Positions 1-64,000 of a stretch of 64,000 bases of DNA are shown in pieces. A program made the position numbers and the translations under genes. Each line of letters starts with the position of its first letter. Positions within the stretch are counted from its first letter, which is position 1. Under the pieces are notes generated by a model. That model was not told where the DNA came from. It made no database searches and worked only from the letters and a program-made list of their open reading frames with translations. The stretch comes from Sulfurimonas sp. CG01_land_8_20_14_3_00_36_23 (lineage in GTDB: Bacteria > Campylobacterota > Campylobacteria > Campylobacterales > Sulfurimonadaceae). The stretch spans positions 20,319-84,318 of the forward strand of contig PETN01000037.1 of NCBI GenBank assembly GCA_002781365.1, in the 5' to 3' direction.

Positions 1-1
1 T

Positions 2-1333
2 TTATCCTCGATTATTATCTACATATCTTTAAAAGATATTATTATAGAACATAATAAAAATAATCTCAAAAATGCTATTATCCTTATGGAATTAGAGCTT
101 GATAAAGTGGATGAATTAGACTCTTATGTCGCACAAGTTCATAAACAAACATCTTTAAGAGTGACAATTATTGATAAAGATGGAGTTGTGATTGGAGAGT
201 CCAATACAGATAAATCAACTATGCAAAACCATGCAAATCGTTATGAAGTGATGCATTCTAATAAAGATGAATTTGCACATGTTACTAGATATTCAAAAAC
301 TCTTAAAGTTGATTTTTTATATGTAGTGCATAAAACGTTATATAAAAATCAACCAATCTATCTGAGACTCTCCATGAGTTTATCTCAGGTGATGCGTGAC
401 TACTACTCTTTATGGTCAAAGTTGGCAACTGCTTTTGTTTTTATGATTTTGATTGCTTTTTATATTTCAAAGTTGATGAGTCATAGAATTATCTATGATA
501 TAGAACAAATTACAAGCTATTTAGATGAGATTTCAAGTAAAAATTATAGGGCAGTGATAAAAACAAAATATTTTTATGAGTTTTTGCAAATCTCATTAAT
601 GCTTAAAAACCTTGTAAAAAAACTTACTACCCGTGAGAAACAAAAGCGAAAATATACTGCTAAGTTACGGCTTATGAATAAGCAGAGAAATGATATATTA
701 TCTGCAATCTCTCATGAGTTTAAAAATCCTGTTGCATCTATAATAGGATATGCACAGACGCTTGAAGAGGACCCAGATATCTCCCCTAAAATCCGTGCAA
801 AATTTTTAGAAAAGATAAGTTCTAATGGAGATAAAATATCTAAAATGCTTGATAGATTGGCACTCTCTGTGAAGCTTGAAAACAGTGATATAGAGATAAA
901 AGAGAGCCTGTTTGACCTTAAAAGCTTAGCAGAAGAGGTGATGGCAAACCTCTCTTTAAAATACAAAGAGAGAGAGCTTATTGTAAAGGGTGAGAGTACG
1001 CTTATCAATGCAGATAAAACAATGATAGAACTTGTCCTCATAAATCTTATAGACAACGCTCTTAAATACTCACAGAGTGATGTGACTCTGTTTATAGATG
1101 ATACGCATGTTCGCGTTATAGATAGGGGAATAGGGATTAAAGAGGATGAAATCTCTAAGATTACAGGAAAGTTTTATAGGGTTCAAAAAAATAGTTGGGA
1201 TAACTCTATGGGAATAGGCTTAGCGATGGTGAGTTATATTCTACGTGCACATCACTCAAGTTTAGAGATAGAGTCTGTGTATGCCCAAGGTTCAACTTTT
1301 AGTTTTAATATTCAAGCGATGATGAAATCATAG
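2..1333 (+). CDS. Sensor histidine kinase, 5' end outside the window
   Basis: The frame stays open from the window edge to the first Met at 86, and the residues there read like a membrane segment, so the gene starts upstream and the Met at 86 is probably internal. What is visible is a periplasmic sensor stretch (PhoR-like, with a TIIDKDGVVIGES core), a membrane helix (LATAFVFMILIAFYISKLM), and a HisKA domain whose phospho-acceptor His lies at 713-715 in SHEFKNP. An HATPase domain follows with N box (NLIDNALKYS), G1 (DRGIGI) and G2 (GIGLAMV). All catalytic boxes look intact. It should autophosphorylate on His and pass phosphate to a response regulator, probably encoded just before position 1. 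The signal sensed is unknown. Confidence 0.85.
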   Translation, partial: LSSIIIYISLKDIIIEHNKNNLKNAIILMELELDKVDELDSYVAQVHKQTSLRVTIIDKDGVVIGESNTDKSTMQNHANRYEVMHSNKDEFAHVTRYSKTLKVDFLYVVHKTLYKNQPIYLRLSMSLSQVMRDYYSLWSKLATAFVFMILIAFYISKLMSHRIIYDIEQITSYLDEISSKNYRAVIKTKYFYEFLQISLMLKNLVKKLTTREKQKRKYTAKLRLMNKQRNDILSAISHEFKNPVASIIGYAQTLEEDPDISPKIRAKFLEKISSNGDKISKMLDRLALSVKLENSDIEIKESLFDLKSLAEEVMANLSLKYKERELIVKGESTLINADKTMIELVLINLIDNALKYSQSDVTLFIDDTHVRVIDRGIGIKEDEISKITGKFYRVQKNSWDNSMGIGLAMVSYILRAHHSSLEIESVYAQGSTFSFNIQAMMKS

Positions 1334-1379
1334 CATTTTGCAATATTTTTAGAGTTAGATTTCTCCTTTGGTTATAGTG

Positions 1380-1399
1380 CTACTTGAATTAACAAGTAG
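1380..1399. promoter_or_regulatory. Inverted repeat ahead of the small HTH gene
   Basis: A perfect 7-bp inverted repeat, CTACTTG-aattaa-CAAGTAG, ends 8 bases before the ATG at 1408, and its right arm runs into the likely ribosome binding site (TAGGA). It could be an operator for autoregulation by the HTH protein, or a hairpin that masks the ribosome site. I cannot tell which. Confidence 0.4.
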
Positions 1400-1407
1400 G
1401 ACTTCCA

Positions 1408-1620
1408 ATGAAAAGTTTTCACTCTATCATAGCTGTGTTAAGAGCGTATTTAGCAAATAGTAAAGATATAAAAATTTTAGATAAAGATGTGGCAAAAGCC
1501 TTGGGAATGTCGCAGGCAAACTTTGCGACACTTAAAAGAAGGAATAGTATTCCTTATGAAAATATTTTGGAGTTTTGCAAAAAAGAGGAGCTCTGCTGTT
1601 TAGATATTTTTTATGATTAG
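1408..1620 (+). CDS. Small helix-turn-helix protein (CI-repressor-like N-terminal domain)
   Basis: A 70-residue protein made almost entirely of one HTH. The segment DKDVAKALGMSQANFATLKR (about residues 25-44) has the helix-turn-helix spacing of the phage CI-repressor family, and NSIPYENILEFCKKEELC is the usual following helix. There is no oligomerisation or protease domain, so it resembles the N-terminal half of a CI-type regulator standing alone. It may bind DNA as a small dimer. It follows the histidine kinase by about 75 bases and ends just before the convergent dnaX. A CXXC-like pair (ELCCLD) sits near the C-terminus. The target is unknown; the adjacent inverted repeat is the obvious candidate. 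Confidence 0.6.
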   Translation: MKSFHSIIAVLRAYLANSKDIKILDKDVAKALGMSQANFATLKRRNSIPYENILEFCKKEELCCLDIFYD

Positions 1621-1622
1621 CT

Positions 1623-3365
1623 TTATATCTTTGATTGAACGGTTACCTTTCTAGCTTCAAAGAGCTCTATGGCTTTTTGAACCATAGGCTCTTCCATGAT
1701 GTCTGTACCATTTATTTCTTTTGTTGCGTCTTCACTTTCTGTGCAGTTTGTGACACAGCTTGCACTTCCACCCATCTCAGCATCTTCTATCATCGAACTG
1801 CTTTGTGCGTTGGGTATGAAGGGTTGCTCTCTTGCTTGTGGGGTTTCTTCTTGCTGCGTAGGAACTGGAATTACGTCATTTTTTTTTTCTTCAATTTCCT
1901 CTGAACAAGCAACACCTTTAATCTTTGTCTCAAAGCCAAAGAGTTCTCGAACGAGTTGTTTTATCACTGTATATCCATGTTTGAGTGCTTTTTTACACTC
2001 TTCATTGGCACAACTCTCCCATGTCAAAACATTCTCTTCGTAGGAAATAAACTTGATGTTATTTGTAAAACACTCCCCAAGCGCATAGTTTCTATCTTTA
2101 ATTTTTACTACAAGTGCTTCAAAAGTTTTGGCATGTGGATTTGGCATGTGGAAATCTTCACTAGGAAGAGTCTCCTCCTCTGCTTTGGCATGTGGAAACT
2201 CTTCAGCAGGCATAGCAGGTGCTTGCTCTTCCTCTTGTATAGGTGTTTTCTCTGGTGTTGCAGTTTGTATCTTGATGGTAGATATCTCAGGGCGCTGTAT
2301 CTCTTTTTGAAGCGACTCAATCATCTGGTCCACCTCTTTGATTCGAAGGGCTTCAACCATTTTGAAAAAGATAAGGGAGAGCACAAAGGAGCCTTCAGCA
2401 TTAATACTAAAAAGATATTTTGAGTCACTTAAGATTCTAAAAAACCTATCTAAGACTAGGGTAGAAAAGAGAGCATCTTGATTATACATTCTCTCTTTGA
2501 GATAGGCGATAAGCTCATCTACAACCATCTCCGCTTCATAATCCTCGAGTATTTTTGTGTACTCCACCAACTGTGCATAGTTTTTTGAAAATACAGCACT
2601 AAATAAATCTGCAATAAATTTAGGATCTACAAGTCCAAGCATATCTGTGACTGTTTGAACATCTACATGCCCTTTGGAGTAGATGATAGCTTGGTCTAGA
2701 AGTGTGAGTGTATCTCTAAGACTTCCACTTCCGCTTCTTGCAAGTATCTCTAGTGCAGCACTCTCATACTGTAGATTTTCAAGGTGTAAAATATGCGCCA
2801 AATGATCCACAATTTTGTTTGTTGCAATACTCTTAAATCGAAAGTGTTGCGTTCGACTTAGGATGGTTGCCGGAAGTTTAAGTGGGTCTGTTGTCGCTAA
2901 GATAAACTTCACATAAGAAGGAGGCTCTTCAAGCGTTTTTAGAAGTGCATTAAAAGCCTCTTTTGTGAGCATGTGGACTTCATCGATGATAAAGATTTTA
3001 AATCTTGCCGTGGCAGGTTTATACTTCGTTTGCTCTACCAAGTCTCTGATGTCATCTATCTTTCTTGAAGAAGCACCATCCATCTCCACAATATCCATGT
3101 GACGGTTTTGTAGTGCAAGTGTACAATTTTGACAAACACCACAAGGCTGGTGTGTCATGCCATCTTCACAGATAAGCGCTTTGGCAAATATACGCGCAGT
3201 TGAAGTTTTTCCACTCCCTCGAAGTCCTGAAAAAAGGTAGGCATGGGAGAGACGGTTGGAGTCAAGTGCAAGTGAAAGCGTTTGTGAAATAGTCTCTTGA
3301 CCGATAAGCTCATCAAAGTTAGTAGGGCGATATTTTCTTGCTAATACTTCTGACTTATCTTTCAA
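1623..3365 (-). CDS. dnaX: DNA polymerase III subunit gamma/tau
   Basis: Clamp-loader ATPase that loads the beta sliding clamp. The N-terminus (ARKYRPTNFDELIGQE) is diagnostic. Walker A GLRGSGKTS is at about 47-55, the zinc module cysteines at 67, 75, 78 and 81, and Walker B IIDEVHML near 127-133. The AAA lid follows, then an acidic, low-complexity linker from about 370 and a tau-like C-terminal part. The start is TTG at 3365-3363 with GGAGT upstream; no better ATG precedes the conserved N-terminus. The linker carries three closely spaced copies of the GGCATGTGGA repeat, read as PHAK and FHMP. At 580 residues it is within the usual range. Whether a short gamma form is made is not visible. Confidence 0.95.
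   Translation of the reverse strand: MKDKSEVLARKYRPTNFDELIGQETISQTLSLALDSNRLSHAYLFSGLRGSGKTSTARIFAKALICEDGMTHQPCGVCQNCTLALQNRHMDIVEMDGASSRKIDDIRDLVEQTKYKPATARFKIFIIDEVHMLTKEAFNALLKTLEEPPSYVKFILATTDPLKLPATILSRTQHFRFKSIATNKIVDHLAHILHLENLQYESAALEILARSGSGSLRDTLTLLDQAIIYSKGHVDVQTVTDMLGLVDPKFIADLFSAVFSKNYAQLVEYTKILEDYEAEMVVDELIAYLKERMYNQDALFSTLVLDRFFRILSDSKYLFSINAEGSFVLSLIFFKMVEALRIKEVDQMIESLQKEIQRPEISTIKIQTATPEKTPIQEEEQAPAMPAEEFPHAKAEEETLPSEDFHMPNPHAKTFEALVVKIKDRNYALGECFTNNIKFISYEENVLTWESCANEECKKALKHGYTVIKQLVRELFGFETKIKGVACSEEIEEKKNDVIPVPTQQEETPQAREQPFIPNAQSSSMIEDAEMGGSASCVTNCTESEDATKEINGTDIMEEPMVQKAIELFEARKVTVQSKI
2130..2198 (+). repeat. Cluster of GGCATGTGGAAA repeats in the dnaX linker
   Basis: Perfect copies lie at 2143-2154 and 2187-2198, and a 10-base match (GGCATGTGGA) at 2130-2139. 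dnaX reads them from the other strand as F-H-M-P (2143), F-P-H-A (2187) and P-H-A-K (2130), so two reading frames are used in one gene. The copies sit in a poorly conserved linker where insertion or drift is tolerated. Confidence 0.9.
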
Positions 3366-3421
3366 ATAAATACTCCATTTTTAAGTAAAATGATTTTAGC
3401 ATTTAATGGGTTAAAATATTA

Positions 3422-5182
3422 TCAAAGCAGCGTACTAATCGAAATATTGTTTGAAGCATTTTTTGCAACTTTTTTTTGAAGAGATAAAATGTTGTTTATA
3501 TCTGAGCTAGATCGATTGGATGTTTTTTGCTCTATAAATATTGCGGATGCACTTACAGTTGAAAGTGGAAATTTTTTCATATTTCCATCCCTGTCTTTAC
3601 TTACAATAGACTCTTTTTCTCTATCTTCTAAAGAGTAAAATGATTTGACATCCTCCGTAAAAATTTTAATAATAAGGAGTATCTTTTCTATAAATTGTTT
3701 GCTCTCTTCCTCTTTAAACTCTATGGCAATAAAAAAGTCATCTCCGCCAATATGGGCAATAAAAAACTCTTTTGCCAAATGTTTTTTTAGAATCTCTGCA
3801 AACAACAAGATAACTCTGTCTCCATTTCTAAAACCATAAACATCATTAAATGCTTTGAAGTTATCTAAGTCAAAATAGCATAGCATAAAATTGTTTCTAC
3901 TTTTAGAGATTTTTTCAATATACCTCTCAATCATGGTATTCCCAGGAAGTTTTGTTAAAGGGTTCTGTTCTCTTGCAAAAAGGAGGTTCTCCTCATTCAT
4001 TATATTAATAATTGCTCTAGCAGAGAGCCAACCATAGTATTTAGAATTTTTTGTGACAATGGTGCCTATCGCCTCTTTGTTGTTGGAGAAGAGTTCTATA
4101 ATAGTTGCAATATCACTATTTACATCCGTAAAAGAGCAGGGCTTAATGAGATTTTTGAGTTTGGATTTGCTATTGGTGTCATTTTTGATAAGTGAAATTC
4201 CATATGGGGAGTATAAAAAATCTTTAATCTGTTGCTCTTCTATAATCCCAATGGGCTCATTGTCCATATCAACAATTGGAACCACTGAAATCTCTTTGTT
4301 CTTTTTAAAATACTCAACGACATAATCCATTTTTGTTCTGATGTTAATTGGAGCTACTTTAATGAGATGTTTTTTTATATTTGAATCGTTAGCGGAGTCT
4401 CTTTTAGAGCTGTTAATCAATTCAATGATGTCAGCGTAGTTTTGGATTATCTCTATTGGATTGAGTGTTGGTCTTTGAACAAGGTAACCTTGGGCTAAAT
4501 TACAGCCAAGCTCTTTACAGATAAAATACTCCTCTTTTGTCTCAACACCCTCTGCAACTACTTTGATGCCAAGTTGTATGCAGAGATTGATGATGTTTCT
4601 GACAATTAACTTCTTTTTGATATTTTTTTCTATGTTTGAGAGAAAGAATCTATCAATTTTTAAGATGTCAGGTGCACTGTTGTAGAGAAGTTTGTATCCA
4701 GAGTGACCAGTTCCAAAGTCATCCAGAGCGATTGAGAAGTTTTCTTGTTGATAGTGGCTTAAAACAGCGCTTATATCACAGTGTCTTGAAATCTCATGTC
4801 GTTCTGAAATCTCAAAGCAGATATTATCTTTCTTTAAATTGAATTTTTCGAGTATTTTCTCAGTATTACCTGTTTCAAAGTCACTCATCTCAAAAAGACG
4901 GTTATCTAAATTATAAAAGAGTTTCATATCTTCGTAGTGATTTATCTCTGTAAATTTTTGAATCGTCTTTTCTCGTAGGGCAAGGTCAAAAGCATAGAGG
5001 ATTCCCTCATCATACACTGCATCAAAGATATGAAAAATTGATTTAAATCCTATATTATTATGATTTCTTAAAAGAGCCTCGACAGCATATATCTTTCCTG
5101 TATGAATATTGATAATTGGCTGAAATGCTATATCTAAAATTGCTAAGTTCTCAAGCCATTTCGTGGGCAATTTGTTTTTCAT
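3422..5182 (-). CDS. EAL-CBS-GGDEF cyclic-di-GMP protein
   Basis: A 586-residue cytoplasmic protein with no membrane segment. The N-terminal EAL phosphodiesterase domain keeps E35-A-L, the FEISER glutamate, DDFGTG at 154-159, KID at 175-177 and AEGVET at 210-215, so c-di-GMP hydrolysis is likely. Two CBS motifs follow (about 270-390), one of which contains PIVDMDNEPIGII. The GGDEF domain comes last with FDLDNFKAFND and a GGDDF signature in place of GGDEF; synthesis activity is possible but less certain. The order matches the well-known EAL-CBS-GGDEF architecture, in which the CBS pair senses adenine nucleotides. It lies between murI and dnaX on the same strand, with gaps of about 50 bases each side. 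Confidence 0.88.
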   Translation of the reverse strand: MKNKLPTKWLENLAILDIAFQPIINIHTGKIYAVEALLRNHNNIGFKSIFHIFDAVYDEGILYAFDLALREKTIQKFTEINHYEDMKLFYNLDNRLFEMSDFETGNTEKILEKFNLKKDNICFEISERHEISRHCDISAVLSHYQQENFSIALDDFGTGHSGYKLLYNSAPDILKIDRFFLSNIEKNIKKKLIVRNIINLCIQLGIKVVAEGVETKEEYFICKELGCNLAQGYLVQRPTLNPIEIIQNYADIIELINSSKRDSANDSNIKKHLIKVAPINIRTKMDYVVEYFKKNKEISVVPIVDMDNEPIGIIEEQQIKDFLYSPYGISLIKNDTNSKSKLKNLIKPCSFTDVNSDIATIIELFSNNKEAIGTIVTKNSKYYGWLSARAIINIMNEENLLFAREQNPLTKLPGNTMIERYIEKISKSRNNFMLCYFDLDNFKAFNDVYGFRNGDRVILLFAEILKKHLAKEFFIAHIGGDDFFIAIEFKEEESKQFIEKILLIIKIFTEDVKSFYSLEDREKESIVSKDRDGNMKKFPLSTVSASAIFIEQKTSNRSSSDINNILSLQKKVAKNASNNISISTLL

Positions 5183-5233
5183 AGAAGAAGTGTAATCTGA
5201 AAATATTTCAGTAGGGTTACAAAAAAGAGGTGC

Positions 5234-5977
5234 TTAAAGAGATAACCACTTTTTAGCAATATTGCGAAGTGCTTCAGGGTTTTCTGAGGCAAAAAATTGG
5301 AGTTGAGGGTTCTTGTATTTGGTTTTAAAAACAAACTCTTTTTCTAACTGCTCAACAATTGCATCCCCTGAGTGAATCAGAAGTGTCTCTTTGCCAAAGT
5401 AGGTCTGTAGAGCATCTGAGAGGAGAGGGAAGTGTGTACATCCTAAAATTACAGCATGTGGAATTGTGAGCTCTTTAAAGTAGTGCTCAAATGTAGAGTT
5501 TATAATTTCACCGCTATATATCTCCTCTTCAACAATTGGCACCAAGAGTCCTGTTGCTTTTGCCTGAAGATTTTTAAAGCCTAATTTAGAGAGCCCTAGT
5601 TCATACGCTTTTGACTTTACGGTTGCTTTTGTACCTAAAATCAGAATATTTGAATCTTTATCGCTGATGGAGTTTTTTGTAGCTAAGATACCCGCTTCTA
5701 CAACACCTATAACAGGGCAAGAAGAGGTCTCTCGCATCTCATCAAGTGCGTAAGCACTCACTGTATTGCAGGCAACTATAATAAGGTCAAGTTTAAAGTT
5801 TTTGAAAAACTCTACTGCTTCAATAGCATAACGGATAATCGTATTTTTATCTTTTATCCCATAAGGAACACGGGCAGTATCACCGAAGTAGATTATCTCT
5901 TCAAAGAGTTGATGTTCTAAGAGCGACTTAACAACAGTTAAGCCACCGATTCCACTATCAAATACACCAACTTTCAT
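5234..5977 (-). CDS. murI: Glutamate racemase
   Basis: Converts L- to D-glutamate for peptidoglycan. The two catalytic cysteines are visible, C70 in VACNTVSA and C180 in LGCTHFPLL, as is the N-terminal FDSGIGGLTV signature. At 247 residues it is of normal size. It begins two bases after the rho stop codon on the same strand, so the two are almost certainly co-transcribed. Confidence 0.96.
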   Translation of the reverse strand: MKVGVFDSGIGGLTVVKSLLEHQLFEEIIYFGDTARVPYGIKDKNTIIRYAIEAVEFFKNFKLDLIIVACNTVSAYALDEMRETSSCPVIGVVEAGILATKNSISDKDSNILILGTKATVKSKAYELGLSKLGFKNLQAKATGLLVPIVEEEIYSGEIINSTFEHYFKELTIPHAVILGCTHFPLLSDALQTYFGKETLLIHSGDAIVEQLEKEFVFKTKYKNPQLQFFASENPEALRNIAKKWLSL

Positions 5978-5979
5978 TT

Positions 5980-7329
5980 TTAGGCGTTGTGGTTCATGCT
6001 TTCAAGGAACTCTTCATTCGTCGCATTTTTACCCATTGTAGTGTAGATAAATTTAAGAGCTTCGACTTCATTGTCTTGTTTATGAAGCATTTGACGAAGG
6101 ATAAATACTTTTTGTAGAACTTCAGGACCGATAAGAAGTTCATCTTTTCTCGTACCAGACTTAAGAATGTCAATGGCTGGGAAGATACGTCTCTCAGCGA
6201 TTTTTCTATCAAGAACCACTTCCGAGTTACCAGTTCCTTTGAACTCTTCAAAGATAACTTCATCCATCTTGCTTCCAGTATCCACAAGTGCAGTAGCGAT
6301 AATTGTTAAACTTCCGCCTTTTTCTATGTTACGCGCAGCTCCGAAGAATCTTTTTGGTTTGTGAAGTGCATTTGCATCCACACCACCCGAGAGTACTTTA
6401 CCACTTGATGGAGTCACTGTGTTATATGCACGTGCAAGACGCGTGATAGAGTCAAGAAGGATGACAACATCTTTGCCAAGCTCAACACGTCTTTTTGCTT
6501 TTTCTATAACCATCTCAGCTACTTTGACATGATTTTTCGCAGGCATATCAAAGGTTGAACTGTAAACTTCACCTTTGACACTTCTCTCCATATCTGTTAC
6601 CTCTTCAGGTCGCTCATCCACAAGAAGAACCATCAAATCTATCTCAGGGTGGTTTGTAGAGATTCCATGTGCAATCTCTTTTAAAAGTTCTGTTTTACCA
6701 CTTCTTGGAGGTGCAACAACAAGACCACGTTGCCCTTTACCAATAGGAGCAAATAAATCCATCATACGACCTGTTAAACCTTTTTCACGGTACTCTAATT
6801 TGATTTGGTCGAGTGCATAAAGTGGAGTTAGATTTTCAAAAAGAGGTCTTTTCTTACTCTCTTCTGGTGGGAGTGAGTTTACAGCTTCTATTTTAATCAA
6901 AGCATAGTAGCGCTCTTGCTCTTTAGGAGGTCTTACTTGACCTGTAACAACATCTCCATTTCTTAGAGCAAATCTTTTGATTTGAGTATTTGAAACATAG
7001 GCATCATTGATACTCTCATTAAAACTTTTATCAATGGAGCGGATAAATCCATAACCATCTTGCATTATCTCTAAAATACCACTAAAAAGGATAAACCCAC
7101 CCTGTGCAGTTTGAGCTTTTAAAATTTCAAAGATAACATCTTGTCTTTTGAGCTCATTTGGGTCTTCTACATTGAGTTCTGTAGCAATTGCAACTAACTC
7201 TTCAATACTTTTAATACGAAGGTCATCTATAGTAGCACCTTGTGCAGGTGTGTGAGAACGAGATTTAGTGCTTGTTTTAGGTGCAGTTTTTGGGGTTTTG
7301 CGAGGTTGTTGTGAATTGTTTTCACTCAT
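5980..7329 (-). CDS. rho: Transcription termination factor Rho
   Basis: Hexameric RNA-dependent ATPase that ends transcription. After a basic, proline-rich leader (about 1-30) come the Rho N-terminal helical domain, the cold-shock-like RNA-binding domain (DGYGFIRS near 91-98) and the ATPase core. The core has Walker [10 protein letters not shown] at 206-214, Walker [16 protein letters not shown], and the Q/R-loop region [20 protein letters not shown]. At 449 residues it is slightly longer than the E. coli protein because of the leader. It is the first gene of a rho-murI pair; an upstream gap of about 110 bases separates it from pgpA. Confidence 0.97.
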
Positions 7330-7442
7330 AAAGTAAGTACCTTGATGTAATTGAGATTTTTTCTAGGAAAGGGTTGTATGTTTTAATGACACATTTTACA
7401 CTATTAAAAGTATGAAAGTCAAGTTTAGGGTTCTGTGGTATC

Positions 7443-7949
7443 TTAAAGAAGGGATTGAACCTGTAGAAATCCCTGCCAAAGAAGCGCACTTAAGAGACCC
7501 GCTGTGAATCCTGCAATAATATCATCCCCCATAACTCCAAGACCACCGCTCATCTCTCTATCAACTCTTCCGATGATAGAGGGTTTGACAATGTCAAAGT
7601 ATCTAAACAGAGCAAACGAGAGAAGACTTTGAATAAGAAATCCATTTTGAAAATCTGTAACTTCACTCATTCCTACACCCATAGCAGGTGCAACACTAAG
7701 AGCAAACCACATGCCAGAGAGTTCATCGATTACGATTCTCTTATCATCGTGAATACCGCTACTGAGCTCATATTTGTTGATAGCTTTTATTGCAATGACA
7801 CTAATGAGAAGTGCTGCCAAAAAGAGAGTTTGCGCATCAAAATAGATTAAGATCAGCATTCCAAGAGGTAAAGATACCAATGTGCCGACCGTTCCAGGTG
7901 CTTTTGGGGAGAGACCGCTATACCCCAATGTTATAAAAAACCAGTTCAT
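7443..7949 (-). CDS. pgpA: Phosphatidylglycerophosphatase A
   Basis: Membrane enzyme that removes phosphate from phosphatidylglycerophosphate to give phosphatidylglycerol. The family signature is clear: GYSGLSPKAPGTVGTLVSLPLG at the N-terminus, VIDELSGMW (metal-binding acidic region) and the C-terminal GGLGVMGDDIIAGFTAGLLSA. Several hydrophobic helices are present. It is the last gene of the ispDF / regulator / ATP-sulfurylase-like / pgpA run and starts 7 bases after the previous stop codon. Confidence 0.93.
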   Translation of the reverse strand: MNWFFITLGYSGLSPKAPGTVGTLVSLPLGMLILIYFDAQTLFLAALLISVIAIKAINKYELSSGIHDDKRIVIDELSGMWFALSVAPAMGVGMSEVTDFQNGFLIQSLLSFALFRYFDIVKPSIIGRVDREMSGGLGVMGDDIIAGFTAGLLSALLWQGFLQVQSLL

Positions 7950-7956
7950 TTTTTTC

Positions 7957-9147
7957 CTATGTTAATGATGTTGTTTGATAAAGTTTCATTAACTCTAAAT
8001 AGAAATCTTTTTCAGAGTGCTCTTCTAAAAGCCCCTCTACTGGCAAAAGATCATAATAGAGTTTTTCTAAGTTTTTAAACCTATTTGGAATCAGCTTTGA
8101 GAGTATAAAAGAGGAGATCTCTTTTCTGATTAAAACAGCAGGAGGGAGAAGGCCTAACTGAAGAAGTTCTAATATAGAATCAGCATGATAAGAGATTTGA
8201 TGATGTTGTCCATGCGGGCAAGTGTTTTTACTCACGAGTGTTCTACACTTGTCACAATAGACATATTCACTGGCTATCTCTATCTCAATATCGATTCCGA
8301 CAACTCTGTCGATAATAGATTTGTTCGAGTTACAATCATAAAACATACCAAGTCCAGCATGATTACGTCCAACTGTCAGCCTATCACAACCATAGTTTTT
8401 TGCAACGATAGCATCTATGATAATCTCATTGTATCCAGCAAAAATGTAACTATTTTCTAGAGGGACGATGACTACTTTATTTTTTGGTAAAAAATTATTG
8501 ATAAAAAACTCTAAGGCCTCTTTTCTTATATCAAAGGAGAGATTGGTACTATTATATGGTTTGAGGAGAAAGATAACTAGTAAGTCCGTTGTATCGAGTG
8601 TTTGTCTTATTAAACGCTCATGAGCACGATGAAGGGGATTGACTGCCATAACAAGAGAGCTCGTATGCTTTGCATTTATAAGCTCTTTAGCCTCTTGCAC
8701 CGCTTTTTGGTTTTTATTTTTGTGGTGATTAAGAAGAGTGTACTCTCCACTTATAGCCCAGCTTCCAAGTCTTTTTATGGTTGTCATGACTCCTGGATGG
8801 GATAAGTCATCTGTTCCATAAATATGTTTTGTTCTTTCACCTGGATCTATCTGAAATATTTCATCTATTATTAATGTAGCGTAAGGAGAACCCTCACAAA
8901 GAATTGTTACCTCTTCCCCTTTTTGAAGCGTCTCAATAATTTGCTTATTTTTTTTACCAGATGGAGCCAAAATGAAAGGGAATGGAAATGTCTTGCCATT
9001 AATGAGTCCTGTTCGTAGAACCTCTTTGCTCTCTTTTTCTCCCATAAGACCTGTTACGGGGTATAGAAGACCATTTTTAACTAACTCTAATGCTGAGGCC
9101 GCTTCTCTATCTATGAGAAGAGTTTTATTTTTTCTTGATGATGTCAT
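7957..9147 (-). CDS. ATP-sulfurylase-family protein with altered active site
   Basis: A 396-residue homologue of the single-domain ATP sulfurylases (sulfate adenylyltransferase): PUA-like N-terminal half, nucleotidyltransferase core, and the C-terminal zinc motif YCDKCRTLVSKNTCPHG. The core HxxH motif NPLHRAHE is kept, but the residues before it, Q-T-R in true enzymes (QTRNP), are M-A-V here, which removes the sulfate-binding Gln and Arg. The GRDHAG motif reads GRNHAG. I therefore doubt it activates sulfate. It overlaps the upstream regulator gene by 23 bases and precedes pgpA, the arrangement I recall as Cj1608-Cj1609-Cj1610 in Campylobacter jejuni, so the gene is probably ancestral rather than acquired. 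The real substrate is unknown. Confidence 0.75.
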   Translation of the reverse strand: MTSSRKNKTLLIDREAASALELVKNGLLYPVTGLMGEKESKEVLRTGLINGKTFPFPFILAPSGKKNKQIIETLQKGEEVTILCEGSPYATLIIDEIFQIDPGERTKHIYGTDDLSHPGVMTTIKRLGSWAISGEYTLLNHHKNKNQKAVQEAKELINAKHTSSLVMAVNPLHRAHERLIRQTLDTTDLLVIFLLKPYNSTNLSFDIRKEALEFFINNFLPKNKVVIVPLENSYIFAGYNEIIIDAIVAKNYGCDRLTVGRNHAGLGMFYDCNSNKSIIDRVVGIDIEIEIASEYVYCDKCRTLVSKNTCPHGQHHQISYHADSILELLQLGLLPPAVLIRKEISSFILSKLIPNRFKNLEKLYYDLLPVEGLLEEHSEKDFYLELMKLYQTTSLT

Positions 9148-10012
9148 ATTTTTTTCGTTTTTCCCATAAACTTTTGCGGGATATTCCTAGTTTTTTTGAT
9201 AGTTCTGTATCAGGAAATTTATGCTGGTAGTTTAAAACAATGTATTTGACATAGTCTTCTATAGGGAGTATTTCCCCTTGGTCAAAAATGTTGTTTTCAC
9301 TTTTTATCTCTAGAATAGGGTGGTTGATCTCTTCTACTTTTTCAGTACTTGAGACAATCACTTTTTTATTTGCAATCACATCACAAAATGCTTTCTTGTC
9401 ACTCTTTTTAAGTGTTTGAAAATTGATGATGTAGATAATAGAGTTTTGAGGGAGCAGTGCGATTTCAGCAATGGCATCGGGATCACTCAAGCTAATAAAG
9501 TGCAGTGGTAAGTTTTTTGTATAAGCATGTTTAAATGCAAAAGCATCCGAGTACTTCTGAAAGCTAGAAAAGATAAATAGAGGGAGTTCAATCGCATTGT
9601 GATTATGCTCTTGTGTTACACCTGCAAAAGAGTGATTGAGATATTTTTCATACGCTCCATTTCTCTTTTTTAATTTTTCATAATCTTGATAGTGATCTAT
9701 CTTTCGTATGAGTTCTTCAATCATAAATGGCTTTAGAATATAATCTTTTGCGCCTGCACTGAGTGGTTTTGATACCGTATCATTACTAATATAAGAGACC
9801 ATTAGAAGTATTATAGAGTTTTTAAATGTATTAATTACAGGGTTGAAGTCCTGCCCATTGATACTTGTTGAGAGTAGAACAACATCATAATTATTGCTTT
9901 TAATTGCATCTTTAGTCGATGTACATAATTCACATATATGACCTAATTCACCAAGTTTTGTAGCGATACTCTGCGCTAGATATATCTCGTTTTCTATTAT
10001 CAGTATTTTCAA
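9125..10012 (-). CDS. HP1021-type atypical response regulator
   Basis: A 295-residue protein with an N-terminal receiver-like domain (MKILIIENEIYLAQSIA) and a C-terminal Fis-like HTH (DTELSKKLGISRKSLWEKRKKY). Where a normal receiver has its phospho-acceptor Asp, this one reads VVLLSTSING, so phosphorylation control is unlikely; the KPF motif near residue 95 remains. Length, missing Asp and position directly behind ispDF match Helicobacter pylori HP1021 (HP1020 is ispDF) and C. jejuni Cj1608. Those orphan regulators are known to bind oriC and to act as redox-responsive global regulators. Cysteines in GHICELC could be redox-sensitive. Start is TTG at 10012, with AAGGTAAG upstream. The assignment rests on architecture and synteny. 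Confidence 0.8.
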   Translation of the reverse strand: MKILIIENEIYLAQSIATKLGELGHICELCTSTKDAIKSNNYDVVLLSTSINGQDFNPVINTFKNSIILLMVSYISNDTVSKPLSAGAKDYILKPFMIEELIRKIDHYQDYEKLKKRNGAYEKYLNHSFAGVTQEHNHNAIELPLFIFSSFQKYSDAFAFKHAYTKNLPLHFISLSDPDAIAEIALLPQNSIIYIINFQTLKKSDKKAFCDVIANKKVIVSSTEKVEEINHPILEIKSENNIFDQGEILPIEDYVKYIVLNYQHKFPDTELSKKLGISRKSLWEKRKKYDIIKKK

Positions 10013-10033
10013 TTTCTTACCTTACTTAAATAT

Positions 10034-11152
10034 CTATTCTGTCCAATCAAAATATTTTACATTTGCATTTGCAATCACACCGACACCTTCGCCTCGTCCA
10101 ATAAATCCAAGTTTTTCTGTTGTTGTAGCTTTTATGTTTACTCTAGAACTCTCAATATTCAATATCTCTGCAAGAACTTTTCTCATTTGAACTTTATAGC
10201 CTTCTAGTTTTGGTTTTTGGGCAGCGATGGTGATGTCCACATTTACAATGATAAACCCAAAATTATAGATTTTTTTGACAACTCTTGCTAAGAGCTCTTT
10301 TGAATCTATTCCTTTGTACTCTTTAGCAGTATCTGGAAACATCATCCCAATATCGCCCATACCTGCAGCACCTAAAAGTGCGTCAATAAGCGCGTGAATG
10401 GCAACATCTCCATCGCTATGTGCCTTGAACCCAAACTCTGAATCTATTTTGACACCACCTAGATACATGGTACCTTTCTCATCAAAGGCATGGACATCAA
10501 AACCTGTTCCACTGAGGGTGTCTTTCGATGGAGCTTGCAAGCAAGATAACTTTTTTAAGTCTGTGTTAAAAGTTATCTTATGTGCCTCTTCCTCACCTAA
10601 AATAAACTCTCTTGTTCCACCGTTAGCTACTATCGCGCTACTCTCATCTGTAAACTCAATAGTTGTCTCTAGTGCCTTTTTCAAAGCTGAGGTGTTTGAG
10701 AGCTGCGGAGTTTGAACTCTTTTTACTTTATCTCTATCTATAGTAATGTTTTCATAGACAACAGTATCTGAGATAGGCAAGTAGGGAACAATTGAGTCCG
10801 CTTTATTTTGATAAGAGATGATTTTTTTAAGAAAATTTTCACTTATACATGACCTTGCAATATCACTCACTAAAACAAATTCGCTCTGAACTTCTTTGAG
10901 GGCATTTTTAAGTGACGCTTGTCGTGTCAAACCACCCTCTAAAAAAGTATAGTCACAATAGGATTTCATAAAAGCAATATCATCACTAGAAGAAGCGATT
11001 ATTATCTTCTCAAATAACTCAGTTTTTTGAAGTCTATCTGCCACAAATTGCCACAAAGGCTTATTCCCAACCCTTAGCCACTGCTTTTTAACATCCAGCT
11101 CAAACCTGCTGGATGCTCCAGCCGCAAGTAAAATAAGTGTCAATTGAGACAA
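10034..11152 (-). CDS. ispDF: Bifunctional IspD/IspF isoprenoid enzyme
   Basis: Fusion of two steps of the MEP isoprenoid pathway. The N-terminal IspD part (about 1-205) has the nucleotide-binding LILLAAGASSRF and makes CDP-methylerythritol. The C-terminal IspF part (about 212-372) has GTGFDVHAF with metal-binding D and H, then FKAHSDGDVAIHALIDALLGA and GDIGMMFPD, and forms the cyclic diphosphate. IspE is absent from the window. The fused form is typical of Campylobacterota and alphaproteobacteria. It heads a four-gene minus-strand operon and is divergent from thiC. Confidence 0.96.
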   Translation of the reverse strand: MSQLTLILLAAGASSRFELDVKKQWLRVGNKPLWQFVADRLQKTELFEKIIIASSSDDIAFMKSYCDYTFLEGGLTRQASLKNALKEVQSEFVLVSDIARSCISENFLKKIISYQNKADSIVPYLPISDTVVYENITIDRDKVKRVQTPQLSNTSALKKALETTIEFTDESSAIVANGGTREFILGEEEAHKITFNTDLKKLSCLQAPSKDTLSGTGFDVHAFDEKGTMYLGGVKIDSEFGFKAHSDGDVAIHALIDALLGAAGMGDIGMMFPDTAKEYKGIDSKELLARVVKKIYNFGFIIVNVDITIAAQKPKLEGYKVQMRKVLAEILNIESSRVNIKATTTEKLGFIGRGEGVGVIANANVKYFDWTE

Positions 11153-11251
11153 AAAGACTCCTGTCAGTTTAAGGTGTTACAAAATTATACACATATGAAG
11201 CTTTTTTTTATCTTGAAAGTGAGATTGGTGTGATATTTTTTTTATGAATGA

Positions 11252-11270
11252 ACTGAAATATATTTTCAGT
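11252..11270. promoter_or_regulatory. Inverted repeat between ispDF and thiC
   Basis: The 205-base divergent gap holds one clear palindrome, ACTGAAA-tatat-TTTCAGT, about 90 bases before the thiC start. It lacks a U-tract, so an operator is more likely than a terminator. No thiamine riboswitch core (CTGAGA with ACCTGA) is visible in the gap. Confidence 0.35.
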
Positions 11271-11348
11271 CCGCCTACTTTATATTAGATTAACTTTATT
11301 TGATTATATTTCCAATACTATTAAAATATGTAAACAGATAAAAATTGA

Positions 11349-12758
<1,410 letters not shown>

Positions 12759-12768
12759 AAAATAAAAC

Positions 12769-12803
12769 TATCTAAATAAGACATTATTTGTCTTATTTAG
12801 ATA
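12769..12803. terminator. 15-bp perfect hairpin between thiC and mrp
   Basis: TATCTAAATAAGACA is followed by a 5-base loop (TTATT) and its exact reverse complement. The stem is AT-rich and not followed by a strong U-run, so it may be a weak terminator, an RNA-stability element behind thiC, or an operator in front of mrp, whose ATG is 37 bases further on. Confidence 0.6.
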
Positions 12804-12839
12804 TGATAAAGTTCTGAATATAAATTAAAGGAAAAATAA

Positions 12840-14009
12840 ATGACAGAAGAGATTGTTAAGTCTGCACTTTGTAAGGTTTTATATCCTGGTTTTACCAAGG
12901 ATATTGTAACTTTCGGATTTGTAAAAAATATAGTTACTAATGGCAATGATGTAAGTTTTGATGTAGAGATTACATCCAGTGCTCCTGAAGTGGCAGAGCA
13001 AATTAAAGATGATGCAATAACAGAGCTAAAAGCTATCGGTGCATCTAATGTTGCTTGTAATGTAATAGCTCCAACACTTCCAAGAGAGAGTTCATCACGT
13101 GGGAAAAATATTGCTCCACAAGTAAAAAACTTTTTGATGGTAAGTTCTGGAAAAGGTGGTGTTGGTAAATCAACTACATCTGTCAATATAGCGATAGCAC
13201 TTGCCGCACAAGGCAAAAAAGTAGGTCTTTTAGACGCAGATATCTATGGTCCAAATATCCCTCGTATGATGGGTATTGCAGATATAAAACCAGAGGTAAA
13301 TGGAAATAAAGTTCTTCCTATTAAAGCGTATGGTATTGAAGTGATGTCAATGGGTTCTTTGATGGAACCTGGACAATCACTCATCTGGCGTGGCGCAATG
13401 GTCATGAAAGCAATCGAGCAGTTTTTAAGAGATATATTATGGTCTGAGTTGGATGTTTTAGTTATCGATATGCCTCCAGGAACAGGTGATGCACAACTGA
13501 CTTTAGCTCAAAGTGTACCTGTTACTGCGGGTTTAACTGTTACAACACCTCAAGGTGTCTCTTTAGATGATTCTCGTCGCTCTTTGGATATGTTTAAAAA
13601 ACTTCATATTCCAATCGCTGGTATTATTGAAAACATGAGTGGATTTATCGCACCAGATACTGGTGTGGAGTATGATATTTTTGGTAAGGGAACATCTCAG
13701 CCTATGGCAGATGAGTTTGATACTAAAATTATTGCAGAGATTCCAATCGAGCCTGGTATAAGAACAGGTGGAGATGATGGAAAACCTATCTCATTTGTAA
13801 ATCCAAGTTGTGAGAGTTCAAAGCGCTATTTTGCTGCTGCTGAATCTATTTGGGCAATGATTGAAGAGATTAATGCGAATGGCGGAGTTGATAACAGAGC
13901 GGTTCAACCTACTACTCCTCCTGGTGTAAGTGCATGTTCAACAGCATCTGCTCCTAAACAACCTCAAGCACAAAGTGGAAGTTGTGGAACAGGGTGTGGT
14001 TGCCACTAG
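12840..14009 (+). CDS. mrp: Mrp/ApbC iron-sulfur cluster carrier ATPase
   Basis: P-loop NTPase of the Mrp/NBP35 group that carries Fe-S clusters to target enzymes. An N-terminal MIP18/DUF59 domain (about 1-80) precedes a deviant Walker A, SGKGGVGKST, Walker B VLVIDMPPGTGD and the family signature GPNIPRMMG. The C-terminal tail ends in a Cys-rich SCGTGCGCH, beyond the usual CXXC, which could bind metal. Position behind thiC is suggestive, since ApbC was first found through a thiamine (Fe-S) phenotype in Salmonella. Strong terminator follows. Confidence 0.93.
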   Translation: MTEEIVKSALCKVLYPGFTKDIVTFGFVKNIVTNGNDVSFDVEITSSAPEVAEQIKDDAITELKAIGASNVACNVIAPTLPRESSSRGKNIAPQVKNFLMVSSGKGGVGKSTTSVNIAIALAAQGKKVGLLDADIYGPNIPRMMGIADIKPEVNGNKVLPIKAYGIEVMSMGSLMEPGQSLIWRGAMVMKAIEQFLRDILWSELDVLVIDMPPGTGDAQLTLAQSVPVTAGLTVTTPQGVSLDDSRRSLDMFKKLHIPIAGIIENMSGFIAPDTGVEYDIFGKGTSQPMADEFDTKIIAEIPIEPGIRTGGDDGKPISFVNPSCESSKRYFAAAESIWAMIEEINANGGVDNRAVQPTTPPGVSACSTASAPKQPQAQSGSCGTGCGCH

Positions 14010-14017
14010 TTAAAAGT

Positions 14018-14044
14018 ACGACGCACTCTCTGCGTCGTTTTCTC
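14018..14044 (+). terminator. Rho-independent terminator after mrp
   Basis: GC-rich 8-bp stem ACGACGCA-ctctc-TGCGTCGT followed by a T-rich run, starting 9 bases after the mrp stop codon. Confidence 0.85.
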
Positions 14045-14068
14045 TCTTAAAAAATAGTTTTACAATTT

Positions 14069-14080
14069 GGCATGTGGAAA
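14069..14080 (+). repeat. Single intergenic GGCATGTGGAAA repeat
   Basis: One perfect copy in the gap between the convergent mrp and the diguanylate cyclase. It has no inverted partner close by. Confidence 0.85.
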
Positions 14081-14119
14081 TGGAAAAAGTAATTCTCAAT
14101 TTCCATTTGAGCAGAAGCT

Positions 14120-15523
14120 CTAGCAAACATTCTCCATCTCTGACATCTTAGCGAGATAGTGAACAATTTTATTTCTACCTGTTGTTTTTGCAACATAAAG
14201 CGCTGTATCTGCAAACTTAATACATTTCCAAATCGTATCGCCATCTTTTGGATATTGAGCTATACCGATACTCATCGTCTTCTTCATAGGCTCACTTGTT
14301 CCGACATCAAACGCTAATGCTCCAAAAGCAGCGTGTATCTTTTGTGCTACAGCCTGTGTTCCTTCTTCATTTGCATTATGGAGTAAAACGACAAACTCCT
14401 CTCCACCATATCTTATAGCAAGGTCTGATTCACGAATGTTCTCTTTTAAAACCTTCCCTATCTCTACGATAACTTTATCACCAACATCATGTCCATAAGT
14501 GTCATTGACCATTTTAAAGAAATCTACATCTAGCATCATAACAGAGTAGGAGTCTTTCGTTCTTTTGGATACTTTGGCTACTTGGTCAATAAACTCTTCT
14601 AAAAATCTTCTATTGTAAAGCCCAGTCATTGCGTCTCTTAGTGAAGATTCTCGAAGCTTATCCATAAGGATTTTACTCTCAATCACAGGTTTTGCAGCTT
14701 CTAAATAGTGCTCTATATTTGGAATTATGGAGTTTAGTTTATGAAGTTCCTTTAAATCTTTAGCTGCGATAGAGATGATTAAGGATGCATCACTGTTTAT
14801 GCTAAATGGAATACAAATATAGTGAAATTCATTCGCATGACAGGTTTTACAAAGGTCGATAAATTCAGTTGAGATAACATTACTATGTGTTCTATTGGCT
14901 CTACACTCCAGAGCGTCTAAATTGACATGCTCAAAACATATGCTTTCATACTCCTCAGAACAAAACAGCTGTTTTCTTGTATTAGAGATATTATTGACCT
15001 CATAGAGTGCAAATGAGTGAATTAAATATTTTATTTTAAGGACATCCACAATTCTTGAATAAACCATGCTCTTTGATGCATCGAGTTCAATCGTTTTTTT
15101 AAATTTATAAATATCAGAAAGCTCATGTATAATTGTTTTAGCTTCATATAATGGATCATCTGAATAGGAAGAGTTTGGCGGCATGAAAGTGGAGAGGTTC
15201 TGTTTTATATCCCCAAAAGTCTCCTGCATTTTGCTAAAGAGTGTATTTATATTTGAAACAATGCTCTTTTCATCGCCAGTAATGGTAGTTTTAAAACGAT
15301 GTGTAAAGTTGCCGCTGTGTGCTTTTTTTATACCGACTTGGAGGTTTATAAATAGTTTGAGGTAGGGAGAGACATAGTGATTGATGAGGAAAAGAACGAC
15401 CACAATAAAAAGTAAGTTAATTCCAAGTATCTTTAAAATTGTGAGCATTCCACTATTTCTCATGTCACTTATGTCAAACTCCATGCTAATAGCACCAAGT
15501 TGTGTCCCCTCTCTTGACATCAT
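14120..15523 (-). CDS. Diguanylate cyclase, C-terminal part of a frameshifted gene
   Basis: Carries the second membrane helix (ILGINLLFIVVVLFLINHYV), a HAMP-like segment, a GAF-like cytoplasmic region and a GGDEF domain with intact GGEEF (RYGGEEFVVLL) and FFKMVNDTYGHDVGD, so c-di-GMP synthesis is plausible. The cytoplasmic region also has a cysteine cluster including CKTCH, which might bind a metal or Fe-S centre; it is on the wrong side of the membrane for c-type haem attachment. Its first residues have no signal or membrane entry, and the N-terminal partner lies in another frame directly upstream, overlapping by 38 bases. Removing one G from a run of four joins the two without a gap, so as written this piece would need internal initiation. 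Confidence 0.8.
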   Translation of the reverse strand: MMSREGTQLGAISMEFDISDMRNSGMLTILKILGINLLFIVVVLFLINHYVSPYLKLFINLQVGIKKAHSGNFTHRFKTTITGDEKSIVSNINTLFSKMQETFGDIKQNLSTFMPPNSSYSDDPLYEAKTIIHELSDIYKFKKTIELDASKSMVYSRIVDVLKIKYLIHSFALYEVNNISNTRKQLFCSEEYESICFEHVNLDALECRANRTHSNVISTEFIDLCKTCHANEFHYICIPFSINSDASLIISIAAKDLKELHKLNSIIPNIEHYLEAAKPVIESKILMDKLRESSLRDAMTGLYNRRFLEEFIDQVAKVSKRTKDSYSVMMLDVDFFKMVNDTYGHDVGDKVIVEIGKVLKENIRESDLAIRYGGEEFVVLLHNANEEGTQAVAQKIHAAFGALAFDVGTSEPMKKTMSIGIAQYPKDGDTIWKCIKFADTALYVAKTTGRNKIVHYLAKMSEMENVC

Positions 15524-15971
15524 GACAGCTAAGACAATTTACAGAAGCAGCATGTGAAGTCGCTGTGTAGGGAATCGTTACACGAAGAAGAATCTTATTT
15601 GCATTTTCAGTGACTTTTTTGACAATTTTTCCATGCGTGAGTACTTCGTTGTCTATACTGTCTCGCGCTGTTTCATTAATAAACCCATTGCCATACTGTT
15701 TGATAACATTGTCAGATCGAGAAATCCATAAAGATTGAATCTCCTCGTTTCTCGATATCTGATCTAAAAAATACTCTCTTTTGTCCATGATACCATTAAC
15801 CATATGTGCAGTCAAACTATCTTTTACAATTGTGGCTGTCATTTTGGCCTTTTCAGTAGCACTATTGATGATGTACTCTCTAAAATTTAGAGATATATTA
15901 ATGATGGTAGCAGCTGTTAAGCCAAGGAGCATGAGTGTGACGGCCAGTAGAAGTTTAGATTTTGTTTGCAT
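15486..15971 (-). CDS. Haem-type periplasmic sensor, N-terminal part of the frameshifted cyclase
   Basis: Contains the N-terminal membrane anchor (LLLAVTLMLLGLTAATIINI) and a periplasmic domain ending in CLSCH (146-150), a CXXCH site for covalent c-type haem, as in the DUF3365-like single-haem sensors. The 161-residue frame then runs out in DTTWCY and stops. One base fewer at 15506-15509 would read KRGTQLGAISMEF straight into the cyclase part, giving a protein of about 617 residues: TM, haem sensor, TM, HAMP, cytoplasmic sensor, GGDEF. It is probably a redox- or ligand-sensing diguanylate cyclase when intact. No neighbour gives the signal. Confidence 0.75.
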   Translation of the reverse strand: MQTKSKLLLAVTLMLLGLTAATIINISLNFREYIINSATEKAKMTATIVKDSLTAHMVNGIMDKREYFLDQISRNEEIQSLWISRSDNVIKQYGNGFINETARDSIDNEVLTHGKIVKKVTENANKILLRVTIPYTATSHAASVNCLSCHDVKRGDTTWCY

Positions 15972-16047
15972 TGAGTTTCACTTTTATGAAAATTTGTAAA
16001 AGATAATACCCTATAAACAATTAATTGTATACATAAAATGTTTTTTT

Positions 16048-17862
16048 TTATTCTACGGTTACACTTTTTGCTAAATTTCTTGGCATATCTACATCATTTC
16101 CAAGTCTGATAGAAATTTCAAGTGAAATAAGTTGAACGACAACCATCATCTCAAAAAATTCAAGCATATAATCTCGGCATGTGGAAATCTTTATAAAATC
16201 ATCTGCTTTATTGAACTCTAGTGGACTTATCGCACATATAGTCGAGTCTCTAGCACTTAGCTCTTCCACATTACTTTTTGATTTTTCATAGAGAAGATGT
16301 TGAGGGAGCAGGGCGATTGTAAAGAGCTCAGGGTCTGCAAGTGCGATAGGACCATGTTTCATCTCACCACTTGGATACCCCTCCGCATGGAGATAAGAGA
16401 TCTCTTTTAGTTTTAATGCACCCTCAAGAGCAAGTGGGAAAAAGATGTCACGCCCTATAAAGAAAAAGCCATGTCCATGGAGGTATCTTTTGGAGAGACG
16501 TTTGATTTTTTCATGCAACTCATCTGTAACTATGAGAGAAGCTGGAACCTCTCTTAAAAGTGAAATTTGTCTGATAATCTCCTCTTTTTTAAGAGCGCCT
16601 CTTAATTTTGCAACATAGAGCGTGAGCATCCAAAAGAGAGTCACTTGTGTAGCAAAAGCTTTTGTAGAAGCTACCCCTTTTTCTATCCCTGCACGCGTAA
16701 GAATACTTGCATCGGAGAGTCTTACCATGGAAGAGTTATCCACATTACAGATAACAAGTGTTCTTAGTCCTGCTTTTTTTGCCATCTTTAAAGTTTCAAG
16801 AGTATCTGCAGTTTCGCCACTTTGGGAGATGACAACAAAAAGTGTGTCTTTTGTCATAATAGGCTCTCTATATCGAAACTCACTTGCTATTTCAACGGAA
16901 GTTTTTATCTTTGCATATCTCTCAAAGAGATAAGAAGCACTCAATGCTGCATGGTAAGAGGTTCCACATGCACAAAGTTTTATCTCATGGATGCCATCAA
17001 AGAGACTCTTATCTATCTCATCAAAAAGAATCTCCTCATCACTTAATCTTCCCATCATGGTATCCACGATAACATCACTCTGTTCATAAATCTCTTTTTC
17101 CATAAAGAAACGGTAACCATCTTTTTGAGCAGAGAGTTTGTCCGTTGAGAGTTTTGAGAAATGAGGCGCTTTTTTCTCTCCATCTTTTGAAAAAATACTA
17201 AGTTCCTCAGCACTTACAAAACCATAATCCCCATCTTCAAAATAGTTCACATCGGTGCAGTGACCGATGAGTGGTGTATCAGAAGAGGCAAAATATTTTT
17301 CACCCTCTGCATTGATTCCAACGAGCATAGGAGAGCCCTGTTTTGCAAAAAAGATAGTTTTATCTTCAGCTTTAGTCACAAGCAAGATGGCAAAAGCACC
17401 TTCTAACTCTTGTATTGTTGCTCTAAAAGCCTCAAAAGCATTATGCATTGATTTTAAATTTTTCTCAAACTGGTGGACGATGACTTCTGTATCTGTTTGG
17501 CTTAAAAATTGAACCCCGCTCTCCATAAGCTCTTTTTTTAATGTAGAGTAGTTCTCAATAATACCATTATGAACAACATAGGAGTTCTCACCTAAATGTG
17601 GGTGGGCGTTAAGTTCTGTAGGTTTTCCATGTGTTGCCCATCGTGTGTGACCGATTCCAACAGCAAAACCCTCTGTGATAAAATCTTTTGTTTTCTCTTG
17701 TAGGTTTACAAGTTTACCAATAGCTTTAAAACTCTCAAACTTATTGTTCGATAAAACAGCTATTCCTGCAGAGTCATAGCCTCTATATTCTAGCTCTTTG
17801 AGTCCATCAAGTAAAATTTCTTTTGTATTTTTTTTCCCTACATATCCAACGATTCCGCACAT
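16048..17862 (-). CDS. glmS: Glucosamine-6-phosphate synthase
   Basis: Makes glucosamine-6-phosphate from fructose-6-phosphate and glutamine for peptidoglycan and LPS. The N-terminal glutamine amidotransferase starts with the catalytic Cys (MCGIVGYVG) and has LEYRGYDSAG and GHTRWATHG. Two SIS isomerase domains follow (ACGTSYHA, SQSGETADT), and the C-terminus ends PRNLAKSVTVE. At 604 residues it is normal. No glmS ribozyme is seen in the 18-base gap to glnD, as expected outside Firmicutes. Confidence 0.97.
   Translation of the reverse strand: MCGIVGYVGKKNTKEILLDGLKELEYRGYDSAGIAVLSNNKFESFKAIGKLVNLQEKTKDFITEGFAVGIGHTRWATHGKPTELNAHPHLGENSYVVHNGIIENYSTLKKELMESGVQFLSQTDTEVIVHQFEKNLKSMHNAFEAFRATIQELEGAFAILLVTKAEDKTIFFAKQGSPMLVGINAEGEKYFASSDTPLIGHCTDVNYFEDGDYGFVSAEELSIFSKDGEKKAPHFSKLSTDKLSAQKDGYRFFMEKEIYEQSDVIVDTMMGRLSDEEILFDEIDKSLFDGIHEIKLCACGTSYHAALSASYLFERYAKIKTSVEIASEFRYREPIMTKDTLFVVISQSGETADTLETLKMAKKAGLRTLVICNVDNSSMVRLSDASILTRAGIEKGVASTKAFATQVTLFWMLTLYVAKLRGALKKEEIIRQISLLREVPASLIVTDELHEKIKRLSKRYLHGHGFFFIGRDIFFPLALEGALKLKEISYLHAEGYPSGEMKHGPIALADPELFTIALLPQHLLYEKSKSNVEELSARDSTICAISPLEFNKADDFIKISTCRDYMLEFFEMMVVVQLISLEISIRLGNDVDMPRNLAKSVTVE
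16176..16187 (+). repeat. GGCATGTGGAAA repeat within glmS
   Basis: Perfect 12-mer near the glmS 3' end; the gene reads it from the opposite strand as I-S-T-C-R, the third antisense frame used in this window. The base in front is C rather than the usual T. Confidence 0.85.
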
Positions 17863-17880
17863 ATTGAGCCTTTAAAGAGT

Positions 17881-20391
17881 TTAATTTGTTAGTAGTTTAT
17901 AAATTTTGTCGACATTATTGCATATATCATTTTGTTTTTCCATTAAGAAAGAGTCTCGGACTTTATGTTTCGTACTATGGATTTTAGCCGTAACGATATT
18001 TATCTGCAACTCTTCAAAACAATCCATAATATAAGCTAAAAGACCTCTCTGGTTCGTTGTGTTAATTGTAAGTTCAGCATGTGTAAGTGAGTGCTCACAA
18101 TCTATGTTTAACTGGCTCTTTGTAATATCAATCTTTTTGATTTGAACATGCCGACTCATATCAAAAGCATTCTCTATTACACTCTCAATTGCTGATACTT
18201 CATCCTCGCTTATGGTGTCCACAAAATCTATTTTAAAGTATTTTAAGTCATCAAAAAGCGTAAAGATTTCCATAGAACCTACATCTAGATAACTAAGTGT
18301 TGCAAGGAGATAGCTAATATTTAATGGAATTCTTCTATAAATCTCTATAGTGAGTGAAGCGGATGCTTTGACGCTATAACTATAAGCTTTTGTCTCATTT
18401 GCTTTTAGGGCAATATTTAAAATATCTGCAGGAGTATGCCTAAAGAAAAAGAGATTGGATTCAACTCTTAAAACTTTTGTTTGCAAAAGTTTAGGCAGTT
18501 TTTGAAAATCTTCATTGTTTTGAACTCTTTTTTCTATAATAACTCTCTTCTTAGCATCTGTAATTCTGTCGCTGTTTTGAGAGATTTCTAAAGAGCTGAG
18601 ATATAAATCTTTTAAGAGTTTAGAGTTAAAAGAGTTGAAAATATGTTCACCAACACCATTCACATCCGCATACGTTAAAACATAGAGAAGTTTTAGGTTT
18701 TTAGAATCTACTATACTTGACATAAATTTATAGAGGGCTCTCTCATTATGAATATTTTGCTTGAATGCGACACTGCTCATAAGGACATGATTCCTTACCA
18801 AAGTTACAGCTCTTGCAACATGTTCCTCTTTGAATCCTAAGGTTTTTACAAAAGGGAGGATGAGTTTTGCACCTACTTCACTGTGGTCTTGAACACGCCC
18901 TTTACCTGTATCATGAAAAAGGACAACAACCTTCAAGAGTAGTTTCTCCTCATCGCTGAACTCATCATAAATCGCTTGAATAAAAGGCTCTTTTATGTTT
19001 TCTAAAGCTTCTACGCATTTGATAGAGTGCAGGTCTACAGGATAGGTGTGATAGCCATCAAACTGAGGAAGATGGAGCACTTTCCTAAAATTTAAAAAGA
19101 GGTGATGTAAAATCCCTGCATCATAAAAAAGTTTCAAAAAACAGTACATATGCTTTTTCTTGAAAAGCTCTTTTAAGAGAGAGTAGGTTTTTTTGCTTAG
19201 GGGATGGGTAATTGTTGTATAGGTAAATTGATTTAAAAAACCTGCATCAAAGTGATACTCTTTATCAGCAAGAGAGACTAAAATTTGTAAGAGATGGTTG
19301 ATGGACTCAATTTTGAGATTAAAGGATGCGAGAATGCGTGAATCATACTCATAAATCCCTCTACTGAGGCGATTTTTTCTAAATTTTCCAATATTATGCA
19401 TATCTACCAAGTAGGGTCGTACCATTTTTTTAACAAATATCTGAGTGAAATTACTGATACGCCATTGTGCTTCTAATACCTTACTAACAAGTCTTCTCTC
19501 ATTTGAAAATCCAAGCATTTTGTTTACACTTGGCATATGTTCAAGCAGAAGTCTGTCCTCTTGTTTGTTGCAAATAAGATGTAGTGCACTTCTCACACGA
19601 AAGAGAAGTTCTAAGGCGATACGATAATCTTTATACTCCTCATCTTCAAAGAGAGTGTTACTTAAATCTTTGAGCGCTGCCACTCCATAGATAGTCTGTG
19701 CCACCCATGTTATAAGTTGTGCATCACGAAGACCTCCAACACTCTCTTTAATGTTTGGCTGCATAGAGATAGGATATCTCTTTCTTCGGATTTGAGCTTC
19801 ATTGACTTTGGCTAAGACAAACTCTTTTGGATTATGAAGGCGGATTCTATTTAACTCCTTTTGTGTTGCGTGCCAAGTAAAGGCAGAACCCGTAATAAAT
19901 CTCGACTCCATCAAAGAGGTTCGTATGGTTATATCTTCACCCGCAGCTTTGAAAAGGTCGTTTGTATTGTGTACTCTATGTCCAAGTTTGAGTCCAGCAT
20001 CCAGTGCTAAATAGAAAAGTTTTTCTATGATGCGCTGCGTGTTAAACCCCTCTACCTCTTCATAAACGATTAACAAATCTATGTCGCTATGAACACACAA
20101 CTGCTCTCTTCCATAACTTCCAAGTGCAATAATGGCTATGGGAATAGAGCCACGCATTGGAAGGTAGTTTCCAAACATTCTTCGAAGAATTGTTTTATAC
20201 ATTAAAGAGAGAATGGAGTCAAGTTTTTTTGTATGCTTTACTAAAAAATCTTTTCCCTGACTCTGTTCAAAAAGTTCAGGAAGTGACTCTTTGTACTCTT
20301 TTATAAATTGTTTGAAAAGTTTAGAGAGTTCAAAGTCTGAACCATTGTTCTCAATAATATTTTCAATATGTAGCAGTAAGTCCATTTGCAA
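17881..20391 (-). CDS. glnD: PII uridylyltransferase / uridylyl-removing enzyme
   Basis: Senses glutamine and modifies the PII protein to control nitrogen assimilation. The nucleotidyltransferase domain has GSYGREQLCVHSDIDLL near residues 92-108. A helical region and an HD domain (VVLFHDTGKG, DHSEVGA) follow for the removing activity. Two C-terminal ACT-like regions (near 690 and 770-836) bind glutamine; the last (TINTTNQRGLLAYIMDCF) is clear. At 836 residues it is slightly short but complete. It is divergent from the LsrK-type operon across an 86-base gap. Confidence 0.93.
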   Translation of the reverse strand: MQMDLLLHIENIIENNGSDFELSKLFKQFIKEYKESLPELFEQSQGKDFLVKHTKKLDSILSLMYKTILRRMFGNYLPMRGSIPIAIIALGSYGREQLCVHSDIDLLIVYEEVEGFNTQRIIEKLFYLALDAGLKLGHRVHNTNDLFKAAGEDITIRTSLMESRFITGSAFTWHATQKELNRIRLHNPKEFVLAKVNEAQIRRKRYPISMQPNIKESVGGLRDAQLITWVAQTIYGVAALKDLSNTLFEDEEYKDYRIALELLFRVRSALHLICNKQEDRLLLEHMPSVNKMLGFSNERRLVSKVLEAQWRISNFTQIFVKKMVRPYLVDMHNIGKFRKNRLSRGIYEYDSRILASFNLKIESINHLLQILVSLADKEYHFDAGFLNQFTYTTITHPLSKKTYSLLKELFKKKHMYCFLKLFYDAGILHHLFLNFRKVLHLPQFDGYHTYPVDLHSIKCVEALENIKEPFIQAIYDEFSDEEKLLLKVVVLFHDTGKGRVQDHSEVGAKLILPFVKTLGFKEEHVARAVTLVRNHVLMSSVAFKQNIHNERALYKFMSSIVDSKNLKLLYVLTYADVNGVGEHIFNSFNSKLLKDLYLSSLEISQNSDRITDAKKRVIIEKRVQNNEDFQKLPKLLQTKVLRVESNLFFFRHTPADILNIALKANETKAYSYSVKASASLTIEIYRRIPLNISYLLATLSYLDVGSMEIFTLFDDLKYFKIDFVDTISEDEVSAIESVIENAFDMSRHVQIKKIDITKSQLNIDCEHSLTHAELTINTTNQRGLLAYIMDCFEELQINIVTAKIHSTKHKVRDSFLMEKQNDICNNVDKIYKLLTN

Positions 20392-20434
20392 TCTTTAATT
20401 TTTTTGTAATTATATTGTAATAGAATAAATTTGT

Positions 20435-20440
20435 TATAAT
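20435..20440 (+). promoter_or_regulatory. Likely -10 box of the LsrK-type operon
   Basis: TATAAT preceded by a T/A-rich stretch, with 37 bases to the first ATG and GGAGAGAGAAG as ribosome site. Campylobacterota promoters typically show a strong -10 and weak -35, which fits. Confidence 0.55.
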
Positions 20441-20477
20441 CCACAGGATTAAATAATAGACAATTTGGAGAGAGAAG

Positions 20478-20765
20478 ATGACAATCACAAAAAGAGTGAC
20501 ATTTATTGCCAAGCCAGATGGCATAGAAAAAATGAAAGAACTTTTGAGTGCTATGGTGGCTCCTAGTAAAGCTGAGGATGGCTGTATCTTTTATGAAATA
20601 TTTCAATATGAAAACAGACCTGAAAAATTTATGGCGTATGAGAGTTGGAGAGATGAAGCAGCTCTTGATGGACATAAAGCCTCAGCGCATTATAAAATTT
20701 ATAAAACAAGTTATGAACCTTTTTGTGCCGATAAATATAGTGATGAATTGGAAGTATTAGGATAA
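20478..20765 (+). CDS. Antibiotic-biosynthesis-monooxygenase-fold protein, LsrG-like
   Basis: A 95-residue ABM-domain protein: core EDGCIFYEIFQYENRPEKFMAYESWRDEAALDGHKAS with the typical conserved E, W and H. Relatives include YgiN (quinol monooxygenase) and LsrG, which isomerises phospho-autoinducer-2. On its own the sequence does not separate these. Being the first gene of a tight operon with an LsrK homologue (its TAA overlaps the next ATG by one base) makes an LsrG-type role the best inference. Confidence 0.75.
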   Translation: MTITKRVTFIAKPDGIEKMKELLSAMVAPSKAEDGCIFYEIFQYENRPEKFMAYESWRDEAALDGHKASAHYKIYKTSYEPFCADKYSDELEVLG

Positions 20766-21940
20766 TGGAAAATTTATGGAGTGATGAAAAATCATTAGAG
20801 TATAAAAGTGATTTAGCGTTAAGAGTCTATACTTCAAACTTATTGGGTCAAAATGATGCATTGGTGTTACATGGTGGTGGAAATACCTCAGTAAAGAGCA
20901 GAATTGATGGCGAAGATGTGCTTTATGTCAAGGGAAGCGGTTGGGATTTAGTCTCCATTAAAGAGGAGGGTTTTGCTCCCGTTAAACTTGCAACACTCCT
21001 AAAAATGGCAAAACTTGAACAACTCAGTGATACGGATATGGTAAGTGGACAAAAAGCTGCCATGCTAGACAAAGAGGCTCCAAACCCTTCTGTAGAAGCA
21101 ATTTTGCATGCACTTATTCCCTACAAATTTGTGGACCATACCCATGCGGATGCTGTGGTGACTATCTCAAACTCTGAGAATGGAGTTGAGCATATACAAA
21201 AAGTTTTTCCTAACTTTTTAATTGTGCCTTATGTGATGCCCGGATTTTTGCTTGCACAAACGATTGAGAGAATGACACAGGGCTTGGATTGGGAGAGCAT
21301 TGGTGGCATCATCTTGCATCATCATGGCATTTTTACTTTTGATGAGAGTGCAAAAAAATCTTATGAGAAGATGATAGCGGCAGTCACTTTAGCGGAGGAG
21401 TTTTTAGAAAAAGAGGCTCCTCTCGATGTAGGACATGCCTATATAGAGAGTAAGTGTGACATTAAAAGAATCGTAGCTTTTATGTCAAAAGAGAAAGGGT
21501 ATGATGTGGCACTGAGCATTAACCAATCTCCCCTCGCACTCTTTTACTCCTCACAGGAAAACTTAAAAGCTTTTGCTTCAAGAGGTGTTTTGACTCCAGA
21601 ACATATTATCCGTACAAAGAGAACTCCTTTGGTTGTGGAAGCAGAAAATCTTGAAGAGGCTACGCGTGAATATAAAGAGGAGTATATGAGATACTTCGAT
21701 ACATTCGCAACAGATGAGGTCTGCTTAAACCCCTCTCCAAACTATATGATTATAAAAAATTCTGGGGTTATCTGTTTTGGTAAAACTTCAAAAGAAGCAA
21801 GTATCATTAATGATATTGTTACGCATACGATGATGGCAGTTTTACGTGCGGATAAACTGGGTGGATATAAAAGCATAAGTTTACAAGAGAGTTTTGAGAT
21901 GGAGTACTGGGAACTAGAACAAGCGAAGTTGAAGAGATAG
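20765..21940 (+). CDS. Class II aldolase/adducin-family protein
   Basis: A 391-residue zinc-dependent aldolase-fold protein. The phosphate/glycine loop is LHGGGNTSVKSRI. Metal-binding histidines are in DHTHADAV and LHHHGIFTF, with the expected acidic residue near VEAILHALI. The N-terminal region resembles the aldolase domain of the RhaD-like long proteins, but no dehydrogenase domain follows. It sits between the LsrG-like and LsrK-like genes with a one-base overlap in front and a one-base gap behind. I infer it may cleave the phosphorylated AI-2 product in place of LsrF, which is absent here. A role with another sugar phosphate cannot be excluded. Confidence 0.78.
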   Translation: MENLWSDEKSLEYKSDLALRVYTSNLLGQNDALVLHGGGNTSVKSRIDGEDVLYVKGSGWDLVSIKEEGFAPVKLATLLKMAKLEQLSDTDMVSGQKAAMLDKEAPNPSVEAILHALIPYKFVDHTHADAVVTISNSENGVEHIQKVFPNFLIVPYVMPGFLLAQTIERMTQGLDWESIGGIILHHHGIFTFDESAKKSYEKMIAAVTLAEEFLEKEAPLDVGHAYIESKCDIKRIVAFMSKEKGYDVALSINQSPLALFYSSQENLKAFASRGVLTPEHIIRTKRTPLVVEAENLEEATREYKEEYMRYFDTFATDEVCLNPSPNYMIIKNSGVICFGKTSKEASIINDIVTHTMMAVLRADKLGGYKSISLQESFEMEYWELEQAKLKR

Positions 21941-21941
21941 T

Positions 21942-23504
21942 ATGTCTTATTTAATGGCGATAGATGCAGGAACAGGAAGTATAAGAGCGGTTATTTTTGA
22001 CACCAAAGGGAATCAAATTTCGGTTGCGCAAAAAGAGTGGACACATTTAGAAGAGGCAGGAGTTGTCAACTCTATGTGTTTTGATTGTGAGAAGAACTGG
22101 CTCTTGGTATGTGAATGTATTCAAGAAGCTTTGGCATGTGGAAATATTAGAGGCGATGAGATTCTCGCTCTGAGTGCGACAAGTATGCGTGAGGGAATCG
22201 TGCTCTATGATAAAGAGGGCAAAGAGCTCTGGGCAGTTGCAAATGTGGATGCAAGAGCTTCGGCTGAGGTAAAATTTCTCAAAGAAAACTTTAGCGGTAT
22301 CGAAGAGGAGTTTTATCAACTCTCAGGTCAAACTTTTGCACTTGGCGCACTTCCAAGAATTTTATGGCTCAAAAACAATAAACCAGAACTCTATGAAAAA
22401 GTGGCAAATATCTCTATGATAGGCGACTGGATTTTAGCCAAACTCAGTGGAGTGATAGCAACAGATCCAAGTAACGGCGGAACAACAGGAATCTTCTCTT
22501 TAGAGAATCGCGATTGGCATGTGGAAATGGCAAGCAGGATTGGTATTAAAGATAACATCTTTTCCACATGCCACGAAGTTGGAACGGTTATAGGAACGGT
22601 TACGAAAGAAGCAGAGTCTCAAACAGGGCTTTCAACAAAGACAAAAGTCGTAACAGGCGGCGGTGATGTTCAGCTCGGCTCTGCAGGTCTTGGTGTAGTC
22701 GAAGTAGGACAAGTTGCAGTTTTAGGCGGTTCGTTTTGGCAACAGGTGGTTAACATCCAAAGTCAAACACCACCTCCAAAAGATATGGGAATAAGAGTCA
22801 ATCCACATGTCGTTAGTGGACTCTCTCAGGCAGAGGGAATTACCTTTTTTAGCGGTTTGATTATGCGCTGGTTTAGAGATGCTTTTTGTGAGATGGAGAA
22901 ACTTGAAGCCCAAAAACGAGGTATTGATACTTACGCCGTTTTGGAAGAGAAAGCTTCAAAAGTGCCAGTGGGTTCATACGGGATTATTCCTATCTTTTCA
23001 GACTCTATGAAGTATGGCAAGTGGTACCATGCGGCTCCAAGCTTTTTAAATCTGAGCATTGACCCAGAGGTTTGCAACCGTGCTTCGATGTTTAGAAGTC
23101 TAGAGGAGAATGCGGCGATAGTCTCTGGCATAAATCTCGATAACATCAGAGCTTTCAGCGGTATAAAAATCGATGAACTTGTCTTTGCTGGAGGTGCAAG
23201 TCGTGGCACTTTATGGTCTCAGATTTTAGCAGATGTGACAGGGTGTAGAGTGAAAATTCCAAAAGTGACAGAGGCAACGGCACTTGGTGCAGCAATGGCT
23301 GCAGGTGTTGGGGCAGGGATATATACTTCATTAGCAGATGCCGCAAAAGAGTTAGTTGTATGGGAGAGAGAGTATCTGCCAAAGAGAGAAAATTTTGAGA
23401 AGTATCAAGAGATGAAGCAGAATTGGCAGAGGGCTTACTTGGCACAGCTTAAACTAGTAGATGAAAATGTAACTATTAGCATGTGGAAAGCACCCGGTTT
23501 ATAG
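21942..23504 (+). CDS. lsrK: Autoinducer-2 kinase (LsrK-type FGGY kinase)
   Basis: Phosphorylates AI-2 (DPD) in the Lsr pathway. The resemblance to E. coli LsrK runs from start to end: LMAIDAGTGSIRAVIFD at the N-terminus, SMREGIVLYDKEG, ANVDARA, DPSNGGTTG, GGGDVQLG, MRWFRDAFC, PIFSDSMKYGKWYHAAPSF and the closing SMWKAPGL. At 520 residues it matches LsrK (about 530) rather than a generic xylulose or glycerol kinase. No Lsr transporter, LsrR or LsrF is nearby, so uptake and regulation must differ from E. coli. Three perfect copies of the 12-mer repeat and one near-copy lie inside the gene. Confidence 0.87.
   Translation: MSYLMAIDAGTGSIRAVIFDTKGNQISVAQKEWTHLEEAGVVNSMCFDCEKNWLLVCECIQEALACGNIRGDEILALSATSMREGIVLYDKEGKELWAVANVDARASAEVKFLKENFSGIEEEFYQLSGQTFALGALPRILWLKNNKPELYEKVANISMIGDWILAKLSGVIATDPSNGGTTGIFSLENRDWHVEMASRIGIKDNIFSTCHEVGTVIGTVTKEAESQTGLSTKTKVVTGGGDVQLGSAGLGVVEVGQVAVLGGSFWQQVVNIQSQTPPPKDMGIRVNPHVVSGLSQAEGITFFSGLIMRWFRDAFCEMEKLEAQKRGIDTYAVLEEKASKVPVGSYGIIPIFSDSMKYGKWYHAAPSFLNLSIDPEVCNRASMFRSLEENAAIVSGINLDNIRAFSGIKIDELVFAGGASRGTLWSQILADVTGCRVKIPKVTEATALGAAMAAGVGAGIYTSLADAAKELVVWEREYLPKRENFEKYQEMKQNWQRAYLAQLKLVDENVTISMWKAPGL
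22133..22572 (+). repeat. Three GGCATGTGGAAA repeats within lsrK
   Basis: Perfect plus-strand copies at 22133-22144 (read L-A-C-G-N) and 22516-22527 (W-H-V-E-M), and a minus-strand copy at 22561-22572 (F-S-T-C-H). The last two face each other across 33 bases. A one-mismatch copy, AGCATGTGGAAA, at 23478-23489 is read S-M-W-K. Four different translations in one gene show that the DNA sequence, not a peptide, is repeated. Confidence 0.92.
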
Positions 23505-23511
23505 ATTTAGA

Positions 23512-23517
23512 TATAAT
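23512..23517 (+). promoter_or_regulatory. Likely -10 box of mqnE
   Basis: TAGATATAAT eight bases after the lsrK stop codon and 32 before the mqnE ATG; AGGGTAAG serves as ribosome site. It suggests mqnE has its own promoter. Confidence 0.55.
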
Positions 23518-23549
23518 TCGCGACAATTTAACAATTTTTAGGGTAAGAA

Positions 23550-24611
23550 ATGAATTTAAAAACTAAGATTTTATCGGGTGAACGTGTAGATTTTGACGAG
23601 GCTCTGAGCCTTTACGATATGGATTTTTTTGAGCTTGGCGACTTGGCAGATGCAAAAAGAAAAGAGCGTCACGGTAAAAAAACATACTTCAACATCAACC
23701 GTCATATCAATCCGACAAATGTTTGTGCAGATGTATGTAAGTTCTGCGCCTACTCAGCTACAAGAAAAAATCCAAATCAGTACACGATGAGCCATGAAGA
23801 GATTATGGAAATCGTAAAAGATATAGACTCCCGTGGAGCAAAAGAGGTGCATATTGTTTCTGCACATAACCCAAATGTAACGCTGGAGTGGTACTTAGGG
23901 ATTTTTAAAAAAATCAAGCTAGCCTATCCTCATCTTCACATTAAAGCACTTACAGCCGCAGAGGTTGATTTCCTCTCGCGTCATCACTCCATCACTTATG
24001 ATGAAGTGCTTGACCTTATGGTTGAAAATGGGGTTGACTCTATGCCAGGAGGCGGTGCTGAAATCTTTGATGAAAAGGTGCGTGACTTTATATGTAAGGG
24101 GAAAGTGACATCAGAGCAGTGGATTGAGATTCATAAGAAGTGGCATGAACGCGGTAAAAAGTCAAATGTTACTATGCTTTTTGGGCATGTGGAAAGTAGG
24201 GCAAATCGTATCGACCACATGATGAGAATCCGAGCTTTACAAGATGAAACGGGTGGCTTTAACTGTTTTATTCCTCTTGTTTATCAAACTGAGAATAACT
24301 ATCTTAAAATCGAAGCACCTATTACCGCAAATGAGATTTTAAAAACGATGGCAATCAGCCGTATTGTTTTAGATAATGTTCCAAACTTGAAGGCTTACTG
24401 GGTCACTTCTACTGTAAATCTAGCCTTAGTCGCACAAGAGTTTGGCGCAAATGATTTAGATGGAACGATAGAAAAAGAGTCTATAAACTCAGCCGCAGGG
24501 GCAAAAAGTGCCAATGGTGTCAACTTAGAAGATTTTACAGCACTTATAAAAAATAGCGGTTTTGTTCCAGTGGAGCGAGATAGTATTTACAACGAAATCA
24601 AAGTCTGGTAA
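23550..24611 (+). CDS. mqnE: Aminofutalosine synthase (menaquinone, futalosine pathway)
   Basis: Radical-SAM enzyme that joins SAM to 3-[(1-carboxyvinyl)oxy]benzoate to form aminofutalosine. The Cx3Cx2C cluster motif CADVCKFC lies at about residues 58-65 after NRHINPTNV. GGGAEIF and the KALTAAEVDFLSR stretch fit MqnE better than its paralogue MqnC. At 353 residues it is the usual size. Campylobacterota use this pathway for their only quinone, so the gene is expected to be essential. Confidence 0.9.
   Translation: MNLKTKILSGERVDFDEALSLYDMDFFELGDLADAKRKERHGKKTYFNINRHINPTNVCADVCKFCAYSATRKNPNQYTMSHEEIMEIVKDIDSRGAKEVHIVSAHNPNVTLEWYLGIFKKIKLAYPHLHIKALTAAEVDFLSRHHSITYDEVLDLMVENGVDSMPGGGAEIFDEKVRDFICKGKVTSEQWIEIHKKWHERGKKSNVTMLFGHVESRANRIDHMMRIRALQDETGGFNCFIPLVYQTENNYLKIEAPITANEILKTMAISRIVLDNVPNLKAYWVTSTVNLALVAQEFGANDLDGTIEKESINSAAGAKSANGVNLEDFTALIKNSGFVPVERDSIYNEIKVW
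24184..24195 (+). repeat. GGCATGTGGAAA repeat within mqnE
   Basis: Perfect copy read G-H-V-E-S; preceded by G rather than T. Confidence 0.85.
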
Positions 24612-24618
24612 AGAGGGC

Positions 24619-25428
24619 ATGGATATAACGGTTGTCATTCCAACCTACAACCGTTATGAAGTGCTACAACGCGCTGTAAAGTCTGTTTATGCTCAATCCC
24701 ACATGCCTCGTGAGGTCATTATAATTGATGATGGCTCTACAGATAACACTTCACAAATTCAAAACCTTTTTCCACATGCCACTTATATTTACCAAAAAAA
24801 TGGAGGTGTCTCCTCTGCTAGAAATTTGGGGATACAACATGCTTCATGCCAATGGATTGCCTTTTTAGATTCGGATGATGTTTGGCATGTGGAAAAATTA
24901 GCACGTCAGGTGGAGTTTCACAAAAAGAACCCAGAGGTAGCTATGAGTTATACGGATGAGAGATGGGTAAGAGAGGGTGTAGAAGTGAAGATGCCTCAAA
25001 AGTTTCACAAAGTTGGTGGAGAGATTTTTGATGCCTCTCTATCTCACTGTATTATCGCCCCCTCTGCAGCTTTAATCCATAGAAAACTCTTAGACGAAGT
25101 AGGGCTTTTTGATGAGAGTTTAGAGGTGTGTGAAGATTATGATTTGTGGCTTCGTGTGGCATGTGGAAATAAAATAGGTCTCGTCCATGAAAAACTTATA
25201 ACGAAGTATGGCGGGGATGTGGATCAGTTAAGTATGAAGTATTGGGGAATGGATAGATTTCGGGTGCGAGCACTGGAAAAACTAGTAGATTCAAACAAGC
25301 GAGAGCGTGTAATTCAAACACTTCTTCAAAAATATGCGCTACTTCTAAAGGGTGCAATAAAGTATGCTAAAATAGCGGAGATTAAAGAGTATGAAGGAAA
25401 GATACAATATTATGAACAGCTTAACTAA
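24619..25428 (+). CDS. Family 2 glycosyltransferase
   Basis: GT-A-fold glycosyltransferase: ITVVIPTYNRYEVLQRAVKSV at the N-terminus, IIIDDGSTDNT, and the metal/nucleotide-sugar site FLDSDDVW. I chose the ATG at 24619 because AGAGGG precedes it and the family's hydrophobic first strand follows at once; a longer frame from 24562 would overlap mqnE. Length is 269 residues. Its 3' end overlaps the start of pglB by 17 bases, which suggests it builds or modifies the lipid-linked glycan used by PglB. Sugar donor unknown. Confidence 0.85.
   Translation: MDITVVIPTYNRYEVLQRAVKSVYAQSHMPREVIIIDDGSTDNTSQIQNLFPHATYIYQKNGGVSSARNLGIQHASCQWIAFLDSDDVWHVEKLARQVEFHKKNPEVAMSYTDERWVREGVEVKMPQKFHKVGGEIFDASLSHCIIAPSAALIHRKLLDEVGLFDESLEVCEDYDLWLRVACGNKIGLVHEKLITKYGGDVDQLSMKYWGMDRFRVRALEKLVDSNKRERVIQTLLQKYALLLKGAIKYAKIAEIKEYEGKIQYYEQLN
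24769..25169 (+). repeat. Three GGCATGTGGAAA repeats within the glycosyltransferase gene
   Basis: Minus-strand copy at 24769-24780 (read F-P-H-A), plus-strand copies at 24884-24895 (W-H-V-E-K) and 25158-25169 (V-A-C-G-N). A shorter 9-base core match lies at 24699-24707. With lsrK and mqnE this makes seven perfect copies in 3.1 kb, the densest stretch of the window. Confidence 0.9.
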
Positions 25429-27544
25429 CGAGACAAAACGTACCATTATTTATATCCTCGTCGCTTTTACTTTCTCTGTGCTTATGAGAATGATTTGGGT
25501 CTATCAGTTTTCCGATTATGAAACTTTTAAATATGCTGGTCAGTTTATGATAAATACGAATGATGGCTACTACTATGCTGAAGGTGCTAGAGATATTTTA
25601 AGTGGAATTTCTCAAGAGAATGATATGTCACCCATCACATCCGCAGTTTCACAACTCACTGCATTTTTTGCAACTGTTTTACCTTTTTCGTTTGAGTCCG
25701 TTATCTTTTATATGCCCGCTTTTTTAAGCGCTCTTATTGTTGTGCCAATCATTCTCATAGCAAGAAGTTTAAAGAACCTTGAAATGGGTCTCATCGCTGC
25801 ACTTTTAGCTTCGATTGCTTGGAGTTACTATAACCGTACTATGATTGGGTATTATGATACGGATATGCTAAACATTGTTTTACCAATGTTTCTGCTCTGG
25901 TCGATTATTTGGGCGATAAATACAAATGAAGATAAATATCTGCTTATTACAGCTTTAGATATTTTAGTTTATAGATGGTGGTATCCTCAAAGTTACTCTT
26001 TGGAATTTTCCTTTTTTGCTCTTATCTTAGTCTATGCTCTCTTTTTTGAGAAGAAAAATCTCTATAACTATAAACTCTTGGCAATTATGATGTTGGCTAT
26101 GATTAATATGGATGGCTTTATCCGATTTCCTCTCGTGTTACTAGCTTTTTATATCTTTAAACAAGAGCGATTTCAAAAACATGTTTATCCTATTTTAGCA
26201 ATCTCGATCGTTCTATTTTTTGCCTCAGGTGGCTTTGAACCTATCTGGGCACAGCTAAAAGGGTATGTTTTTAAAGATGCTATAAATATTGGTGAGGAGG
26301 GTCTGAAACTTCACTTTTTTAGCGTTATGCAAACAATTAGAGAAGCAGGACAAATTCCTTTTGAAACTTTTGCAAATCGTATAAGCGGGCATAGTGTAAC
26401 TTTTGTTCTCTCTCTTGTTGGTTTTATCTATCTGACATATAGACACAAAGTGATGCTTCTTGCACTTCCTATGCTGGGACTTGGCTTTTTGGCAAGTGTC
26501 GGTGGACTCCGATTTACGATTTATGCTGTGCCAATTTTGGCATTTGGAATCGCCTTTTTGATTACGGAACTTACAAGATATGTTACCGATAAAAAGAGTA
26601 TTAAGTACTTTTCATTGATTGCTTTGACGCTAGCTGTTTTATACCCAAATATAAAACATATAGAGTCCTACAGAGTTCCAACTGTTTTCAATGCGGACGA
26701 GGTACAAGTGCTCACTGATTTATCTCACATTGCACAGCGAGAGGATTATGCTATCTCATGGTGGGATTTTGGCTATTCAATACGATACTATGCAGATGTA
26801 AAAACGCTTGTAGATGGGGGTAAACATAGTGGAAGTGTGAACTTTCCTGTAAGTTTTATGCTCACAAATCCGCAAGATGTCTCAGCAAAACTTGCAAGAC
26901 TTGATGTAGAGTTTACGGAAAAAGCTTTTCAAATTCAAAAAAACAATCAAGAGCTTAATGAGTCTAAAAGAAGAGTCCTTTTTTCTAATATAGAAGAGAT
27001 GACAAAAGAGTATGGCTTCAGTGATACAAATGATTTTCTGCTCTCTTTGCAAACAGATATCCACATGCCAAAAAAGACAAGAGATGTCTACTTCTTTTTG
27101 CCTTATAGAATGTTGGAAATCTATCCGACTGTTACACTCTTTTCAAATTTAAATCTTATGAACGGCAAAAAAAATCAGACACCATTTTTCTTTGTAAGTA
27201 GAAACTTTAAAGAGTTAAAAGAGAGCATAGAGTTTGGATCTGGCATCTCTTTAAACAAGAGGGAACAAAGCTTAAATATTGGAAAACAAAAGGTTGGAAT
27301 CCATAGAATTGTAACTACCTCTTATGACCAAAATATGCAGTTTAAAAAGAGTGTTCAGTTTTTGGATGCAAATGCACCGCTTACGCTTATCTACATGTCT
27401 TCCTACAACACATTTTTGATTGTGGATGAAAAAAGTTATAATTCACTTTACATTCAATTGATGGTTTTAGAAGCGTATGATGCAACTCTTTTTGAAAAAG
27501 TTATTGCAACCCCTTACGTGAAGGTCTATAAACTTAAGCTATAA
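25412..27544 (+). CDS. pglB: Oligosaccharyltransferase, PglB/STT3 family
   Basis: Transfers a lipid-linked oligosaccharide to asparagine in the periplasm (bacterial N-glycosylation). About a dozen membrane helices occupy the first 430 residues. The catalytic acidic motif near the N-terminus is NDGYYYAEGARD, and the C-terminal periplasmic domain opens with the STT3 signature SWWDFGYSIRYYADVKTLVDGG (split here by function, not by stop). C. jejuni PglB has WWDYG at the same place. The ATG at 25412 has AAGGAAAG upstream; a start at 25391 would add seven residues. At 710 residues it matches PglB (713). A near-copy of the repeat, TATCCACATGCC, lies at 27058-27069. Confidence 0.92.
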   Translation: MNSLTNETKRTIIYILVAFTFSVLMRMIWVYQFSDYETFKYAGQFMINTNDGYYYAEGARDILSGISQENDMSPITSAVSQLTAFFATVLPFSFESVIFYMPAFLSALIVVPIILIARSLKNLEMGLIAALLASIAWSYYNRTMIGYYDTDMLNIVLPMFLLWSIIWAINTNEDKYLLITALDILVYRWWYPQSYSLEFSFFALILVYALFFEKKNLYNYKLLAIMMLAMINMDGFIRFPLVLLAFYIFKQERFQKHVYPILAISIVLFFASGGFEPIWAQLKGYVFKDAINIGEEGLKLHFFSVMQTIREAGQIPFETFANRISGHSVTFVLSLVGFIYLTYRHKVMLLALPMLGLGFLASVGGLRFTIYAVPILAFGIAFLITELTRYVTDKKSIKYFSLIALTLAVLYPNIKHIESYRVPTVFNADEVQVLTDLSHIAQREDYAISWWDFGYSIRYYADVKTLVDGGKHSGSVNFPVSFMLTNPQDVSAKLARLDVEFTEKAFQIQKNNQELNESKRRVLFSNIEEMTKEYGFSDTNDFLLSLQTDIHMPKKTRDVYFFLPYRMLEIYPTVTLFSNLNLMNGKKNQTPFFFVSRNFKELKESIEFGSGISLNKREQSLNIGKQKVGIHRIVTTSYDQNMQFKKSVQFLDANAPLTLIYMSSYNTFLIVDEKSYNSLYIQLMVLEAYDATLFEKVIATPYVKVYKLKL

Positions 27545-27585
27545 ATAATAAAATGCACTATTGAAAAATTTTGAGGATAAATAAG

Positions 27586-28422
27586 TTGAAAAATAAAAGA
27601 GTAAGAAAATGCCTTTTCCCTGCCGCAGGTTATGGTACAAGGTTTCTACCAGCTACAAAAGCAATCCCAAAAGAGATGCTTCCCGTTCTTACAAAACCAC
27701 TTTTACAATATGGTGTTGAAGAGGCGATAAGTGCAGGTTTGGACACTATGGCTATTGTTACAGGGAGAGGAAAACGTGCAATTGAAGACCATTTTGACAT
27801 CTCTTATGAACTTGAGCATCAGATTAAAGGTACATCCAAAGAACACTATCTCACTGAGATTCGCGATGTAATTACTAAGTGTACTTTCTCTTATACGAGA
27901 CAGATTGAGATGAAAGGCTTAGGGCATGCGATTCTAAGCGGAGAAACACTTATCGGAGATGAGCCTTTTGCTGTAATTCTTGCTGATGATTTATGTGATA
28001 ATGAAGAGGGAGATTCTGTTTTAACTCAGATGATAGAAGTGTATGAAAAGTATAAATGCTCTATTGTAGCAGTGGAAGAGATACCACTTAAAGATAGTAA
28101 TAAATATGGTGTTATTGCAGGTGTTGAGATAGAAGAGTCTCTAATTAGAGTTATTAATATGGTTGAAAAACCTGACCCAAAAGATGCACCGTCGAACTTG
28201 GCAATCATTGGACGCTATATACTAACCCCAGATATATTTGATATTATTAGAGAGACAAAGCCTGGAAAGGGCGGAGAGATTCAGATAACAGACGCACTCC
28301 TTGAGCTTGCAAAAGAGGGAAAGGTAATCGCTTATAAATTTAAGGGCAGACGATTTGATTGTGGCTCTGTGGATGGGTTTGTAGAAGCAACGAACTATTT
28401 TTATAAGAAGGAAACACTATGA
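27586..28422 (+). CDS. galU: UTP-glucose-1-phosphate uridylyltransferase
   Basis: Makes UDP-glucose from UTP and glucose-1-phosphate for surface glycans. Nucleotide-binding FPAAGYGTRFLPATKAIPKEMLP at the N-terminus, ILADDLCDNEEG (metal Asp) and VEKPDP are visible. I place the start at the TTG at 27586, because GAGGA (27574-27578) is then correctly spaced; a TTG at 27571 would lie on the ribosome site itself. It overlaps pgi by four bases (ATGA), so the two are translationally coupled. Confidence 0.93.
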   Translation: MKNKRVRKCLFPAAGYGTRFLPATKAIPKEMLPVLTKPLLQYGVEEAISAGLDTMAIVTGRGKRAIEDHFDISYELEHQIKGTSKEHYLTEIRDVITKCTFSYTRQIEMKGLGHAILSGETLIGDEPFAVILADDLCDNEEGDSVLTQMIEVYEKYKCSIVAVEEIPLKDSNKYGVIAGVEIEESLIRVINMVEKPDPKDAPSNLAIIGRYILTPDIFDIIRETKPGKGGEIQITDALLELAKEGKVIAYKFKGRRFDCGSVDGFVEATNYFYKKETL

Positions 28423-29633
28423 TTTATCAACACAATTTTAATCCAACGATATCCGATGAGGATGTTTTTAATGAAATAGTAGAAGAAAAAGAGTATATAG
28501 GCTACTATAATCTTGTTAATCAAGAGACACAAGGGTTTAAAGAGTATGCTTGCTCAGTAAAACAAAAAAATATAGTTGTGATTGGAATAGGGGGAAGTAC
28601 TTTAGGAACTTATGCAATTTATAAGTTTTTAAAACATTCTAAAACACTCACGAAACAACTTTACTTTTTAGAGACTACAGATCCTATAGATATTAAATCA
28701 AAACTAGAACAAGTTGACTTGGCAGATACGCTCTTTATAGTTATATCAAAATCGGGAACAACGATTGAGACAATCTCTATCTTCAAATATATACACTCTT
28801 TGATAACACTTGACAAAGAGAATACTTTAATTATTACAGAGAATGACTCTAAACTCAATGCTTATGCAAAAGCAAATAGTATGAAAACTTTTGAAATTCC
28901 AAAAGATGTAGGGGGTAGATTTTCTGTTTTAAGTGCTGTCGGTCTGCTTCCACTAGCAATAGTTGGCATAGATATAGATGAACTTCTCTTAGGTGCAAAA
29001 GAAGTTCATGAAGCCTTTTTCAATGTAAAAAACAGTAGAGAAGTTTATATAAGGGTGCTTAAAAAAGCAAGATTCTTAACTGAGTATAAAAATAGTTTCA
29101 ATATCAATGTAGTCTTCTCTTACTCTTCAAGATTAGAGGGGTTTAACAAGTGGTATATACAGCTTTGGGGAGAGAGTTTAGGTAAAGTAGACGTGAATTC
29201 TACAAGACAAGGACTCACTCCTATTGGGATTATTGGACCCATAGACCAGCACTCTTTTTTACAGCTCATTGTAGAGGGTAAAAGAGATAAGAGTGTGACG
29301 GTCATAAAGGTGGATGATTTTTATAGTGATTTGAAAATACCCCCAACGAGACTAAAAGGATTGGAAGAATTAGATTATATTGATAATATAGAGTTCTCCT
29401 CGCTTATAAAAAGTCAGGCAGACTCCACAATAGAGTGCATTAATAACTTAAATGATATACCATGTGATGTTATCACAATCGATGGGGTTAGTGAAAAAGC
29501 AATTGCAAGCCTGATGTATGAGTATGAACTTTTAACTTCTGTCTGTGCAAAATTTATGTATATAAACGCATATGACCAACCAGGTGTCGAGAGTGGAAAA
29601 ATAATTTTAAAAGAGAAATTAAGAAATATTTAA
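28419..29633 (+). CDS. pgi: Glucose-6-phosphate isomerase (short form)
   Basis: Interconverts glucose- and fructose-6-phosphate. SIS-domain signatures: GIGGSTLGTYA, VISKSGTTIET, VGGRFSVLSAVGLLPLA and IGPIDQHSFLQLIVEG. The C-terminus YDQPGVESGKI carries the family lysine. At 404 residues it is much shorter than the E. coli enzyme (549) but this size is usual in Campylobacterota. Directly coupled to galU, and with glmS upstream it feeds nucleotide-sugar synthesis. Confidence 0.94.
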   Translation: MIYQHNFNPTISDEDVFNEIVEEKEYIGYYNLVNQETQGFKEYACSVKQKNIVVIGIGGSTLGTYAIYKFLKHSKTLTKQLYFLETTDPIDIKSKLEQVDLADTLFIVISKSGTTIETISIFKYIHSLITLDKENTLIITENDSKLNAYAKANSMKTFEIPKDVGGRFSVLSAVGLLPLAIVGIDIDELLLGAKEVHEAFFNVKNSREVYIRVLKKARFLTEYKNSFNINVVFSYSSRLEGFNKWYIQLWGESLGKVDVNSTRQGLTPIGIIGPIDQHSFLQLIVEGKRDKSVTVIKVDDFYSDLKIPPTRLKGLEELDYIDNIEFSSLIKSQADSTIECINNLNDIPCDVITIDGVSEKAIASLMYEYELLTSVCAKFMYINAYDQPGVESGKIILKEKLRNI

Positions 29634-29661
29634 GTCACTATAGTGTGCTTAAGTAGCTTAG

Positions 29662-29962
29662 AACAAAAAATCTACTACCACTCTAAAAGATTCACTCGAA
29701 AATTTTGAAAGCCAAAAAAATAGTATGGAAATCATTCAAATCTCTAAACTAGAAGAACAACAAGACTTTAATGAAACCTTAGAACTACAAAAATACAGAG
29801 GTGATTGGTAATATAATGACAAATGATTATGCAATTAAGCCTAAGAAGATGCTGATAGTTGTTGTTGCTTTTGTGAGTGGATTGATTCTTTCAATCTTTT
29901 TAATCTTTTTTATGGAGTTTATCAAGGGTATGAGAAAAGAGGAAGAGATAACCCCAAACTAA
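29662..29962 (+). pseudogene. Decayed Wzz-like chain-length determinant
   Basis: Two short open pieces in different frames look like the C-terminal third of a Wzz polysaccharide co-polymerase. The first (29662-29811) is a charged coiled-coil, with ISKLEEQQDFNETLELQKY, ending in TAA. The second (29816-29962) reads NDYAIKPKKMLIVVVAFVSG and then a membrane helix, the classic Wzz ending in which PKK precedes the last helix. The rest of the gene is missing, and a frameshift and stop separate the pieces. The second piece could still be made as a 48-residue membrane peptide. It fits a lost O-antigen or capsule locus next to galU and pgi. Confidence 0.6.
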
Positions 29963-29975
29963 ATGCGGGGTTATC
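29947..29975. terminator. Hairpin between convergent genes
   Basis: GATAACCCC and GGGGTTATC, 9-bp stem with an 11-base loop, lie between the plus-strand pgi block and the minus-strand ATP-grasp gene. No strong U-run on either strand, but position and stem strength suggest a bidirectional terminator. Confidence 0.6.
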
Positions 29976-29992
29976 AAAGAAATCTTATTCGA

Positions 29993-31171
29993 TTAGACGA
30001 TGATATGTCCTACAAATTTACTCATGTTATCCATTATCTCTGAGCCTTTTCTAAAACTCATTCCACATGCCTCATAGGCAAAGAAAACACCAGCTTGGTA
30101 TTTTGCTCCATTGATATCTTTTGGAAACTCTACATACTCCTGATAAACCTTTTTATAGTTGCCATAAGGTCCATCCATCTCCTCTAGTAGTGTGCCATTA
30201 GCATCGATAATCTTAGTATTTGCACCTTCTCTGCCAAAAACAGTTTTTTCGACTTGTTTGATGCCTTGAAGTGGCTCAAAAGAGGTTTGAAGTAGATAGG
30301 GTGAATCAGGAAAAAGGTCACATAAGATTTTCATCATTCCTTTAGATTGAAAAAGGAGTGTATAGGCAGGGTTGATGATGATAGCCTTTTGGTTGTTCAT
30401 AATATTCGTAAGCGTTGTTGCAAGCTCTGGTTCATCATGGGCTATATCCTCCCAAGGATAGAGTTTAAACCAATACTCATAACTATTATCATGAGCATCA
30501 GAGATTCCGTTCTCATCAAACTGTACATTACTAAGATACTCAAAACCAGTATTAAAACCTGCATCAGTTGCCATCTGTTGAAGAAGTCTTGTCGTTGCCT
30601 CCTCTTCATCATTCTCATCTACACAGGAGAACAGAATTTTCCAGCCATCGTATCTCTCATTAAAAAGTTCTGTATCATCAAAAAGCGTAATTACTCTTTT
30701 AAAGTTTTCACTTATCGCTTCATAAACATTATTGAACTGTTTCTCTTCATCCATACCGTTATGTTTTAAAAGTGCCCATTGAAGAAGGGCAGTTTCGAAG
30801 AGACTAGTTGGTGTATCTGCATTAAACTCTATAAGTTTAATTGGTTTTTTATCTATGCCACCTGCTAAATCAAAACGACCATAAAGGTGCCAGTGTACAT
30901 CATTTTCCCAACTTTTTTTGATTGCATCTACAAGGTTAAAAGGGATTCCCAGTTCAAAAAAGAGCTCATTATTAATGACATGCTCAGCAGCTTGAACATA
31001 CATATCATAGATAGTATTTACAGCTTCATAGTAATCTTCTGCTTCTTGTGCAGAGATTTCAACTAAGGCATCGTTTACATATTTAGTTGTATCACTATCC
31101 GTATGCCAAGTGAAGCCAAGCTCTTCTAGCGTGGCATCGTCAAGTGGGTTTATATTTTGTAGTGTTACCAT
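29993..31171 (-). CDS. Glutathionylspermidine-synthase-like ATP-grasp protein (YgiC-type)
   Basis: A 392-residue protein of the GSP-synthetase ATP-grasp family: WHLYGRFDL, KLIEFNADTPTSLFE near 115-130, the ATP-grasp core with INPAYTLLFQSKGMM, and the C-terminal FFAYEACGMSFRKG. It lacks the amidase domain of E. coli Gss and matches the stand-alone YgiC/YjfC group, whose substrate is not established. It lies 2 bases behind a YgiB-like lipoprotein gene, the same pairing as ygiB-ygiC in E. coli, so they probably act together. A near-copy of the repeat is at 30060-30071. Confidence 0.85.
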   Translation of the reverse strand: MVTLQNINPLDDATLEELGFTWHTDSDTTKYVNDALVEISAQEAEDYYEAVNTIYDMYVQAAEHVINNELFFELGIPFNLVDAIKKSWENDVHWHLYGRFDLAGGIDKKPIKLIEFNADTPTSLFETALLQWALLKHNGMDEEKQFNNVYEAISENFKRVITLFDDTELFNERYDGWKILFSCVDENDEEEATTRLLQQMATDAGFNTGFEYLSNVQFDENGISDAHDNSYEYWFKLYPWEDIAHDEPELATTLTNIMNNQKAIIINPAYTLLFQSKGMMKILCDLFPDSPYLLQTSFEPLQGIKQVEKTVFGREGANTKIIDANGTLLEEMDGPYGNYKKVYQEYVEFPKDINGAKYQAGVFFAYEACGMSFRKGSEIMDNMSKFVGHIIV

Positions 31172-31173
31172 AA

Positions 31174-31743
31174 TCAGCTTCCGAAACTTCTACTACTAGA
31201 TGTTGAACTTCTGCTTGATGAACCAAAAAAACTCTTTTTTGCTCCACCGCTTGAGGCTCTTGAAGCCGCAGAGCGACTATAGGCACTCTTGTTGGATGAA
31301 GCTGAGTTTTTTGAGAAATTTTTATTGTTCATCAAAGCATTTCCTATCATATTTCCAAGAAGGGAACCAGCAGCAACTGCTAAAATTGTGCCTGCTAAGC
31401 CCATTCCTGCACTTCCTCCACCCTCTTGAAGCGTCTCAGAAGTGCCGTTTTGTACCTTTTGATACTCCTGTTCTGCAAGAGCTTTCATCTCCGCTTCATT
31501 CATAAATCGCTCTACTGTGTTGCCATTCTCATCTTTTTCACGAATAATAGCTCTACTTGGACCATCTGTTGGCATCTCTTCAACAACAATATACTTGCCA
31601 TTTGCCTGTTGTTCTATAATTAAGAAGCGGTTTTGCTGCTCTTGGTTTTGTTGTGGTGCTTCACAACCAGTAAGGATACTCATCATCATTACGCCAGCAC
31701 TACCAAGTGCAACTCCGCCTGCTATTGAAGAAATATGTTTCAC
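31174..31743 (-). CDS. YgiB-like (DUF1190) lipoprotein
   Basis: A 189-residue secreted lipoprotein: signal peptide with lipobox ILTGC (Cys 27), a central NRFLIIEQQANGKYIVVEEMP domain, a glycine-rich hydrophobic stretch, and a C-terminal Ser/Arg/Ala-rich low-complexity tail. Start is GTG, overlapping the TAG of the upstream gene by one base. It belongs with the ATP-grasp gene behind it. Function of the family is unknown. Confidence 0.75.
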   Translation of the reverse strand: MKHISSIAGGVALGSAGVMMMSILTGCEAPQQNQEQQNRFLIIEQQANGKYIVVEEMPTDGPSRAIIREKDENGNTVERFMNEAEMKALAEQEYQKVQNGTSETLQEGGGSAGMGLAGTILAVAAGSLLGNMIGNALMNNKNFSKNSASSNKSAYSRSAASRASSGGAKKSFFGSSSRSSTSSSRSFGS

Positions 31744-32183
31744 TACTTTAACTCCTTTTTATTAAGTGTGATTTTTTTCTGAAGAGCATTGTCGTACATT
31801 ACAACCTTCTCTCTTCCGCTATAGTAAATTGTGCCTGTATAGCTGTACTTTTTTGTGTAGAGAGTTGCATTCTCTTTCATAAAAAGTTTTGCTCCTAAAC
31901 TATGCCCTATAGGTGGTATTAGTGTTGAAAACGCAAGTGTTAAAAGTGTCCCAGTGATGAGGAGCGTAAATTTATTGCTGGTGGTATAGATAATAATAAA
32001 CCCTGTAATTAGCGTAAGCGCAAGGTAAAGATAGATATTTTGATTATCGGCAAATAAAATATTGTAATAGAGATCAATCTCATAAAAATCTATATAGTTC
32101 TGTTTGATGCCTAAAAAAATAAAAAAATCCAAAATAAATGTAAAGAGCATACCCGTTAAAAACGCTTGAAAAAATTTACTCAT
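31743..32183 (-). CDS. Small membrane protein of unknown function
   Basis: 146 residues from the ATG at 32183, which has AGGAGGG upstream; a longer frame from 32213 would put the ribosome site inside the gene. Three membrane helices (FLTGMLFTFILDFFIFLGI; YLALTLITGFIIIYTT; FTLLITGTLLTLAFSTLI) are followed by a polar domain of about 50 residues. Overlaps the YrdC-like stop by four bases and the YgiB-like start by one, so all three minus-strand genes are coupled. I do not recognise the family; it may anchor the YgiB/YgiC-like pair. Confidence 0.65.
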   Translation of the reverse strand: MSKFFQAFLTGMLFTFILDFFIFLGIKQNYIDFYEIDLYYNILFADNQNIYLYLALTLITGFIIIYTTSNKFTLLITGTLLTLAFSTLIPPIGHSLGAKLFMKENATLYTKKYSYTGTIYYSGREKVVMYDNALQKKITLNKKELK

Positions 32184-32611
32184 CGCACCCTCCTCATTCT
32201 TTTTTTGTTGCATTGAATCAGAGTTGAAGAACTTCTTTCCTGCAACCCATTTCTGTCTTCTACTATTATATCTGCTTTATTCTCACAAAAACCTCTCTCA
32301 AATTTTTTACTTGCTTCATTTGCAGAAGTTGAGAAGTTCCATTTTGAGTTTTTTAGTATAGTGGAGTTAAGTGAATTGTTGGCAACTCTAAAAGCTCTAT
32401 TTTTTACTATGAATGTTGTTTTTTTACTGCGGCGAACTAAATTTTTTCTATTTTGGGGAATTCTATTTCCACATGCCAATAAATCTTTGAAGCTTGCATA
32501 GACTTTGATAAAGGGCTTGGATGCTGGGCGTGATTTTATTTGGGAAAGTTTGTCTGAATTTTGAGAGATAAAACCGACAGTAGTGTCGGTTTGCAGGAGG
32601 ATGACAGGCAC
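32180..32611 (-). CDS. Short Sua5/YrdC/YciO-like protein
   Basis: Begins VILLQTDTTVGFISQ, the YrdC/Sua5 nucleotide-binding opening (normally LPTDTVYGL), followed by KSRPASKPFIKVY, which corresponds to the KxR..KP motif. The remaining residues are poorly conserved and the protein is about 143 residues, shorter than threonylcarbamoyl-AMP synthases. I place the start at the GTG at 32611, three bases past the carB stop; a frame from an ATG at 32653 would overlap carB. A gene of this type follows carB in Campylobacter too (Cj0280, from memory). It may be a diverged YrdC with partial function. Confidence 0.6.
   Translation of the reverse strand: MPVILLQTDTTVGFISQNSDKLSQIKSRPASKPFIKVYASFKDLLACGNRIPQNRKNLVRRSKKTTFIVKNRAFRVANNSLNSTILKNSKWNFSTSANEASKKFERGFCENKADIIVEDRNGLQERSSSTLIQCNKKRMRRVR
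32466..32477 (-). repeat. GGCATGTGGAAA repeat in the YrdC-like gene
   Basis: Perfect copy on the coding strand, read L-L-A-C-G-N. Confidence 0.85.
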
Positions 32612-32613
32612 TT

Positions 32614-35600
32614 TTACGCTAGGAAATCTTGAAGTGCGGATACATCGGACCATGAGCTGTTACCCATCTCATCAAGAGCTAAAATAGTTGCTCGTGCTGC
32701 ACTGAGTGTCGTAAAATAAGGTATGTTCTTTCTCAGTACTTCTTGACGTATAACGATAGCATCTTTTTTAGAGGTATTGTTATCTGAAGTGTTGATTGCC
32801 ATGTGGATTTCATTGTTCTTCATATTGTCCTCTATATTTGGACGACCTTCAGAGATTTTAAGAACGCGCTCACATGGAATACCATAATTCTCTATGATTG
32901 CTTGCGTACCTTTTGTCGCAACAAGCTTAAAGCCATGTCTATGAAGACCTTGTGCAATCTCAATCGCATGTACTTTATCACTATCAACAAAAGATAAGAA
33001 ACATGTTCCACCAGTAGGGATTTTATTGCCTGCTGAGAGTTGTGCTTTTGCAAAAGAGATTCCGAAGTTAGAACTAATACCCATAACTTCACCTGTGGAC
33101 TTCATCTCAGGTCCAAGCACTAAGTCCGCACCATAGAGTTTATGGAAAGGAAACACAGCCTCTTTGACAGAAACATGGTTTTTGAGGTGTGGTTTTAAAA
33201 GTCCATTCTCCTCTGTGACAATATTATAGTTATCATAGTATTTTAAGGCACTTCTTAAACTCTCTCCTACCATAACACGAGTAGCAACTTTTGCCAAAGG
33301 CATACCAGTAGCCTTAGATACAAAAGGAACAGTACGAGAAGCACGAGGATTTACCTCTATAAGATAAATCTCATTTTGAAAAATAGCGTATTGAACATTC
33401 ATAAGTCCAACAACACCAAGACCAAGTGCAATCGTTTTCGTTTGTTGCTCTATGTTCTCAATCATCTCTTTTGATAAATTTACAGGAGGAAGTGAACATG
33501 CACTATCTCCCGAGTGGATTCCAGCCTCTTCGATATGTTGCATAACAGAACCGATATAGACATCCTTTCCATCACAGATAGCATCCACATCAAGCTCTAT
33601 TGCTTGGTCTAAAAACTTGTCAATTAAAACAGGTGCTTCATTTGAAACGGAGATTGCAAGTGCCATATATTGTGCTAACTCTTCTTGGCTATAAACGATT
33701 TTCATCCCACGACCACCTAGAACAAAAGAGGGACGTACAAGAACAGGGAAACCTAATCTCTCCGCAATTGCAGGTGCTTCCTCTTTTGTACGCGCAAGAC
33801 CATTTGCGGGTTGTTTGAGTCCATGTGCAGTTACAAAATTAGAAAAGAGTTCTCTATCTTCTGCAAGGTCAATCACAGCCGAAGGTGTTCCTGCAATCTT
33901 TGCACCTATTTTTGTAAGTGAATCTGCAAGTTTAAGCGGAGTCTGCCCACCAAAGTGAACGATGATACCATCTGGTTGCTCATTTTCTATAACTTCTCTC
34001 ACATGCTCAAAGTCGATAGGTTCAAAATAGAGTACATCCGAAGTGTCATAATCCGTAGAAACAGTTTCAGGGTTACAGTTGTACATAATACACTCAATAT
34101 CCATCTCTTTAAGTGCAAAAGCTGCATGAACACAACAGTAGTCAAACTCTATACCTTGCCCGATTCTGTTTGGTCCACCACCAAGAATAAGAACTTTTTT
34201 CTTATCACTTACACGATTCTTTACGTTAGGGAGTTTGGTGATATTTGTTGTTGAGTAGAGATAGGGAGTCAGTGCTTCAAACTCAGCAGAACAAGTATCT
34301 ACTTCATTGTATTCTAAGCTAATGCCAAGTGATTTTCTTGCACTATAAACTTCATTTTCACTTACTTTATGATTTGAATTTTTAGTGATAAGTTGCGCGA
34401 TTTTTTTATCTGAAAACCCATCTACTTTTACACTTCTCATAAAATTTTCATCGTGTAAGATTTTATCTGTAATGGTACTTTCCATTTGAATTAACTCTTC
34501 GATTTGGTATAAAAACCAAGGGTCGATTTGGCATGTGGAAAATAGTTCTTCAACGCTCATACCACGACGGAAACCTTCTGCAACATAGAGCATTCTATCA
34601 GCATTTGGACGACGAATTTCATGCTTCACAAATTCAGTGTCCGCATCTATCTCATCAAAACCACAAAGTCCAGTCTCTAATGAACAGAGTGCTTTTTGCA
34701 TAGACTCTTTAAAAGTACGACCTATTGCCATAACTTCACCCACTGACTTCATACTTGTACTCAAAGTATTTTCAGCTTCAGGGAATTTCTCAAATGTAAA
34801 ACGAGGTATTTTAGTGACGACATAATCGATTACAGGCTCAAAAGAGGCAGGTGTTCCAGTAATGTCATTTGTGATTTCATCAAGGGTAAAACCAACGGCT
34901 AAAAGAGTTGCAACTTTGGCAATAGGATACCCTGTTGCTTTACTTGCAAGTGCAGAGGAGCGAGAAACACGAGGATTCATCTCGATTACAATCATACGCC
35001 CTGTTTTAGGGTCGATAGAGAACTGTACATTACTTCCGCCTGTATCTACACCGATTTCTCTTAAGATTGCAAAAGAGGCATTTCGCATTCTTTGATACTC
35101 TTTATCCGTTAAAGTAAGCGCTGGAGCAACAGTAATACTGTCTCCTGTATGCACACCCATCGGGTCAAAATTTTCAATCGCACAGACGATGATACAGTTA
35201 TCAGCTTTGTCACGGATAACTTCCATCTCATACTCTTTCCAGCCTAAAAGTGACTCTTCTATGAGGATTTCAGTGACTGGAGATTCATCCAAACCGCGTG
35301 CTGCAAGTTTTTTAAATTCATCCATATTATAAGCAACACCAGAACCACCACCTGCAAGTGTAAATGAGGCTCTAATGATAATAGGAAAACCGATTGCATT
35401 TGCTGCTGCAAGTGCATCTTCCATGTTGTAAGCATATTTTGAGAATGGTAAATCCATACCAATTTTTATCATTGCATCTTTGAATGCTAATCTGTCTTCA
35501 CCTTTATGTATTGCTTCTGGAGATGCACCTAAAAATTCTATTCCTTCAAGCATCCCTTTCTCATACATACTTGTAGCAACATTAAGTGCAGTCTGTCCGC

Positions 35601-35871
35601 CCATCGTTGGAAGTACAGCATCTACCTTCTCTTTCTTGATGATTTTAGCAATCACATCTTCTTTGATTGGTTCTATGTAGGTTCTATCTGCAAACTCAGG
35701 GTCTGTCATAATAGTTGCAGGATTTGAGTTGATGAGGATGACACGGTAGCCCAACTCTTTTAATGTTTTAACCGCTTGTGTCCCTGAATAATCAAATTCA
35801 CATGCTTGTCCAATAATGATTGGTCCTGACCCTATAAGTAAAATAGTCTTAATATCTGTGCGTTTTGGCAT
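32614..35871 (-). CDS. carB: Carbamoyl-phosphate synthase large subunit
   Basis: Makes carbamoyl phosphate for arginine and pyrimidines. The 1085-residue protein shows the duplicated ATP-grasp architecture: [19 protein letters not shown] at the N-terminus and [18 protein letters not shown] at the start of the second half. Each half has its own carbamate or carboxyphosphate ATP site ([27 protein letters not shown]). The C-terminal methylglyoxal-synthase-like allosteric domain is present. The small subunit carA is not in the window; pyrF is, but 25 kb away. Confidence 0.97.
34530..34541 (+). repeat. GGCATGTGGAAA repeat within carB
   Basis: Perfect copy, antisense to carB, read F-S-T-C-Q at a linker between the two synthetase halves' helices. 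Confidence 0.85.
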
Positions 35872-35966
35872 TTGAAACCTTTAATAAATGTGCGTAAAAA
35901 ATTTGTTTATTATAGACAAAAGGCACTTAAAATTTGATGAGTTTTTCTAAGAAATAGAGATGTTGA

Positions 35967-36713
35967 TTAGTACTCAAAAGTATAGATAAGAGAAGCTAAT
36001 CCAGAGAAGATAAAAGTATCATTTACAATTGGACTATTTGCGGCTTCATTCGAGAGTTTATCAACTTTAAGATTGATAAAAGCAGAGAGCTCTTTTGTAA
36101 AAGGGTAGGTGATGTATGTTTGAAGACCATATTGTAAGCCTGCATTTGTTTGATAAGCTACTCTTGAAGGAGTTGCTTCATTCTCTTGTACACCATAATA
36201 GTAGTTGGTAAACTGAGATGACTGGTAGGTCAGTGTAGCACTAGGGTAGAGTGAAAAATCTCCAACTTTAAACTCGTACCCAAGCTCTGATTCGATAACC
36301 CAACTATTAGTGTTATTTAAAATGTCATTCATAGCCATTATCTCAAAGTAGGCTTTATCTGCTTTTAGACTAAAAGCTACACCAGCTTCAAAGGAACTCT
36401 TTTTATCTTCCATTCCTGTAAGTGCGTTAGAGTCCGTACTTTTATAGCTGTATGGTCTTGGCTGTGTAGTTAGAGAAAGCCCCCAAGAGTAGTCATCATT
36501 TTTTTTACCTAAAAAGTACACTCCAAATCTCGTCCATCGAATATAAGCAATGCCATTGTCAAAAAAGAGAACAGGAGAGGGTGTTAGGATGGGCGAAACA
36601 TCTTTATAGGGTTGTGTCTGCATCCATGGACCAAGACCAAGAGTGATTTTCTCTTTTTTATCCTCCGCAATAGCAGTAAAGAAAATTAAAATTAAAATAA
36701 CTAGGTATTTCAT
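35967..36713 (-). CDS. MipA/OmpV-like outer-membrane protein
   Basis: A 248-residue predicted beta-barrel: signal peptide MKYLVILILIFFTAIAE, then GLGPWMQTQPYKD and the alternating aromatic strands typical of MipA/OmpV. A loop with YYYGVQENEATPSR matches the family's YYGV..E.A...R signature, and it ends in a C-terminal TFEY aromatic for BAM recognition. MipA was first described as a scaffold between a murein hydrolase and synthase. Here its start overlaps mreC by four bases, which keeps it with cell-shape genes. Confidence 0.72.
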   Translation of the reverse strand: MKYLVILILIFFTAIAEDKKEKITLGLGPWMQTQPYKDVSPILTPSPVLFFDNGIAYIRWTRFGVYFLGKKNDDYSWGLSLTTQPRPYSYKSTDSNALTGMEDKKSSFEAGVAFSLKADKAYFEIMAMNDILNNTNSWVIESELGYEFKVGDFSLYPSATLTYQSSQFTNYYYGVQENEATPSRVAYQTNAGLQYGLQTYITYPFTKELSAFINLKVDKLSNEAANSPIVNDTFIFSGLASLIYTFEY

Positions 36714-37471
36714 CTGACGCTCCTTATTATATGAAAGTAGTTTGGATCATTCGCTTTGTAATAAGGCTCAATGATAGCATTTTGGTACCCTTGTGATTTT
36801 TTGACAGAGAGTACTTTCCCAACCTTTAACCCTTTAAAAAAGATTTTGTCAAGTCCAGAGGTAACAACTTCATCCCCAACTTCTACAGTAAACCATGCGG
36901 GAATAAATTTTACAACCAAATTGTGTCCATTGTTTCCATGTACAATTCCAGGTGCTAAGCCTGAACCAACATAAACAGCATAGGAACTTTTAATATCCCT
37001 ATTTAAAAGAGCGAGTGGTTTTTTATCTTGTGAGATAACAATTCCAGCCACAAGCTCTTTATAGGTAAGCCCATAAATTTTAGTAGGGTCATAATCATCA
37101 ATCTCAAGCCAAACTTGATTTAAGTCTCCAAATTTAGAGTAGGAGATAGTTCGTACAAGTTCAACTTTTGGATCTGTTCTTAATTTTGAACTGTTCTCTT
37201 GAAAGAGGTCATTCACTTCTGAAGCTAACTGCTGCATTACAAGATGATTATTCTCATATTGGCTCAGTTGTTGTGTTAACTCTTCTATGTGTTTGGCTTG
37301 GAAAAAGTGCTTGTCAATTGTGTTTTCTACAAATTCACTTGCATTATGATAGGTGGACTTAATTTGATTAAGAGCTGAAGTTAAAGGGCCTTGAATCGTA
37401 TTTGAAAAATAGAGTGCACCCAAAAAGAGTGCAAAAAAGATTGTAAAAAAGCTAAAGAGCTTTTTATTCAT
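36710..37471 (-). CDS. mreC: Rod-shape protein MreC
   Basis: Bitopic membrane protein of the elongasome. One N-terminal helix (KLFSFFTIFFALFLGALYF), a coiled coil (about 55-105) and the beta-rich periplasmic domain with VYVGSGLAPGIVHG and VGDEVVTSGLDKIFFKGLKVGKV. At 253 residues it is compact. Overlaps mreB by eight bases. No mreD is recognisable behind it; the MipA/OmpV-like gene occupies that place. Confidence 0.92.
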   Translation of the reverse strand: MNKKLFSFFTIFFALFLGALYFSNTIQGPLTSALNQIKSTYHNASEFVENTIDKHFFQAKHIEELTQQLSQYENNHLVMQQLASEVNDLFQENSSKLRTDPKVELVRTISYSKFGDLNQVWLEIDDYDPTKIYGLTYKELVAGIVISQDKKPLALLNRDIKSSYAVYVGSGLAPGIVHGNNGHNLVVKFIPAWFTVEVGDEVVTSGLDKIFFKGLKVGKVLSVKKSQGYQNAIIEPYYKANDPNYFHIIRSVR

Positions 37472-38501
37472 TTTCGAAAAGTTCTTGTAGTAAATCTATC
37501 TCTTCAAGTGCTCTTCCTGTCCCTCTAGCAACTGCTAAAAGAGGTTCATCTGCAACAAAAACAGGGATTTTTACAATATTAGATAAATATTTATCAAGTT
37601 GGCGAATTAAAGCCCCACCACCTGTTAGGATAATTCCATGGTTTACAATGTCTCCCGCTAAATCTGGTGGCATTTTTTCAAGTACATCTCTAAGTGCTTC
37701 TGAAATCTCTTTAAGAGGCTCTTTCATCGCTTCTCTTGCATCTTCACTTGTGAGTTCAACTGAACTTAAAAGTCCTTCAACTTGGTCACGCCCATTGACA
37801 ACCATTGTTAACTCTTCATCAAGAGTCGCAGCAGTACCAATATTGATTTTAATCTCTTCAGCCGTGCGCTCTCCGATTAAAAGATTGTATTTTTTCTTTA
37901 CATAATCTACGATAGCTTTATCGAGTTTGTCTCCAGCCGTACGAATTGATTTTGAAAGCACCAATCCACCAAGAGAAACAACCCCGATTTCAGTTGTACC
38001 ACCACCAATATCAACGACTAAATTTCCATGAGGCTCACGAATATCGATTCCAGCCCCAATTGCCGCTGCCATTGGCTCTTCAATAAGAAAAACTTCACGA
38101 GCACCAGCACTTAGAGCTGACTCACGAACAGCTTTTCTCTCAACCTGTGTTAAACCATAAGGAACACAGATAATAATTCTTGGACTGATTAATGAACTAC
38201 GACCATGCGCCTTTTCTATGAACTTTCTAATCATCTTTTCAGTCATGTCAAAGTCAGCAATAACTCCATCTCTCATAGGACGGATAGCTTTGATATTTCC
38301 AGGAGTTTTTCCAACCATATCTTTTGCTTCTTGTCCAACTGCTAAAACTCTCTGCACGCCATGTCTTTCAGTTTTTACTGCAACAACAGAGGGCTCATTG
38401 ATGATGATTCCTCTCCCTTTTGCAATTACGATTGTATTGGCAGTTCCTAAGTCAATGGATAAATCATTTGAGAAAAGACCTATTAATTTATTAAATATCA
38501 T
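37464..38501 (-). CDS. mreB: Rod-shape actin MreB
   Basis: Bacterial actin that guides lateral wall synthesis. Phosphate 1 motif DLGTANTIVIAKG, phosphate 2 VVDIGGGTTEIGVVSLGG and adenosine motif ILTGGGALI are all visible. 345 residues, the normal length. Nine bases separate it from the upstream clpX stop. Confidence 0.97.
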   Translation of the reverse strand: MIFNKLIGLFSNDLSIDLGTANTIVIAKGRGIIINEPSVVAVKTERHGVQRVLAVGQEAKDMVGKTPGNIKAIRPMRDGVIADFDMTEKMIRKFIEKAHGRSSLISPRIIICVPYGLTQVERKAVRESALSAGAREVFLIEEPMAAAIGAGIDIREPHGNLVVDIGGGTTEIGVVSLGGLVLSKSIRTAGDKLDKAIVDYVKKKYNLLIGERTAEEIKINIGTAATLDEELTMVVNGRDQVEGLLSSVELTSEDAREAMKEPLKEISEALRDVLEKMPPDLAGDIVNHGIILTGGGALIRQLDKYLSNIVKIPVFVADEPLLAVARGTGRALEEIDLLQELFENE

Positions 38502-38510
38502 TTTTTTGCC

Positions 38511-39749
38511 TTATGCTGTTTTTTTTGTAGATTTTTTGATGTACACTGGCTTCTCACCATTCTCAATTACCTCTTTGGTAATTAAAACCTCATAGCCGCT
38601 GTACTCTGGGAGTTCATACATAATATCTATCATATTCTCTTCTAAAATAGCACGAAGTCCACGCGCCCCTGTTTTTCTTACAAGTGCTTTTTTTGCGATA
38701 CTAAGAAGTGCTTCCTCTTCAAAGTTTAACTCAACTTCATCTATGGAAAATAGTTTTTTATACTGTTTTACAAGTGAGTTTTTTGGTTCTGTAAGGATTC
38801 GAACCATATCATGCTCATTGATTTCATTTAACGATGCAATAATTGGTAATCTACCAACGAGCTCAGGGATGAGTCCGTAAGAGACTAAATCATCTGGTTC
38901 AACCATATCAAAAGTAGGTTTTTGCTCATCTTTGGTCTTCTTCTCATGCCCAAAGCCTAAGACATTGTTTCCTTGCTTTCTTTTTAATATCTCTTCGAGA
39001 CCATCAAAAGCGCCACCACAGATGAAGAGAATATTTGTTGTGTCTATAGAAGTAAACTCTTGATTAGGGTGTTTTCTTCCACCTTTTGGTGGAATGTTTA
39101 CGTGCGCACCCTCAATGATTTTAAGAAGTGCTTGTTGCACACCTTCTCCTGAAACATCACGCGTGATAGAGCGGTTTTCACTCATGCGTGAAACTTTATC
39201 TACTTCATCTATAAAAACGATCCCTTGCTGTGCTCTCTCAATATCTCCATCTGCAGCTTGTAAAAGTTTTGTAAGAATGTTTTCAACATCCTCTCCAACA
39301 TATCCAGCTTCCGTTAGGCTTGTTGCATCTGCAATAGCAATAGGTACATTTAAAACTCTTGCAATTGTTTGTGCCAGAAGTGTCTTACCACTTCCCGTTG
39401 GACCTATGAGGAGTACATTTGATTTTGATATCTCTGTATCATCATCTGAAACATTTTTAGTCTTGAAAATTCTTTTATAGTGGTTATAGACTGCCACACT
39501 TAAAAGTTTTCTAGCTCTCTCTTGACCGATGATGTATTCACCTAAAAATGCATCTAACTCTTTAGGTGTCATAAGTTTGGTTACAGTATCAACAAGCTCT
39601 TGTGTCTCATGGCTCTGCGGCTCATCACCAAACATGATTTTATAAGCAGAAGTTACACAGTTCTTACAGATATAAACAGCATTTCCAGCTATTAAAGGGT
39701 TTGCATCGCTTTCGCTTGCATCACAAAAACTACAGTGTCTATGAATCAT
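38511..39749 (-). CDS. clpX: ATP-dependent protease unfoldase ClpX
   Basis: AAA+ unfoldase that feeds ClpP. N-terminal C4 zinc domain ([12 protein letters not shown] and YICKNC), Walker A GPTGSGKT, Walker [12 protein letters not shown], and the GYVGEDVE pore loop. The IGF-type loop for ClpP docking appears as VLGFGHEKK. 412 residues. The clpP gene is not adjacent. Overlaps lpxA by four bases. Confidence 0.97.
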
Positions 39750-40537
39750 ACATTTTTCCTCTCATATGGAATCCCACGTTTTGTTTTGAGTATAAAGTTA
39801 CAAAGGTTTTGAACATGATGATTCTGAGTTTTTTCAAGGAGTTCATTTGCCACATCTTTAAGTGGTTTCCCAGATTCAAAAAGTTCTTTATAGGCATGTT
39901 TAAGCTCATCTATCTCCTCTCTTTTGAGGTTTCGTCTTAAGCCTGTTAAGTTAAGTCCGCGAAGATATGCACGATTTCCCTCAGCCATGCAGTATGGTGG
40001 TACATCTTGCGCGAGTGCAGAAGCACCTGCTATCATTGCATAATCACCGATATGCACAAACTGGTGGATAGGTGTCATGCCGCCAATAACAGCATAATCT
40101 CCCATTTCCACATGCCCAGCTAAAGTTGCAGCATTTGCAAGGATACAGTGGTTTCCGATGAGAACATCATGACCGATATGCACATAACCCATAAAAAGAT
40201 TGTGTGAACCAATAATAGTCTTTCCACCGCCACCTTTTGTACCAGGGTTAAAGAGTGTAAACTCTCTTATTTTATTGTTGTCACCTATGATAAGTTCAAC
40301 ATCTTCACCCGCAAATTTCAGATCTTGAGGAACTGAACCGATTACGGCATGTGAAAATATATGGTTGTTTTTACCAATGGTTGTTTTCCCATAGATGGAT
40401 GTGTTTTGGTCGATGACCGTTCCATCCCCTATAGTCGTTTGTGAAGAGATTAAGCAATAAGGACCTATCTCTACATTTTTTCCAATAATGGCGCCCTTTT
40501 CTATAATAGCTAAAGGGGAAATTTTACTATTTGGCAT
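39746..40537 (-). CDS. lpxA: UDP-N-acetylglucosamine acyltransferase
   Basis: First step of lipid A synthesis. Left-handed beta-helix hexapeptide repeats from residue 1 to about 185 ([23 protein letters not shown]), catalytic His in [10 protein letters not shown], then the helical C-terminal domain. I prefer the ATG at 40537 ([14 protein letters not shown] upstream) over a GTG four codons earlier. Directly behind fabZ, with clpX coupled downstream. Confidence 0.95.
40105..40116 (-). repeat. GGCATGTGGAAA repeat within lpxA
   Basis: Perfect copy on the coding strand, read G-H-V-E-M within a beta-helix turn. Confidence 0.85.
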
Positions 40538-40589
40538 TGTTCGCCTCACTCTGTTGAACTGTAGTTCTTGTACGCAATATTTTACCTTT

Positions 40590-41039
40590 TTACTTATCTA
40601 CAATCATAGCTTTTAATTCAGCCTGAGAAACGAGTACATCATCTACATAAGCTTTTCCATCAAGCATCCAGATAGAACCTTTGCGTTTTATAACACTGAT
40701 ACGGTACTCTAATCTGTCTCCTGGTCTCACAGGTGAACGGAATTTTGCTTTGTCGATGCTCATGAAGTAAACTACTTTGTTCGCAGCTTCCTCTTCTGTC
40801 ATATCATCCATGCTTTTAAATGCAAGAATTCCGCCAGCTTGGGCCATTCCTTCGAGTATCATAACGCCTGGATAAATTGGGTGACCTGGAAAATGTCCTT
40901 GAAAAATATTGTCACCAATTGTTACATTTTTAAAACCTACAAGTGTTTCGTTTTTTACAATATCCGTAACACGGTCTAAGAGTAAAAAAGGGTATCTGTG
41001 AGGTATGATTTTTTGTATTTCCATAACATCCATAATCAT
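40590..41039 (-). CDS. fabZ: 3-hydroxyacyl-ACP dehydratase FabZ
   Basis: Dehydratase of type II fatty acid synthesis. Hot-dog fold with the catalytic His in [13 protein letters not shown] and Glu in [18 protein letters not shown]. 149 residues. Heads the fabZ-lpxA-clpX-mreB-mreC run. Start could also be one of the next two in-frame ATGs; AAGG upstream favours 41039. Confidence 0.96.
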
Positions 41040-41088
41040 GAGTATTTCGCCTTATATAATAATTTGGGCTATTTTATCTAAACAAATA

Positions 41089-42171
41089 TTAGATTATGAT
41101 TATTTTCTCTTTTGTGTCTTCATAAGTTTTTGCATCGAGGTGGATTGTTAGTTTGGCATCGCTCAAAGTCTCCATGACAATGAGAGGAGTTAAATCGTAA
41201 TTTCCACATGCCAAAGATGCTCTTATCTTTAACTCCTCTTCAAAGTTTGGAGGGTTGTAAATAAGCTCATTAAGATTTTTGTAGAGTTTTCCACATGCCA
41301 AGTTAAAAGTCTCAAGCGTGATAAATTTTATCTCTTCACGGTTAAAGTAGTGAATATTTGAAGCTTCAAACTCTATACGTCCTTGCGCCTGTTTTCTTGG
41401 GAGCGTGGAGTAGGAGAGGGCATAGGCAGGAATCGTTTTATTTTTCCCCTCAGTGACTTTAAAGCTGAGTTGACGGTAGTTTAAAAACTTCTGTTTTATT
41501 ATCTTATAGGCTATATTTTTATCTTCTAGCTCCATGCGATATTTGTACATCTCTAGCCTCTCCTCAATGGAAGCGGGTAAGATTTTGCCAGAGAGAGGCG
41601 AGAACATCTCATCCATCACTCTGTGTTGCTGCTCTCTTTGCATCGTCAGACCAAAAATACATCCGCAGTAGTCCTGACGGTAGAGCTGTTGCTCTTTTGT
41701 GACGCGGCTTTGGTCTTGTGTTCCGCCACCTGAGCGATAATCGACGGCTATAAATTCAAGCCCATGCTTTTTGTGAAAAGTATCTCCAGCTTTTTTTAAC
41801 TGCTCTTGAGATTTGAGTGGGCTAACGAGGAGGGTTGTTGTCATCTTGGTCTCACCTAGTTCAAGGGCTTTATGGGCACTTACATCAAAGCGTTTGTCAA
41901 AACAGACTTCACATCTTGCACCTTTTTCTGGCTCTTTTTCTAACCCTTTGACAGCCTGCATCCAAGCCTCAAAATCGTATTCGCCTTCAAGTAAATCTAT
42001 ACCTAGTTTTTTACAACTTCTTTGCACATCAAGATAGCGGAGTTGGTACTCTGAATAGGGGTGAATATTGGGGTCATAAAAAAAACCAGTAAGTTTTTCT
42101 TGGGGATAATCGTGTTGGAGTTTTTCTAAAAAAAAGTGCGAATCAACGCTACAACAGATATGTACTAAGAT
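41089..42171 (-). CDS. queH: Epoxyqueuosine reductase QueH, apparently starting at ATC
   Basis: Last step of queuosine tRNA modification, the non-orthologous replacement for QueG (DUF208). The Cys pairs that hold the Fe-S cluster are present: HICCS near the N-terminus, RCEVCF, and YCGC. Conserved TGFFYDPNIHPYSEY lies upstream of the first usual start (GTG at 42027), so the gene must begin earlier. The frame is closed by TAA a few codons before ATC at 42171-42169, with TAAGGA at the right distance. From there the protein reads I/M-LVHICCSVDS, exactly where homologues start with Met. So ATC appears to be the start codon, giving 360 residues. A long C-terminal domain of unknown role carries two repeat copies. 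Confidence 0.85.
   Translation of the reverse strand: MLVHICCSVDSHFFLEKLQHDYPQEKLTGFFYDPNIHPYSEYQLRYLDVQRSCKKLGIDLLEGEYDFEAWMQAVKGLEKEPEKGARCEVCFDKRFDVSAHKALELGETKMTTTLLVSPLKSQEQLKKAGDTFHKKHGLEFIAVDYRSGGGTQDQSRVTKEQQLYRQDYCGCIFGLTMQREQQHRVMDEMFSPLSGKILPASIEERLEMYKYRMELEDKNIAYKIIKQKFLNYRQLSFKVTEGKNKTIPAYALSYSTLPRKQAQGRIEFEASNIHYFNREEIKFITLETFNLACGKLYKNLNELIYNPPNFEEELKIRASLACGNYDLTPLIVMETLSDAKLTIHLDAKTYEDTKEKIIII
41201..41299 (-). repeat. Two GGCATGTGGAAA repeats in the queH 3' part
   Basis: Perfect copies at 41201-41212 and 41288-41299, same orientation, both on the coding strand and read L-A-C-G-N and L-A-C-G-K. Confidence 0.88.
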
Positions 42172-42186
42172 GTTTTTTCCTTAAGG

Positions 42187-42226
42187 TTTCCACATGCCAA
42201 GAGTCTCTCTTCTTGGCATGTGCAAA
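42187..42226. repeat. Inverted pair of the 12-mer repeat between cyclophilin gene and queH
   Basis: A perfect minus-strand copy (42187-42198) faces a one-mismatch plus-strand copy, GGCATGTGCAAA (42215-42226). The arms CACATGCCAAGA and TCTTGGCATGTG pair fully around a short purine/pyrimidine loop, so a hairpin of 12 bp or more forms just after the cyclophilin stop codon and 16 bases before the queH start. It probably ends or attenuates transcription into queH. Confidence 0.85.
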
Positions 42227-42232
42227 GAGCGC

Positions 42233-42736
42233 TTATTTCTCTTCTAAAATCTCAATGCTCTTGATAGCATCTTGACCTTTGATGCTATCTAAAACATCAA
42301 AACTCTCTTTGTCATCGAGCTCAATCGCACCAAAAACTGTGTGAACGCCATCTAAGTGAGGCGTGTCAGCAAAACAGATGAAAAATTGACTTCCACCTGT
42401 ATTTGGTCCAGCGTGAGCCATAGAGAGTGTCCCACGACGATGACGAGAAGAGTTAAGTGCAGTTTCACATGGGATAGACCAATCAGGACCGCCTGTTCCA
42501 GTTCCGTGCGGACAACCACCTTGTGCCATAAAACCTGGAATTACACGATGAAAACTTAAATCATTGTAAAAACCTGTATTTGCTAAGTGTGCAAAGTTTG
42601 CAACTGTATTTGGAGTTTCATCACCAAAAAGTTTAATCCAAATAACACCTTTTGCAGTGGTTACTTTAGCCCATTTGAATTTTGCTATCTCTTCTGTAGT
42701 TATGTCGTATGTTTTTAATTTGTTTCTTCCAAACAT
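42233..42736 (-). CDS. Peptidyl-prolyl cis-trans isomerase, cyclophilin type
   Basis: A 167-residue cyclophilin without signal peptide, so cytoplasmic (PpiB-like). Motifs FHRVIPGFMAQGGCPHGTGTGG and AHAGPNTGGSQFFI contain the active-site Arg, Gln and Phe. It catalyses proline isomerisation during folding. Stands alone, followed by the repeat hairpin. Confidence 0.93.
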   Translation of the reverse strand: MFGRNKLKTYDITTEEIAKFKWAKVTTAKGVIWIKLFGDETPNTVANFAHLANTGFYNDLSFHRVIPGFMAQGGCPHGTGTGGPDWSIPCETALNSSRHRRGTLSMAHAGPNTGGSQFFICFADTPHLDGVHTVFGAIELDDKESFDVLDSIKGQDAIKSIEILEEK

Positions 42737-42846
42737 TGCTATTCCTTTGTAATAATTCTGAAATTATAGTAACTTATTCTTAAGGAAGTTTTTGAAACTT
42801 TACCCATTAATAAAAGCTAAACAATTAAAATGATATTGTTCACAAA

Positions 42847-44091
42847 ATGAAAAGTATCACATCACGCATCGAATCTTATTTGTTACGACGGCTAAGACCC
42901 ATGACGATAAACAAAGCAAATATATTCACAACTCTGTTTGTTCTTATATTTACTGTTATCTTCGCTTATCTACTCATTCAAGAAAATTATCATGATTATG
43001 AGAGAACGCTTATTTCTCAACAAAAAGTGCATGAGAGTAAAGAGACAAGTGATAAATATTATGCAGAGACGCAAAAAAAGTTAAATACTCTTTTGATTAA
43101 AAATACGATTGCTATCTCTACGCTGGCATTTATTCTCTTCTCCATTATGCTCGCTCTATATAAAATCTTTTATACCCTTATTCAAAGAGATATCCAAACA
43201 TTTTTAGATTTTTTCAAAGGCAATGCTTATCACGAAAGTGTCTTAAATCCACATGCCATATTTTTTAAAGAGTTTAAAGTAATGGTAGGGCATGCAAATG
43301 AGATGGTTGAAACGATTAACATGCAAAAAAGAACGCTTGAAGAGATGAATCTAGGACTCGAAGATAGGATAAAAGCAAAAACTTCCGACTTGATTTTAAT
43401 CAATAAAAACTTAGAAAAAGAGAAGACTTTTTCACAGGATTTACTCAACTCTCAAAAGGAGTTTTTAAAATATACGGTGCATGAAACAAACACTCCTCTG
43501 AGTGTTATCCTCACAAGTATTGAACTCTATGTGATGCAAAATAAAAAAGATAGACAGCTCTCAAAGATAGAGGCTGCCGCAAAAAATATCTTTAATATTT
43601 ATGATGATTTGAGTTACTTGGTAAAAAAAGATCAGGTAGTTTATCCTAAAATGGCTATCAACCTTGGGGAGTTTTTAACTTCTAGACTCGACTTTTTCTC
43701 TGAAGTCGCAGAGTTGTCCAAAATACGTTTTGATGCCATTGCACTCACAGAAAACCTTTATATATATTTCAACGAGACTAAGCTCCAGAGAATCATCGAC
43801 AATACAATTACAAACGCTATAAAATATACTCTGCCCAATGAAAATGTGACAATTACACTCACTCAAGAGGGAGCTTTTGTCGATATGTCCGCATCAAGCA
43901 GATCCAAAGAGATAAAAGATACAAACAAGATTTTTGAGGCATATTATAGGGAAGAAGAACATATAGAGGGTTTTGGAATTGGTCTGAGACTGGTCCGAAC
44001 AATCTGTGATGAAGAGGGTGTGAAAATCTCTCTTGATTCAAATAACGAAGAGACAACATTTAAGTATAGATTTCAAATGATGGGTGAATGA
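42847..44091 (+). CDS. Sensor histidine kinase
   Basis: 414 residues: two membrane helices (IFTTLFVLIFTVIFAYLLI; AISTLAFILFSIMLALYKIF) around a short periplasmic loop of about 45 residues, a coiled-coil linker (about 165-200), and a dimerisation domain whose His lies in VHETNTPLSVI. The ATPase domain has N box DNTITNAIKYT and G2 GFGIGLRLV, but the G1 motif is degenerate (DMSASSRSKE instead of DxGxG), so ATP binding may be weak or altered. Its stop overlaps the response regulator start, so the two form a pair. The small sensor loop suggests a membrane or quinone-linked signal; no ligand can be named. Confidence 0.87.
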   Translation: MKSITSRIESYLLRRLRPMTINKANIFTTLFVLIFTVIFAYLLIQENYHDYERTLISQQKVHESKETSDKYYAETQKKLNTLLIKNTIAISTLAFILFSIMLALYKIFYTLIQRDIQTFLDFFKGNAYHESVLNPHAIFFKEFKVMVGHANEMVETINMQKRTLEEMNLGLEDRIKAKTSDLILINKNLEKEKTFSQDLLNSQKEFLKYTVHETNTPLSVILTSIELYVMQNKKDRQLSKIEAAAKNIFNIYDDLSYLVKKDQVVYPKMAINLGEFLTSRLDFFSEVAELSKIRFDAIALTENLYIYFNETKLQRIIDNTITNAIKYTLPNENVTITLTQEGAFVDMSASSRSKEIKDTNKIFEAYYREEEHIEGFGIGLRLVRTICDEEGVKISLDSNNEETTFKYRFQMMGE

Positions 44092-44747
44092 TGAAAATAT
44101 TATTGTTAGAAGATGAGATAATGCTCAATGAATCCATTCAAGAGTACTTAGAAGCTAAAGGGCATAGAGTGGATGCTTTTTTTGATGGAATCAAAGCTTT
44201 AGAATCTATCCAAAAAAATGCGTATGATTTATTAATCCTTGACATCAATGTTCCAAATATGGATGGTTTGACATTTTTAGAACATATCCATGCACTTAAA
44301 ATTCATGCTCCTGCCATCTATATTAGTGCTTTGGTTGATATTGAAGATATATCTCGTGCCTATAACCTTGGCTGTTTTGATTATCTCAAAAAACCATTTC
44401 ACCTCAAAGAGTTATCTCTTCGACTCGATAGAATTATTCTCTCAAATGAAGTGCCAAGAGTGCACTTAAGAGTATCAAAAAACTACAGTTATGACCAAGA
44501 ACATAGTACTCTTTTGTTCAATGGAGTGACGCAGGTGCTTACAAAAAGACAGTCGCAAATAATAGATATTCTTTCAAGAAACCGCGGAAGAGTTGTTGAC
44601 TTTGAGCAGTTTAGAATCTATGTCTGGGATGAACAAATCGTAGACAATGCAACAATCCGAGCAGAGATAAGCAGACTCAAAAAGTTTTTAAAAGAGGATG
44701 TTATCATTAACGTTCGCGGCATGGGGTATATGATAGATAAACCATAA
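44088..44747 (+). CDS. OmpR-family response regulator
   Basis: Receiver domain with acidic pair (LLLEDEIML), phospho-acceptor Asp in LLILDINVP, and Lys in YLKKPFHLKE. A winged-helix DNA-binding domain (about 130-215) follows, ending NVRGMGYMI. The second ATG at 44091 is an equally good start. Partner of the kinase in front. OmpR-type regulators often bind direct repeats about 10-11 bp apart, the kind found ahead of dctP and actP, but nothing in the window proves a link. Confidence 0.92.
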   Translation: MMKILLLEDEIMLNESIQEYLEAKGHRVDAFFDGIKALESIQKNAYDLLILDINVPNMDGLTFLEHIHALKIHAPAIYISALVDIEDISRAYNLGCFDYLKKPFHLKELSLRLDRIILSNEVPRVHLRVSKNYSYDQEHSTLLFNGVTQVLTKRQSQIIDILSRNRGRVVDFEQFRIYVWDEQIVDNATIRAEISRLKKFLKEDVIINVRGMGYMIDKP

Positions 44748-44791
44748 ACCCTCGCGTATAGTTACTAGATTCAGTTTGTACCGTTTTTTAA

Positions 44792-44843
44792 AAAGTTTAT
44801 CACAGTTTTTTTCTTTTTTTGAAATATAGTGGGGATAAACTTT
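44792..44843. other. 10-bp inverted repeat behind the two-component pair
   Basis: AAAGTTTATC at 44792-44801 pairs with GATAAACTTT at 44834-44843 across a pyrimidine-rich 32-base spacer. The first arm is followed by a T-run. It may be a terminator for the regulator gene. The 266-base gap to the methyltransferase otherwise shows no gene. Confidence 0.4.
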
Positions 44844-44976
44844 CAGAGTAATATCAAAATTTTTATGACTCAATATAGACGATACCCAACATAGGGTCAA
44901 TTTGGTTGTTAAGTATCATAGTGCCTACTTTAACTACGCCGTTGACAATCTAGTAAACATATCATAAACTTTTAGA

Positions 44977-44982
44977 TATAAT
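44977..44982 (+). promoter_or_regulatory. Likely -10 box of the restriction-modification operon
   Basis: TTTTAGATATAAT, strong -10 for this phylum, 32-56 bases ahead of the candidate Mod starts. A TTGACA at 44942-44947 is too far upstream to be its -35. Confidence 0.5.
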
Positions 44983-45037
44983 TGAACAAAAAAGTAAGGG
45001 TGGGAATTCTATTTTGTTAAACTTAGAGAGTCACAAT

Positions 45038-46849
45038 ATGCAAAACCAAAAAATTAAAGAACTTGAGCGAGTTCAAGAATTAAAAAATATATTTCCTGAA
45101 ATTTTTGAAGACGGAAAACTTAATATTGAGAAATTTAAAAATATACTTTTTGACCTAAAAGATAATAAAACAGAACACTACAGCTTTAATTGGAGCGGTA
45201 AAAAAGAGTGTTATAAAATTATCAAAGAGAAGTCAAATGCAACGCTCAAAGTTGATGATGACAAAACTATGCAGGGTGGTGATAATGTCTTTATAGAAGG
45301 TGACAACTTAGAGGTTCTAAAACTTCTTCAAAATGCCTACCACAAAAAAATCAAGATGATTTACATCGACCCGCCATATAATAAAGACAGAGACTTTGTT
45401 TATAGTGATACTTGGGGAGACACTATCACAAACTATCTTATCCAAACAGACCAGCTTCGTGATGAGGGTTACACAAGTTCTAAAACTTCTAGTGTAGGTA
45501 GACGCCACACAAACTGGCTCAATATGATATATCCACGACTTTTGCTTAGTAGAAATCTGCTCAAAGATGACGGAGTGATTTTTGTAAGTATAGATGACGA
45601 TGAGATTCATAATCTTAGAAAAGTTATGGATGAGATTTATGGGGAAGAGAATTTTGTAGAACAAATTATTTGGAAGAGAAGAGCAACTCCACCAAATGAT
45701 AGGGTAATTGGTAGAAATCACGAGTATATTTTAATTTATGCTAAAAGGATTGAGGATTTAAAATTATATTTACAGCCAAGAAGTGAAAAACTTAATTCGC
45801 AATATGATAATCCAGATCATGACCCAAGAGGAAAATGGACTTCATCTGATTTATCAGCGAATGGAAAAGGAAATAGATTAGCTGAAAGTTGTATATTTCC
45901 AATTTTAAATCCAAATGATAACAAAGAATATAATCCTCCTAAAAATAAGTGTTGGCTGTATAATGAAACAAAAATAAAACAATTAATAAATGATGGAAGA
46001 ATTGGATTTAGAAAACAAAGTGGGGCACCATTTCTAAAAAGATATTTATCAGAGGTAAGAGATGGTTCAACCCTTCCAACTATTATTACTGATGGTGGTT
46101 TTTCAAGTGATTCTGCAAAAGAGTTAAGAGAACTTTTTGATAATGATTATTTTGATTTTCCAAAACCAGTTAATTTATTAAAAAAAATATTATTAGCTGG
46201 AACAATTGAAAATGATATTATTCTAGACTTTTTTGCAGGAAGTGGAACAACAGCCCACGCAGTAATGGAACTAAATCAAGAAGATGAAAAAGAAGGAAAA
46301 ATTGGTAATAGAAAATATATCTTAGTTCAACTTCCAGAAGCTACTGATGAAAATAGTGAAGCATATAAGGCAGGATACAAAAAAATCAGCGACATCACCA
46401 AAGAGCGAATTAAAAGAGTCATAAAAAAACTAGACTACAAAGATGGCTTTAAATCATACAGACTTGATAGCTCAAATTTTCAAGTCTTTAAAGAGCTAAA
46501 AAAACGACCAAATGATAGTTTTGAAGATATTATGAAGATGTTAAAGATGAGTGTTTTTAATGAAAACATCTTAACGCAAGGTGCAAAACATCTCGACATA
46601 GTCTATGAAATTGGACTGAAAAATGGGTTTAGCCTAAGTGCAAAAAATGAAGCAATACAAACAGAAAAATATAGTTTTATAAAACTTTTTGAAGAGAATC
46701 GAGAGTTTTATTTTTGTTTCGATAAAGAAATAAAAACAGATATTCAAGAGTTTATACCAAAAGAGGCAAAACTCATCTGTTTTGATAAAGCTCTCACTGA
46801 TAGCACGAAACTAAATCTTAGAGAAAATATAGATTTAGAGACTTTGTAG
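45038..46849 (+). CDS. Type III DNA adenine methyltransferase (Mod)
   Basis: Methylates adenine in an asymmetric target and supplies sequence recognition for the Mod-Res complex. Beta-class order: the DPPY catalytic motif (IYIDPPYNKDRDFVYSDTW) comes first, a target-recognition stretch lies in the middle (about 200-350), and the SAM motif DFFAGSGTTAHAVMELNQED near the C-terminus. The 604-residue reading from ATG 45038 has GAGAG upstream; a TTG at 45014 would add eight residues. There is no repeat tract of the phase-variable mod type. The protein is rich in AAA/ATA codons and the region is visibly more AT-rich than its neighbours. It is followed 8 bases later by the ATPase. Confidence 0.9.
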   Translation: MQNQKIKELERVQELKNIFPEIFEDGKLNIEKFKNILFDLKDNKTEHYSFNWSGKKECYKIIKEKSNATLKVDDDKTMQGGDNVFIEGDNLEVLKLLQNAYHKKIKMIYIDPPYNKDRDFVYSDTWGDTITNYLIQTDQLRDEGYTSSKTSSVGRRHTNWLNMIYPRLLLSRNLLKDDGVIFVSIDDDEIHNLRKVMDEIYGEENFVEQIIWKRRATPPNDRVIGRNHEYILIYAKRIEDLKLYLQPRSEKLNSQYDNPDHDPRGKWTSSDLSANGKGNRLAESCIFPILNPNDNKEYNPPKNKCWLYNETKIKQLINDGRIGFRKQSGAPFLKRYLSEVRDGSTLPTIITDGGFSSDSAKELRELFDNDYFDFPKPVNLLKKILLAGTIENDIILDFFAGSGTTAHAVMELNQEDEKEGKIGNRKYILVQLPEATDENSEAYKAGYKKISDITKERIKRVIKKLDYKDGFKSYRLDSSNFQVFKELKKRPNDSFEDIMKMLKMSVFNENILTQGAKHLDIVYEIGLKNGFSLSAKNEAIQTEKYSFIKLFEENREFYFCFDKEIKTDIQEFIPKEAKLICFDKALTDSTKLNLRENIDLETL

Positions 46850-46857
46850 GAGATAAC

Positions 46858-48150
46858 ATGTCAAATATAATGCTAGAGAGTTTATATATAGATAACTTCA
46901 AAAGTTTTAAAGATAGTAAGTTTGAGTTTGGAAAGCTTAATTGTTTAATTGCTCCAAACAATACGGGAAAAAGTAATCTTGTAGAAGCTTTAGAGTTTCT
47001 TGATTCTTTAATTTATCAAGATGTTTCTAGAGCTATTGCGAAAGTTGGTTTGCAAAATATTCAAAATATTCATTATGTGGATAATAAGAAGATAGTAATA
47101 AATGCAAAATTCAAAATTCAAAACATGGTTCTACTTACAAATGAACTCATTGATTATAAATTAGAATTGGCATTTTTATTTAGTATGGATTTGAAAGCAA
47201 AAAAACATACTATAGATATTTTAGCAACTGGAAATAAAATTAAAAGTGTCACAATAGACAAGTCTGATTTAAAGTTAGGTTTTATTCCAAGGTTATTTGA
47301 TGATTTTAACGAGGAAGTTAATCATTATAAAACATATTTAGAAGTTTTAAAAAAGAAAAACTATAGAAGTTTTGACTTTGAATATAATCATTCTACTCTA
47401 AGATATAAAATTAATACGCAATATAAAAGTACTGAAAAGTTAATAGAGTCTTTATTTGAGCTAAATATTGATAAGAAAAATGAAACTTTATTTAAACAGC
47501 TGGATTTTAGACTTTTATTTAATAAAAGCTCATTATTCACTTCACATTATTTTCATCCAAATATGATTAAAGAAATACAAAATTCTGGTTATACATATTT
47601 TTTAAAAAATGGAACAAACTTATCTGAGTATTTAAGTATTTTAGATAAAGATGTTTTTGAAGATATATCAACATCATTGATAGGCGAAGTTGAACTTATT
47701 AACTCATTAGAATTGAGGGATAATTTTATAACAGAATTAGTCTTCAATGAAGAGGTAAATAATAAAGCTTATCCCATAAAGCTTCAAAAAATTTCAGATG
47801 GTACAGTTCATTTTGTAGCTGTTATGACAGCACTTATTGGTAATAAACATTCAATAGGAATGATGATTGAAGAACCTGAGAGACATCTACATATGAAAGT
47901 TTTATCTTATATCTTAAAGACTATGAGAGATGATGACAAGCAGATATTTTTTACGACTCATAGTACTGAATTATTATCTCAACTTGAACTTGATGAAATT
48001 ATTTTTATGTTTAGAGATTATAACGGAGATACAAAAGGGATACGGGCTAAAGATATTGAAAATATTAAAAAAATTATGAAAATTTATAAAGATGATTTAA
48101 TTGAGATGATTAAAATTGGTATTTTAGATAACTTAGAGGATGAGTTATGA
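46858..48150 (+). CDS. SMC/OLD-like AAA ATPase inside the type III operon
   Basis: 430 residues. N-terminal NFKSFKDSKFEFGKLNCLIAPNNTGKSNLVEAL contains Walker A; Walker B is MMIEEPERHLH; the H-loop is FFTTHSTELL. A variable helical insert lies between. This is the AAA_15/AAA_21 type found in OLD nucleases and in pairs such as RloA/RloB, AbiL and PARIS. Here the TOPRIM part is a separate protein coded just downstream with a four-base overlap. The TAGGAG ribosome site covers the Mod stop codon. Role inferred: ATP-driven sensor or switch for the TOPRIM partner in phage defence. Confidence 0.82.
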   Translation: MSNIMLESLYIDNFKSFKDSKFEFGKLNCLIAPNNTGKSNLVEALEFLDSLIYQDVSRAIAKVGLQNIQNIHYVDNKKIVINAKFKIQNMVLLTNELIDYKLELAFLFSMDLKAKKHTIDILATGNKIKSVTIDKSDLKLGFIPRLFDDFNEEVNHYKTYLEVLKKKNYRSFDFEYNHSTLRYKINTQYKSTEKLIESLFELNIDKKNETLFKQLDFRLLFNKSSLFTSHYFHPNMIKEIQNSGYTYFLKNGTNLSEYLSILDKDVFEDISTSLIGEVELINSLELRDNFITELVFNEEVNNKAYPIKLQKISDGTVHFVAVMTALIGNKHSIGMMIEEPERHLHMKVLSYILKTMRDDDKQIFFTTHSTELLSQLELDEIIFMFRDYNGDTKGIRAKDIENIKKIMKIYKDDLIEMIKIGILDNLEDEL

Positions 48151-48662
48151 AAATAGGTTTAATTGTAGAAGGAGATAGTGATAAACTTTTTTTTGAAAAA
48201 TATTTTAAACTTAACTTTAAAAAAAATATCATCGTTGTAAGTCCTGGGAAAAAAGGGACTTGTAGGATTTTAAATAAACAAAATATTCATAAAGACGTTC
48301 AAGGACTTTTAAAAAGAGGATGTGAAAAAGTTTATATTTTAGTTGATTTGGATACACAATGCGATAACAATCGGCAATTCGATTGTATTTTAGAACTTAA
48401 AGAGTGGTATAAAGAAAAAATACAAATTCAAAAACTAGAAAATACTTTGGTAGCAATAGTTGCAAAAGAGATAGAATCTTGGATGTTGTCTGCATGGGAA
48501 AACAGTGATAATAAATCAAAAGAAGATTTTAAGAAGAAATTTAATGAAAAAAAGAAATTAACAGAAGAAGATTTAGTTAAAAAATTCTTATCATCAAAAA
48601 AAGATATTCAAAAAGAAAACAATAAATCTTTAAAATACTTTTTAGAAAAGCTTGGAATATAA
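48147..48662 (+). CDS. TOPRIM-like protein paired with the ATPase
   Basis: 171 residues with a TOPRIM pattern: the glutamate in LIVEGDSDKLFFEKY at the N-terminus and the DxD in VYILVDLDTQ near residue 72. A later KEIESWMLSAW is shared with DUF4276/RloB-like proteins, from memory. Lys-rich C-terminus. It is coupled to the ATPase by an ATGA overlap and its stop codon abuts the Res ATG with no gap. Likely a nuclease or nucleotide-acting effector controlled by the ATPase; the exact family needs a profile search. Confidence 0.68.
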   Translation: MKIGLIVEGDSDKLFFEKYFKLNFKKNIIVVSPGKKGTCRILNKQNIHKDVQGLLKRGCEKVYILVDLDTQCDNNRQFDCILELKEWYKEKIQIQKLENTLVAIVAKEIESWMLSAWENSDNKSKEDFKKKFNEKKKLTEEDLVKKFLSSKKDIQKENNKSLKYFLEKLGI

Positions 48663-51224
48663 ATGCAAATAAAATACCTAAAACAACCCCATCAAGAAAA
48701 AGCTATAAATTCAACTATAGATATATTTCAAGGTCAACCAAAACAAGATAATCAGTTTGATATATTTGACGGTGAAGCGGTTTGTTTAAATGAACTTTTA
48801 CTATCACAAGATGATATATTGAGCAATTTAAATCAAATACAAAAGTTAAATAATATAGAAGAATCTTTGATGTTTCAAAGCTTGGATTTTTCTATTGAAA
48901 TGGAAACTGGCACGGGTAAAACTTTTGTCTATATCAAAACTATACTCGAGCTTTATGCCAAATATAGATGGAGTAAATTTATCATTATAGTTCCTTCTAT
49001 TGCTATCAAAGAGGGAGTTTTAAATTCACTTGATAGTATGAAAAGTCATTTTAAGAATGAGTTTAATTTTCCGTATGATTATTTTGAATATGATTCTAGC
49101 AGATTGGGCAGTTTAAAACACTTTATACGAGATGATACCTTGCAAATTATGATTATGACAATAGATAGTTTTAAAAGAGTTGGAACTGTACTTAATATGC
49201 CGAGAGAGGGGTTTGTAGGAACTCCAAAAATGAGTTTGCAAAAAACAAATCCTATTTTAATTCTTGATGAACCACAAAATATGGAGAGTGATTTAAGTAA
49301 AACAGCACTTAGTGAGCTAAATCCACTCTTTACCTTGAGATACTCTGCTACTCATAAAAATTATTATAATTTAGTTTATAGTTTGTCTGCAAAAGAAGCC
49401 CTTGATAACGGGCTTGTAAAACAGATAGATGTATTAGCTTTGAGTGAAAATCAAACTATTAATGATGTGTATGTAAATGTACAAAAAATAGAGATAGATA
49501 AATCTTCAAAAAAACCTGTTGCGACACTTGAACTGATAGTAAAAAACAAAGATGATTATGTAACAAAACCAGTAAAAATTAAAGGTGAAGATAGTTTAAA
49601 AGATAAAACAAAAAATCCTATCTATACTGGTTTTCTTGTTGATGAAATATCATATAAAGATATGTTTATAAAATTTGAGAATGGTTTAAAACTAGAGTTA
49701 AACGATGTAAATGGACAAGTAAAAAAAGAGATTCAAAAACAGCAAATCAGTGAAGCTATAGAGCGACATATGAGAAAGTTTGAAGAGCTTAAACTTCAAA
49801 ACATAAAAGTATTGAGTCTATTTTTCATAGATAAAGTTGCAAACTTCTTAAGTGCTGAAAATGGTTGGATGGAAGAGTATTTTATAAATGAGTTTGAGAG
49901 ACTCAAAGTTGCGTTTGAGAGTTTTAAAACTATAGATGCCAAAGAGGTATATGCGTACTATTTTGCAAAAAGAAAAGCTGGGTTTGTCGATGAACTTAAA
50001 AACAGTGATAGTGATAGAAAACTCCAAAAAGATACTTATGACTTAATAATGAAAGACAAAGAGAAGCTTTTGAGTTTTGAGGAGAGTAAAAGTTTTATAT
50101 TTTCACATAGTGCATTAAAAGAGGGTTGGGATAATCCAAATGTCTTTTTTATAACAACACTCAATGATACAAAGTCACAGATGAAAAAAAGACAAATTAT
50201 TGGTAGAGGCGTAAGGCTTCCTGTGAATTCAAGCGGACAAAGAATAGAAGACAAAGATATAAATAGGCTTACCGTAATAGCAAATGAGAGTTTTGATGAG
50301 TTCACAAGAGGACTGCAACAAGAGTATGATATCAATGGAAATGGAAGCCAATATACGAAACCAAACAACTTAGCTAAAGAGAAATACGCCAAAAGAAAAT
50401 ATAATGAAGATGATATAAAAGAGTTTAAAGAACTTTGGGAAAAGCTTAAACAAAAAACTATCTATGAGATACATTTAGATACAACGAAATACAAAGATGA
50501 AGTGAGTGAAAAACTAAAAAATATTGAAGTCAGAGAAAAAAAGATTGTAAAGCAGTTTGGAAATATTGAAAGTAGTTTTGATGGCTATGTGAGTGAGTCA
50601 AAAAGTACTAAGGTTGATGTTGAAGAGGAGTTGCCAAATATTGTAACAGTCATTGAAAAACATATTGCTCTTTCAAAACAAACAATTATTGAAATATTTG
50701 AAAAAGTCGGTATAGAAAAATTTACAAAAGAGTTCATAAAAAATAGCGACTCTTATATAAAACAAGCAATTGAAGCTTTTGAAGATGTAATGTTTTCCAT
50801 GTTAAGCAAAAGTGGATTGGTTTATAAAAAGATAGATGATTATTATGAATTTGCCAATATTTTCCCTGAAGAAATTTCAGGGTATAAGTTAGAAGATTGT
50901 AGAAAAGGGCTTTACGAAGCTGAACAATATGATTCGGATATTGAAAAGAATTTTATAAATTGTACTGATGCAAATGACTACAAGATTTTCACTAAACTGC
51001 CTAATAAATTTAAAATAAAAACTCCTCTTGGCACTTACAACCCTGATTTTGCCATAGTGAAACTTGATGAAAGTGAGGGTAGTTTTATTGTTGAGACAAA
51101 AGGTAGCGATAAAAAAAGGGACTCTCGTTCTCGTGAAGATTGGCAGATAGAATATGCTAAAAAGCATTTTGAATTAATAGGTCTGAAATATAAAGATAGA
51201 GTTACTAATTGTAGGGAAATATAA
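48663..51224 (+). CDS. Type III restriction endonuclease (Res)
   Basis: Translocase/nuclease subunit that cuts when two inversely oriented unmethylated sites meet. Superfamily 2 motor: motif I METGTGKTFVYIK (about 80-92), motif II LILDEPQNM, motif III LRYSATHKN, motif VI QIIGRGVRLPV. The C-terminal PD-(D/E)xK nuclease reads YNPDFAIV ... FIVETKG. At 853 residues it is a little shorter than EcoP15I Res but has all parts. It is the last gene of a Mod-ATPase-TOPRIM-Res operon with almost no intergenic space. Confidence 0.9.
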   Translation: MQIKYLKQPHQEKAINSTIDIFQGQPKQDNQFDIFDGEAVCLNELLLSQDDILSNLNQIQKLNNIEESLMFQSLDFSIEMETGTGKTFVYIKTILELYAKYRWSKFIIIVPSIAIKEGVLNSLDSMKSHFKNEFNFPYDYFEYDSSRLGSLKHFIRDDTLQIMIMTIDSFKRVGTVLNMPREGFVGTPKMSLQKTNPILILDEPQNMESDLSKTALSELNPLFTLRYSATHKNYYNLVYSLSAKEALDNGLVKQIDVLALSENQTINDVYVNVQKIEIDKSSKKPVATLELIVKNKDDYVTKPVKIKGEDSLKDKTKNPIYTGFLVDEISYKDMFIKFENGLKLELNDVNGQVKKEIQKQQISEAIERHMRKFEELKLQNIKVLSLFFIDKVANFLSAENGWMEEYFINEFERLKVAFESFKTIDAKEVYAYYFAKRKAGFVDELKNSDSDRKLQKDTYDLIMKDKEKLLSFEESKSFIFSHSALKEGWDNPNVFFITTLNDTKSQMKKRQIIGRGVRLPVNSSGQRIEDKDINRLTVIANESFDEFTRGLQQEYDINGNGSQYTKPNNLAKEKYAKRKYNEDDIKEFKELWEKLKQKTIYEIHLDTTKYKDEVSEKLKNIEVREKKIVKQFGNIESSFDGYVSESKSTKVDVEEELPNIVTVIEKHIALSKQTIIEIFEKVGIEKFTKEFIKNSDSYIKQAIEAFEDVMFSMLSKSGLVYKKIDDYYEFANIFPEEISGYKLEDCRKGLYEAEQYDSDIEKNFINCTDANDYKIFTKLPNKFKIKTPLGTYNPDFAIVKLDESEGSFIVETKGSDKKRDSRSREDWQIEYAKKHFELIGLKYKDRVTNCREI

Positions 51225-51563
51225 ATTTTTGGATGCTATCTCAGTGTCATTAATTAGTACCAAATACAAGCTATAAGAACTGAATTATTTAGCAATAAAT
51301 TAAGTGTAGTTTTTGTACTCGTTTTTAACAATAGAGTAGTACGCTAAAAAGGCATATATTTTACAACTACATGATAGACAAGCCCTGATTTATTGACTGT
51401 TACTTATATCAACATGAAGATGTAGAGAAGAGAAATTCGTAGATGAGATTTTAGAATTGCTATGTTTGTGCTATGTTTCTAGCATAGTATGGATGTGTTA
51501 TACTTCTGAAAATGTGTGGCTCTTGTAAGTTATATATTTTGATACCAATTATGAGGAAAAAAG
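51225..51563. other. Gene-free gap between the defence operon and dctP
   Basis: About 340 AT-rich bases. The first 220 hold only short stop-rich frames and no recognisable gene or tRNA; they could be the worn edge of an inserted island. The last 120 hold the TGCTATG direct repeats and a TATACT -10-like box (51499-51504) in front of dctP, whose GAGGAA ribosome site is at 51551-51556. Confidence 0.5.
51458..51475 (+). promoter_or_regulatory. Direct-repeat operator ahead of dctP
   Basis: TGCTATG at 51458-51464 and again at 51469-51475, 11 bases apart (one helical turn), with an inverted CATAG just downstream. The repeat is centred about 35 bases before a TATACT -10 box, a classical activator position. 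The same arrangement lies before the DUF485-actP operon. Confidence 0.55.
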
Positions 51564-52643
51564 ATGAATATTCTTAGACGAAAATCAACGAAGCTTTTAT
51601 TGGCTTCTGTTCTATTGGCAGGGCTGAGTACAGTCTCTTTTGCAAAAGAGAAAGTCTATACTTGGAAATTGGCTACAACTTGGGGACCAACACTCTCCCC
51701 GTTTATTGACGCTCCTCAAAACATGGCTAAAATGGTTGAAGAGATGTCCAATGGTAGATTGATTATTAAAATTGATGCAGCCAACAAACATAAATCTGCA
51801 TTTGGTGTTTTTGATATGGTCAAGGGTGGTCAGTACGATATGGCACACACTGCCTCATACTATTGGAAAGGAAAAGATGCAAATCTTCTACCGCTTACAA
51901 CAATGCCTTTTGGCATGACTGCACCTGAACAGTATGCATGGTTTTACCAAGGTGGCGGTATGGAACTTATGCAAAAAGCATATGCTCCGCATAAGATGCT
52001 CTCGTTTCCTGGTGGAAATACTGGAAATCAGATGGGTGGATGGTTTAAAAAAGAGATTAAAGCTCTGGATGACTTAAAAGGTCTTAAGATGAGAATCCCT
52101 GGTTTTGCTGGTGAAGTTATGGCGAAATTAGGTCTTGCTGTTACAAATATTGCTCCAGGTGAACTCTATACTTCACTTGAACGTGGCGCACTTGACGCTT
52201 TGGAATGGGTTGGACCAGGAATGGATATTAAGATGGGATTTCATAAAATCGCACCATTTTATTACACAGGTTGGCATGAGCCAAGTACAGAATTACAGTA
52301 TTTAGTAAATGAGAAAAAGTTTAGTAAACTTCCAAAAGATTTACAAGAAATTCTCTTAACTGCTATGAGAGTAAGTGCGTATGATATGTATATCCAAAAC
52401 TATGCTATGAGTGCAGATGCTTGGTCTAAGATAGCAACAGAGTATCCAAATATAAAAATCAAAACTTTTCCAAAAGAGGTTATGGATGCTATAAAAAAAG
52501 CAAATGCTGAGGTTGTAGCTGGATATACAAAAGCAAATCCTTTACTTAAAGAGATTGTAGATTCACAAAATGCTTTTCAGAAAAAAGCGAGACAGTGGAC
52601 TATCATGTCAGATTACCTTTACCTCAAAGATAATTTGGAGTAG
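51564..52643 (+). CDS. dctP: TRAP transporter substrate-binding protein (TakP-type)
   Basis: Periplasmic receptor of a TRAP transporter. Signal peptide LLLASVLLAGLSTVSFAKE; mature protein 331 residues. The stretches LATTWGP, AYYWKGK, LERGALDALEWVGPGMD and TGWHEPSTELQYLVN resemble TakP-type receptors, which bind 2-oxo or hydroxy monocarboxylates (pyruvate, lactate, 2-oxobutyrate), more than the C4-dicarboxylate DctP. An Arg in GLKMRIPG is the expected carboxylate-binding residue. First gene of dctPQM. Confidence 0.88.
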   Translation: MNILRRKSTKLLLASVLLAGLSTVSFAKEKVYTWKLATTWGPTLSPFIDAPQNMAKMVEEMSNGRLIIKIDAANKHKSAFGVFDMVKGGQYDMAHTASYYWKGKDANLLPLTTMPFGMTAPEQYAWFYQGGGMELMQKAYAPHKMLSFPGGNTGNQMGGWFKKEIKALDDLKGLKMRIPGFAGEVMAKLGLAVTNIAPGELYTSLERGALDALEWVGPGMDIKMGFHKIAPFYYTGWHEPSTELQYLVNEKKFSKLPKDLQEILLTAMRVSAYDMYIQNYAMSADAWSKIATEYPNIKIKTFPKEVMDAIKKANAEVVAGYTKANPLLKEIVDSQNAFQKKARQWTIMSDYLYLKDNLE

Positions 52644-52658
52644 TACAAAGGATATTAT

Positions 52659-53189
52659 TTGTTAAAGATTGAACGTTTTTTTGATAAATTTGCTGATATT
52701 ATCGGTGTGATAACGGCAATTACAATGGTTTTGATGATAGCCAATGTCTTTTATGATGTTATTACGAGATACCTCTTTAGGGTAAACAGTATTGCGATGC
52801 AAGAGATGGAGTGGCATCTTTTCTCCATCATTATATTGCTCGGTATGGCTTATACTTTAAAAGAAGATGGGCATGTACGTGTGGATATTATCTACGATAA
52901 ACTCTCATCAAGAAAAAAAGCCATGATAAATATGATGGGAGTGATTGTCTTTATTTTGCCTATTTCACTGCTTGTGGGAATAAGCTCGATTGAGAATGCT
53001 ACACAAGCATATATCTCTATGGAACAGAGTGGAAATCCTGGTGGTTTACACTATAGATGGATTATAAAAGCGCTGATTCCACTCTCCTTTTTAATGCTTA
53101 TCATCACATCAATAGGATTTTTTATTAAAAATTTAAATACATATAATGGCTTGCATCCTCTAAATGAGAAAGGAGATGTTGTAGTATGA
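52659..53189 (+). CDS. dctQ: TRAP transporter small membrane subunit
   Basis: 176 residues with four predicted helices, including VITAITMVLMIANVFYDVITRYLF and ALIPLSFLMLIITSIGFFI; the QEMEWHLFSIIILLGMAYTLKEDGHVRVD core is typical of DctQ. Start is TTG with AAAGGA upstream. Overlaps dctM by four bases. Confidence 0.9.
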   Translation: MLKIERFFDKFADIIGVITAITMVLMIANVFYDVITRYLFRVNSIAMQEMEWHLFSIIILLGMAYTLKEDGHVRVDIIYDKLSSRKKAMINMMGVIVFILPISLLVGISSIENATQAYISMEQSGNPGGLHYRWIIKALIPLSFLMLIITSIGFFIKNLNTYNGLHPLNEKGDVVV

Positions 53190-54562
53190 TTGGTATATCA
53201 ATGTTTTTTACAGCGCTCTTTATGCTACTGATAGGTTTTCCTGTTGCTTTTACTTTTGGAGCTGTTTCTGTCTTTTTTGGCTTTATCGCAGGTATCCTTT
53301 CTGTCTACACTGATGGTGGCTTTGATGCAGGGATGATGGTTGGTCTTATGGAAGGTGTGTCTGAAGGTATCGCAATGTTTGATTACATGCCTTTTAGAAT
53401 ATTTTCAATACAGCAAAATACTATTTTAATGGCTATTCCTATGTTTATCTTTATGGGAATAGTACTGCAAAAAACAGGTCTTGCGGAAAAACTTTTAGAG
53501 TCTATGGGCTTTTTATTTGGAGAGATAAGAGGTGGAATAGCCATCTCCACAGTTCTAGTGGGTTCACTCTTAGCCGCATCTACAGGTGTTGTTGGGGCTT
53601 CTGTTGTAGCGATGGGAGTCATCTCTCTTCCAGTAATGCTCAAATACAAATACAAACCAGAGTTGGCTACGGGGACAATATGCGCCTCAGGGACACTCGG
53701 TCAGATTATCCCTCCCTCTATTGTTCTTATTATTTTAGGAGATGTCTTTCAAGTTCCTGTTGGTGATCTTTTTCAAGCTGCTGTTTGGCCAGGACTCGCT
53801 TTAGTTGGTTCTTATATTCTCTATATTCTAATTGTCTCTTATCTGAAAAAAGATGTGGCACCTGCGATTCCAGCCAATCCTTCTCGAGGAAGTAAAAAAA
53901 AGCAAGTTTTAAAAGCTCTTATAGATATTATCCCCTCTCTCACACTTATTATCTTAGTGCTAGGTTCTATATTTGCAGGAATTGCAACACCTACTGAATC
54001 CTCTGCAGTTGGCTCAGTCGGTGCTGTGCTTTTGGCTCTTATCTATAAAACTTTTTCTTTTGCAATGATTAAAGAAGCTGCCTTAGAGTCTGTAAAAATC
54101 ACATCTATGGTCTTTGCCATATTAATAGGTGCAACTGCTTTTTCAATGGTATTTTCTTATACAGGGGGAGAGGAGATTGTTGCAGAATTTATGAGTAATC
54201 TTCCAGGCGATGATAAACTAGGCTTCATTATATTTACGATGGTAGTGATTTTGGTCTTAGGATTTTTTATTGATTTTGTTGAGATATCTTATATAATTGT
54301 TCCTATCTTAGTTCCAATCTCTGAAGCTTTAGGAATTAACCCTGTATGGTTTGCAATTTTAATCGCTATGAATCTACAAACTTCGTTTTTAACTCCGCCT
54401 TTTGGTTTTTCACTCTTCTATCTCAAAGGAGTGGCTCCTGCATCTGTAAGTACGATGCAGATTTATAGAGGAGTCATTCCTTTCATCTTTATACAAATCG
54501 TTATATTGATACTTTTAGCCTTCTTCCCTGAAGTGTTTGGCATCTCCTCTTTTTTAGAATAA
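53186..54562 (+). CDS. dctM: TRAP transporter large membrane subunit
   Basis: Sodium-coupled permease of the TRAP system: 458 residues with about 12 helices. Family motifs visible are GFPVAFTFGAVSVFFGF, AIPMFIFMGIVLQKTGLAEKLL, GTLGQIIPPSIVLIILGD and LTPPFGFSLFYLKGVAP. Followed by a hairpin terminator, so the transporter is a three-gene unit. Confidence 0.93.
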   Translation: MIGISMFFTALFMLLIGFPVAFTFGAVSVFFGFIAGILSVYTDGGFDAGMMVGLMEGVSEGIAMFDYMPFRIFSIQQNTILMAIPMFIFMGIVLQKTGLAEKLLESMGFLFGEIRGGIAISTVLVGSLLAASTGVVGASVVAMGVISLPVMLKYKYKPELATGTICASGTLGQIIPPSIVLIILGDVFQVPVGDLFQAAVWPGLALVGSYILYILIVSYLKKDVAPAIPANPSRGSKKKQVLKALIDIIPSLTLIILVLGSIFAGIATPTESSAVGSVGAVLLALIYKTFSFAMIKEAALESVKITSMVFAILIGATAFSMVFSYTGGEEIVAEFMSNLPGDDKLGFIIFTMVVILVLGFFIDFVEISYIIVPILVPISEALGINPVWFAILIAMNLQTSFLTPPFGFSLFYLKGVAPASVSTMQIYRGVIPFIFIQIVILILLAFFPEVFGISSFLE

Positions 54563-54568
54563 TTCTTT

Positions 54569-54592
54569 AGAACCAATCAACTAATTGGTTCT
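54569..54592 (+). terminator. Terminator after dctPQM
   Basis: AGAACCAAT-caacta-ATTGGTTCT, a 9-bp perfect stem starting 7 bases after the dctM stop codon, followed by a pyrimidine-rich tail. Confidence 0.75.
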
Positions 54593-54672
54593 ATCTTCTC
54601 ATCCATCAACCAAGTGTTACCTTTTCCAACATATTTAAAATTAGAGTATAAGATAGTATTAAATTTTTCCAT

Positions 54673-54689
54673 TGCTATGTTCATGCTAT
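54673..54689 (+). promoter_or_regulatory. Direct-repeat operator ahead of the DUF485-actP operon
   Basis: TGCTATG at 54673-54679 and TGCTAT at 54684-54689, again 11 bases apart, and with a nearby CATAGT. Over 22 positions it differs from the dctP site by three bases. A TATAAT box lies at 54731-54736, further away than at dctP, so the regulator may not contact polymerase in the same way. The rest of the 298-base gap has no gene. Confidence 0.55.
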
Positions 54690-54860
54690 TTTAATGTTTT
54701 ACTATCATAGTGCAAGTTTAGTACCAGTCATATAATAAGTTCAATAAGAATGAATGTGGCCGAGAAGTTATAAAGCTATATCTTCTGAGTAAGCGGCTTA
54801 ACTTAGCTTTAAGAGGTTTGGAACTCTCCTCACTTCTAAATAAATCTTTAAGGAAAACCT

Positions 54861-55175
54861 ATGAATAAAGAACTCGTTGATAAAATCAAGAATAATCCTG
54901 ATTATCAAGAATTAGTTTCTAAGAGAACTTCTTTTGCAATAAAACTTTCAATATCAGTGCTAGTAGTTTACTTCACTTTTATTTTGACAATTGCATTCAA
55001 TCCATCAGTACTTGGTGCACCATTGTCTTCTGACTCAGTTACTACAATCGGGATTCCTATAGGTGTAGCAGTTATTATATTTGCTTTTATTACGACAGGT
55101 ATTTATACTAAAAGAGCAAACGGCGAGTTTGATGATTTAGCAAATAAAATCAAAAAATCAGTAAAGGAAGACTAA
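54861..55175 (+). CDS. DUF485 membrane protein (YjcH-like)
   Basis: 104 residues with two helices (AIKLSISVLVVYFTFILTIAF; GIPIGVAVIIFAFITTGIYT) and the RANGEFDDLANKIK tail of DUF485. In E. coli and many others yjcH precedes actP, as here, where the stop codon abuts the actP ATG. Presumed accessory subunit of the acetate symporter. Confidence 0.9.
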   Translation: MNKELVDKIKNNPDYQELVSKRTSFAIKLSISVLVVYFTFILTIAFNPSVLGAPLSSDSVTTIGIPIGVAVIIFAFITTGIYTKRANGEFDDLANKIKKSVKED

Positions 55176-56840
55176 ATGAATAGAATATTTACTTTTTTAA
55201 TTTTAGGTGCAATCGCTGTATTTGCATCTGGTGCAATTGAAGGTGCTGTTGAAAAACAAGCGCTTAATATGTCTGCAATCGTAATGTTTGTTATCTTCGT
55301 TGGTGCTACTTTAGGTATAACTTATTGGGCTGCAAAACGTACAAAATCTGCAAAAGATTTCTATACCGCAGGTGGTGGTATTACGGGTTTTCAAAATGGT
55401 ATGGCTATCGCTGGTGACTATATGTCAGCTGCGTCTTTCTTAGGAATATCTGGTCTTGTTTACTTAAAAGGTTATGATGGACTTATCTACTCTATCGGTT
55501 TTCTAGTTGGTTGGCCAATTATTCTTTTCATGATTGCAGAACCTTTAAGAAACTTAGGTAAATATACATTTGCTGACGTTGCTGCGTACAGACTTCGTCA
55601 AGGTCCTATCCGTACTTTAGCCGCTTCTGGTTCTATCGCTACAGTTGTTCTTTACCTAATCGCTCAGATGGTTGGTTCTGGTAAACTGATTCAACTACTC
55701 TTTGGTCTTCAGTACGAAGTAGCCGTTATTTTGGTTGGTGTATTGATGGTTCTTTATGTAACATTTGGTGGTATGCTTGCAACGACTTGGGTACAAATTG
55801 TAAAAGCATTTTTACTACTTTCAGGTGCAACATTTATGGCTGTAGCTGTTATGGCACACTATAACTTTAGTTTTGGTTCACTTTTTGCAGCTGCTGTGGA
55901 TGTAAAAGGTATTGAAGTAATGAGTCCAGGTGGATTGGTTTCTGATCCAATTTCTGCGATTTCACTTGCAATTGCTCTTATGTTTGGTACAGCGGGTCTT
56001 CCTCATATCCTTATGAGATTTTTTACAGTGGGTGATGCTAAAGAAGCTCGTAAATCAGTATTTTATGCTACTGGTTTTATCGGTTACTTCTATATCTTAA
56101 CTTTCATTATCGGTTTTGGTGCGATTGTAATGGTTTTCCAAAATCCACAATATTTAGATTTAGCAAAACAAGCTGTTAGCGGTGGTTCTCCAATTCTTGG
56201 TGGAAACAATATGGCTGCAATTCACTTGTCTCACGCTGTTGGTGGTGACTTTTTCTTAGGCTTTATTTCAGCTGTTGCATTTGCAACTATTTTAGCTGTT
56301 GTGTCAGGATTGACACTTGCTGGTGCATCTGCTATATCTCATGACCTTTATGCTTCTGTAATTAAAAGAGGCAACGTAGATGGCGTGAAAGAGATGCAAG
56401 TTTCTAAAATTGCTACTGTAGCTCTTGGAGTTGTTGCAATTATTATGGGTATTATGTTTGAAAAACAAAATATTGCGTTCGTGGTTGGTCTTGCTTTTGC
56501 TATCGCAGCATCTGCTAACTTCCCGATTTTATTCCTCTCTATGTACTGGAAAAAACTTACAACGCGTGGTGCTGTAATCGGTGGTTCTATAGGACTTGCA
56601 ACAGCTGTAATGCTTGTTATCCTTGGTCCAATCGTATGGGTACAAATTTTAGGAAATGCAGAAGCAATCTTCCCTTATAAATACCCTGCATTGTTCTCGG
56701 TGACTGCAGCATTTATAGGTATCTGGTTCTTCTCTATTACAGATAGTTCACATGACGCTGAGAAAGAGAGAGAAGCTTTCGAAGCTCAATATATTAGAAG
56801 TCAAACTGGAATTGGTTCAGAAGGTGCTTCTGAGCACTAG
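55176..56840 (+). CDS. actP: Cation/acetate symporter ActP
   Basis: Sodium:solute symporter family permease for acetate and related short acids. 554 residues, about 13-14 helices. Signatures: [34 protein letters not shown] and the [11 protein letters not shown] motif, plus an extra N-terminal helix typical of ActP. Followed by the inverted repeat pair, then the DUF294 gene. With Acs downstream it forms an uptake-and-activation pathway to acetyl-CoA. Confidence 0.94.
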
Positions 56841-56865
56841 TCTGCTATGTATGTTAAATTTATTA

Positions 56866-56895
56866 TTGGCATGTGGAAATTTTTCCACATGCCAA
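56866..56895. repeat. Head-to-head pair of GGCATGTGGAAA forming a hairpin after actP
   Basis: Perfect copies at 56868-56879 (plus) and 56882-56893 (minus), with matching TT/AA ends, give a self-complementary 30-base element with a stem of at least 12 bp. It begins 26 bases after the actP stop codon and ends 16 before the next start. There is no clear U-run after it, but the stem could still halt or weaken transcription, as paired uptake sequences do in Neisseria. Confidence 0.92.
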
Positions 56896-56911
56896 ACATT
56901 TGGAGTAAGTC

Positions 56912-58726
56912 TTGAGCATTTTAGATCAAAGAAAACTTATTGAATCGATTCATCCCTTTGAACTTTTAGAATCAACTACATTAGATAATCTGATGAAAAA
57001 GATTGATATTGCTTACTACCCAAAAGATACTCTCCTTATCTCAAAAAACCTTCCTTCTATTGCATTTTACATAATCATTAAAGGTTCTGTAGCTGAGTTT
57101 ATTGAAGAGGAGTTACATAATGTTTATAGCGCTGGTGATAGTTTTGATGCAGATGCTTTGATATATGAAAAGTGTGAGAGTCGATTTGTTGTGGATGAAG
57201 ACTTGATTTGTTATGAGATTAAAAAAGAAGATTTTCTTGATTTGATGCAAAACAAAAATGTTCAATCCTATTTTTTACAGGACTTTGTAACCCGACATCA
57301 GCATTTAAAAGAGCATGATGCTCAGAGTGATTTAACACCATTTTTAATGTCAAGAGTTTCAGATATGTTCTTACATGAAGCTTGTATTGTCGAGCCTAAT
57401 GAAACCATCTACAACTCTTTGGTACAGATGAAAGCGAAGAAAGCGGAAGTTTTACTATTGATGAAAGAGGATGCATGTTTAATTGTAACTGATACAGATT
57501 TGAGAGAGAAAGTTCTGCTTGGAAATATAGATGTAAGCAGTGAAATCCAAAAAATCGCTTCTAGTAAAGTTATAAGTATAGACATAAACGACTTTTTATT
57601 TAATGCTCTTTTGCTTATGACTCAAAATGCTATTAAACGCCTTGTAGTGACACAAGATGGGAAAATAAAAGGGGTTTTAGAGCAGATTGACTTACTAAGT
57701 TACTTTGCAAACCATTCCCATTTAGTTGCTGTTCAGATTGATAAAGCTCAGAGTCTCGATGATTTAAAAAATGTTCAAGAGGATTTAAAAAAACTTATCT
57801 TCCTCTTAAATTCTAAGGGCGTGAAAACACGTTATATTACAAAAATGGTTTCAACTTTAAACATTAAGATATACAAAAAAGTCTTTGATATGTGTGTTGA
57901 TGCAGATTTGAGAGAGAAGTGTGCTCTGATTGTTATGGGTTCAGAGGGTAGAGAAGAGCAATCTATAAAAACAGATCAGGATAATGCACTTATTATACAA
58001 AATGGAGTGGATGTAGAGCTTTTTACTGAACCGATGATGAAGCTTAATAATTATCTTCTTGCCTTAGGCTTTCCAAAGTGTGCTGGGAATGTTATGGTAA
58101 GTAATACCTTTTGGCGCAGAGATGTGAGTAGTTATAAAAAACTTATAGATTCATGGATGACAACACTTAGTGAAGAGAGTGTACAAAACTTAAGTATTTT
58201 TCTTGATGCTAAATGTGTGGCAGGTAACGCTGAACTTTTATCTGTTTTAACAAATCATCTTTATGCTAGTTTTCAAAATAGAGATGATGTTTTAGCGTAT
58301 ATTGCAAAGCCAGTTCTAAATTTTGAGACACCTTTATCTCTCTTTTCTAGTTTTGTTTTAGAGAAGAGTCATAACAATAAGTTAGACTTAAAAAAAGGTG
58401 GTATTTTTGCTCTTGTTCATGGCGTAAGAGCGCTCTCTTTACAGTATGAAGTCAAAGAGACAAATACAATACAAAGAATAAAAGCACTCAATAATAAGGG
58501 TGTTATAGATAAAAACTTTGCTACAGAGTTGATAGAAAGTTTTGATACGCTCTCAAGCATACGTCTCAAAGCTATGCTAGAGTCAAAAGATATAAGCGAG
58601 AGTAATTATATAAATCCAAAGAGTCTGCAAAAGAATCAGATGGATTTGTTAAAAGATAGTTTTAAAGTCATCAATAAATTTAAAAAATTTATGACTTTTC
58701 ATTTTCACTTAGCTATGGTGAGTTGA
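56912..58726 (+). CDS. cNMP-binding/CBS/DUF294 nucleotidyltransferase-like protein
   Basis: 604 residues: cyclic-nucleotide-binding-like beta roll (about 15-125), two CBS motifs (about 150-275), a DUF294 nucleotidyltransferase domain with GlnD-like motif MGSEGREEQSIKTDQDNAL near 345-363, and a C-terminal helical domain. Start is TTG with GGAG upstream. Such proteins commonly sit next to actP and acs; a regulatory role in acetate metabolism is inferred from that. Its TGA overlaps the next ATG. Confidence 0.87.
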   Translation: MSILDQRKLIESIHPFELLESTTLDNLMKKIDIAYYPKDTLLISKNLPSIAFYIIIKGSVAEFIEEELHNVYSAGDSFDADALIYEKCESRFVVDEDLICYEIKKEDFLDLMQNKNVQSYFLQDFVTRHQHLKEHDAQSDLTPFLMSRVSDMFLHEACIVEPNETIYNSLVQMKAKKAEVLLLMKEDACLIVTDTDLREKVLLGNIDVSSEIQKIASSKVISIDINDFLFNALLLMTQNAIKRLVVTQDGKIKGVLEQIDLLSYFANHSHLVAVQIDKAQSLDDLKNVQEDLKKLIFLLNSKGVKTRYITKMVSTLNIKIYKKVFDMCVDADLREKCALIVMGSEGREEQSIKTDQDNALIIQNGVDVELFTEPMMKLNNYLLALGFPKCAGNVMVSNTFWRRDVSSYKKLIDSWMTTLSEESVQNLSIFLDAKCVAGNAELLSVLTNHLYASFQNRDDVLAYIAKPVLNFETPLSLFSSFVLEKSHNNKLDLKKGGIFALVHGVRALSLQYEVKETNTIQRIKALNNKGVIDKNFATELIESFDTLSSIRLKAMLESKDISESNYINPKSLQKNQMDLLKDSFKVINKFKKFMTFHFHLAMVS

Positions 58727-59364
58727 TGCTCTTTTCTTACTTTGAAAACCTTAAGCGAAAACGAAATTTTTCAAAACTAAAAGATGATAGTTTTGCCTAT
58801 CTTTTTGATGAAGACAAAAGTGGAGAATATGTTGTTTTTGATACTGAAACAACAGGATTAAATCCAAAAAAAGATGAAATACTCTCTATCGGGGCTGTAA
58901 AGATAAGAGGGAATAGAGTATTGACATCTGAAACATTTGAAGTTTATTTGAAAAACTTAAAAGAGATTAGTCCTAAAAGTATTGAGATACATCGTATTCG
59001 CCCATGTGATCTGCTCAATGCAAAAGATAGCGAGGATGCTATTAAAGATTTTTTGGCTTTTATAGGTTCGAGACCTTTAATAGGGTACTATTTAGAGTTT
59101 GATATAGCCATGATTAACAAGTATTTAAAGCCAATGTTAGGTATCTATTTACCCAATAAAAAGATAGAGGTATCAGAATTGTATTATGAGCAAACGATTC
59201 CCTTGATCCCACAAGGAAATATTGATTTGCGCTTTGATACAATATTAAAAACATGTTCGGTCCCAGATATGGGTGTTCATAATGCAGTTAATGATGCAAT
59301 CATGACTGCAATGATTTATTTAAAATTAAAAAAGGAAGATAAAAATGTCAGAAATACAAACTAA
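58726..59364 (+). CDS. DnaQ-like 3'-5' exonuclease
   Basis: 212 residues of the DEDDh exonuclease family: ExoI FDTETTGL, Exo[17 protein letters not shown], Exo[14 protein letters not shown]; the five catalytic acids and His are all present. It resembles polymerase III epsilon but its place between DUF294 and acs argues against being the replicative proofreader. Such an exonuclease is a frequent partner of the DUF294 gene. ATG at 58726 overlaps the preceding TGA. Confidence 0.88.
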
Positions 59365-61309
59365 AAAGCAAATATTCAAACCAAATAAAGAGTTTAGCAA
59401 GAGTGCTAGAATTAAAAATATGTGTGAGTATCAAGCACTACAAGATGCAGCGATAGAGAATTATGAAGGTTTCTGGGGTGATTATGCAAAAGAGAAGTTG
59501 GATTGGATTGAACCGTTTACAAATGTAATGGATGAGCGTAAATTTCCTTTTGTAAGATGGTTTGATGGCGGTAAACTCAATGTTGCTGCTCAATGTATTG
59601 ACCGTCATTTAAATTCGCGTAAAAATAAAGCTGCAATTATCTTTGAAGGTGATAGAGGAGATAAGCAAATCATCACTTACCTTGAACTTTATTACAACGT
59701 AAATAAATTTGCTAACCTTCTTAAAAATGAGTTTGATGTAAAAAAAGGGGATAGAGTTGTTATCTACATGCCAATGATTCCAGAAGCTGCGTATGCAATG
59801 CTTGCTTGCGCTAGAATCGGTGCAATTCATTCAATCGTATTCGGTGGATTTTCATCTGAGGCACTTAAAGATAGAATCGAAGATGCGGCGGCAAAAGTTG
59901 TTATCACTGCAGATGGCGCATTTAGAAAAGATAAACCATATATGTTAAAACCAGTAGTGGACGCGGCAATCGATGCAAATTCACCTGTAGAAAAAGTTTT
60001 AGTTGTTCAGAGAAATGGTGAAGATGTTGAATGGGTAGCAGGAAGAGATTACTCTTATAATGAACTCATCAAAAGCCAATCCTCTATCTGTGAGGCAGAG
60101 GTTATGGATGCGGAAGACCCACTCTTCTTACTCTACACTTCAGGATCAACTGGAAAACCAAAAGGGGTACAACACAACTCGGCTGGATATATTCTTTGGG
60201 CTCAAATGACTATGGAATGGGTATTTGATGTAAAAGAGAATGATACTTATTGGTGTACTGCCGATGTTGGCTGGATTACAGGTCACACGTACATAGTGTA
60301 TGGCCCTCTTGCAATGGGTGCTACAACGGTTATGTTTGAAGGTGTTCCAACATACCCAGATGCTGGTCGTCCTTGGAAAATGGTTGAAGAGTACAAAATT
60401 AATCAATTTTATACAGCACCTACAGCGATTCGTGTGCTTCATAAAATGGGTGAAGATGAGCCTGCAAAATATGACCTTTCCTCTTTAAAAGTATTGGGAA
60501 CAGTAGGTGAACCAATTGACCCTCCAGCATGGAAATGGTACTATGAGTCTGTAGGTGGAAGCAAATGTGCAATCGTAGACACTTACTGGCAAACAGAGAC
60601 TGGTGGACATATTGTATCTCCACTTCCAGGTGCTACACCAATCAAACCAGCATGTGCTACATTCCCTCTTCCTGGAATCATGGCTGAGATTTTAGACCCT
60701 GCAACAGGTGAAAAAGCTGAAGTAGGTGAAGGTGGATACATGTGTGTCACTCGCCCTTGGCCATCTATGATTCGTGGTATATGGGGAGATGAAGAGCGAT
60801 TTGTGAAGTCCTACTTTGGCGATGTGAAAAAAGATGGCAAAGCAGTTTACTTTACAGGTGATGGTGCTATCTATGATGAAGATGGTTACATTACAATCAC
60901 TGGTCGTACAGATGATGTTATCAATGTTTCTGGTCATAGAATGGGGACAGCAGAAGTTGAAGCGGCTATCAAAAAACATCCAAATGTTGCTGAAGTTGCA
61001 GTTGTAGGCAAACCACATGATATAAAAGGTGAGGGAATCTTTGCTTATGTCGTTCTAAAATCGGATGATGGTATTGCAGATGAACTTGAAGAGATGAAGA
61101 CGATAAATAAAGTGATTCAAAAAGAGATAGGAAATATTGCTCTATGTGATGATATAGCTTTTGTTCCTGGACTTCCTAAAACGCGCTCTGGAAAAATCAT
61201 GAGAAGAATCCTTCGCTCAATTGCAAAAGGCGAAAAGATAACGCAAGATATTTCGACTCTTGAAGATCCAAGTATAGTAGAAAAAATAGCTACAATGGTG
61301 AACAACTAA
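59345..61309 (+). CDS. acs: Acetyl-CoA synthetase
   Basis: Converts acetate, ATP and CoA to acetyl-CoA. 654 residues. AMP-binding signature [26 protein letters not shown], hinge region [21 protein letters not shown], and C-terminal [11 protein letters not shown] with the Lys that is the acetylation target in Acs proteins. Overlaps the exonuclease gene by 20 bases. Last gene of the DUF485-actP-DUF294-exonuclease-acs run, closed by the second repeat hairpin. Confidence 0.97.
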
Positions 61310-61320
61310 ACTCAATATAT

Positions 61321-61350
61321 TGGCATGTGGAAATCTTTTTCCACATGCCA
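61321..61350. repeat. Head-to-head pair of GGCATGTGGAAA forming a hairpin after acs
   Basis: Perfect copies at 61322-61333 (plus) and 61338-61349 (minus); a 13-bp stem TGGCATGTGGAAA with a TCTT loop. It starts 12 bases after the acs stop codon and ends 16 bases ahead of the pyrF -10 box, exactly where a terminator is expected. Confidence 0.93.
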
Positions 61351-61365
61351 TAACTACAAAGATGC

Positions 61366-61371
61366 TATAAT
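61366..61371 (+). promoter_or_regulatory. Likely -10 box of pyrF
   Basis: Extended TGCTATAAT, 28 bases before the pyrF ATG and just behind the repeat hairpin. Confidence 0.65.
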
Positions 61372-61399
61372 CCCAATACTTAAATAATAAAGAGAACCT

Positions 61400-62083
61400 A
61401 TGGAATTGTGTGTTGCCCTCGATTTACCAACAAAAGAAGAAAATTTAAACCTCATTCGAATGATAAAAGATTATGATGTTTGGCTGAAGGTAGGACTTCG
61501 TTCTTACATACGTGATGGCGAGAATTTCTTAAAAGATATCAAAAAAATAAATCCAGATTTTAAAATATTTTTAGATTTGAAACTTTATGATATTCCAAAT
61601 ACCATGGCGGATGCTGCGGAATCGATTATGGGGCTTAATGTGGATATGTTCAATGTTCACGCAAGTGCAGGAAAAACAGCTATGTGTGAAGTGATGAAGA
61701 GATTACAGAAGTATGATACGAGACCAATAGTCTTGGCTGTAACTGCATTAACCTCTTTTAGTGAAGATGAATTTTCAGAAGTTTATGAAAAATCCATAAG
61801 TGAAAAAGCTGACCAATTTGCGAAAGATGCTTATGATAGTGGACTCGATGGTGTTGTATGCTCCGCTTTTGAGAGTGAGTCCATAAAAAGTGTGACATCA
61901 AAACAGTTTATGACCTTAACACCTGGTATTCGTCCATTTGGCGAAGATGCAGGTGATCAAAAAAGAGTAGCAGATGTAGCATTTGCAAAAAACTCCTTAG
62001 TAGATTTTATAGTCGTTGGGCGTCCAATTTACAACGCAAAAAATCCAGAAGAGGTTCTTAAAAGAATTTTAGAAACCCTTTAA
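61400..62083 (+). CDS. pyrF: Orotidine-5'-phosphate decarboxylase
   Basis: Last step of UMP synthesis. TIM barrel with VALDLPTKEENL, the catalytic cluster FLDLKLYDIPNTM, HASAGKTAM and phosphate-binding TPGIRPFG ... VVGRPI. 227 residues. Monocistronic by position, with its own promoter; a short weak hairpin (62086-62100) follows. Confidence 0.96.
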   Translation: MELCVALDLPTKEENLNLIRMIKDYDVWLKVGLRSYIRDGENFLKDIKKINPDFKIFLDLKLYDIPNTMADAAESIMGLNVDMFNVHASAGKTAMCEVMKRLQKYDTRPIVLAVTALTSFSEDEFSEVYEKSISEKADQFAKDAYDSGLDGVVCSAFESESIKSVTSKQFMTLTPGIRPFGEDAGDQKRVADVAFAKNSLVDFIVVGRPIYNAKNPEEVLKRILETL

Positions 62084-62186
62084 GTCTAGCCCTTGGCTAG
62101 GCACAATTTAAGCAGAAAAATTTAAATGCATAATTTTAAGCTTTCTGTTATAATTATATGATTATAATTCCTGCCTTCAAACGAAT

Positions 62187-62276
62187 GGACGAGTGGGTGA
62201 GCGGCTGAAACCACATCCCTGCTAAGGATGCGTACGGGTAACTGTACCGAGAGTTCGAACCTCTCCTCGTCCACCA
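62187..62276 (+). tRNA. tRNA-Ser (anticodon GCU)
   Basis: Acceptor GGACGAG pairs with CTCGTCC, CCA is encoded, anticodon GCT at 62221-62223 in a CATCC/GGATG stem, long variable arm typical of class II tRNAs, and T arm AGAG-TTCGAAC-CTCT. Reads AGC/AGU codons. Two TATAAT boxes lie upstream (62149-62154 and 62163-62168). The 3' end is directly followed by phage-like genes, so it may be an integration site. Confidence 0.96.
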
Positions 62277-62295
62277 CTTGAAGAAAAGCAACTCA

Positions 62296-62547
62296 TTAAC
62301 TCAAATCCTTTAACCTCCTATTCAAAATTGACCGTATTAGCTCTTTAAAGACTTCGGCAATAGTCTGACCCTTAATTGACTTATAATCATCTAAAATCGC
62401 CTTTTCTGATTCATCAATATAAAATTGAATCAATTTACTATTTTCACTTTTTTTATTGTCTCTAAACTTTGAAACTCTTGACCTTACTTTTCGCCTATTT
62501 AAATCTGCGATTTTCTTTTTTTGCTTTGCTGACAGTGTTTTATCCAT
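62296..62547 (-). CDS. Small basic ribbon-helix-helix-like protein
   Basis: 83 residues. A very basic N-terminal half (KQKKKIADLNRRKVRSRVSK) leads into a pattern of strand (KLIQFYID), helix (ESEKAILDDYKSIKG) and helix (TIAEVFKELIRSIL), the shape of a CopG/MetJ-type DNA-binding domain. Twenty bases from the tRNA-Ser 3' end and transcribed towards it. Likely a plasmid- or phage-type regulator; no family was recognised by name. Confidence 0.55.
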   Translation of the reverse strand: MDKTLSAKQKKKIADLNRRKVRSRVSKFRDNKKSENSKLIQFYIDESEKAILDDYKSIKGQTIAEVFKELIRSILNRRLKDLS

Positions 62548-62592
62548 ATATGCCCTTTAGTTACATAGTAACAATATAGTAGAAACTACCTT

Positions 62593-62618
62593 AAGTAGGA
62601 CTTAAAGTAATCCTACTT
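62593..62618. terminator. Hairpin between the secretin and RHH genes
   Basis: AAGTAGGA-cttaaagtaa-TCCTACTT, 8-bp perfect stem with a T/A-rich flank, 67 bases behind the secretin stop codon and 46 ahead of the RHH gene (minus strand). Terminator of the secretin transcript or operator for the RHH protein. Confidence 0.5.
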
Positions 62619-62684
62619 TGTTCATTTCACTATAATTATGTCCGATAACTTTTTATAGATAGCCAAGAGGTGGCTTCTTCTCAC

Positions 62685-63854
62685 TCACTCGTTCGTAATT
62701 GCCACAAAATCCCCCGACTTGATAACCTCTATCGCTATCGTGATATTTATTTCATCATCCGAATTTGTTGAAAATTTGAATATTTCGCCAAGAAAGGGAA
62801 TACCAGATAAATAGGGAATATCCCAATTATTCTCAGTATGCTTGTTTTTCTTAATACCAGAGAGCAGAAGCACCTTGTTATATTCTATATTTGTATTACT
62901 CTTTAGAGCTCGTTTATAAGTTTGTGGTGTTGTAGTTGTGCCAAGTGTAGATACTAAATCTTCTATTATTAAATCAATATCAAGGGTAATGTAATCATCA
63001 TATATAAAGCTCTTTCCATTGATTTTTAAACCTACGTCTTTGTAATCGAAAGAGTCCTGCTGTGATGTGTTCGTAGCCTCAGTTTTTGTACTTTGAACTA
63101 AATAAGGGATATTGTCAACTGCTTCAAATTTGAAAAGCTTATTATTTTTTGCAAGAATATAGGGGAACTGTTTCACAGTCATAAGACTGTTTTCGTTTAA
63201 AAGCCGCAAAGCACTATAAAAATCTACACTTGAAACAGTTGGATTGTTACTGGTGAGAGGTGCGACTATAGTGTTTAAAGCAATTTGGACAGTAGAGTCA
63301 ACACCTTTGAAAATTGAAGCATATTGCACACCTCTCTCTTTTGCTATATTGCCAGATTGTTCAAGTATTATGATTTTGAGCATAACTTGCTTTTGGATCA
63401 AGTCAATACTGCTTAGATATTTAATGATTTCGAGATAATCATTATTTGTGGATTTTATTAGAAATGCGTTTGAATCTTTTAAGTAAGTGTAATGTGAGCC
63501 TAATTGTTTGAGAACTGTTTCACAATCGCCAGAGCTATTGTATTTGAGTTTATATAAATGAGTGTCAAGCGGAACAGAGTCTAATTTACTCAGACGATAT
63601 GTGTCCCCGACTTTTGAAAATTTGAAACCTAATTTTTCAACGGAAAGTTTGAACATATTGAATAAATCTTTATCACTGATTTTCTCAGGAATGATAAGAG
63701 ATATTTTTTTATCTTTGAAATCTTCATCTATGAAAACATTGATATTGTTTTGAGTAGCTAAACGACTTGCAAACTCTTCTATCGAAATTTGTGTATTAGC
63801 GTGGAGCGATATTGTTAGAATTGCCAAAAATAGAAAGAGGTTTTTTTTCATCAT
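62685..63854 (-). CDS. Secretin, filamentous-phage pIV/type II-like
   Basis: 389 residues from the ATG at 63854 (TTCAAGATG behind AAGGAGA); a longer frame to 63980 crosses an apparent intergenic hairpin. Signal peptide KKNLFLFLAILTISLHA, an N0-like domain (ISIEEFASRLATQNNINVFIDEDF), N1-like repeats (YKLKYNSSGDCETVLKQLGSHY), and the C-terminal secretin core with VLLLSGIKKNKHTENNWDIPYLSGIPFLGEIF (read in two parts). Too short for a type II or IV-pilus secretin (usually over 550), but right for pIV of inoviruses. The pI/Zot motor expected beside it would be beyond the window end. Confidence 0.75.
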   Translation of the reverse strand: MMKKNLFLFLAILTISLHANTQISIEEFASRLATQNNINVFIDEDFKDKKISLIIPEKISDKDLFNMFKLSVEKLGFKFSKVGDTYRLSKLDSVPLDTHLYKLKYNSSGDCETVLKQLGSHYTYLKDSNAFLIKSTNNDYLEIIKYLSSIDLIQKQVMLKIIILEQSGNIAKERGVQYASIFKGVDSTVQIALNTIVAPLTSNNPTVSSVDFYSALRLLNENSLMTVKQFPYILAKNNKLFKFEAVDNIPYLVQSTKTEATNTSQQDSFDYKDVGLKINGKSFIYDDYITLDIDLIIEDLVSTLGTTTTPQTYKRALKSNTNIEYNKVLLLSGIKKNKHTENNWDIPYLSGIPFLGEIFKFSTNSDDEINITIAIEVIKSGDFVAITNE

Positions 63855-63909
63855 CTTGAATCTCCTTTTTTGTTTTGATGTAGTCGTATAAATCTTTTTT
63901 GCAGTCCAA
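63796..63909 (-). CDS. Possible 37-residue ORF overlapping the secretin start
   Basis: TTG at 63909 has a strong GGGAGG ribosome site seven bases upstream and opens a frame of 37 residues (DCKKDLYDYIKTKKEIQDDEKKPL at its centre) that overlaps the first 59 bases of the secretin gene in another frame. Phage genes often overlap, so it may be real; composition is hydrophilic and no family is known to me. Confidence 0.3.
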   Translation of the reverse strand: MDCKKDLYDYIKTKKEIQDDEKKPLSIFGNSNNIAPR

Positions 63910-64000
63910 GTGTAAGCCTCCCTAAAAACAGTACCACTTAGAACGGAATAATTCTGATAAAATAAATCAGGAGTATTCATGCGAAGAAGTAAGTTTAGCG

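Follow-up and report, generated by a model that had tools for sequence, protein, structure and literature searches.

What becomes of autoinducer-2 (AI-2) in a bacterium that couples a kinase for this molecule to a class II aldolase? The question is raised by three genes of Sulfurimonas sp. CG01_land_8_20_14_3_00_36_23, located within the stretch of 64,000 nucleotides analyzed here (hereafter, the window), which encode in order an ABM-domain protein, a class II aldolase, and an LsrK-type kinase (Table 1). The ABM and aldolase reading frames are joined by a one-base overlap (TAATG), and one base separates those of the aldolase and the kinase; coordinates and strand thus bear out the tight spacing, with gaps of at most one base, that had been remarked upon in an earlier, sequence-only reading of this DNA. 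The 86 bases between the glnD-like gene and the ABM gene are likely the promoter region of the operon; a pattern scan for a sigma-70 promoter 5′ of the ABM gene returned no convincing candidate. Taken at the level of the whole pathway, and whichever cleavage chemistry is used, we consider it likely that the trio constitutes an importer-less catabolic route for AI-2 in which the aldolase replaces LsrF.

Table 1. The three-gene operon and its flanking genes, in positions of the window.
Feature	Coordinates	Strand	Remarks
ABM-domain protein, 95 aa	20478..20765	+	PF03992; candidate phospho-AI-2 isomerase (LsrG role)
Class II aldolase, 391 aa	20765..21940	+	PF00596; SDR-less; proposed LsrF replacement
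AI-2 kinase LsrK (FGGY kinase), 520 aa	21942..23504	+	NF008187
mqnE, aminofutalosine synthase	23550..24611	+	PRK08444/TIGR03700; 45 bases downstream of the kinase gene
glnD-like PII uridylyltransferase	17881..20391	-	PF08335; divergent upstream neighbor

On its sequence, the kinase is LsrK, i.e., a predicted AI-2 kinase, as had been proposed from its strong homology. It carries FGGY_N and FGGY_C domains (E 1e-43 and 2e-21, respectively) and scores 874.8 bits against the NCBIfam AI-2 kinase model NF008187 (cut-off 528); the runner-up model is that of xylulokinase, which at 189 bits falls under its own cut-off. The E. coli LsrK structure 5ya0 matches the protein (E 2e-195), the identity to an E. 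coli LsrK being 56%. Moreover, all 10 residues proposed for the DPD pocket of the E. coli enzyme (T21, S91, M92, R93, D253, V254, F276, Q278, E308, and I310; PMC8016206) are identical in the kinase of the window.

The ABM protein (PF03992, E 8e-15) resembles LsrG in its position and its partner genes, whereas a family test does not bear this out. Its description as LsrG-like therefore stands as regards the ABM fold family and the linkage to LsrK, but not as regards the LsrG model NF007791, against which it reaches 32.5 bits where the cut-off is 135. The protein is equally similar to other ABM proteins and to LsrG, and the two histidines that it has in common with LsrG (H66 and H71) were discarded as proof of LsrG function because both also occur in other ABM proteins. 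Among 77 genomes of at least 95% completeness, 34 encode both the ABM protein and LsrK, seven LsrK only, none the ABM protein only, and 36 neither. In some relatives a cupin may substitute as the isomerase; neither an ABM protein nor a cupin was detected, at the thresholds used, in three near-complete genomes with LsrK (G024, G026, and G040).

The aldolase belongs to Aldolase_II (E 1.6e-20) and aligns over its full length with the aldolase half of the PRK08324 models. It stops at the aldolase boundary (391 aa) with no C-terminal short-chain dehydrogenase (SDR), and is thus related to the aldolase/short-chain dehydrogenase family but SDR-less, not a bifunctional PRK08324 protein. The metal/catalytic residues E111, H125, H127, and H187 are invariant across 27 sequences, and the AlphaFold model (pLDDT 92) resembles 3m4r, FucA, and DrdA. 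A homologous aldolase half (TIGR02632, 213 bits over 371 residues) is found in RhaEW, a rhamnulose-1-phosphate aldolase/lactaldehyde dehydrogenase (PMC3870299); unlike RhaEW, however, the aldolase of the window is without the SDR half, is about 29% identical, and has no rhamnose genes nearby.

Elsewhere in the genome of the window, no match to LsrF was found (with only ~30-bit matches across 119 relatives), and neither LsrB nor an LsrR-type sugar-binding regulator was detected. As the LsrF and LsrB queries both recover their targets in other lsr loci, the reported lack of LsrF, LsrR, and the importer was upheld by queries known, for LsrF and LsrB, to work. The luxS gene, for which a search had been advised, is present in this genome (E 2.6e-57) as an open frame with no stops.

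The trio operon is not isolated but widespread in Campylobacterota, the phylum of all 80 closest named loci, many of them from Sulfurimonas. The gene order ABM-aldolase-LsrK, sought in relatives at the suggestion of the sequence-only reading, recurs in four genera of the phylum (Sulfurimonas, Sulfurovum, Sulfurospirillum, and Arcobacter), and the aldolase lies immediately upstream of LsrK in 42 of the 64 assessable loci. Of the 77 genomes, 41 contain LsrK together with the aldolase, 36 contain neither, and none contains one without the other (raw counts, with no correction for phylogeny), with concordant presence/absence contrasts inside at least four families (f1, f4, f7, and f10). Genes inserted between members of the trio in relatives are not recurrent, and a transporter or regulator hidden in those gaps was rejected; likewise, the 80 loci have no recurrent regulator gene flanking the operon. 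Neighbors of the operon in these loci include the glnD-like gene (28/80) and mqnE (33/80). The latter encodes a radical SAM enzyme and probably does not belong to the AI-2 pathway, since other genera have the trio without it. MetK is found within the LsrK neighborhood in 19/80 loci, which fits a salvage function tied to the SAM cycle.

The same swap is encountered outside the phylum. In seven alphaproteobacterial lsr loci, the LsrF position is taken by a class II aldolase from this family that likewise has no SDR. The seven are those of Sinorhizobium meliloti, Ensifer, Rhizobium WL3, Paracoccus, and Alloyangia, as well as Shinella and Tritonibacter (identified by tblastn). Each combines LsrR-LsrK-LsrG with an LsrB-containing transport operon that has the aldolase at its end, and LsrF is missing; the lsr loci of Enterobacter and Lacticaseibacillus contain LsrF and no such aldolase. 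The S. meliloti locus, described as lsrBDCARKG with the aldolase unmentioned (PMC2561040), resembles that of the window in its LsrK, its ABM/LsrG protein, its aldolase, and its lack of LsrF, but differs in possessing the LsrACDB importer and LsrR and in lacking luxS (PMC2561040); its aldolase is 38-42% identical to that of the window and belongs to a separate clade. A single clade of campylobacterotal and alphaproteobacterial LsrK-linked aldolases, and with it one common origin, was rejected in a tree test (AU p 1.3e-6), which suggests that a class II aldolase was separately recruited twice, in Campylobacterota and in alphaproteobacteria. The identity of LsrK, the perfect co-occurrence, and the aldolase in the LsrF position of the seven alphaproteobacterial loci together argue for AI-2 breakdown with an aldolase in place of LsrF. 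The original proposal of such a stand-in is thus strongly supported by computation, its substrate and product being those that we infer below.

In the proposed mechanism, LsrK would phosphorylate DPD/AI-2 at C5, the ABM protein would isomerize phospho-DPD to 3-hydroxy-2,4-pentanedione-5-phosphate in an LsrG-like step, and the aldolase would split the C2-C3 bond of this compound to yield DHAP and a C2 product. Release of DHAP would suit a class II aldolase, as the carbanion would be the DHAP enediolate that FucA/RhaD-type enzymes stabilize on their metal. With no linked dehydrogenase retained, we favor a direct retro-Claisen cleavage to acetate (or an acetyl unit) and DHAP over a reduction step and subsequent retro-aldol cleavage, which would release acetaldehyde. 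We know of no class II aldolase that cleaves beta-diketones; as far as we are aware, such a retro-Claisen reaction would be new for the fold. LsrF itself is a CoA-dependent thiolase with a class I aldolase fold, and its need for CoA is a counterpoint to direct cleavage. As in the lsr systems of E. coli and Salmonella (LsrACDBFG, LsrR, LsrK), the route would employ an LsrK orthologue, assign the LsrG role to an ABM-fold protein, and rely on a dedicated C-C cleaving enzyme, with DHAP the expected product; unlike those systems, it has a class II aldolase for LsrF and an ABM protein that is distantly LsrG-like, and importer and LsrR were not found. Entry of AI-2 by another path, as previously suggested, gained no evidence here, and luxS in the genome makes the cell's own cytosolic DPD a simpler source. 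With LuxS probably the main supplier, the route would feed ribose carbon from the SAM cycle back into central metabolism and hold AI-2 low, this being its purpose instead of an Lsr-type quorum circuit. More tentatively, and with less than even confidence, we propose that the aldolase was recruited at least twice for direct retro-Claisen cleavage of isomerized phospho-AI-2, and that breakdown is modular, with a constant kinase, an interchangeable isomerase (ABM or cupin), and an interchangeable cleaver (LsrF or class II aldolase).

Within the same route, a reductase (an SDR fused to the aldolase in certain relatives, an enzyme encoded away from the operon here) might first convert isomerized phospho-AI-2 to a 5-deoxypentulose-1-phosphate, from which retro-aldol cleavage would give DHAP and acetaldehyde. 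We regard this as rather unlikely, though it would present the aldolase with a normal type of substrate and would involve acetaldehyde, which DrdA prefers (PMC6079011). Many relatives with LsrK also carry fused aldolase/SDR proteins, and the genome of the window encodes, apart from the operon, an SDR that shares 28% identity with the fused domain. Set against this, the SDR goes with MtnA and the aldolase part with LsrK: MtnA accompanies 16/17 intact fusions, 3/9 degenerate ones, and 3/39 SDR-less aldolases, and where it is lost the SDR decays or disappears while LsrK and the aldolase remain. The aldolases of the alphaproteobacterial lsr loci are likewise without an SDR. The same distribution bears on the DHAP shunt (MtnK-MtnA-Ald2; DrdK-DrdI-DrdA), where a class II aldolase is similarly expected to free DHAP from a C5 phosphate. 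Fused aldolase/SDR homologues adjoin MtnK and MtnA, of methylthioribose/5-deoxyribose salvage, in relatives and in rhizobia, and DrdA, the shunt aldolase whose function is described in PMC6079011, is among the structural matches. An aldolase that serves this salvage and sits beside LsrK merely as a neighbor in SAM metabolism is nonetheless very unlikely: MtnA was not found in the genome of the window, the kinase of the operon is LsrK instead of MtnK, and only 3 of the 39 genomes with an SDR-less aldolase encode MtnA. Among near-complete genomes, the aldolase tracks LsrK perfectly and MtnA loosely (15 with both MtnA and the aldolase, 2 with MtnA only, 26 with the aldolase only, and 34 with neither); such salvage was thus rejected for the organism of the window.

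FGGY kinases are often promiscuous, and the failure to find an Lsr-type importer or regulator in the genome would also suit a sugar-catabolic operon, unrelated to AI-2, whose kinase acts on another ketose (e.g., deoxypentulose or xylulose). The 875 bits of the LsrK model versus 189 for xylulokinase, the fully conserved DPD pocket, and the occurrence of the same enzyme types alongside an AI-2 importer in alphaproteobacteria render this highly improbable. We attach comparably little probability to a quorum-sensing circuit in which phospho-AI-2 is the signal, read by a non-LsrR regulator and cleared by the ABM protein and the aldolase. The inducer phospho-AI-2 is indeed produced by E. coli LsrK (PMC8016206) and luxS is present, but no LsrR-type regulator was found in the genome and none of the 80 loci shares a recurrent regulator gene next to the operon.

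Ultimately, the trio probably breaks down AI-2 into ordinary sugar-metabolism carbon, and the independent occurrence of the same swap in plant-associated bacteria raises the possibility that AI-2 is widely broken down by a second route that has been overlooked. Few bacterial signals are produced as widely as AI-2, and a metabolic instead of a communicative role is often argued for luxS. If borne out, our proposal would assign a function to an enzyme of the lsr locus in the model symbiont S. meliloti, and a conserved, importer-less passage of AI-2 carbon to DHAP in luxS-bearing Campylobacterota would back the metabolic view across a large bacterial group with direct genetic evidence.

Re-reading of coordinates, strand and spacing matched in full the three-gene layout described for this operon by the sequence-only reading (see the table). 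Its kinase belongs to LsrK, the AI-2 kinase, as securely as sequence can make it: with the curated model for AI-2 kinases the protein reaches 874.8 bits, well over the cut-off of 528, and the next model, xylulokinase, stays at 189 bits, under its own cut-off; E. coli LsrK is the top solved structure (E 2e-195), 56% of residues match those of an E. coli LsrK, and the proposed DPD-pocket residues are identical at 10 of 10 positions (list from PMC8016206). The strong LsrK homology claimed earlier is thus borne out. A search for luxS, suggested by that same reading, recovered the gene with an open frame in the window's genome; luxS is near-universal among the relatives examined, and its co-occurrence therefore has no discriminating value.

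Features of the operon and of the loci (L) and genome (G) compared with it
Feature	Position	Strand	Remarks
ABM protein, 95 aa	20478-20765	+	
Class II aldolase, 391 aa	20765-21940	+	1-base overlap with ABM gene
FGGY kinase, 520 aa	21942-23504	+	one base past aldolase gene
glnD-like gene			flanks operon, divergent
mqnE			45 bases downstream of operon
Cupin after LsrK	L105 11638-12027; L162 10563-10961		same place in L108, L122, L133, L136, L139, L155
Sinorhizobium meliloti SDR-less aldolase	L158 17569-18819		
Further alphaproteobacterial lsr loci ending in SDR-less class II aldolase	L159, L160, L161, L163, L164, L167		no LsrF in stretch
Shrunken-SDR fusions	L037 4703-6418; L041 6946-8553; L054 6350-8059; L055 487-2091; L063 6688-8181		
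MtnA remnant, 22 codons	G026:C112:30678-30743		in L036, between LsrK and aldolase

The aldolase matches the aldolase half of "bifunctional aldolase/short-chain dehydrogenase" models along its entire length (443 bits), terminating at the point where the short-chain dehydrogenase (SDR) would start. Residues E111, H125, H127 and H187, expected to bind metal or act in catalysis, are invariant across 27 sequences. The AlphaFold model is confident (pLDDT 92); its predicted fold lies closest to a Thermoplasma class II aldolase domain (3m4r), then to fuculose-1-phosphate aldolases, with the 5-deoxyribulose-phosphate aldolase DrdA a lower-ranked match.

Of 119 related genomes, 66 have LsrK and 67 the aldolase. 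Among the 77 relatives at least 95% complete, LsrK and aldolase were both present in 41, both absent from 36 and never found singly, while LsrK and ABM were both present in 34, with LsrK only in 7, ABM only in 0 and neither in 36 (relatedness ignored in both comparisons). LsrK and aldolase vary jointly within at least four families of relatives (f1, f4, f7, f10), and near-complete genomes never show one without the other. Phylum-wide, LsrK occurs in 62 of 397 well-finished genomes and 20 of 68 genera; given this spread of LsrK and of the gene order, the operon is more than a local curiosity. All 80 named loci are from Campylobacterota, and the order ABM-aldolase-LsrK, which the sequence-only reading had proposed seeking in relatives, repeats in Sulfurimonas, Sulfurovum, Sulfurospirillum and Arcobacter; of the 64 loci whose upstream sequence is long enough to tell, 42 have the aldolase immediately before LsrK. 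No recurring transporter or regulator was found beside the operon among the 80. One relative, G091, carries two LsrK genes (C36, C50) of unequal divergence (855 vs 756 bits); this genome is 8% contaminated, and the second copy may therefore be foreign to it.

A parallel emerged from alphaproteobacterial lsr loci, reached via an LsrK search of annotated plasmids. On Sinorhizobium meliloti pSymB, LsrR-LsrK-ABM and LsrC-LsrD-LsrB-class II aldolase run in opposite directions; an aldolase of this family, without SDR, occupies the place of LsrF in E. coli, and LsrF was not found in the examined stretch of the locus. An earlier survey gives this locus as lsrBDCARKG, the aldolase unmentioned (PMC2561040). 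The same arrangement, LsrF missing, is present in Ensifer canadensis, Rhizobium sp. WL3, Paracoccus aminophilus and Alloyangia pacifica, and was found by tblastn in Shinella and Tritonibacter; lsr loci with LsrF (Enterobacter, Lacticaseibacillus) are without this aldolase. Rhizobial SDR-fused aldolases also exist, in MtnK/MtnA clusters. In a tree rooted on rhamnulose-phosphate aldolases, the alphaproteobacterial lsr aldolases were closest to alphaproteobacterial Mtn aldolases (support 87/88), and the campylobacterotal LsrK-linked aldolases grouped with campylobacterotal fusions (85/85). From these sequences, two separate recruitments of a class II aldolase are likely, short of proof because backbone support is moderate and some branches are long. 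A single clade of both LsrK-linked groups was rejected (AU p 1.3e-6).

By Pfam, the ABM protein is an ABM, yet it reaches just 32.5 of the 135 bits required by the LsrG model; of the "LsrG-like ABM" proposed earlier, the ABM family and the LsrK-linked position hold, and the likeness to LsrG falls short of family level. The protein is more similar to other ABM proteins, which also carry the two histidines that it has in common with LsrG. It is a candidate isomerase by virtue of its place in the operon and the genes around it. Loci resembling those of Sulfurospirillum and Arcobacter, and a plasmid of Deinococcus psychrotolerans, carry a cupin of ~125 aa directly 3' of LsrK, with 47% identity between the two phyla. 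It occurs in 6 of 12 LsrK genomes without ABM vs 1 of 54 with ABM (n=66; P 7e-5, relatedness ignored), cupin and ABM stand together in some named Sulfurospirillum loci, and it was not found in the window's genome. The cupin may be a second phospho-AI-2 isomerase that substitutes for ABM, or else a beta-diketone-processing enzyme.

The product of LsrG is CH3-CO-CHOH-CO-CH2-OPO3, whose C2-C3 break gives the DHAP enediolate, the intermediate stabilised by class II aldolases; such an aldolase could therefore take over the cleavage. The E. coli pathway has phospho-DPD isomerised by LsrG, after which LsrF transfers the acetyl group to CoA and DHAP is left (PMC8016206). From known chemistry, water could attack the acetyl carbon, yielding acetate and DHAP, or C2 could be reduced before cleavage, yielding acetaldehyde and DHAP. 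With modest confidence we prefer the acetate route, since the link to LsrK persists where the SDR is missing. Prior reduction by a reductase unlinked to the operon is a plausible alternative, and the window's genome does encode an unlinked SDR at 28% identity to the fused domain.

In some relatives, an aldolase/SDR fusion of ~653 aa replaces the 391-aa aldolase and often adjoins MtnK, MtnA and MetK. MtnK and MtnA feed the DHAP shunt, whose class II aldolase frees DHAP from 5-deoxyribulose- or methylthioribulose-1-phosphate (PMC6079011, PMC10986504). MtnA accompanies 16/17 intact fusions, 3/9 shrunken-SDR fusions and 3/39 SDR-less aldolases; the corresponding counts for LsrK are 15/17, 8/9 and 38/39, which ties the SDR to the methylthioribose branch and the aldolase domain to LsrK. 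MtnA was not found in the window's genome. In our reading, the AI-2 branch uses the aldolase with no SDR, and some species use it in the MtnK/MtnA branch as well, there with an SDR. SDR shrinkage arose at least three times (well-supported tree branches only), and most of the genomes concerned lack MtnA or carry a divergent copy; decay of the domain tracks loss of a pathway branch. In genome G026, where an MtnA remnant sits beside a still intact aldolase/SDR, the MtnK/MtnA branch was probably lost recently. In Sulfurimonas operons L032 (G062), L035 (G068) and L078, ABM, LsrK, MetK, MtnK, MtnA and aldolase/SDR are joined (consecutively ABM-LsrK-MetK-MtnK-MtnA-aldolase/SDR-MqnE in G062), likely as a combined module salvaging SAM by-products (AI-2, methylthioribose, 5-deoxyribose) with one or two aldolases.

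The absence of importer and LsrR noted by the sequence-only reading agrees with our searches of the window's genome, where LsrB and LsrR were not found. Since luxS is in the cell and these two were not found, the simplest purpose of the operon would be to recover the carbon of self-made DPD and to control its level. The presence of MetK near LsrK (19 of 80 named loci), and of MtnK/MtnA in some species, is in keeping with a module that salvages SAM by-products. The earlier idea of degrading or recycling AI-2 is supported for the route itself; uptake of foreign AI-2 through another transporter is an unsupported possibility. The core proposal of that reading, a class II aldolase replacing LsrF, gains support from co-occurrence with LsrK and from the alphaproteobacterial lsr loci. 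Ultimately, genomic evidence supports reading the operon as a new version of the Lsr pathway for AI-2 processing, common across Campylobacterota and with an independent parallel in alphaproteobacteria.

Follow-up and report, generated by a model that had tools for sequence, protein, structure and literature searches.

An abundant 11-letter DNA word in a Sulfurimonas-type genome is likely to be a DNA uptake sequence

The window, as we call the whole 64 kb stretch of DNA analysed here, carries 22 perfect copies of an 11-letter word, 10 as TTCCACATGCC and 12 as GGCATGTGGAA. Sixteen of them are coding, in five frames, and six are intergenic. The coding copies are hosted by genes for a DnaX-type clamp loader, a SIS/glutamine amidotransferase, an FGGY kinase, a radical SAM protein and a glycosyltransferase, and further by those for the CPSase large chain, a hexapeptide acyltransferase and QueH. 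The features are as follows.

2143..2153, minus strand: perfect copy, reads FHMP, dnaX-like gene
2187..2197, minus strand: perfect copy, reads FPHA, dnaX-like gene
14069..14079, minus strand: perfect copy, intergenic
16176..16186, minus strand: perfect copy, reads STC, SIS/GATase gene
22133..22143, minus strand: perfect copy, reads LACGN, FGGY kinase; peptide in 0/28 homologues covering the site
22516..22526, minus strand: perfect copy, reads WHVEM, FGGY kinase; peptide in 0/29 homologues (WHVAM in genome G036)
22562..22572, plus strand: perfect copy, reads FSTCH, FGGY kinase; peptide in 0/29 homologues
23478..23488, minus strand: one-mismatch word AGCATGTGGAA, reads SMWK; ancestral, conserved peptide rather than a copy of the repeat
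24184..24194, minus strand: perfect copy, reads GHVES, radical SAM gene
24770..24780, plus strand: perfect copy, reads FPHAT, glycosyltransferase
24884..24894, minus strand: perfect copy, reads WHVEK, glycosyltransferase
25158..25168, minus strand: perfect copy, reads VACGN, glycosyltransferase
30061..30071, plus strand: perfect copy, reads EACGM
32467..32477, plus strand: perfect copy, reads LACGN, Sua5/YrdC-type gene
34530..34540, minus strand: perfect copy, reads FSTCQ, carbamoyl-phosphate synthase large chain
40106..40116, plus strand: perfect copy, reads GHVEM, acyltransferase gene
41202..41212, plus strand: perfect copy, reads LACGN, queH-like gene
41289..41299, plus strand: perfect copy, reads LACGK, queH-like gene
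42188..42198, plus strand: perfect copy, intergenic
42199..56867, no strand: the window's longest interval without the motif (14.7 kb), within which 45014-51224 is a type III restriction-modification cassette rich in AT (30% GC)
56868..56893, no strand: two perfect copies forming an inverted pair, 28 bases past the stop of gene 55176-56840; hairpin -21.1 kcal/mol (z -5.2)
61322..61349, no strand: two perfect copies forming an inverted pair, 13 bases past the stop of gene 59345-61309; hairpin -21.8 kcal/mol (z -7.9)

An earlier note, made from sequence alone, had missed the copies at 14069, 30061, 41289, 42188, 56868, 56883, 61322 and 61339, placed plus-strand copies one base too low, and wrongly read LACGN at 25158, where the copy gives VACGN. 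Its statement that the host genes are unrelated held, as did its count of seven perfect copies within 22.1-25.2 kb (3.04 kb). Such a cluster has P = 0.006 for 22 copies at random in 64 kb; clusters of at least seven somewhere in a genome of similar size nonetheless arose in 66 of 300 simulations. Because this size is expected in about one-fifth of simulations, the 22-25 kb cluster is not special, and a particular meaning for it was dropped. No copies occur in five 5-kb bins with less than 32% GC, and the type III restriction-modification cassette is also without copies, an absence that, as a sign of depletion in newly acquired DNA, is confounded with base composition (the gap alone, P = 0.07).

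Across the 2.43 Mb genome searched, that of a Sulfurimonas-type bacterium of the Campylobacterota, TTCCACATGCC occurs 734 times (strand split 380/354), with 0 occurrences of the reversed-word control. In a 411 kb sample, 131 copies were observed versus 0.1 expected, and the density of exact copies is ~300 per Mb. The word has an extended form, atTTCCACATGCCAAa, and a core, TCCACATGC. Of its one-mismatch copies, 26 differ at the opening T, 22 at the closing C and 9 among the nine bases between them (3 altogether for the control), showing that change is tolerated only at the two ends. Bias is also present in the flanking bases within 2-3 nt on either side, the information ending ~3 bases from the core, and no sequence common to the copies was found beyond ~16 bp. 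Being non-palindromic, the word lacks self-complementarity, and its orientation has no link with the leading or lagging strand as defined by GC skew (61/61 and 14/12, Fisher p = 0.83).

The word is indifferent to reading frame. Coding copies in the window fall into the frame groups FHMP (2143), FPHA (2187, 24770), STC (16176, 22562, 34530), W/GHVE (22516, 24184, 24884, 40106) and L/V/EACG (22133, 25158, 30061, 32467, 41202, 41289). The 411 kb sample contains copies in all six frames; FPHA (32/102) and LACG (26/102) are the commonest there, and six perfect copies read GMWx, the sixth frame. The claim of the earlier note that the repeat is read in five or six frames thus held, with five in the window and the sixth elsewhere; its own sixth-frame example, SMWK at 23478, failed. 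The peptide SMWKAPGL is conserved across nearly all 29 homologues, all without the motif, and this site is therefore not a repeat copy.

Sixty coding sites were compared with genus mates that lack the dialect, and the peptides were 41% identical within the repeat, versus 72% overall (Wilcoxon p = 4e-7). The DNA word was found at the orthologous place in 0 of 329 comparisons with dialect-negative homologues, and 18 of 30 comparisons with relatives sharing the word showed it in the matching position. This is the homologue alignment that the earlier note had proposed, and, as it predicted, the repeat falls at variable positions and the word is absent there. Its assertion that no conserved peptide motif can explain the repeat also held, given the lower identity and the six frames, and its inference that selection acts on DNA is supported in the sense of selection or drive on DNA rather than peptide, once the SMWK example is dropped. 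The note had proposed no mechanism. At the CarB site (34530), three same-dialect relatives have the word in the same column and others have near-words, the word being derived from TTTGAYACATGYCAGAT-like DNA via substitutions without indels; at the kinase sites, it likewise aligns without indels against word-free homologues. Peptides at word copies are private, and the word arises via point mutation at tolerant sites.

Outside ORFs lie 29 of the 131 copies in the 411 kb sample (22% versus 5% expected, p = 1e-11), an approximately fourfold enrichment, and 8 of 12 close neighbours (<=60 nt) are inverted pairs. Inverted pairs behind genes appear to have gained a second use as terminator-like hairpins, although terminator activity is inferred.

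Dialects turn over among relatives. The TTCCACATGCC dialect is common to several named Sulfurimonas/Sulfuricurvum/Helicobacteraceae MAGs (318-946 copies). In close genus mates, TTCCACATGCC is nearly absent and different words are present instead, such as CTACATGTA, at 723-769 copies in three genomes versus 18-34 for the reversed word. Further words are AAACGCAG, CTCACGCA and a transitional TTCCACATGCTA/CCACATGTAA in G036, likewise distributed across several frames. High-copy words of relatives include AAACGCAGC, CTCACGCAG and the palindromic CTACATGTAG, present at hundreds of copies in genomes of which at least one is complete. The words of related dialects may share an A-Y-G-Y core, a possibility resting on alignment by eye without a statistic.

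The genome encodes comEC and an operon in the order secretin, AAA ATPase, two unassigned genes, T2SSE ATPase and GspF, which resembles C. jejuni ctsD-P-X-E (locus numbers cj1474c-cj1471c, PMC8308473). Since comEC was found in 36 of the 37 genomes tested, among them the ones in which no word was detected, the machinery does not track dialect. Ten prepilin-like ORFs are present in the genome, and none of those scanned scored above the curated ComP or PpdA cut-off for a ComP-like or PpdA-type receptor. Four of them lie in a T2SS-type cluster (contig C44), which was rejected as a receptor source: it is missing in the word-bearing genomes G006 and G007, and therefore these four pilins are not a general receptor. 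A pilin pair beside priA has variable C-terminal parts, seen in four genomes, too few for a co-change test.

We consider it likely that TTCCACATGCC serves as a DNA uptake sequence (DUS/USS) and that biased natural transformation has spread it; uptake bias, the receptor and competence itself are inferred, without transformation or binding data. The word fulfils the DUS/USS traits of a 9-12 bp length with hundreds to thousands of copies, far above chance (734 versus 0; 131 versus 0.1), of occurrence on both strands and in all frames without chromosomal orientation bias, of origin through point mutation at weakly constrained positions (lower peptide identity; no indels at the kinase and CarB sites), and of excess outside genes with partly inverted terminator-like pairs. 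The trait of natural competence machinery is fulfilled by comEC and the cts-like operon, whose function is not shown. In this view, a minor pilin that binds DNA, part of a cts/type IV pilus-type uptake machine, would prefer word-bearing double-stranded DNA, and word-bearing fragments would pass the secretin, then ComEC, and recombine at homologous chromosomal sites. With such fragments over-sampled, any word-creating point mutation would spread, and words would consequently build up on both strands and in every frame, wherever the protein or the sequence between genes can accommodate them. If receptor specificity changed, the whole genome would slowly follow, related species would come to differ in their words (dialects), and inverted copies behind genes would be used secondarily as terminator-like hairpins.

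An unlikely alternative is a binding site for an intracellular chromosome-organising, repair or segregation protein (KOPS, Chi, matS, SlmA/Noc-type, AIMS). In its favour are hundreds of roughly dispersed copies in one genome and a fixed core flanked by degenerate edges. Orientation bias is a requirement for Chi, KOPS and AIMS; here, such bias relative to GC skew is absent, and a polar motif of the KOPS/Chi/AIMS type was rejected on this ground. Moreover, the word is nearly absent in close genus mates expected to share chromosome biology, and different words take its place in relatives.

Similarly improbable is a HIP1-like highly iterated element kept by a methyltransferase or mismatch-repair process. 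Cyanobacterial HIP1 is a very abundant short word found genome-wide and inside genes, and a perfect octamer palindrome. TTCCACATGCC resembles it in abundance and intragenic location, and the related dialect CTACATGTAG is a palindrome at hundreds of copies, as in HIP1. However, TTCCACATGCC is not a palindrome, with its 11 bp and preferred flanks it exceeds the usual length of a methylase site, and it is favoured as inverted pairs outside genes.

Mobile-element relics (REP/MITE-like) or terminators spread by copying are very unlikely: inverted pairs behind genes do form strong hairpins, but homology does not extend past ~16 bp, most copies are single and within genes, and the kinase and CarB sites show no indels relative to word-free homologues. 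A conserved peptide motif or codon-usage artefact, suggested by the commoner FPHA and LACG frames, is all but excluded by the six frames, two strands, intergenic enrichment and unconserved peptides.

The uptake-sequence reading can be set against known systems. Like the Neisseriaceae DUS (GCCGTCTGAA family, receptor ComP; PMC3630211), TTCCACATGCC belongs with ~10-mers in hundreds to thousands of copies that form dialects among related species and include intragenic and intergenic copies and inverted pairs. It differs in being an unrelated word in another phylum, with fewer copies, in that the possible shared core resembles A-Y-G-Y rather than CTG (again by eye), and in that no ComP-like protein was recognised. 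USS evolve by point mutation and are rarer in constrained coding sequence and newly acquired DNA (PMC7811141); they lack orientation bias, and ~10% of them form inverted repeats (PMC1939737). For the Pasteurellaceae USS (Hin- and Apl-type; PMC7811141), the proposed receptor is PpdA/ComN (PMC12616744). TTCCACATGCC shares the point-mutation evolution at tolerant sites, the presence on both strands and the core with weak flanks, whereas the word is unrelated and its flanks are short (~3 bases).

Counting against the uptake-sequence reading are the lack of transformation or binding data, the presence of comEC irrespective of dialect, the failure to recognise a ComP-like receptor, the exclusion of the four C44 pilins as a general receptor, and the palindromic form of the related dialect CTACATGTAG, which would be unusual for an uptake sequence. 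In addition, the studied relative C. jejuni discriminates self-DNA by methylated RAATTY (PMC10046745). It belongs to the same phylum, with apparently homologous cts/ComEC machinery, and the effect, exclusion of foreign DNA, would be the same if our reading is right. In C. jejuni, however, the label consists of methylation at a site that is short and common, while here it would be a long sequence word with no RAATTY inside. A 2020 study named only Pasteurellaceae and Neisseriaceae for strong sequence-preferring uptake (PMC7811141); both families are mainly animal-associated. We found no report of an uptake sequence in Sulfurimonas or Campylobacterota in the open-access literature searched.

A bolder reading, towards which we lean only slightly, is that of an independently evolved uptake-sequence system in Campylobacterota, with a genus-wide radiation of unrelated-looking words, perhaps sharing the A-Y-G-Y core, that isolates close species sexually. 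With the same modest confidence, its words would be TTCCACATGCC, TTCCACATGCTA, CTACATGTAG, AAACGCAGC, CTCACGCAG and possibly WGATGCA. If true, this would be a third, independent case of uptake words, in apparently free-living sulfur bacteria with rapid word turnover, within a phylum whose known means of discrimination has so far been methylation. It would allow tests of whether molecular drive alone makes uptake words, whether life on mucosal surfaces is a prerequisite, and how a receptor can change in step with hundreds of sites in the genome, and adding the word to transforming DNA would offer a practical handle for hard-to-engineer bacteria.

As a separate observation, a few unrelated genomes contain 2-9 word copies and the same inverted pair once each, which is at chance level.

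The 11-letter word TTCCACATGCC (reverse complement GGCATGTGGAA) has 22 perfect copies in the window, 16 genic and 6 intergenic, and 734 in the whole source genome (G000; 2.43 Mb, 102 contigs), divided 380/354 between the strands; the reversed-word control never occurs there. A 411 kb sample of this genome contains 131 copies, where a third-order Markov model predicts 0.1. The flanks carry only a weak 'at' 5′ and 'AAa' 3′ of the word, with no signal farther out. Almost all one-mismatch copies are altered at an end base, 26 of them at the first T and 22 at the last C. Word orientation is unrelated to GC skew.

The earlier note had proposed that the repeat is read in five or six frames, and hence that selection acts on DNA. 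The 16 coding copies in the window use five frames, and the 411 kb sample uses all six (FPHA-type 32, LACG-type 26, HVE 15, STC 13, FHMP 10, GMW 6). The sixth-frame example offered at 23478 failed: SMWKAPGL is the usual C-terminus of the kinase, present in nearly all 29 homologues, and is not a copy. The three perfect copies in that kinase (LACGN, WHVEM, STCHE) do lie at positions variable among homologues. The note's further expectation, that the repeat should fall at variable positions and be absent from motif-free homologues, held over 60 sites taken together. The 102 coding copies, which lie in 72 genes, were set against 1.87 Mb of sequence from genus mates without the G000 dialect (the dominant high-copy word of a genome); G036 was kept among them despite its related dialect. 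Residues under the word were 41% identical, compared to 72% over the whole alignment (60 sites, 333 comparisons), with lower identity at 45 of the 60 sites (Wilcoxon p = 4e-7). None of 329 comparisons with these genomes showed the DNA word at the corresponding position. In same-word relatives, identity was 80% under the word versus 77% overall, and the corresponding position held the word in 18 of 30 comparisons. One site, in CarB, is common to several same-dialect species, its word having apparently arisen from TTTGAYACATGYCAGAT-like DNA through substitution.

Outside mechanically called ORFs, which leave 5% of the 411 kb sample, lie 29 of the 131 copies. Among neighbours no more than 60 nt apart, 8 of 12 are arranged GGCATGTGGAA..TTCCACATGCC; both window pairs of this kind, 28 and 13 bases past a stop codon, form 13-bp hairpins (about -21 kcal/mol). 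AT-rich bins contain no copies, which fits depletion in foreign DNA such as the cassette listed below, although base composition alone might contribute. A 14.7 kb word-free stretch of the window includes this cassette, apparently a recent acquisition:

45014-51224, AT-rich (30% GC) type III restriction-modification cassette: DNA methylase, AAA ATPase, DUF4276, type III restriction subunit

G000 proteins have counterparts 70-93% identical in genus mates, placing the organism in Campylobacterota. The perfect word has 0-7 copies in 36 genus mates, except G036 (33 copies). An inverted-pair scan of 84,980 species found the word 318-946 times in at least seven more genomes and 77-104 times in at least two others. 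The titles of same-word genomes (Sulfurimonas sp., Sulfuricurvum sp., Helicobacteraceae, Campylobacterales) also place the organism in Campylobacterota. Genus-mate samples have other dominant words: CTACATGTAG in G032, G006 and G004, TTACATGTAA in G011, AAACGCAGC in G014 and G016, CTCACGCAG in G007, and a transitional mixture, TTCCACATGCTA/CCACATGTAA, in G036. WGATGCA is weakly over-represented in G001, G015, G018 and G025, and no dominant word was detected in the other genus-mate samples. Three genomes each carry 723-769 copies of CTACATGTA, compared with 18-34 of its reversed control. Relatives' words are likewise distributed across several frames. On a CarB tree, a single-gene rather than a species tree, most same-dialect genomes group together, but dialects are also scattered, and words therefore seem to turn over fast.

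Several genomes stand apart. The G036 set (L157-L166), TTCCACATGC(C/T) with CCACATGTAA, seems intermediate between the TTCCACATGCC and CTACATGTAG dialects. The sisters G071 and G072 (L049, L069, L103, L104), nested in the same-dialect clade, have just 104 and 77 copies; their set may be decaying, subject to assembly completeness. G016 (L167-L171) has a second frequent over-represented word, ACATGAGC, beside AAACGCAGC, and G011 (L194-L196) has further over-represented 10-mers (ACTGAAGTAC, AGTCGGCACT, ACCGATTCCG) resembling a separate dispersed repeat family.

Taken together, the word likely behaves as a DNA uptake sequence (DUS/USS); membership of this functional class is not shown, and uptake bias, receptor and competence of the organism are all inferred. 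It is like Pasteurellaceae and Neisseriaceae uptake sequences in being abundant and non-polar, in its excess outside coding sequence, in occurring as inverted pairs, in originating by point mutation where change is tolerated, and in having dialects (PMC7811141, PMC1939737, PMC3630211), a match covering the distributional properties that were cleanly testable. The evidence for two more properties, a core common to the dialects and scarcity in new DNA, is no more than suggestive. The word itself does not resemble known DUS or USS words. An intracellular role is unlikely, as such roles predict polarity or conservation in close relatives, and neither was observed. A 2020 study (PMC7811141) named two families with such uptake preferences, and we found no uptake sequence in Campylobacterota in the open-access literature searched (preprints and other papers were outside its scope); the related C. 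jejuni relies on methylated RAATTY (PMC10046745).

G000 encodes the following putative uptake machinery on contigs C1 and C6, along with ten prepilin-like ORFs:

C1:67237-68514, comEC
C6:11609-18375, in series: secretin, AAA ATPase, two unassigned genes, T2SSE ATPase, GspF

The C6 series is close to C. jejuni ctsD, ctsP, ctsX and ctsE (cj1474c to cj1471c; PMC8308473). The gene after ctsE in C. jejuni is ctsF. Since comEC is present in 36 of 37 genomes, competence genes predict neither which word a genome has nor the presence of any. G071 is the sole genome without a comEC match. Two G000 prepilin genes (C1:59402-60478; L011/L012) adjoin priA, a few kb from comEC. G036, G007 and G014 have a similar arrangement, in which the C-terminal parts vary; this locus is a candidate place for an uptake receptor.
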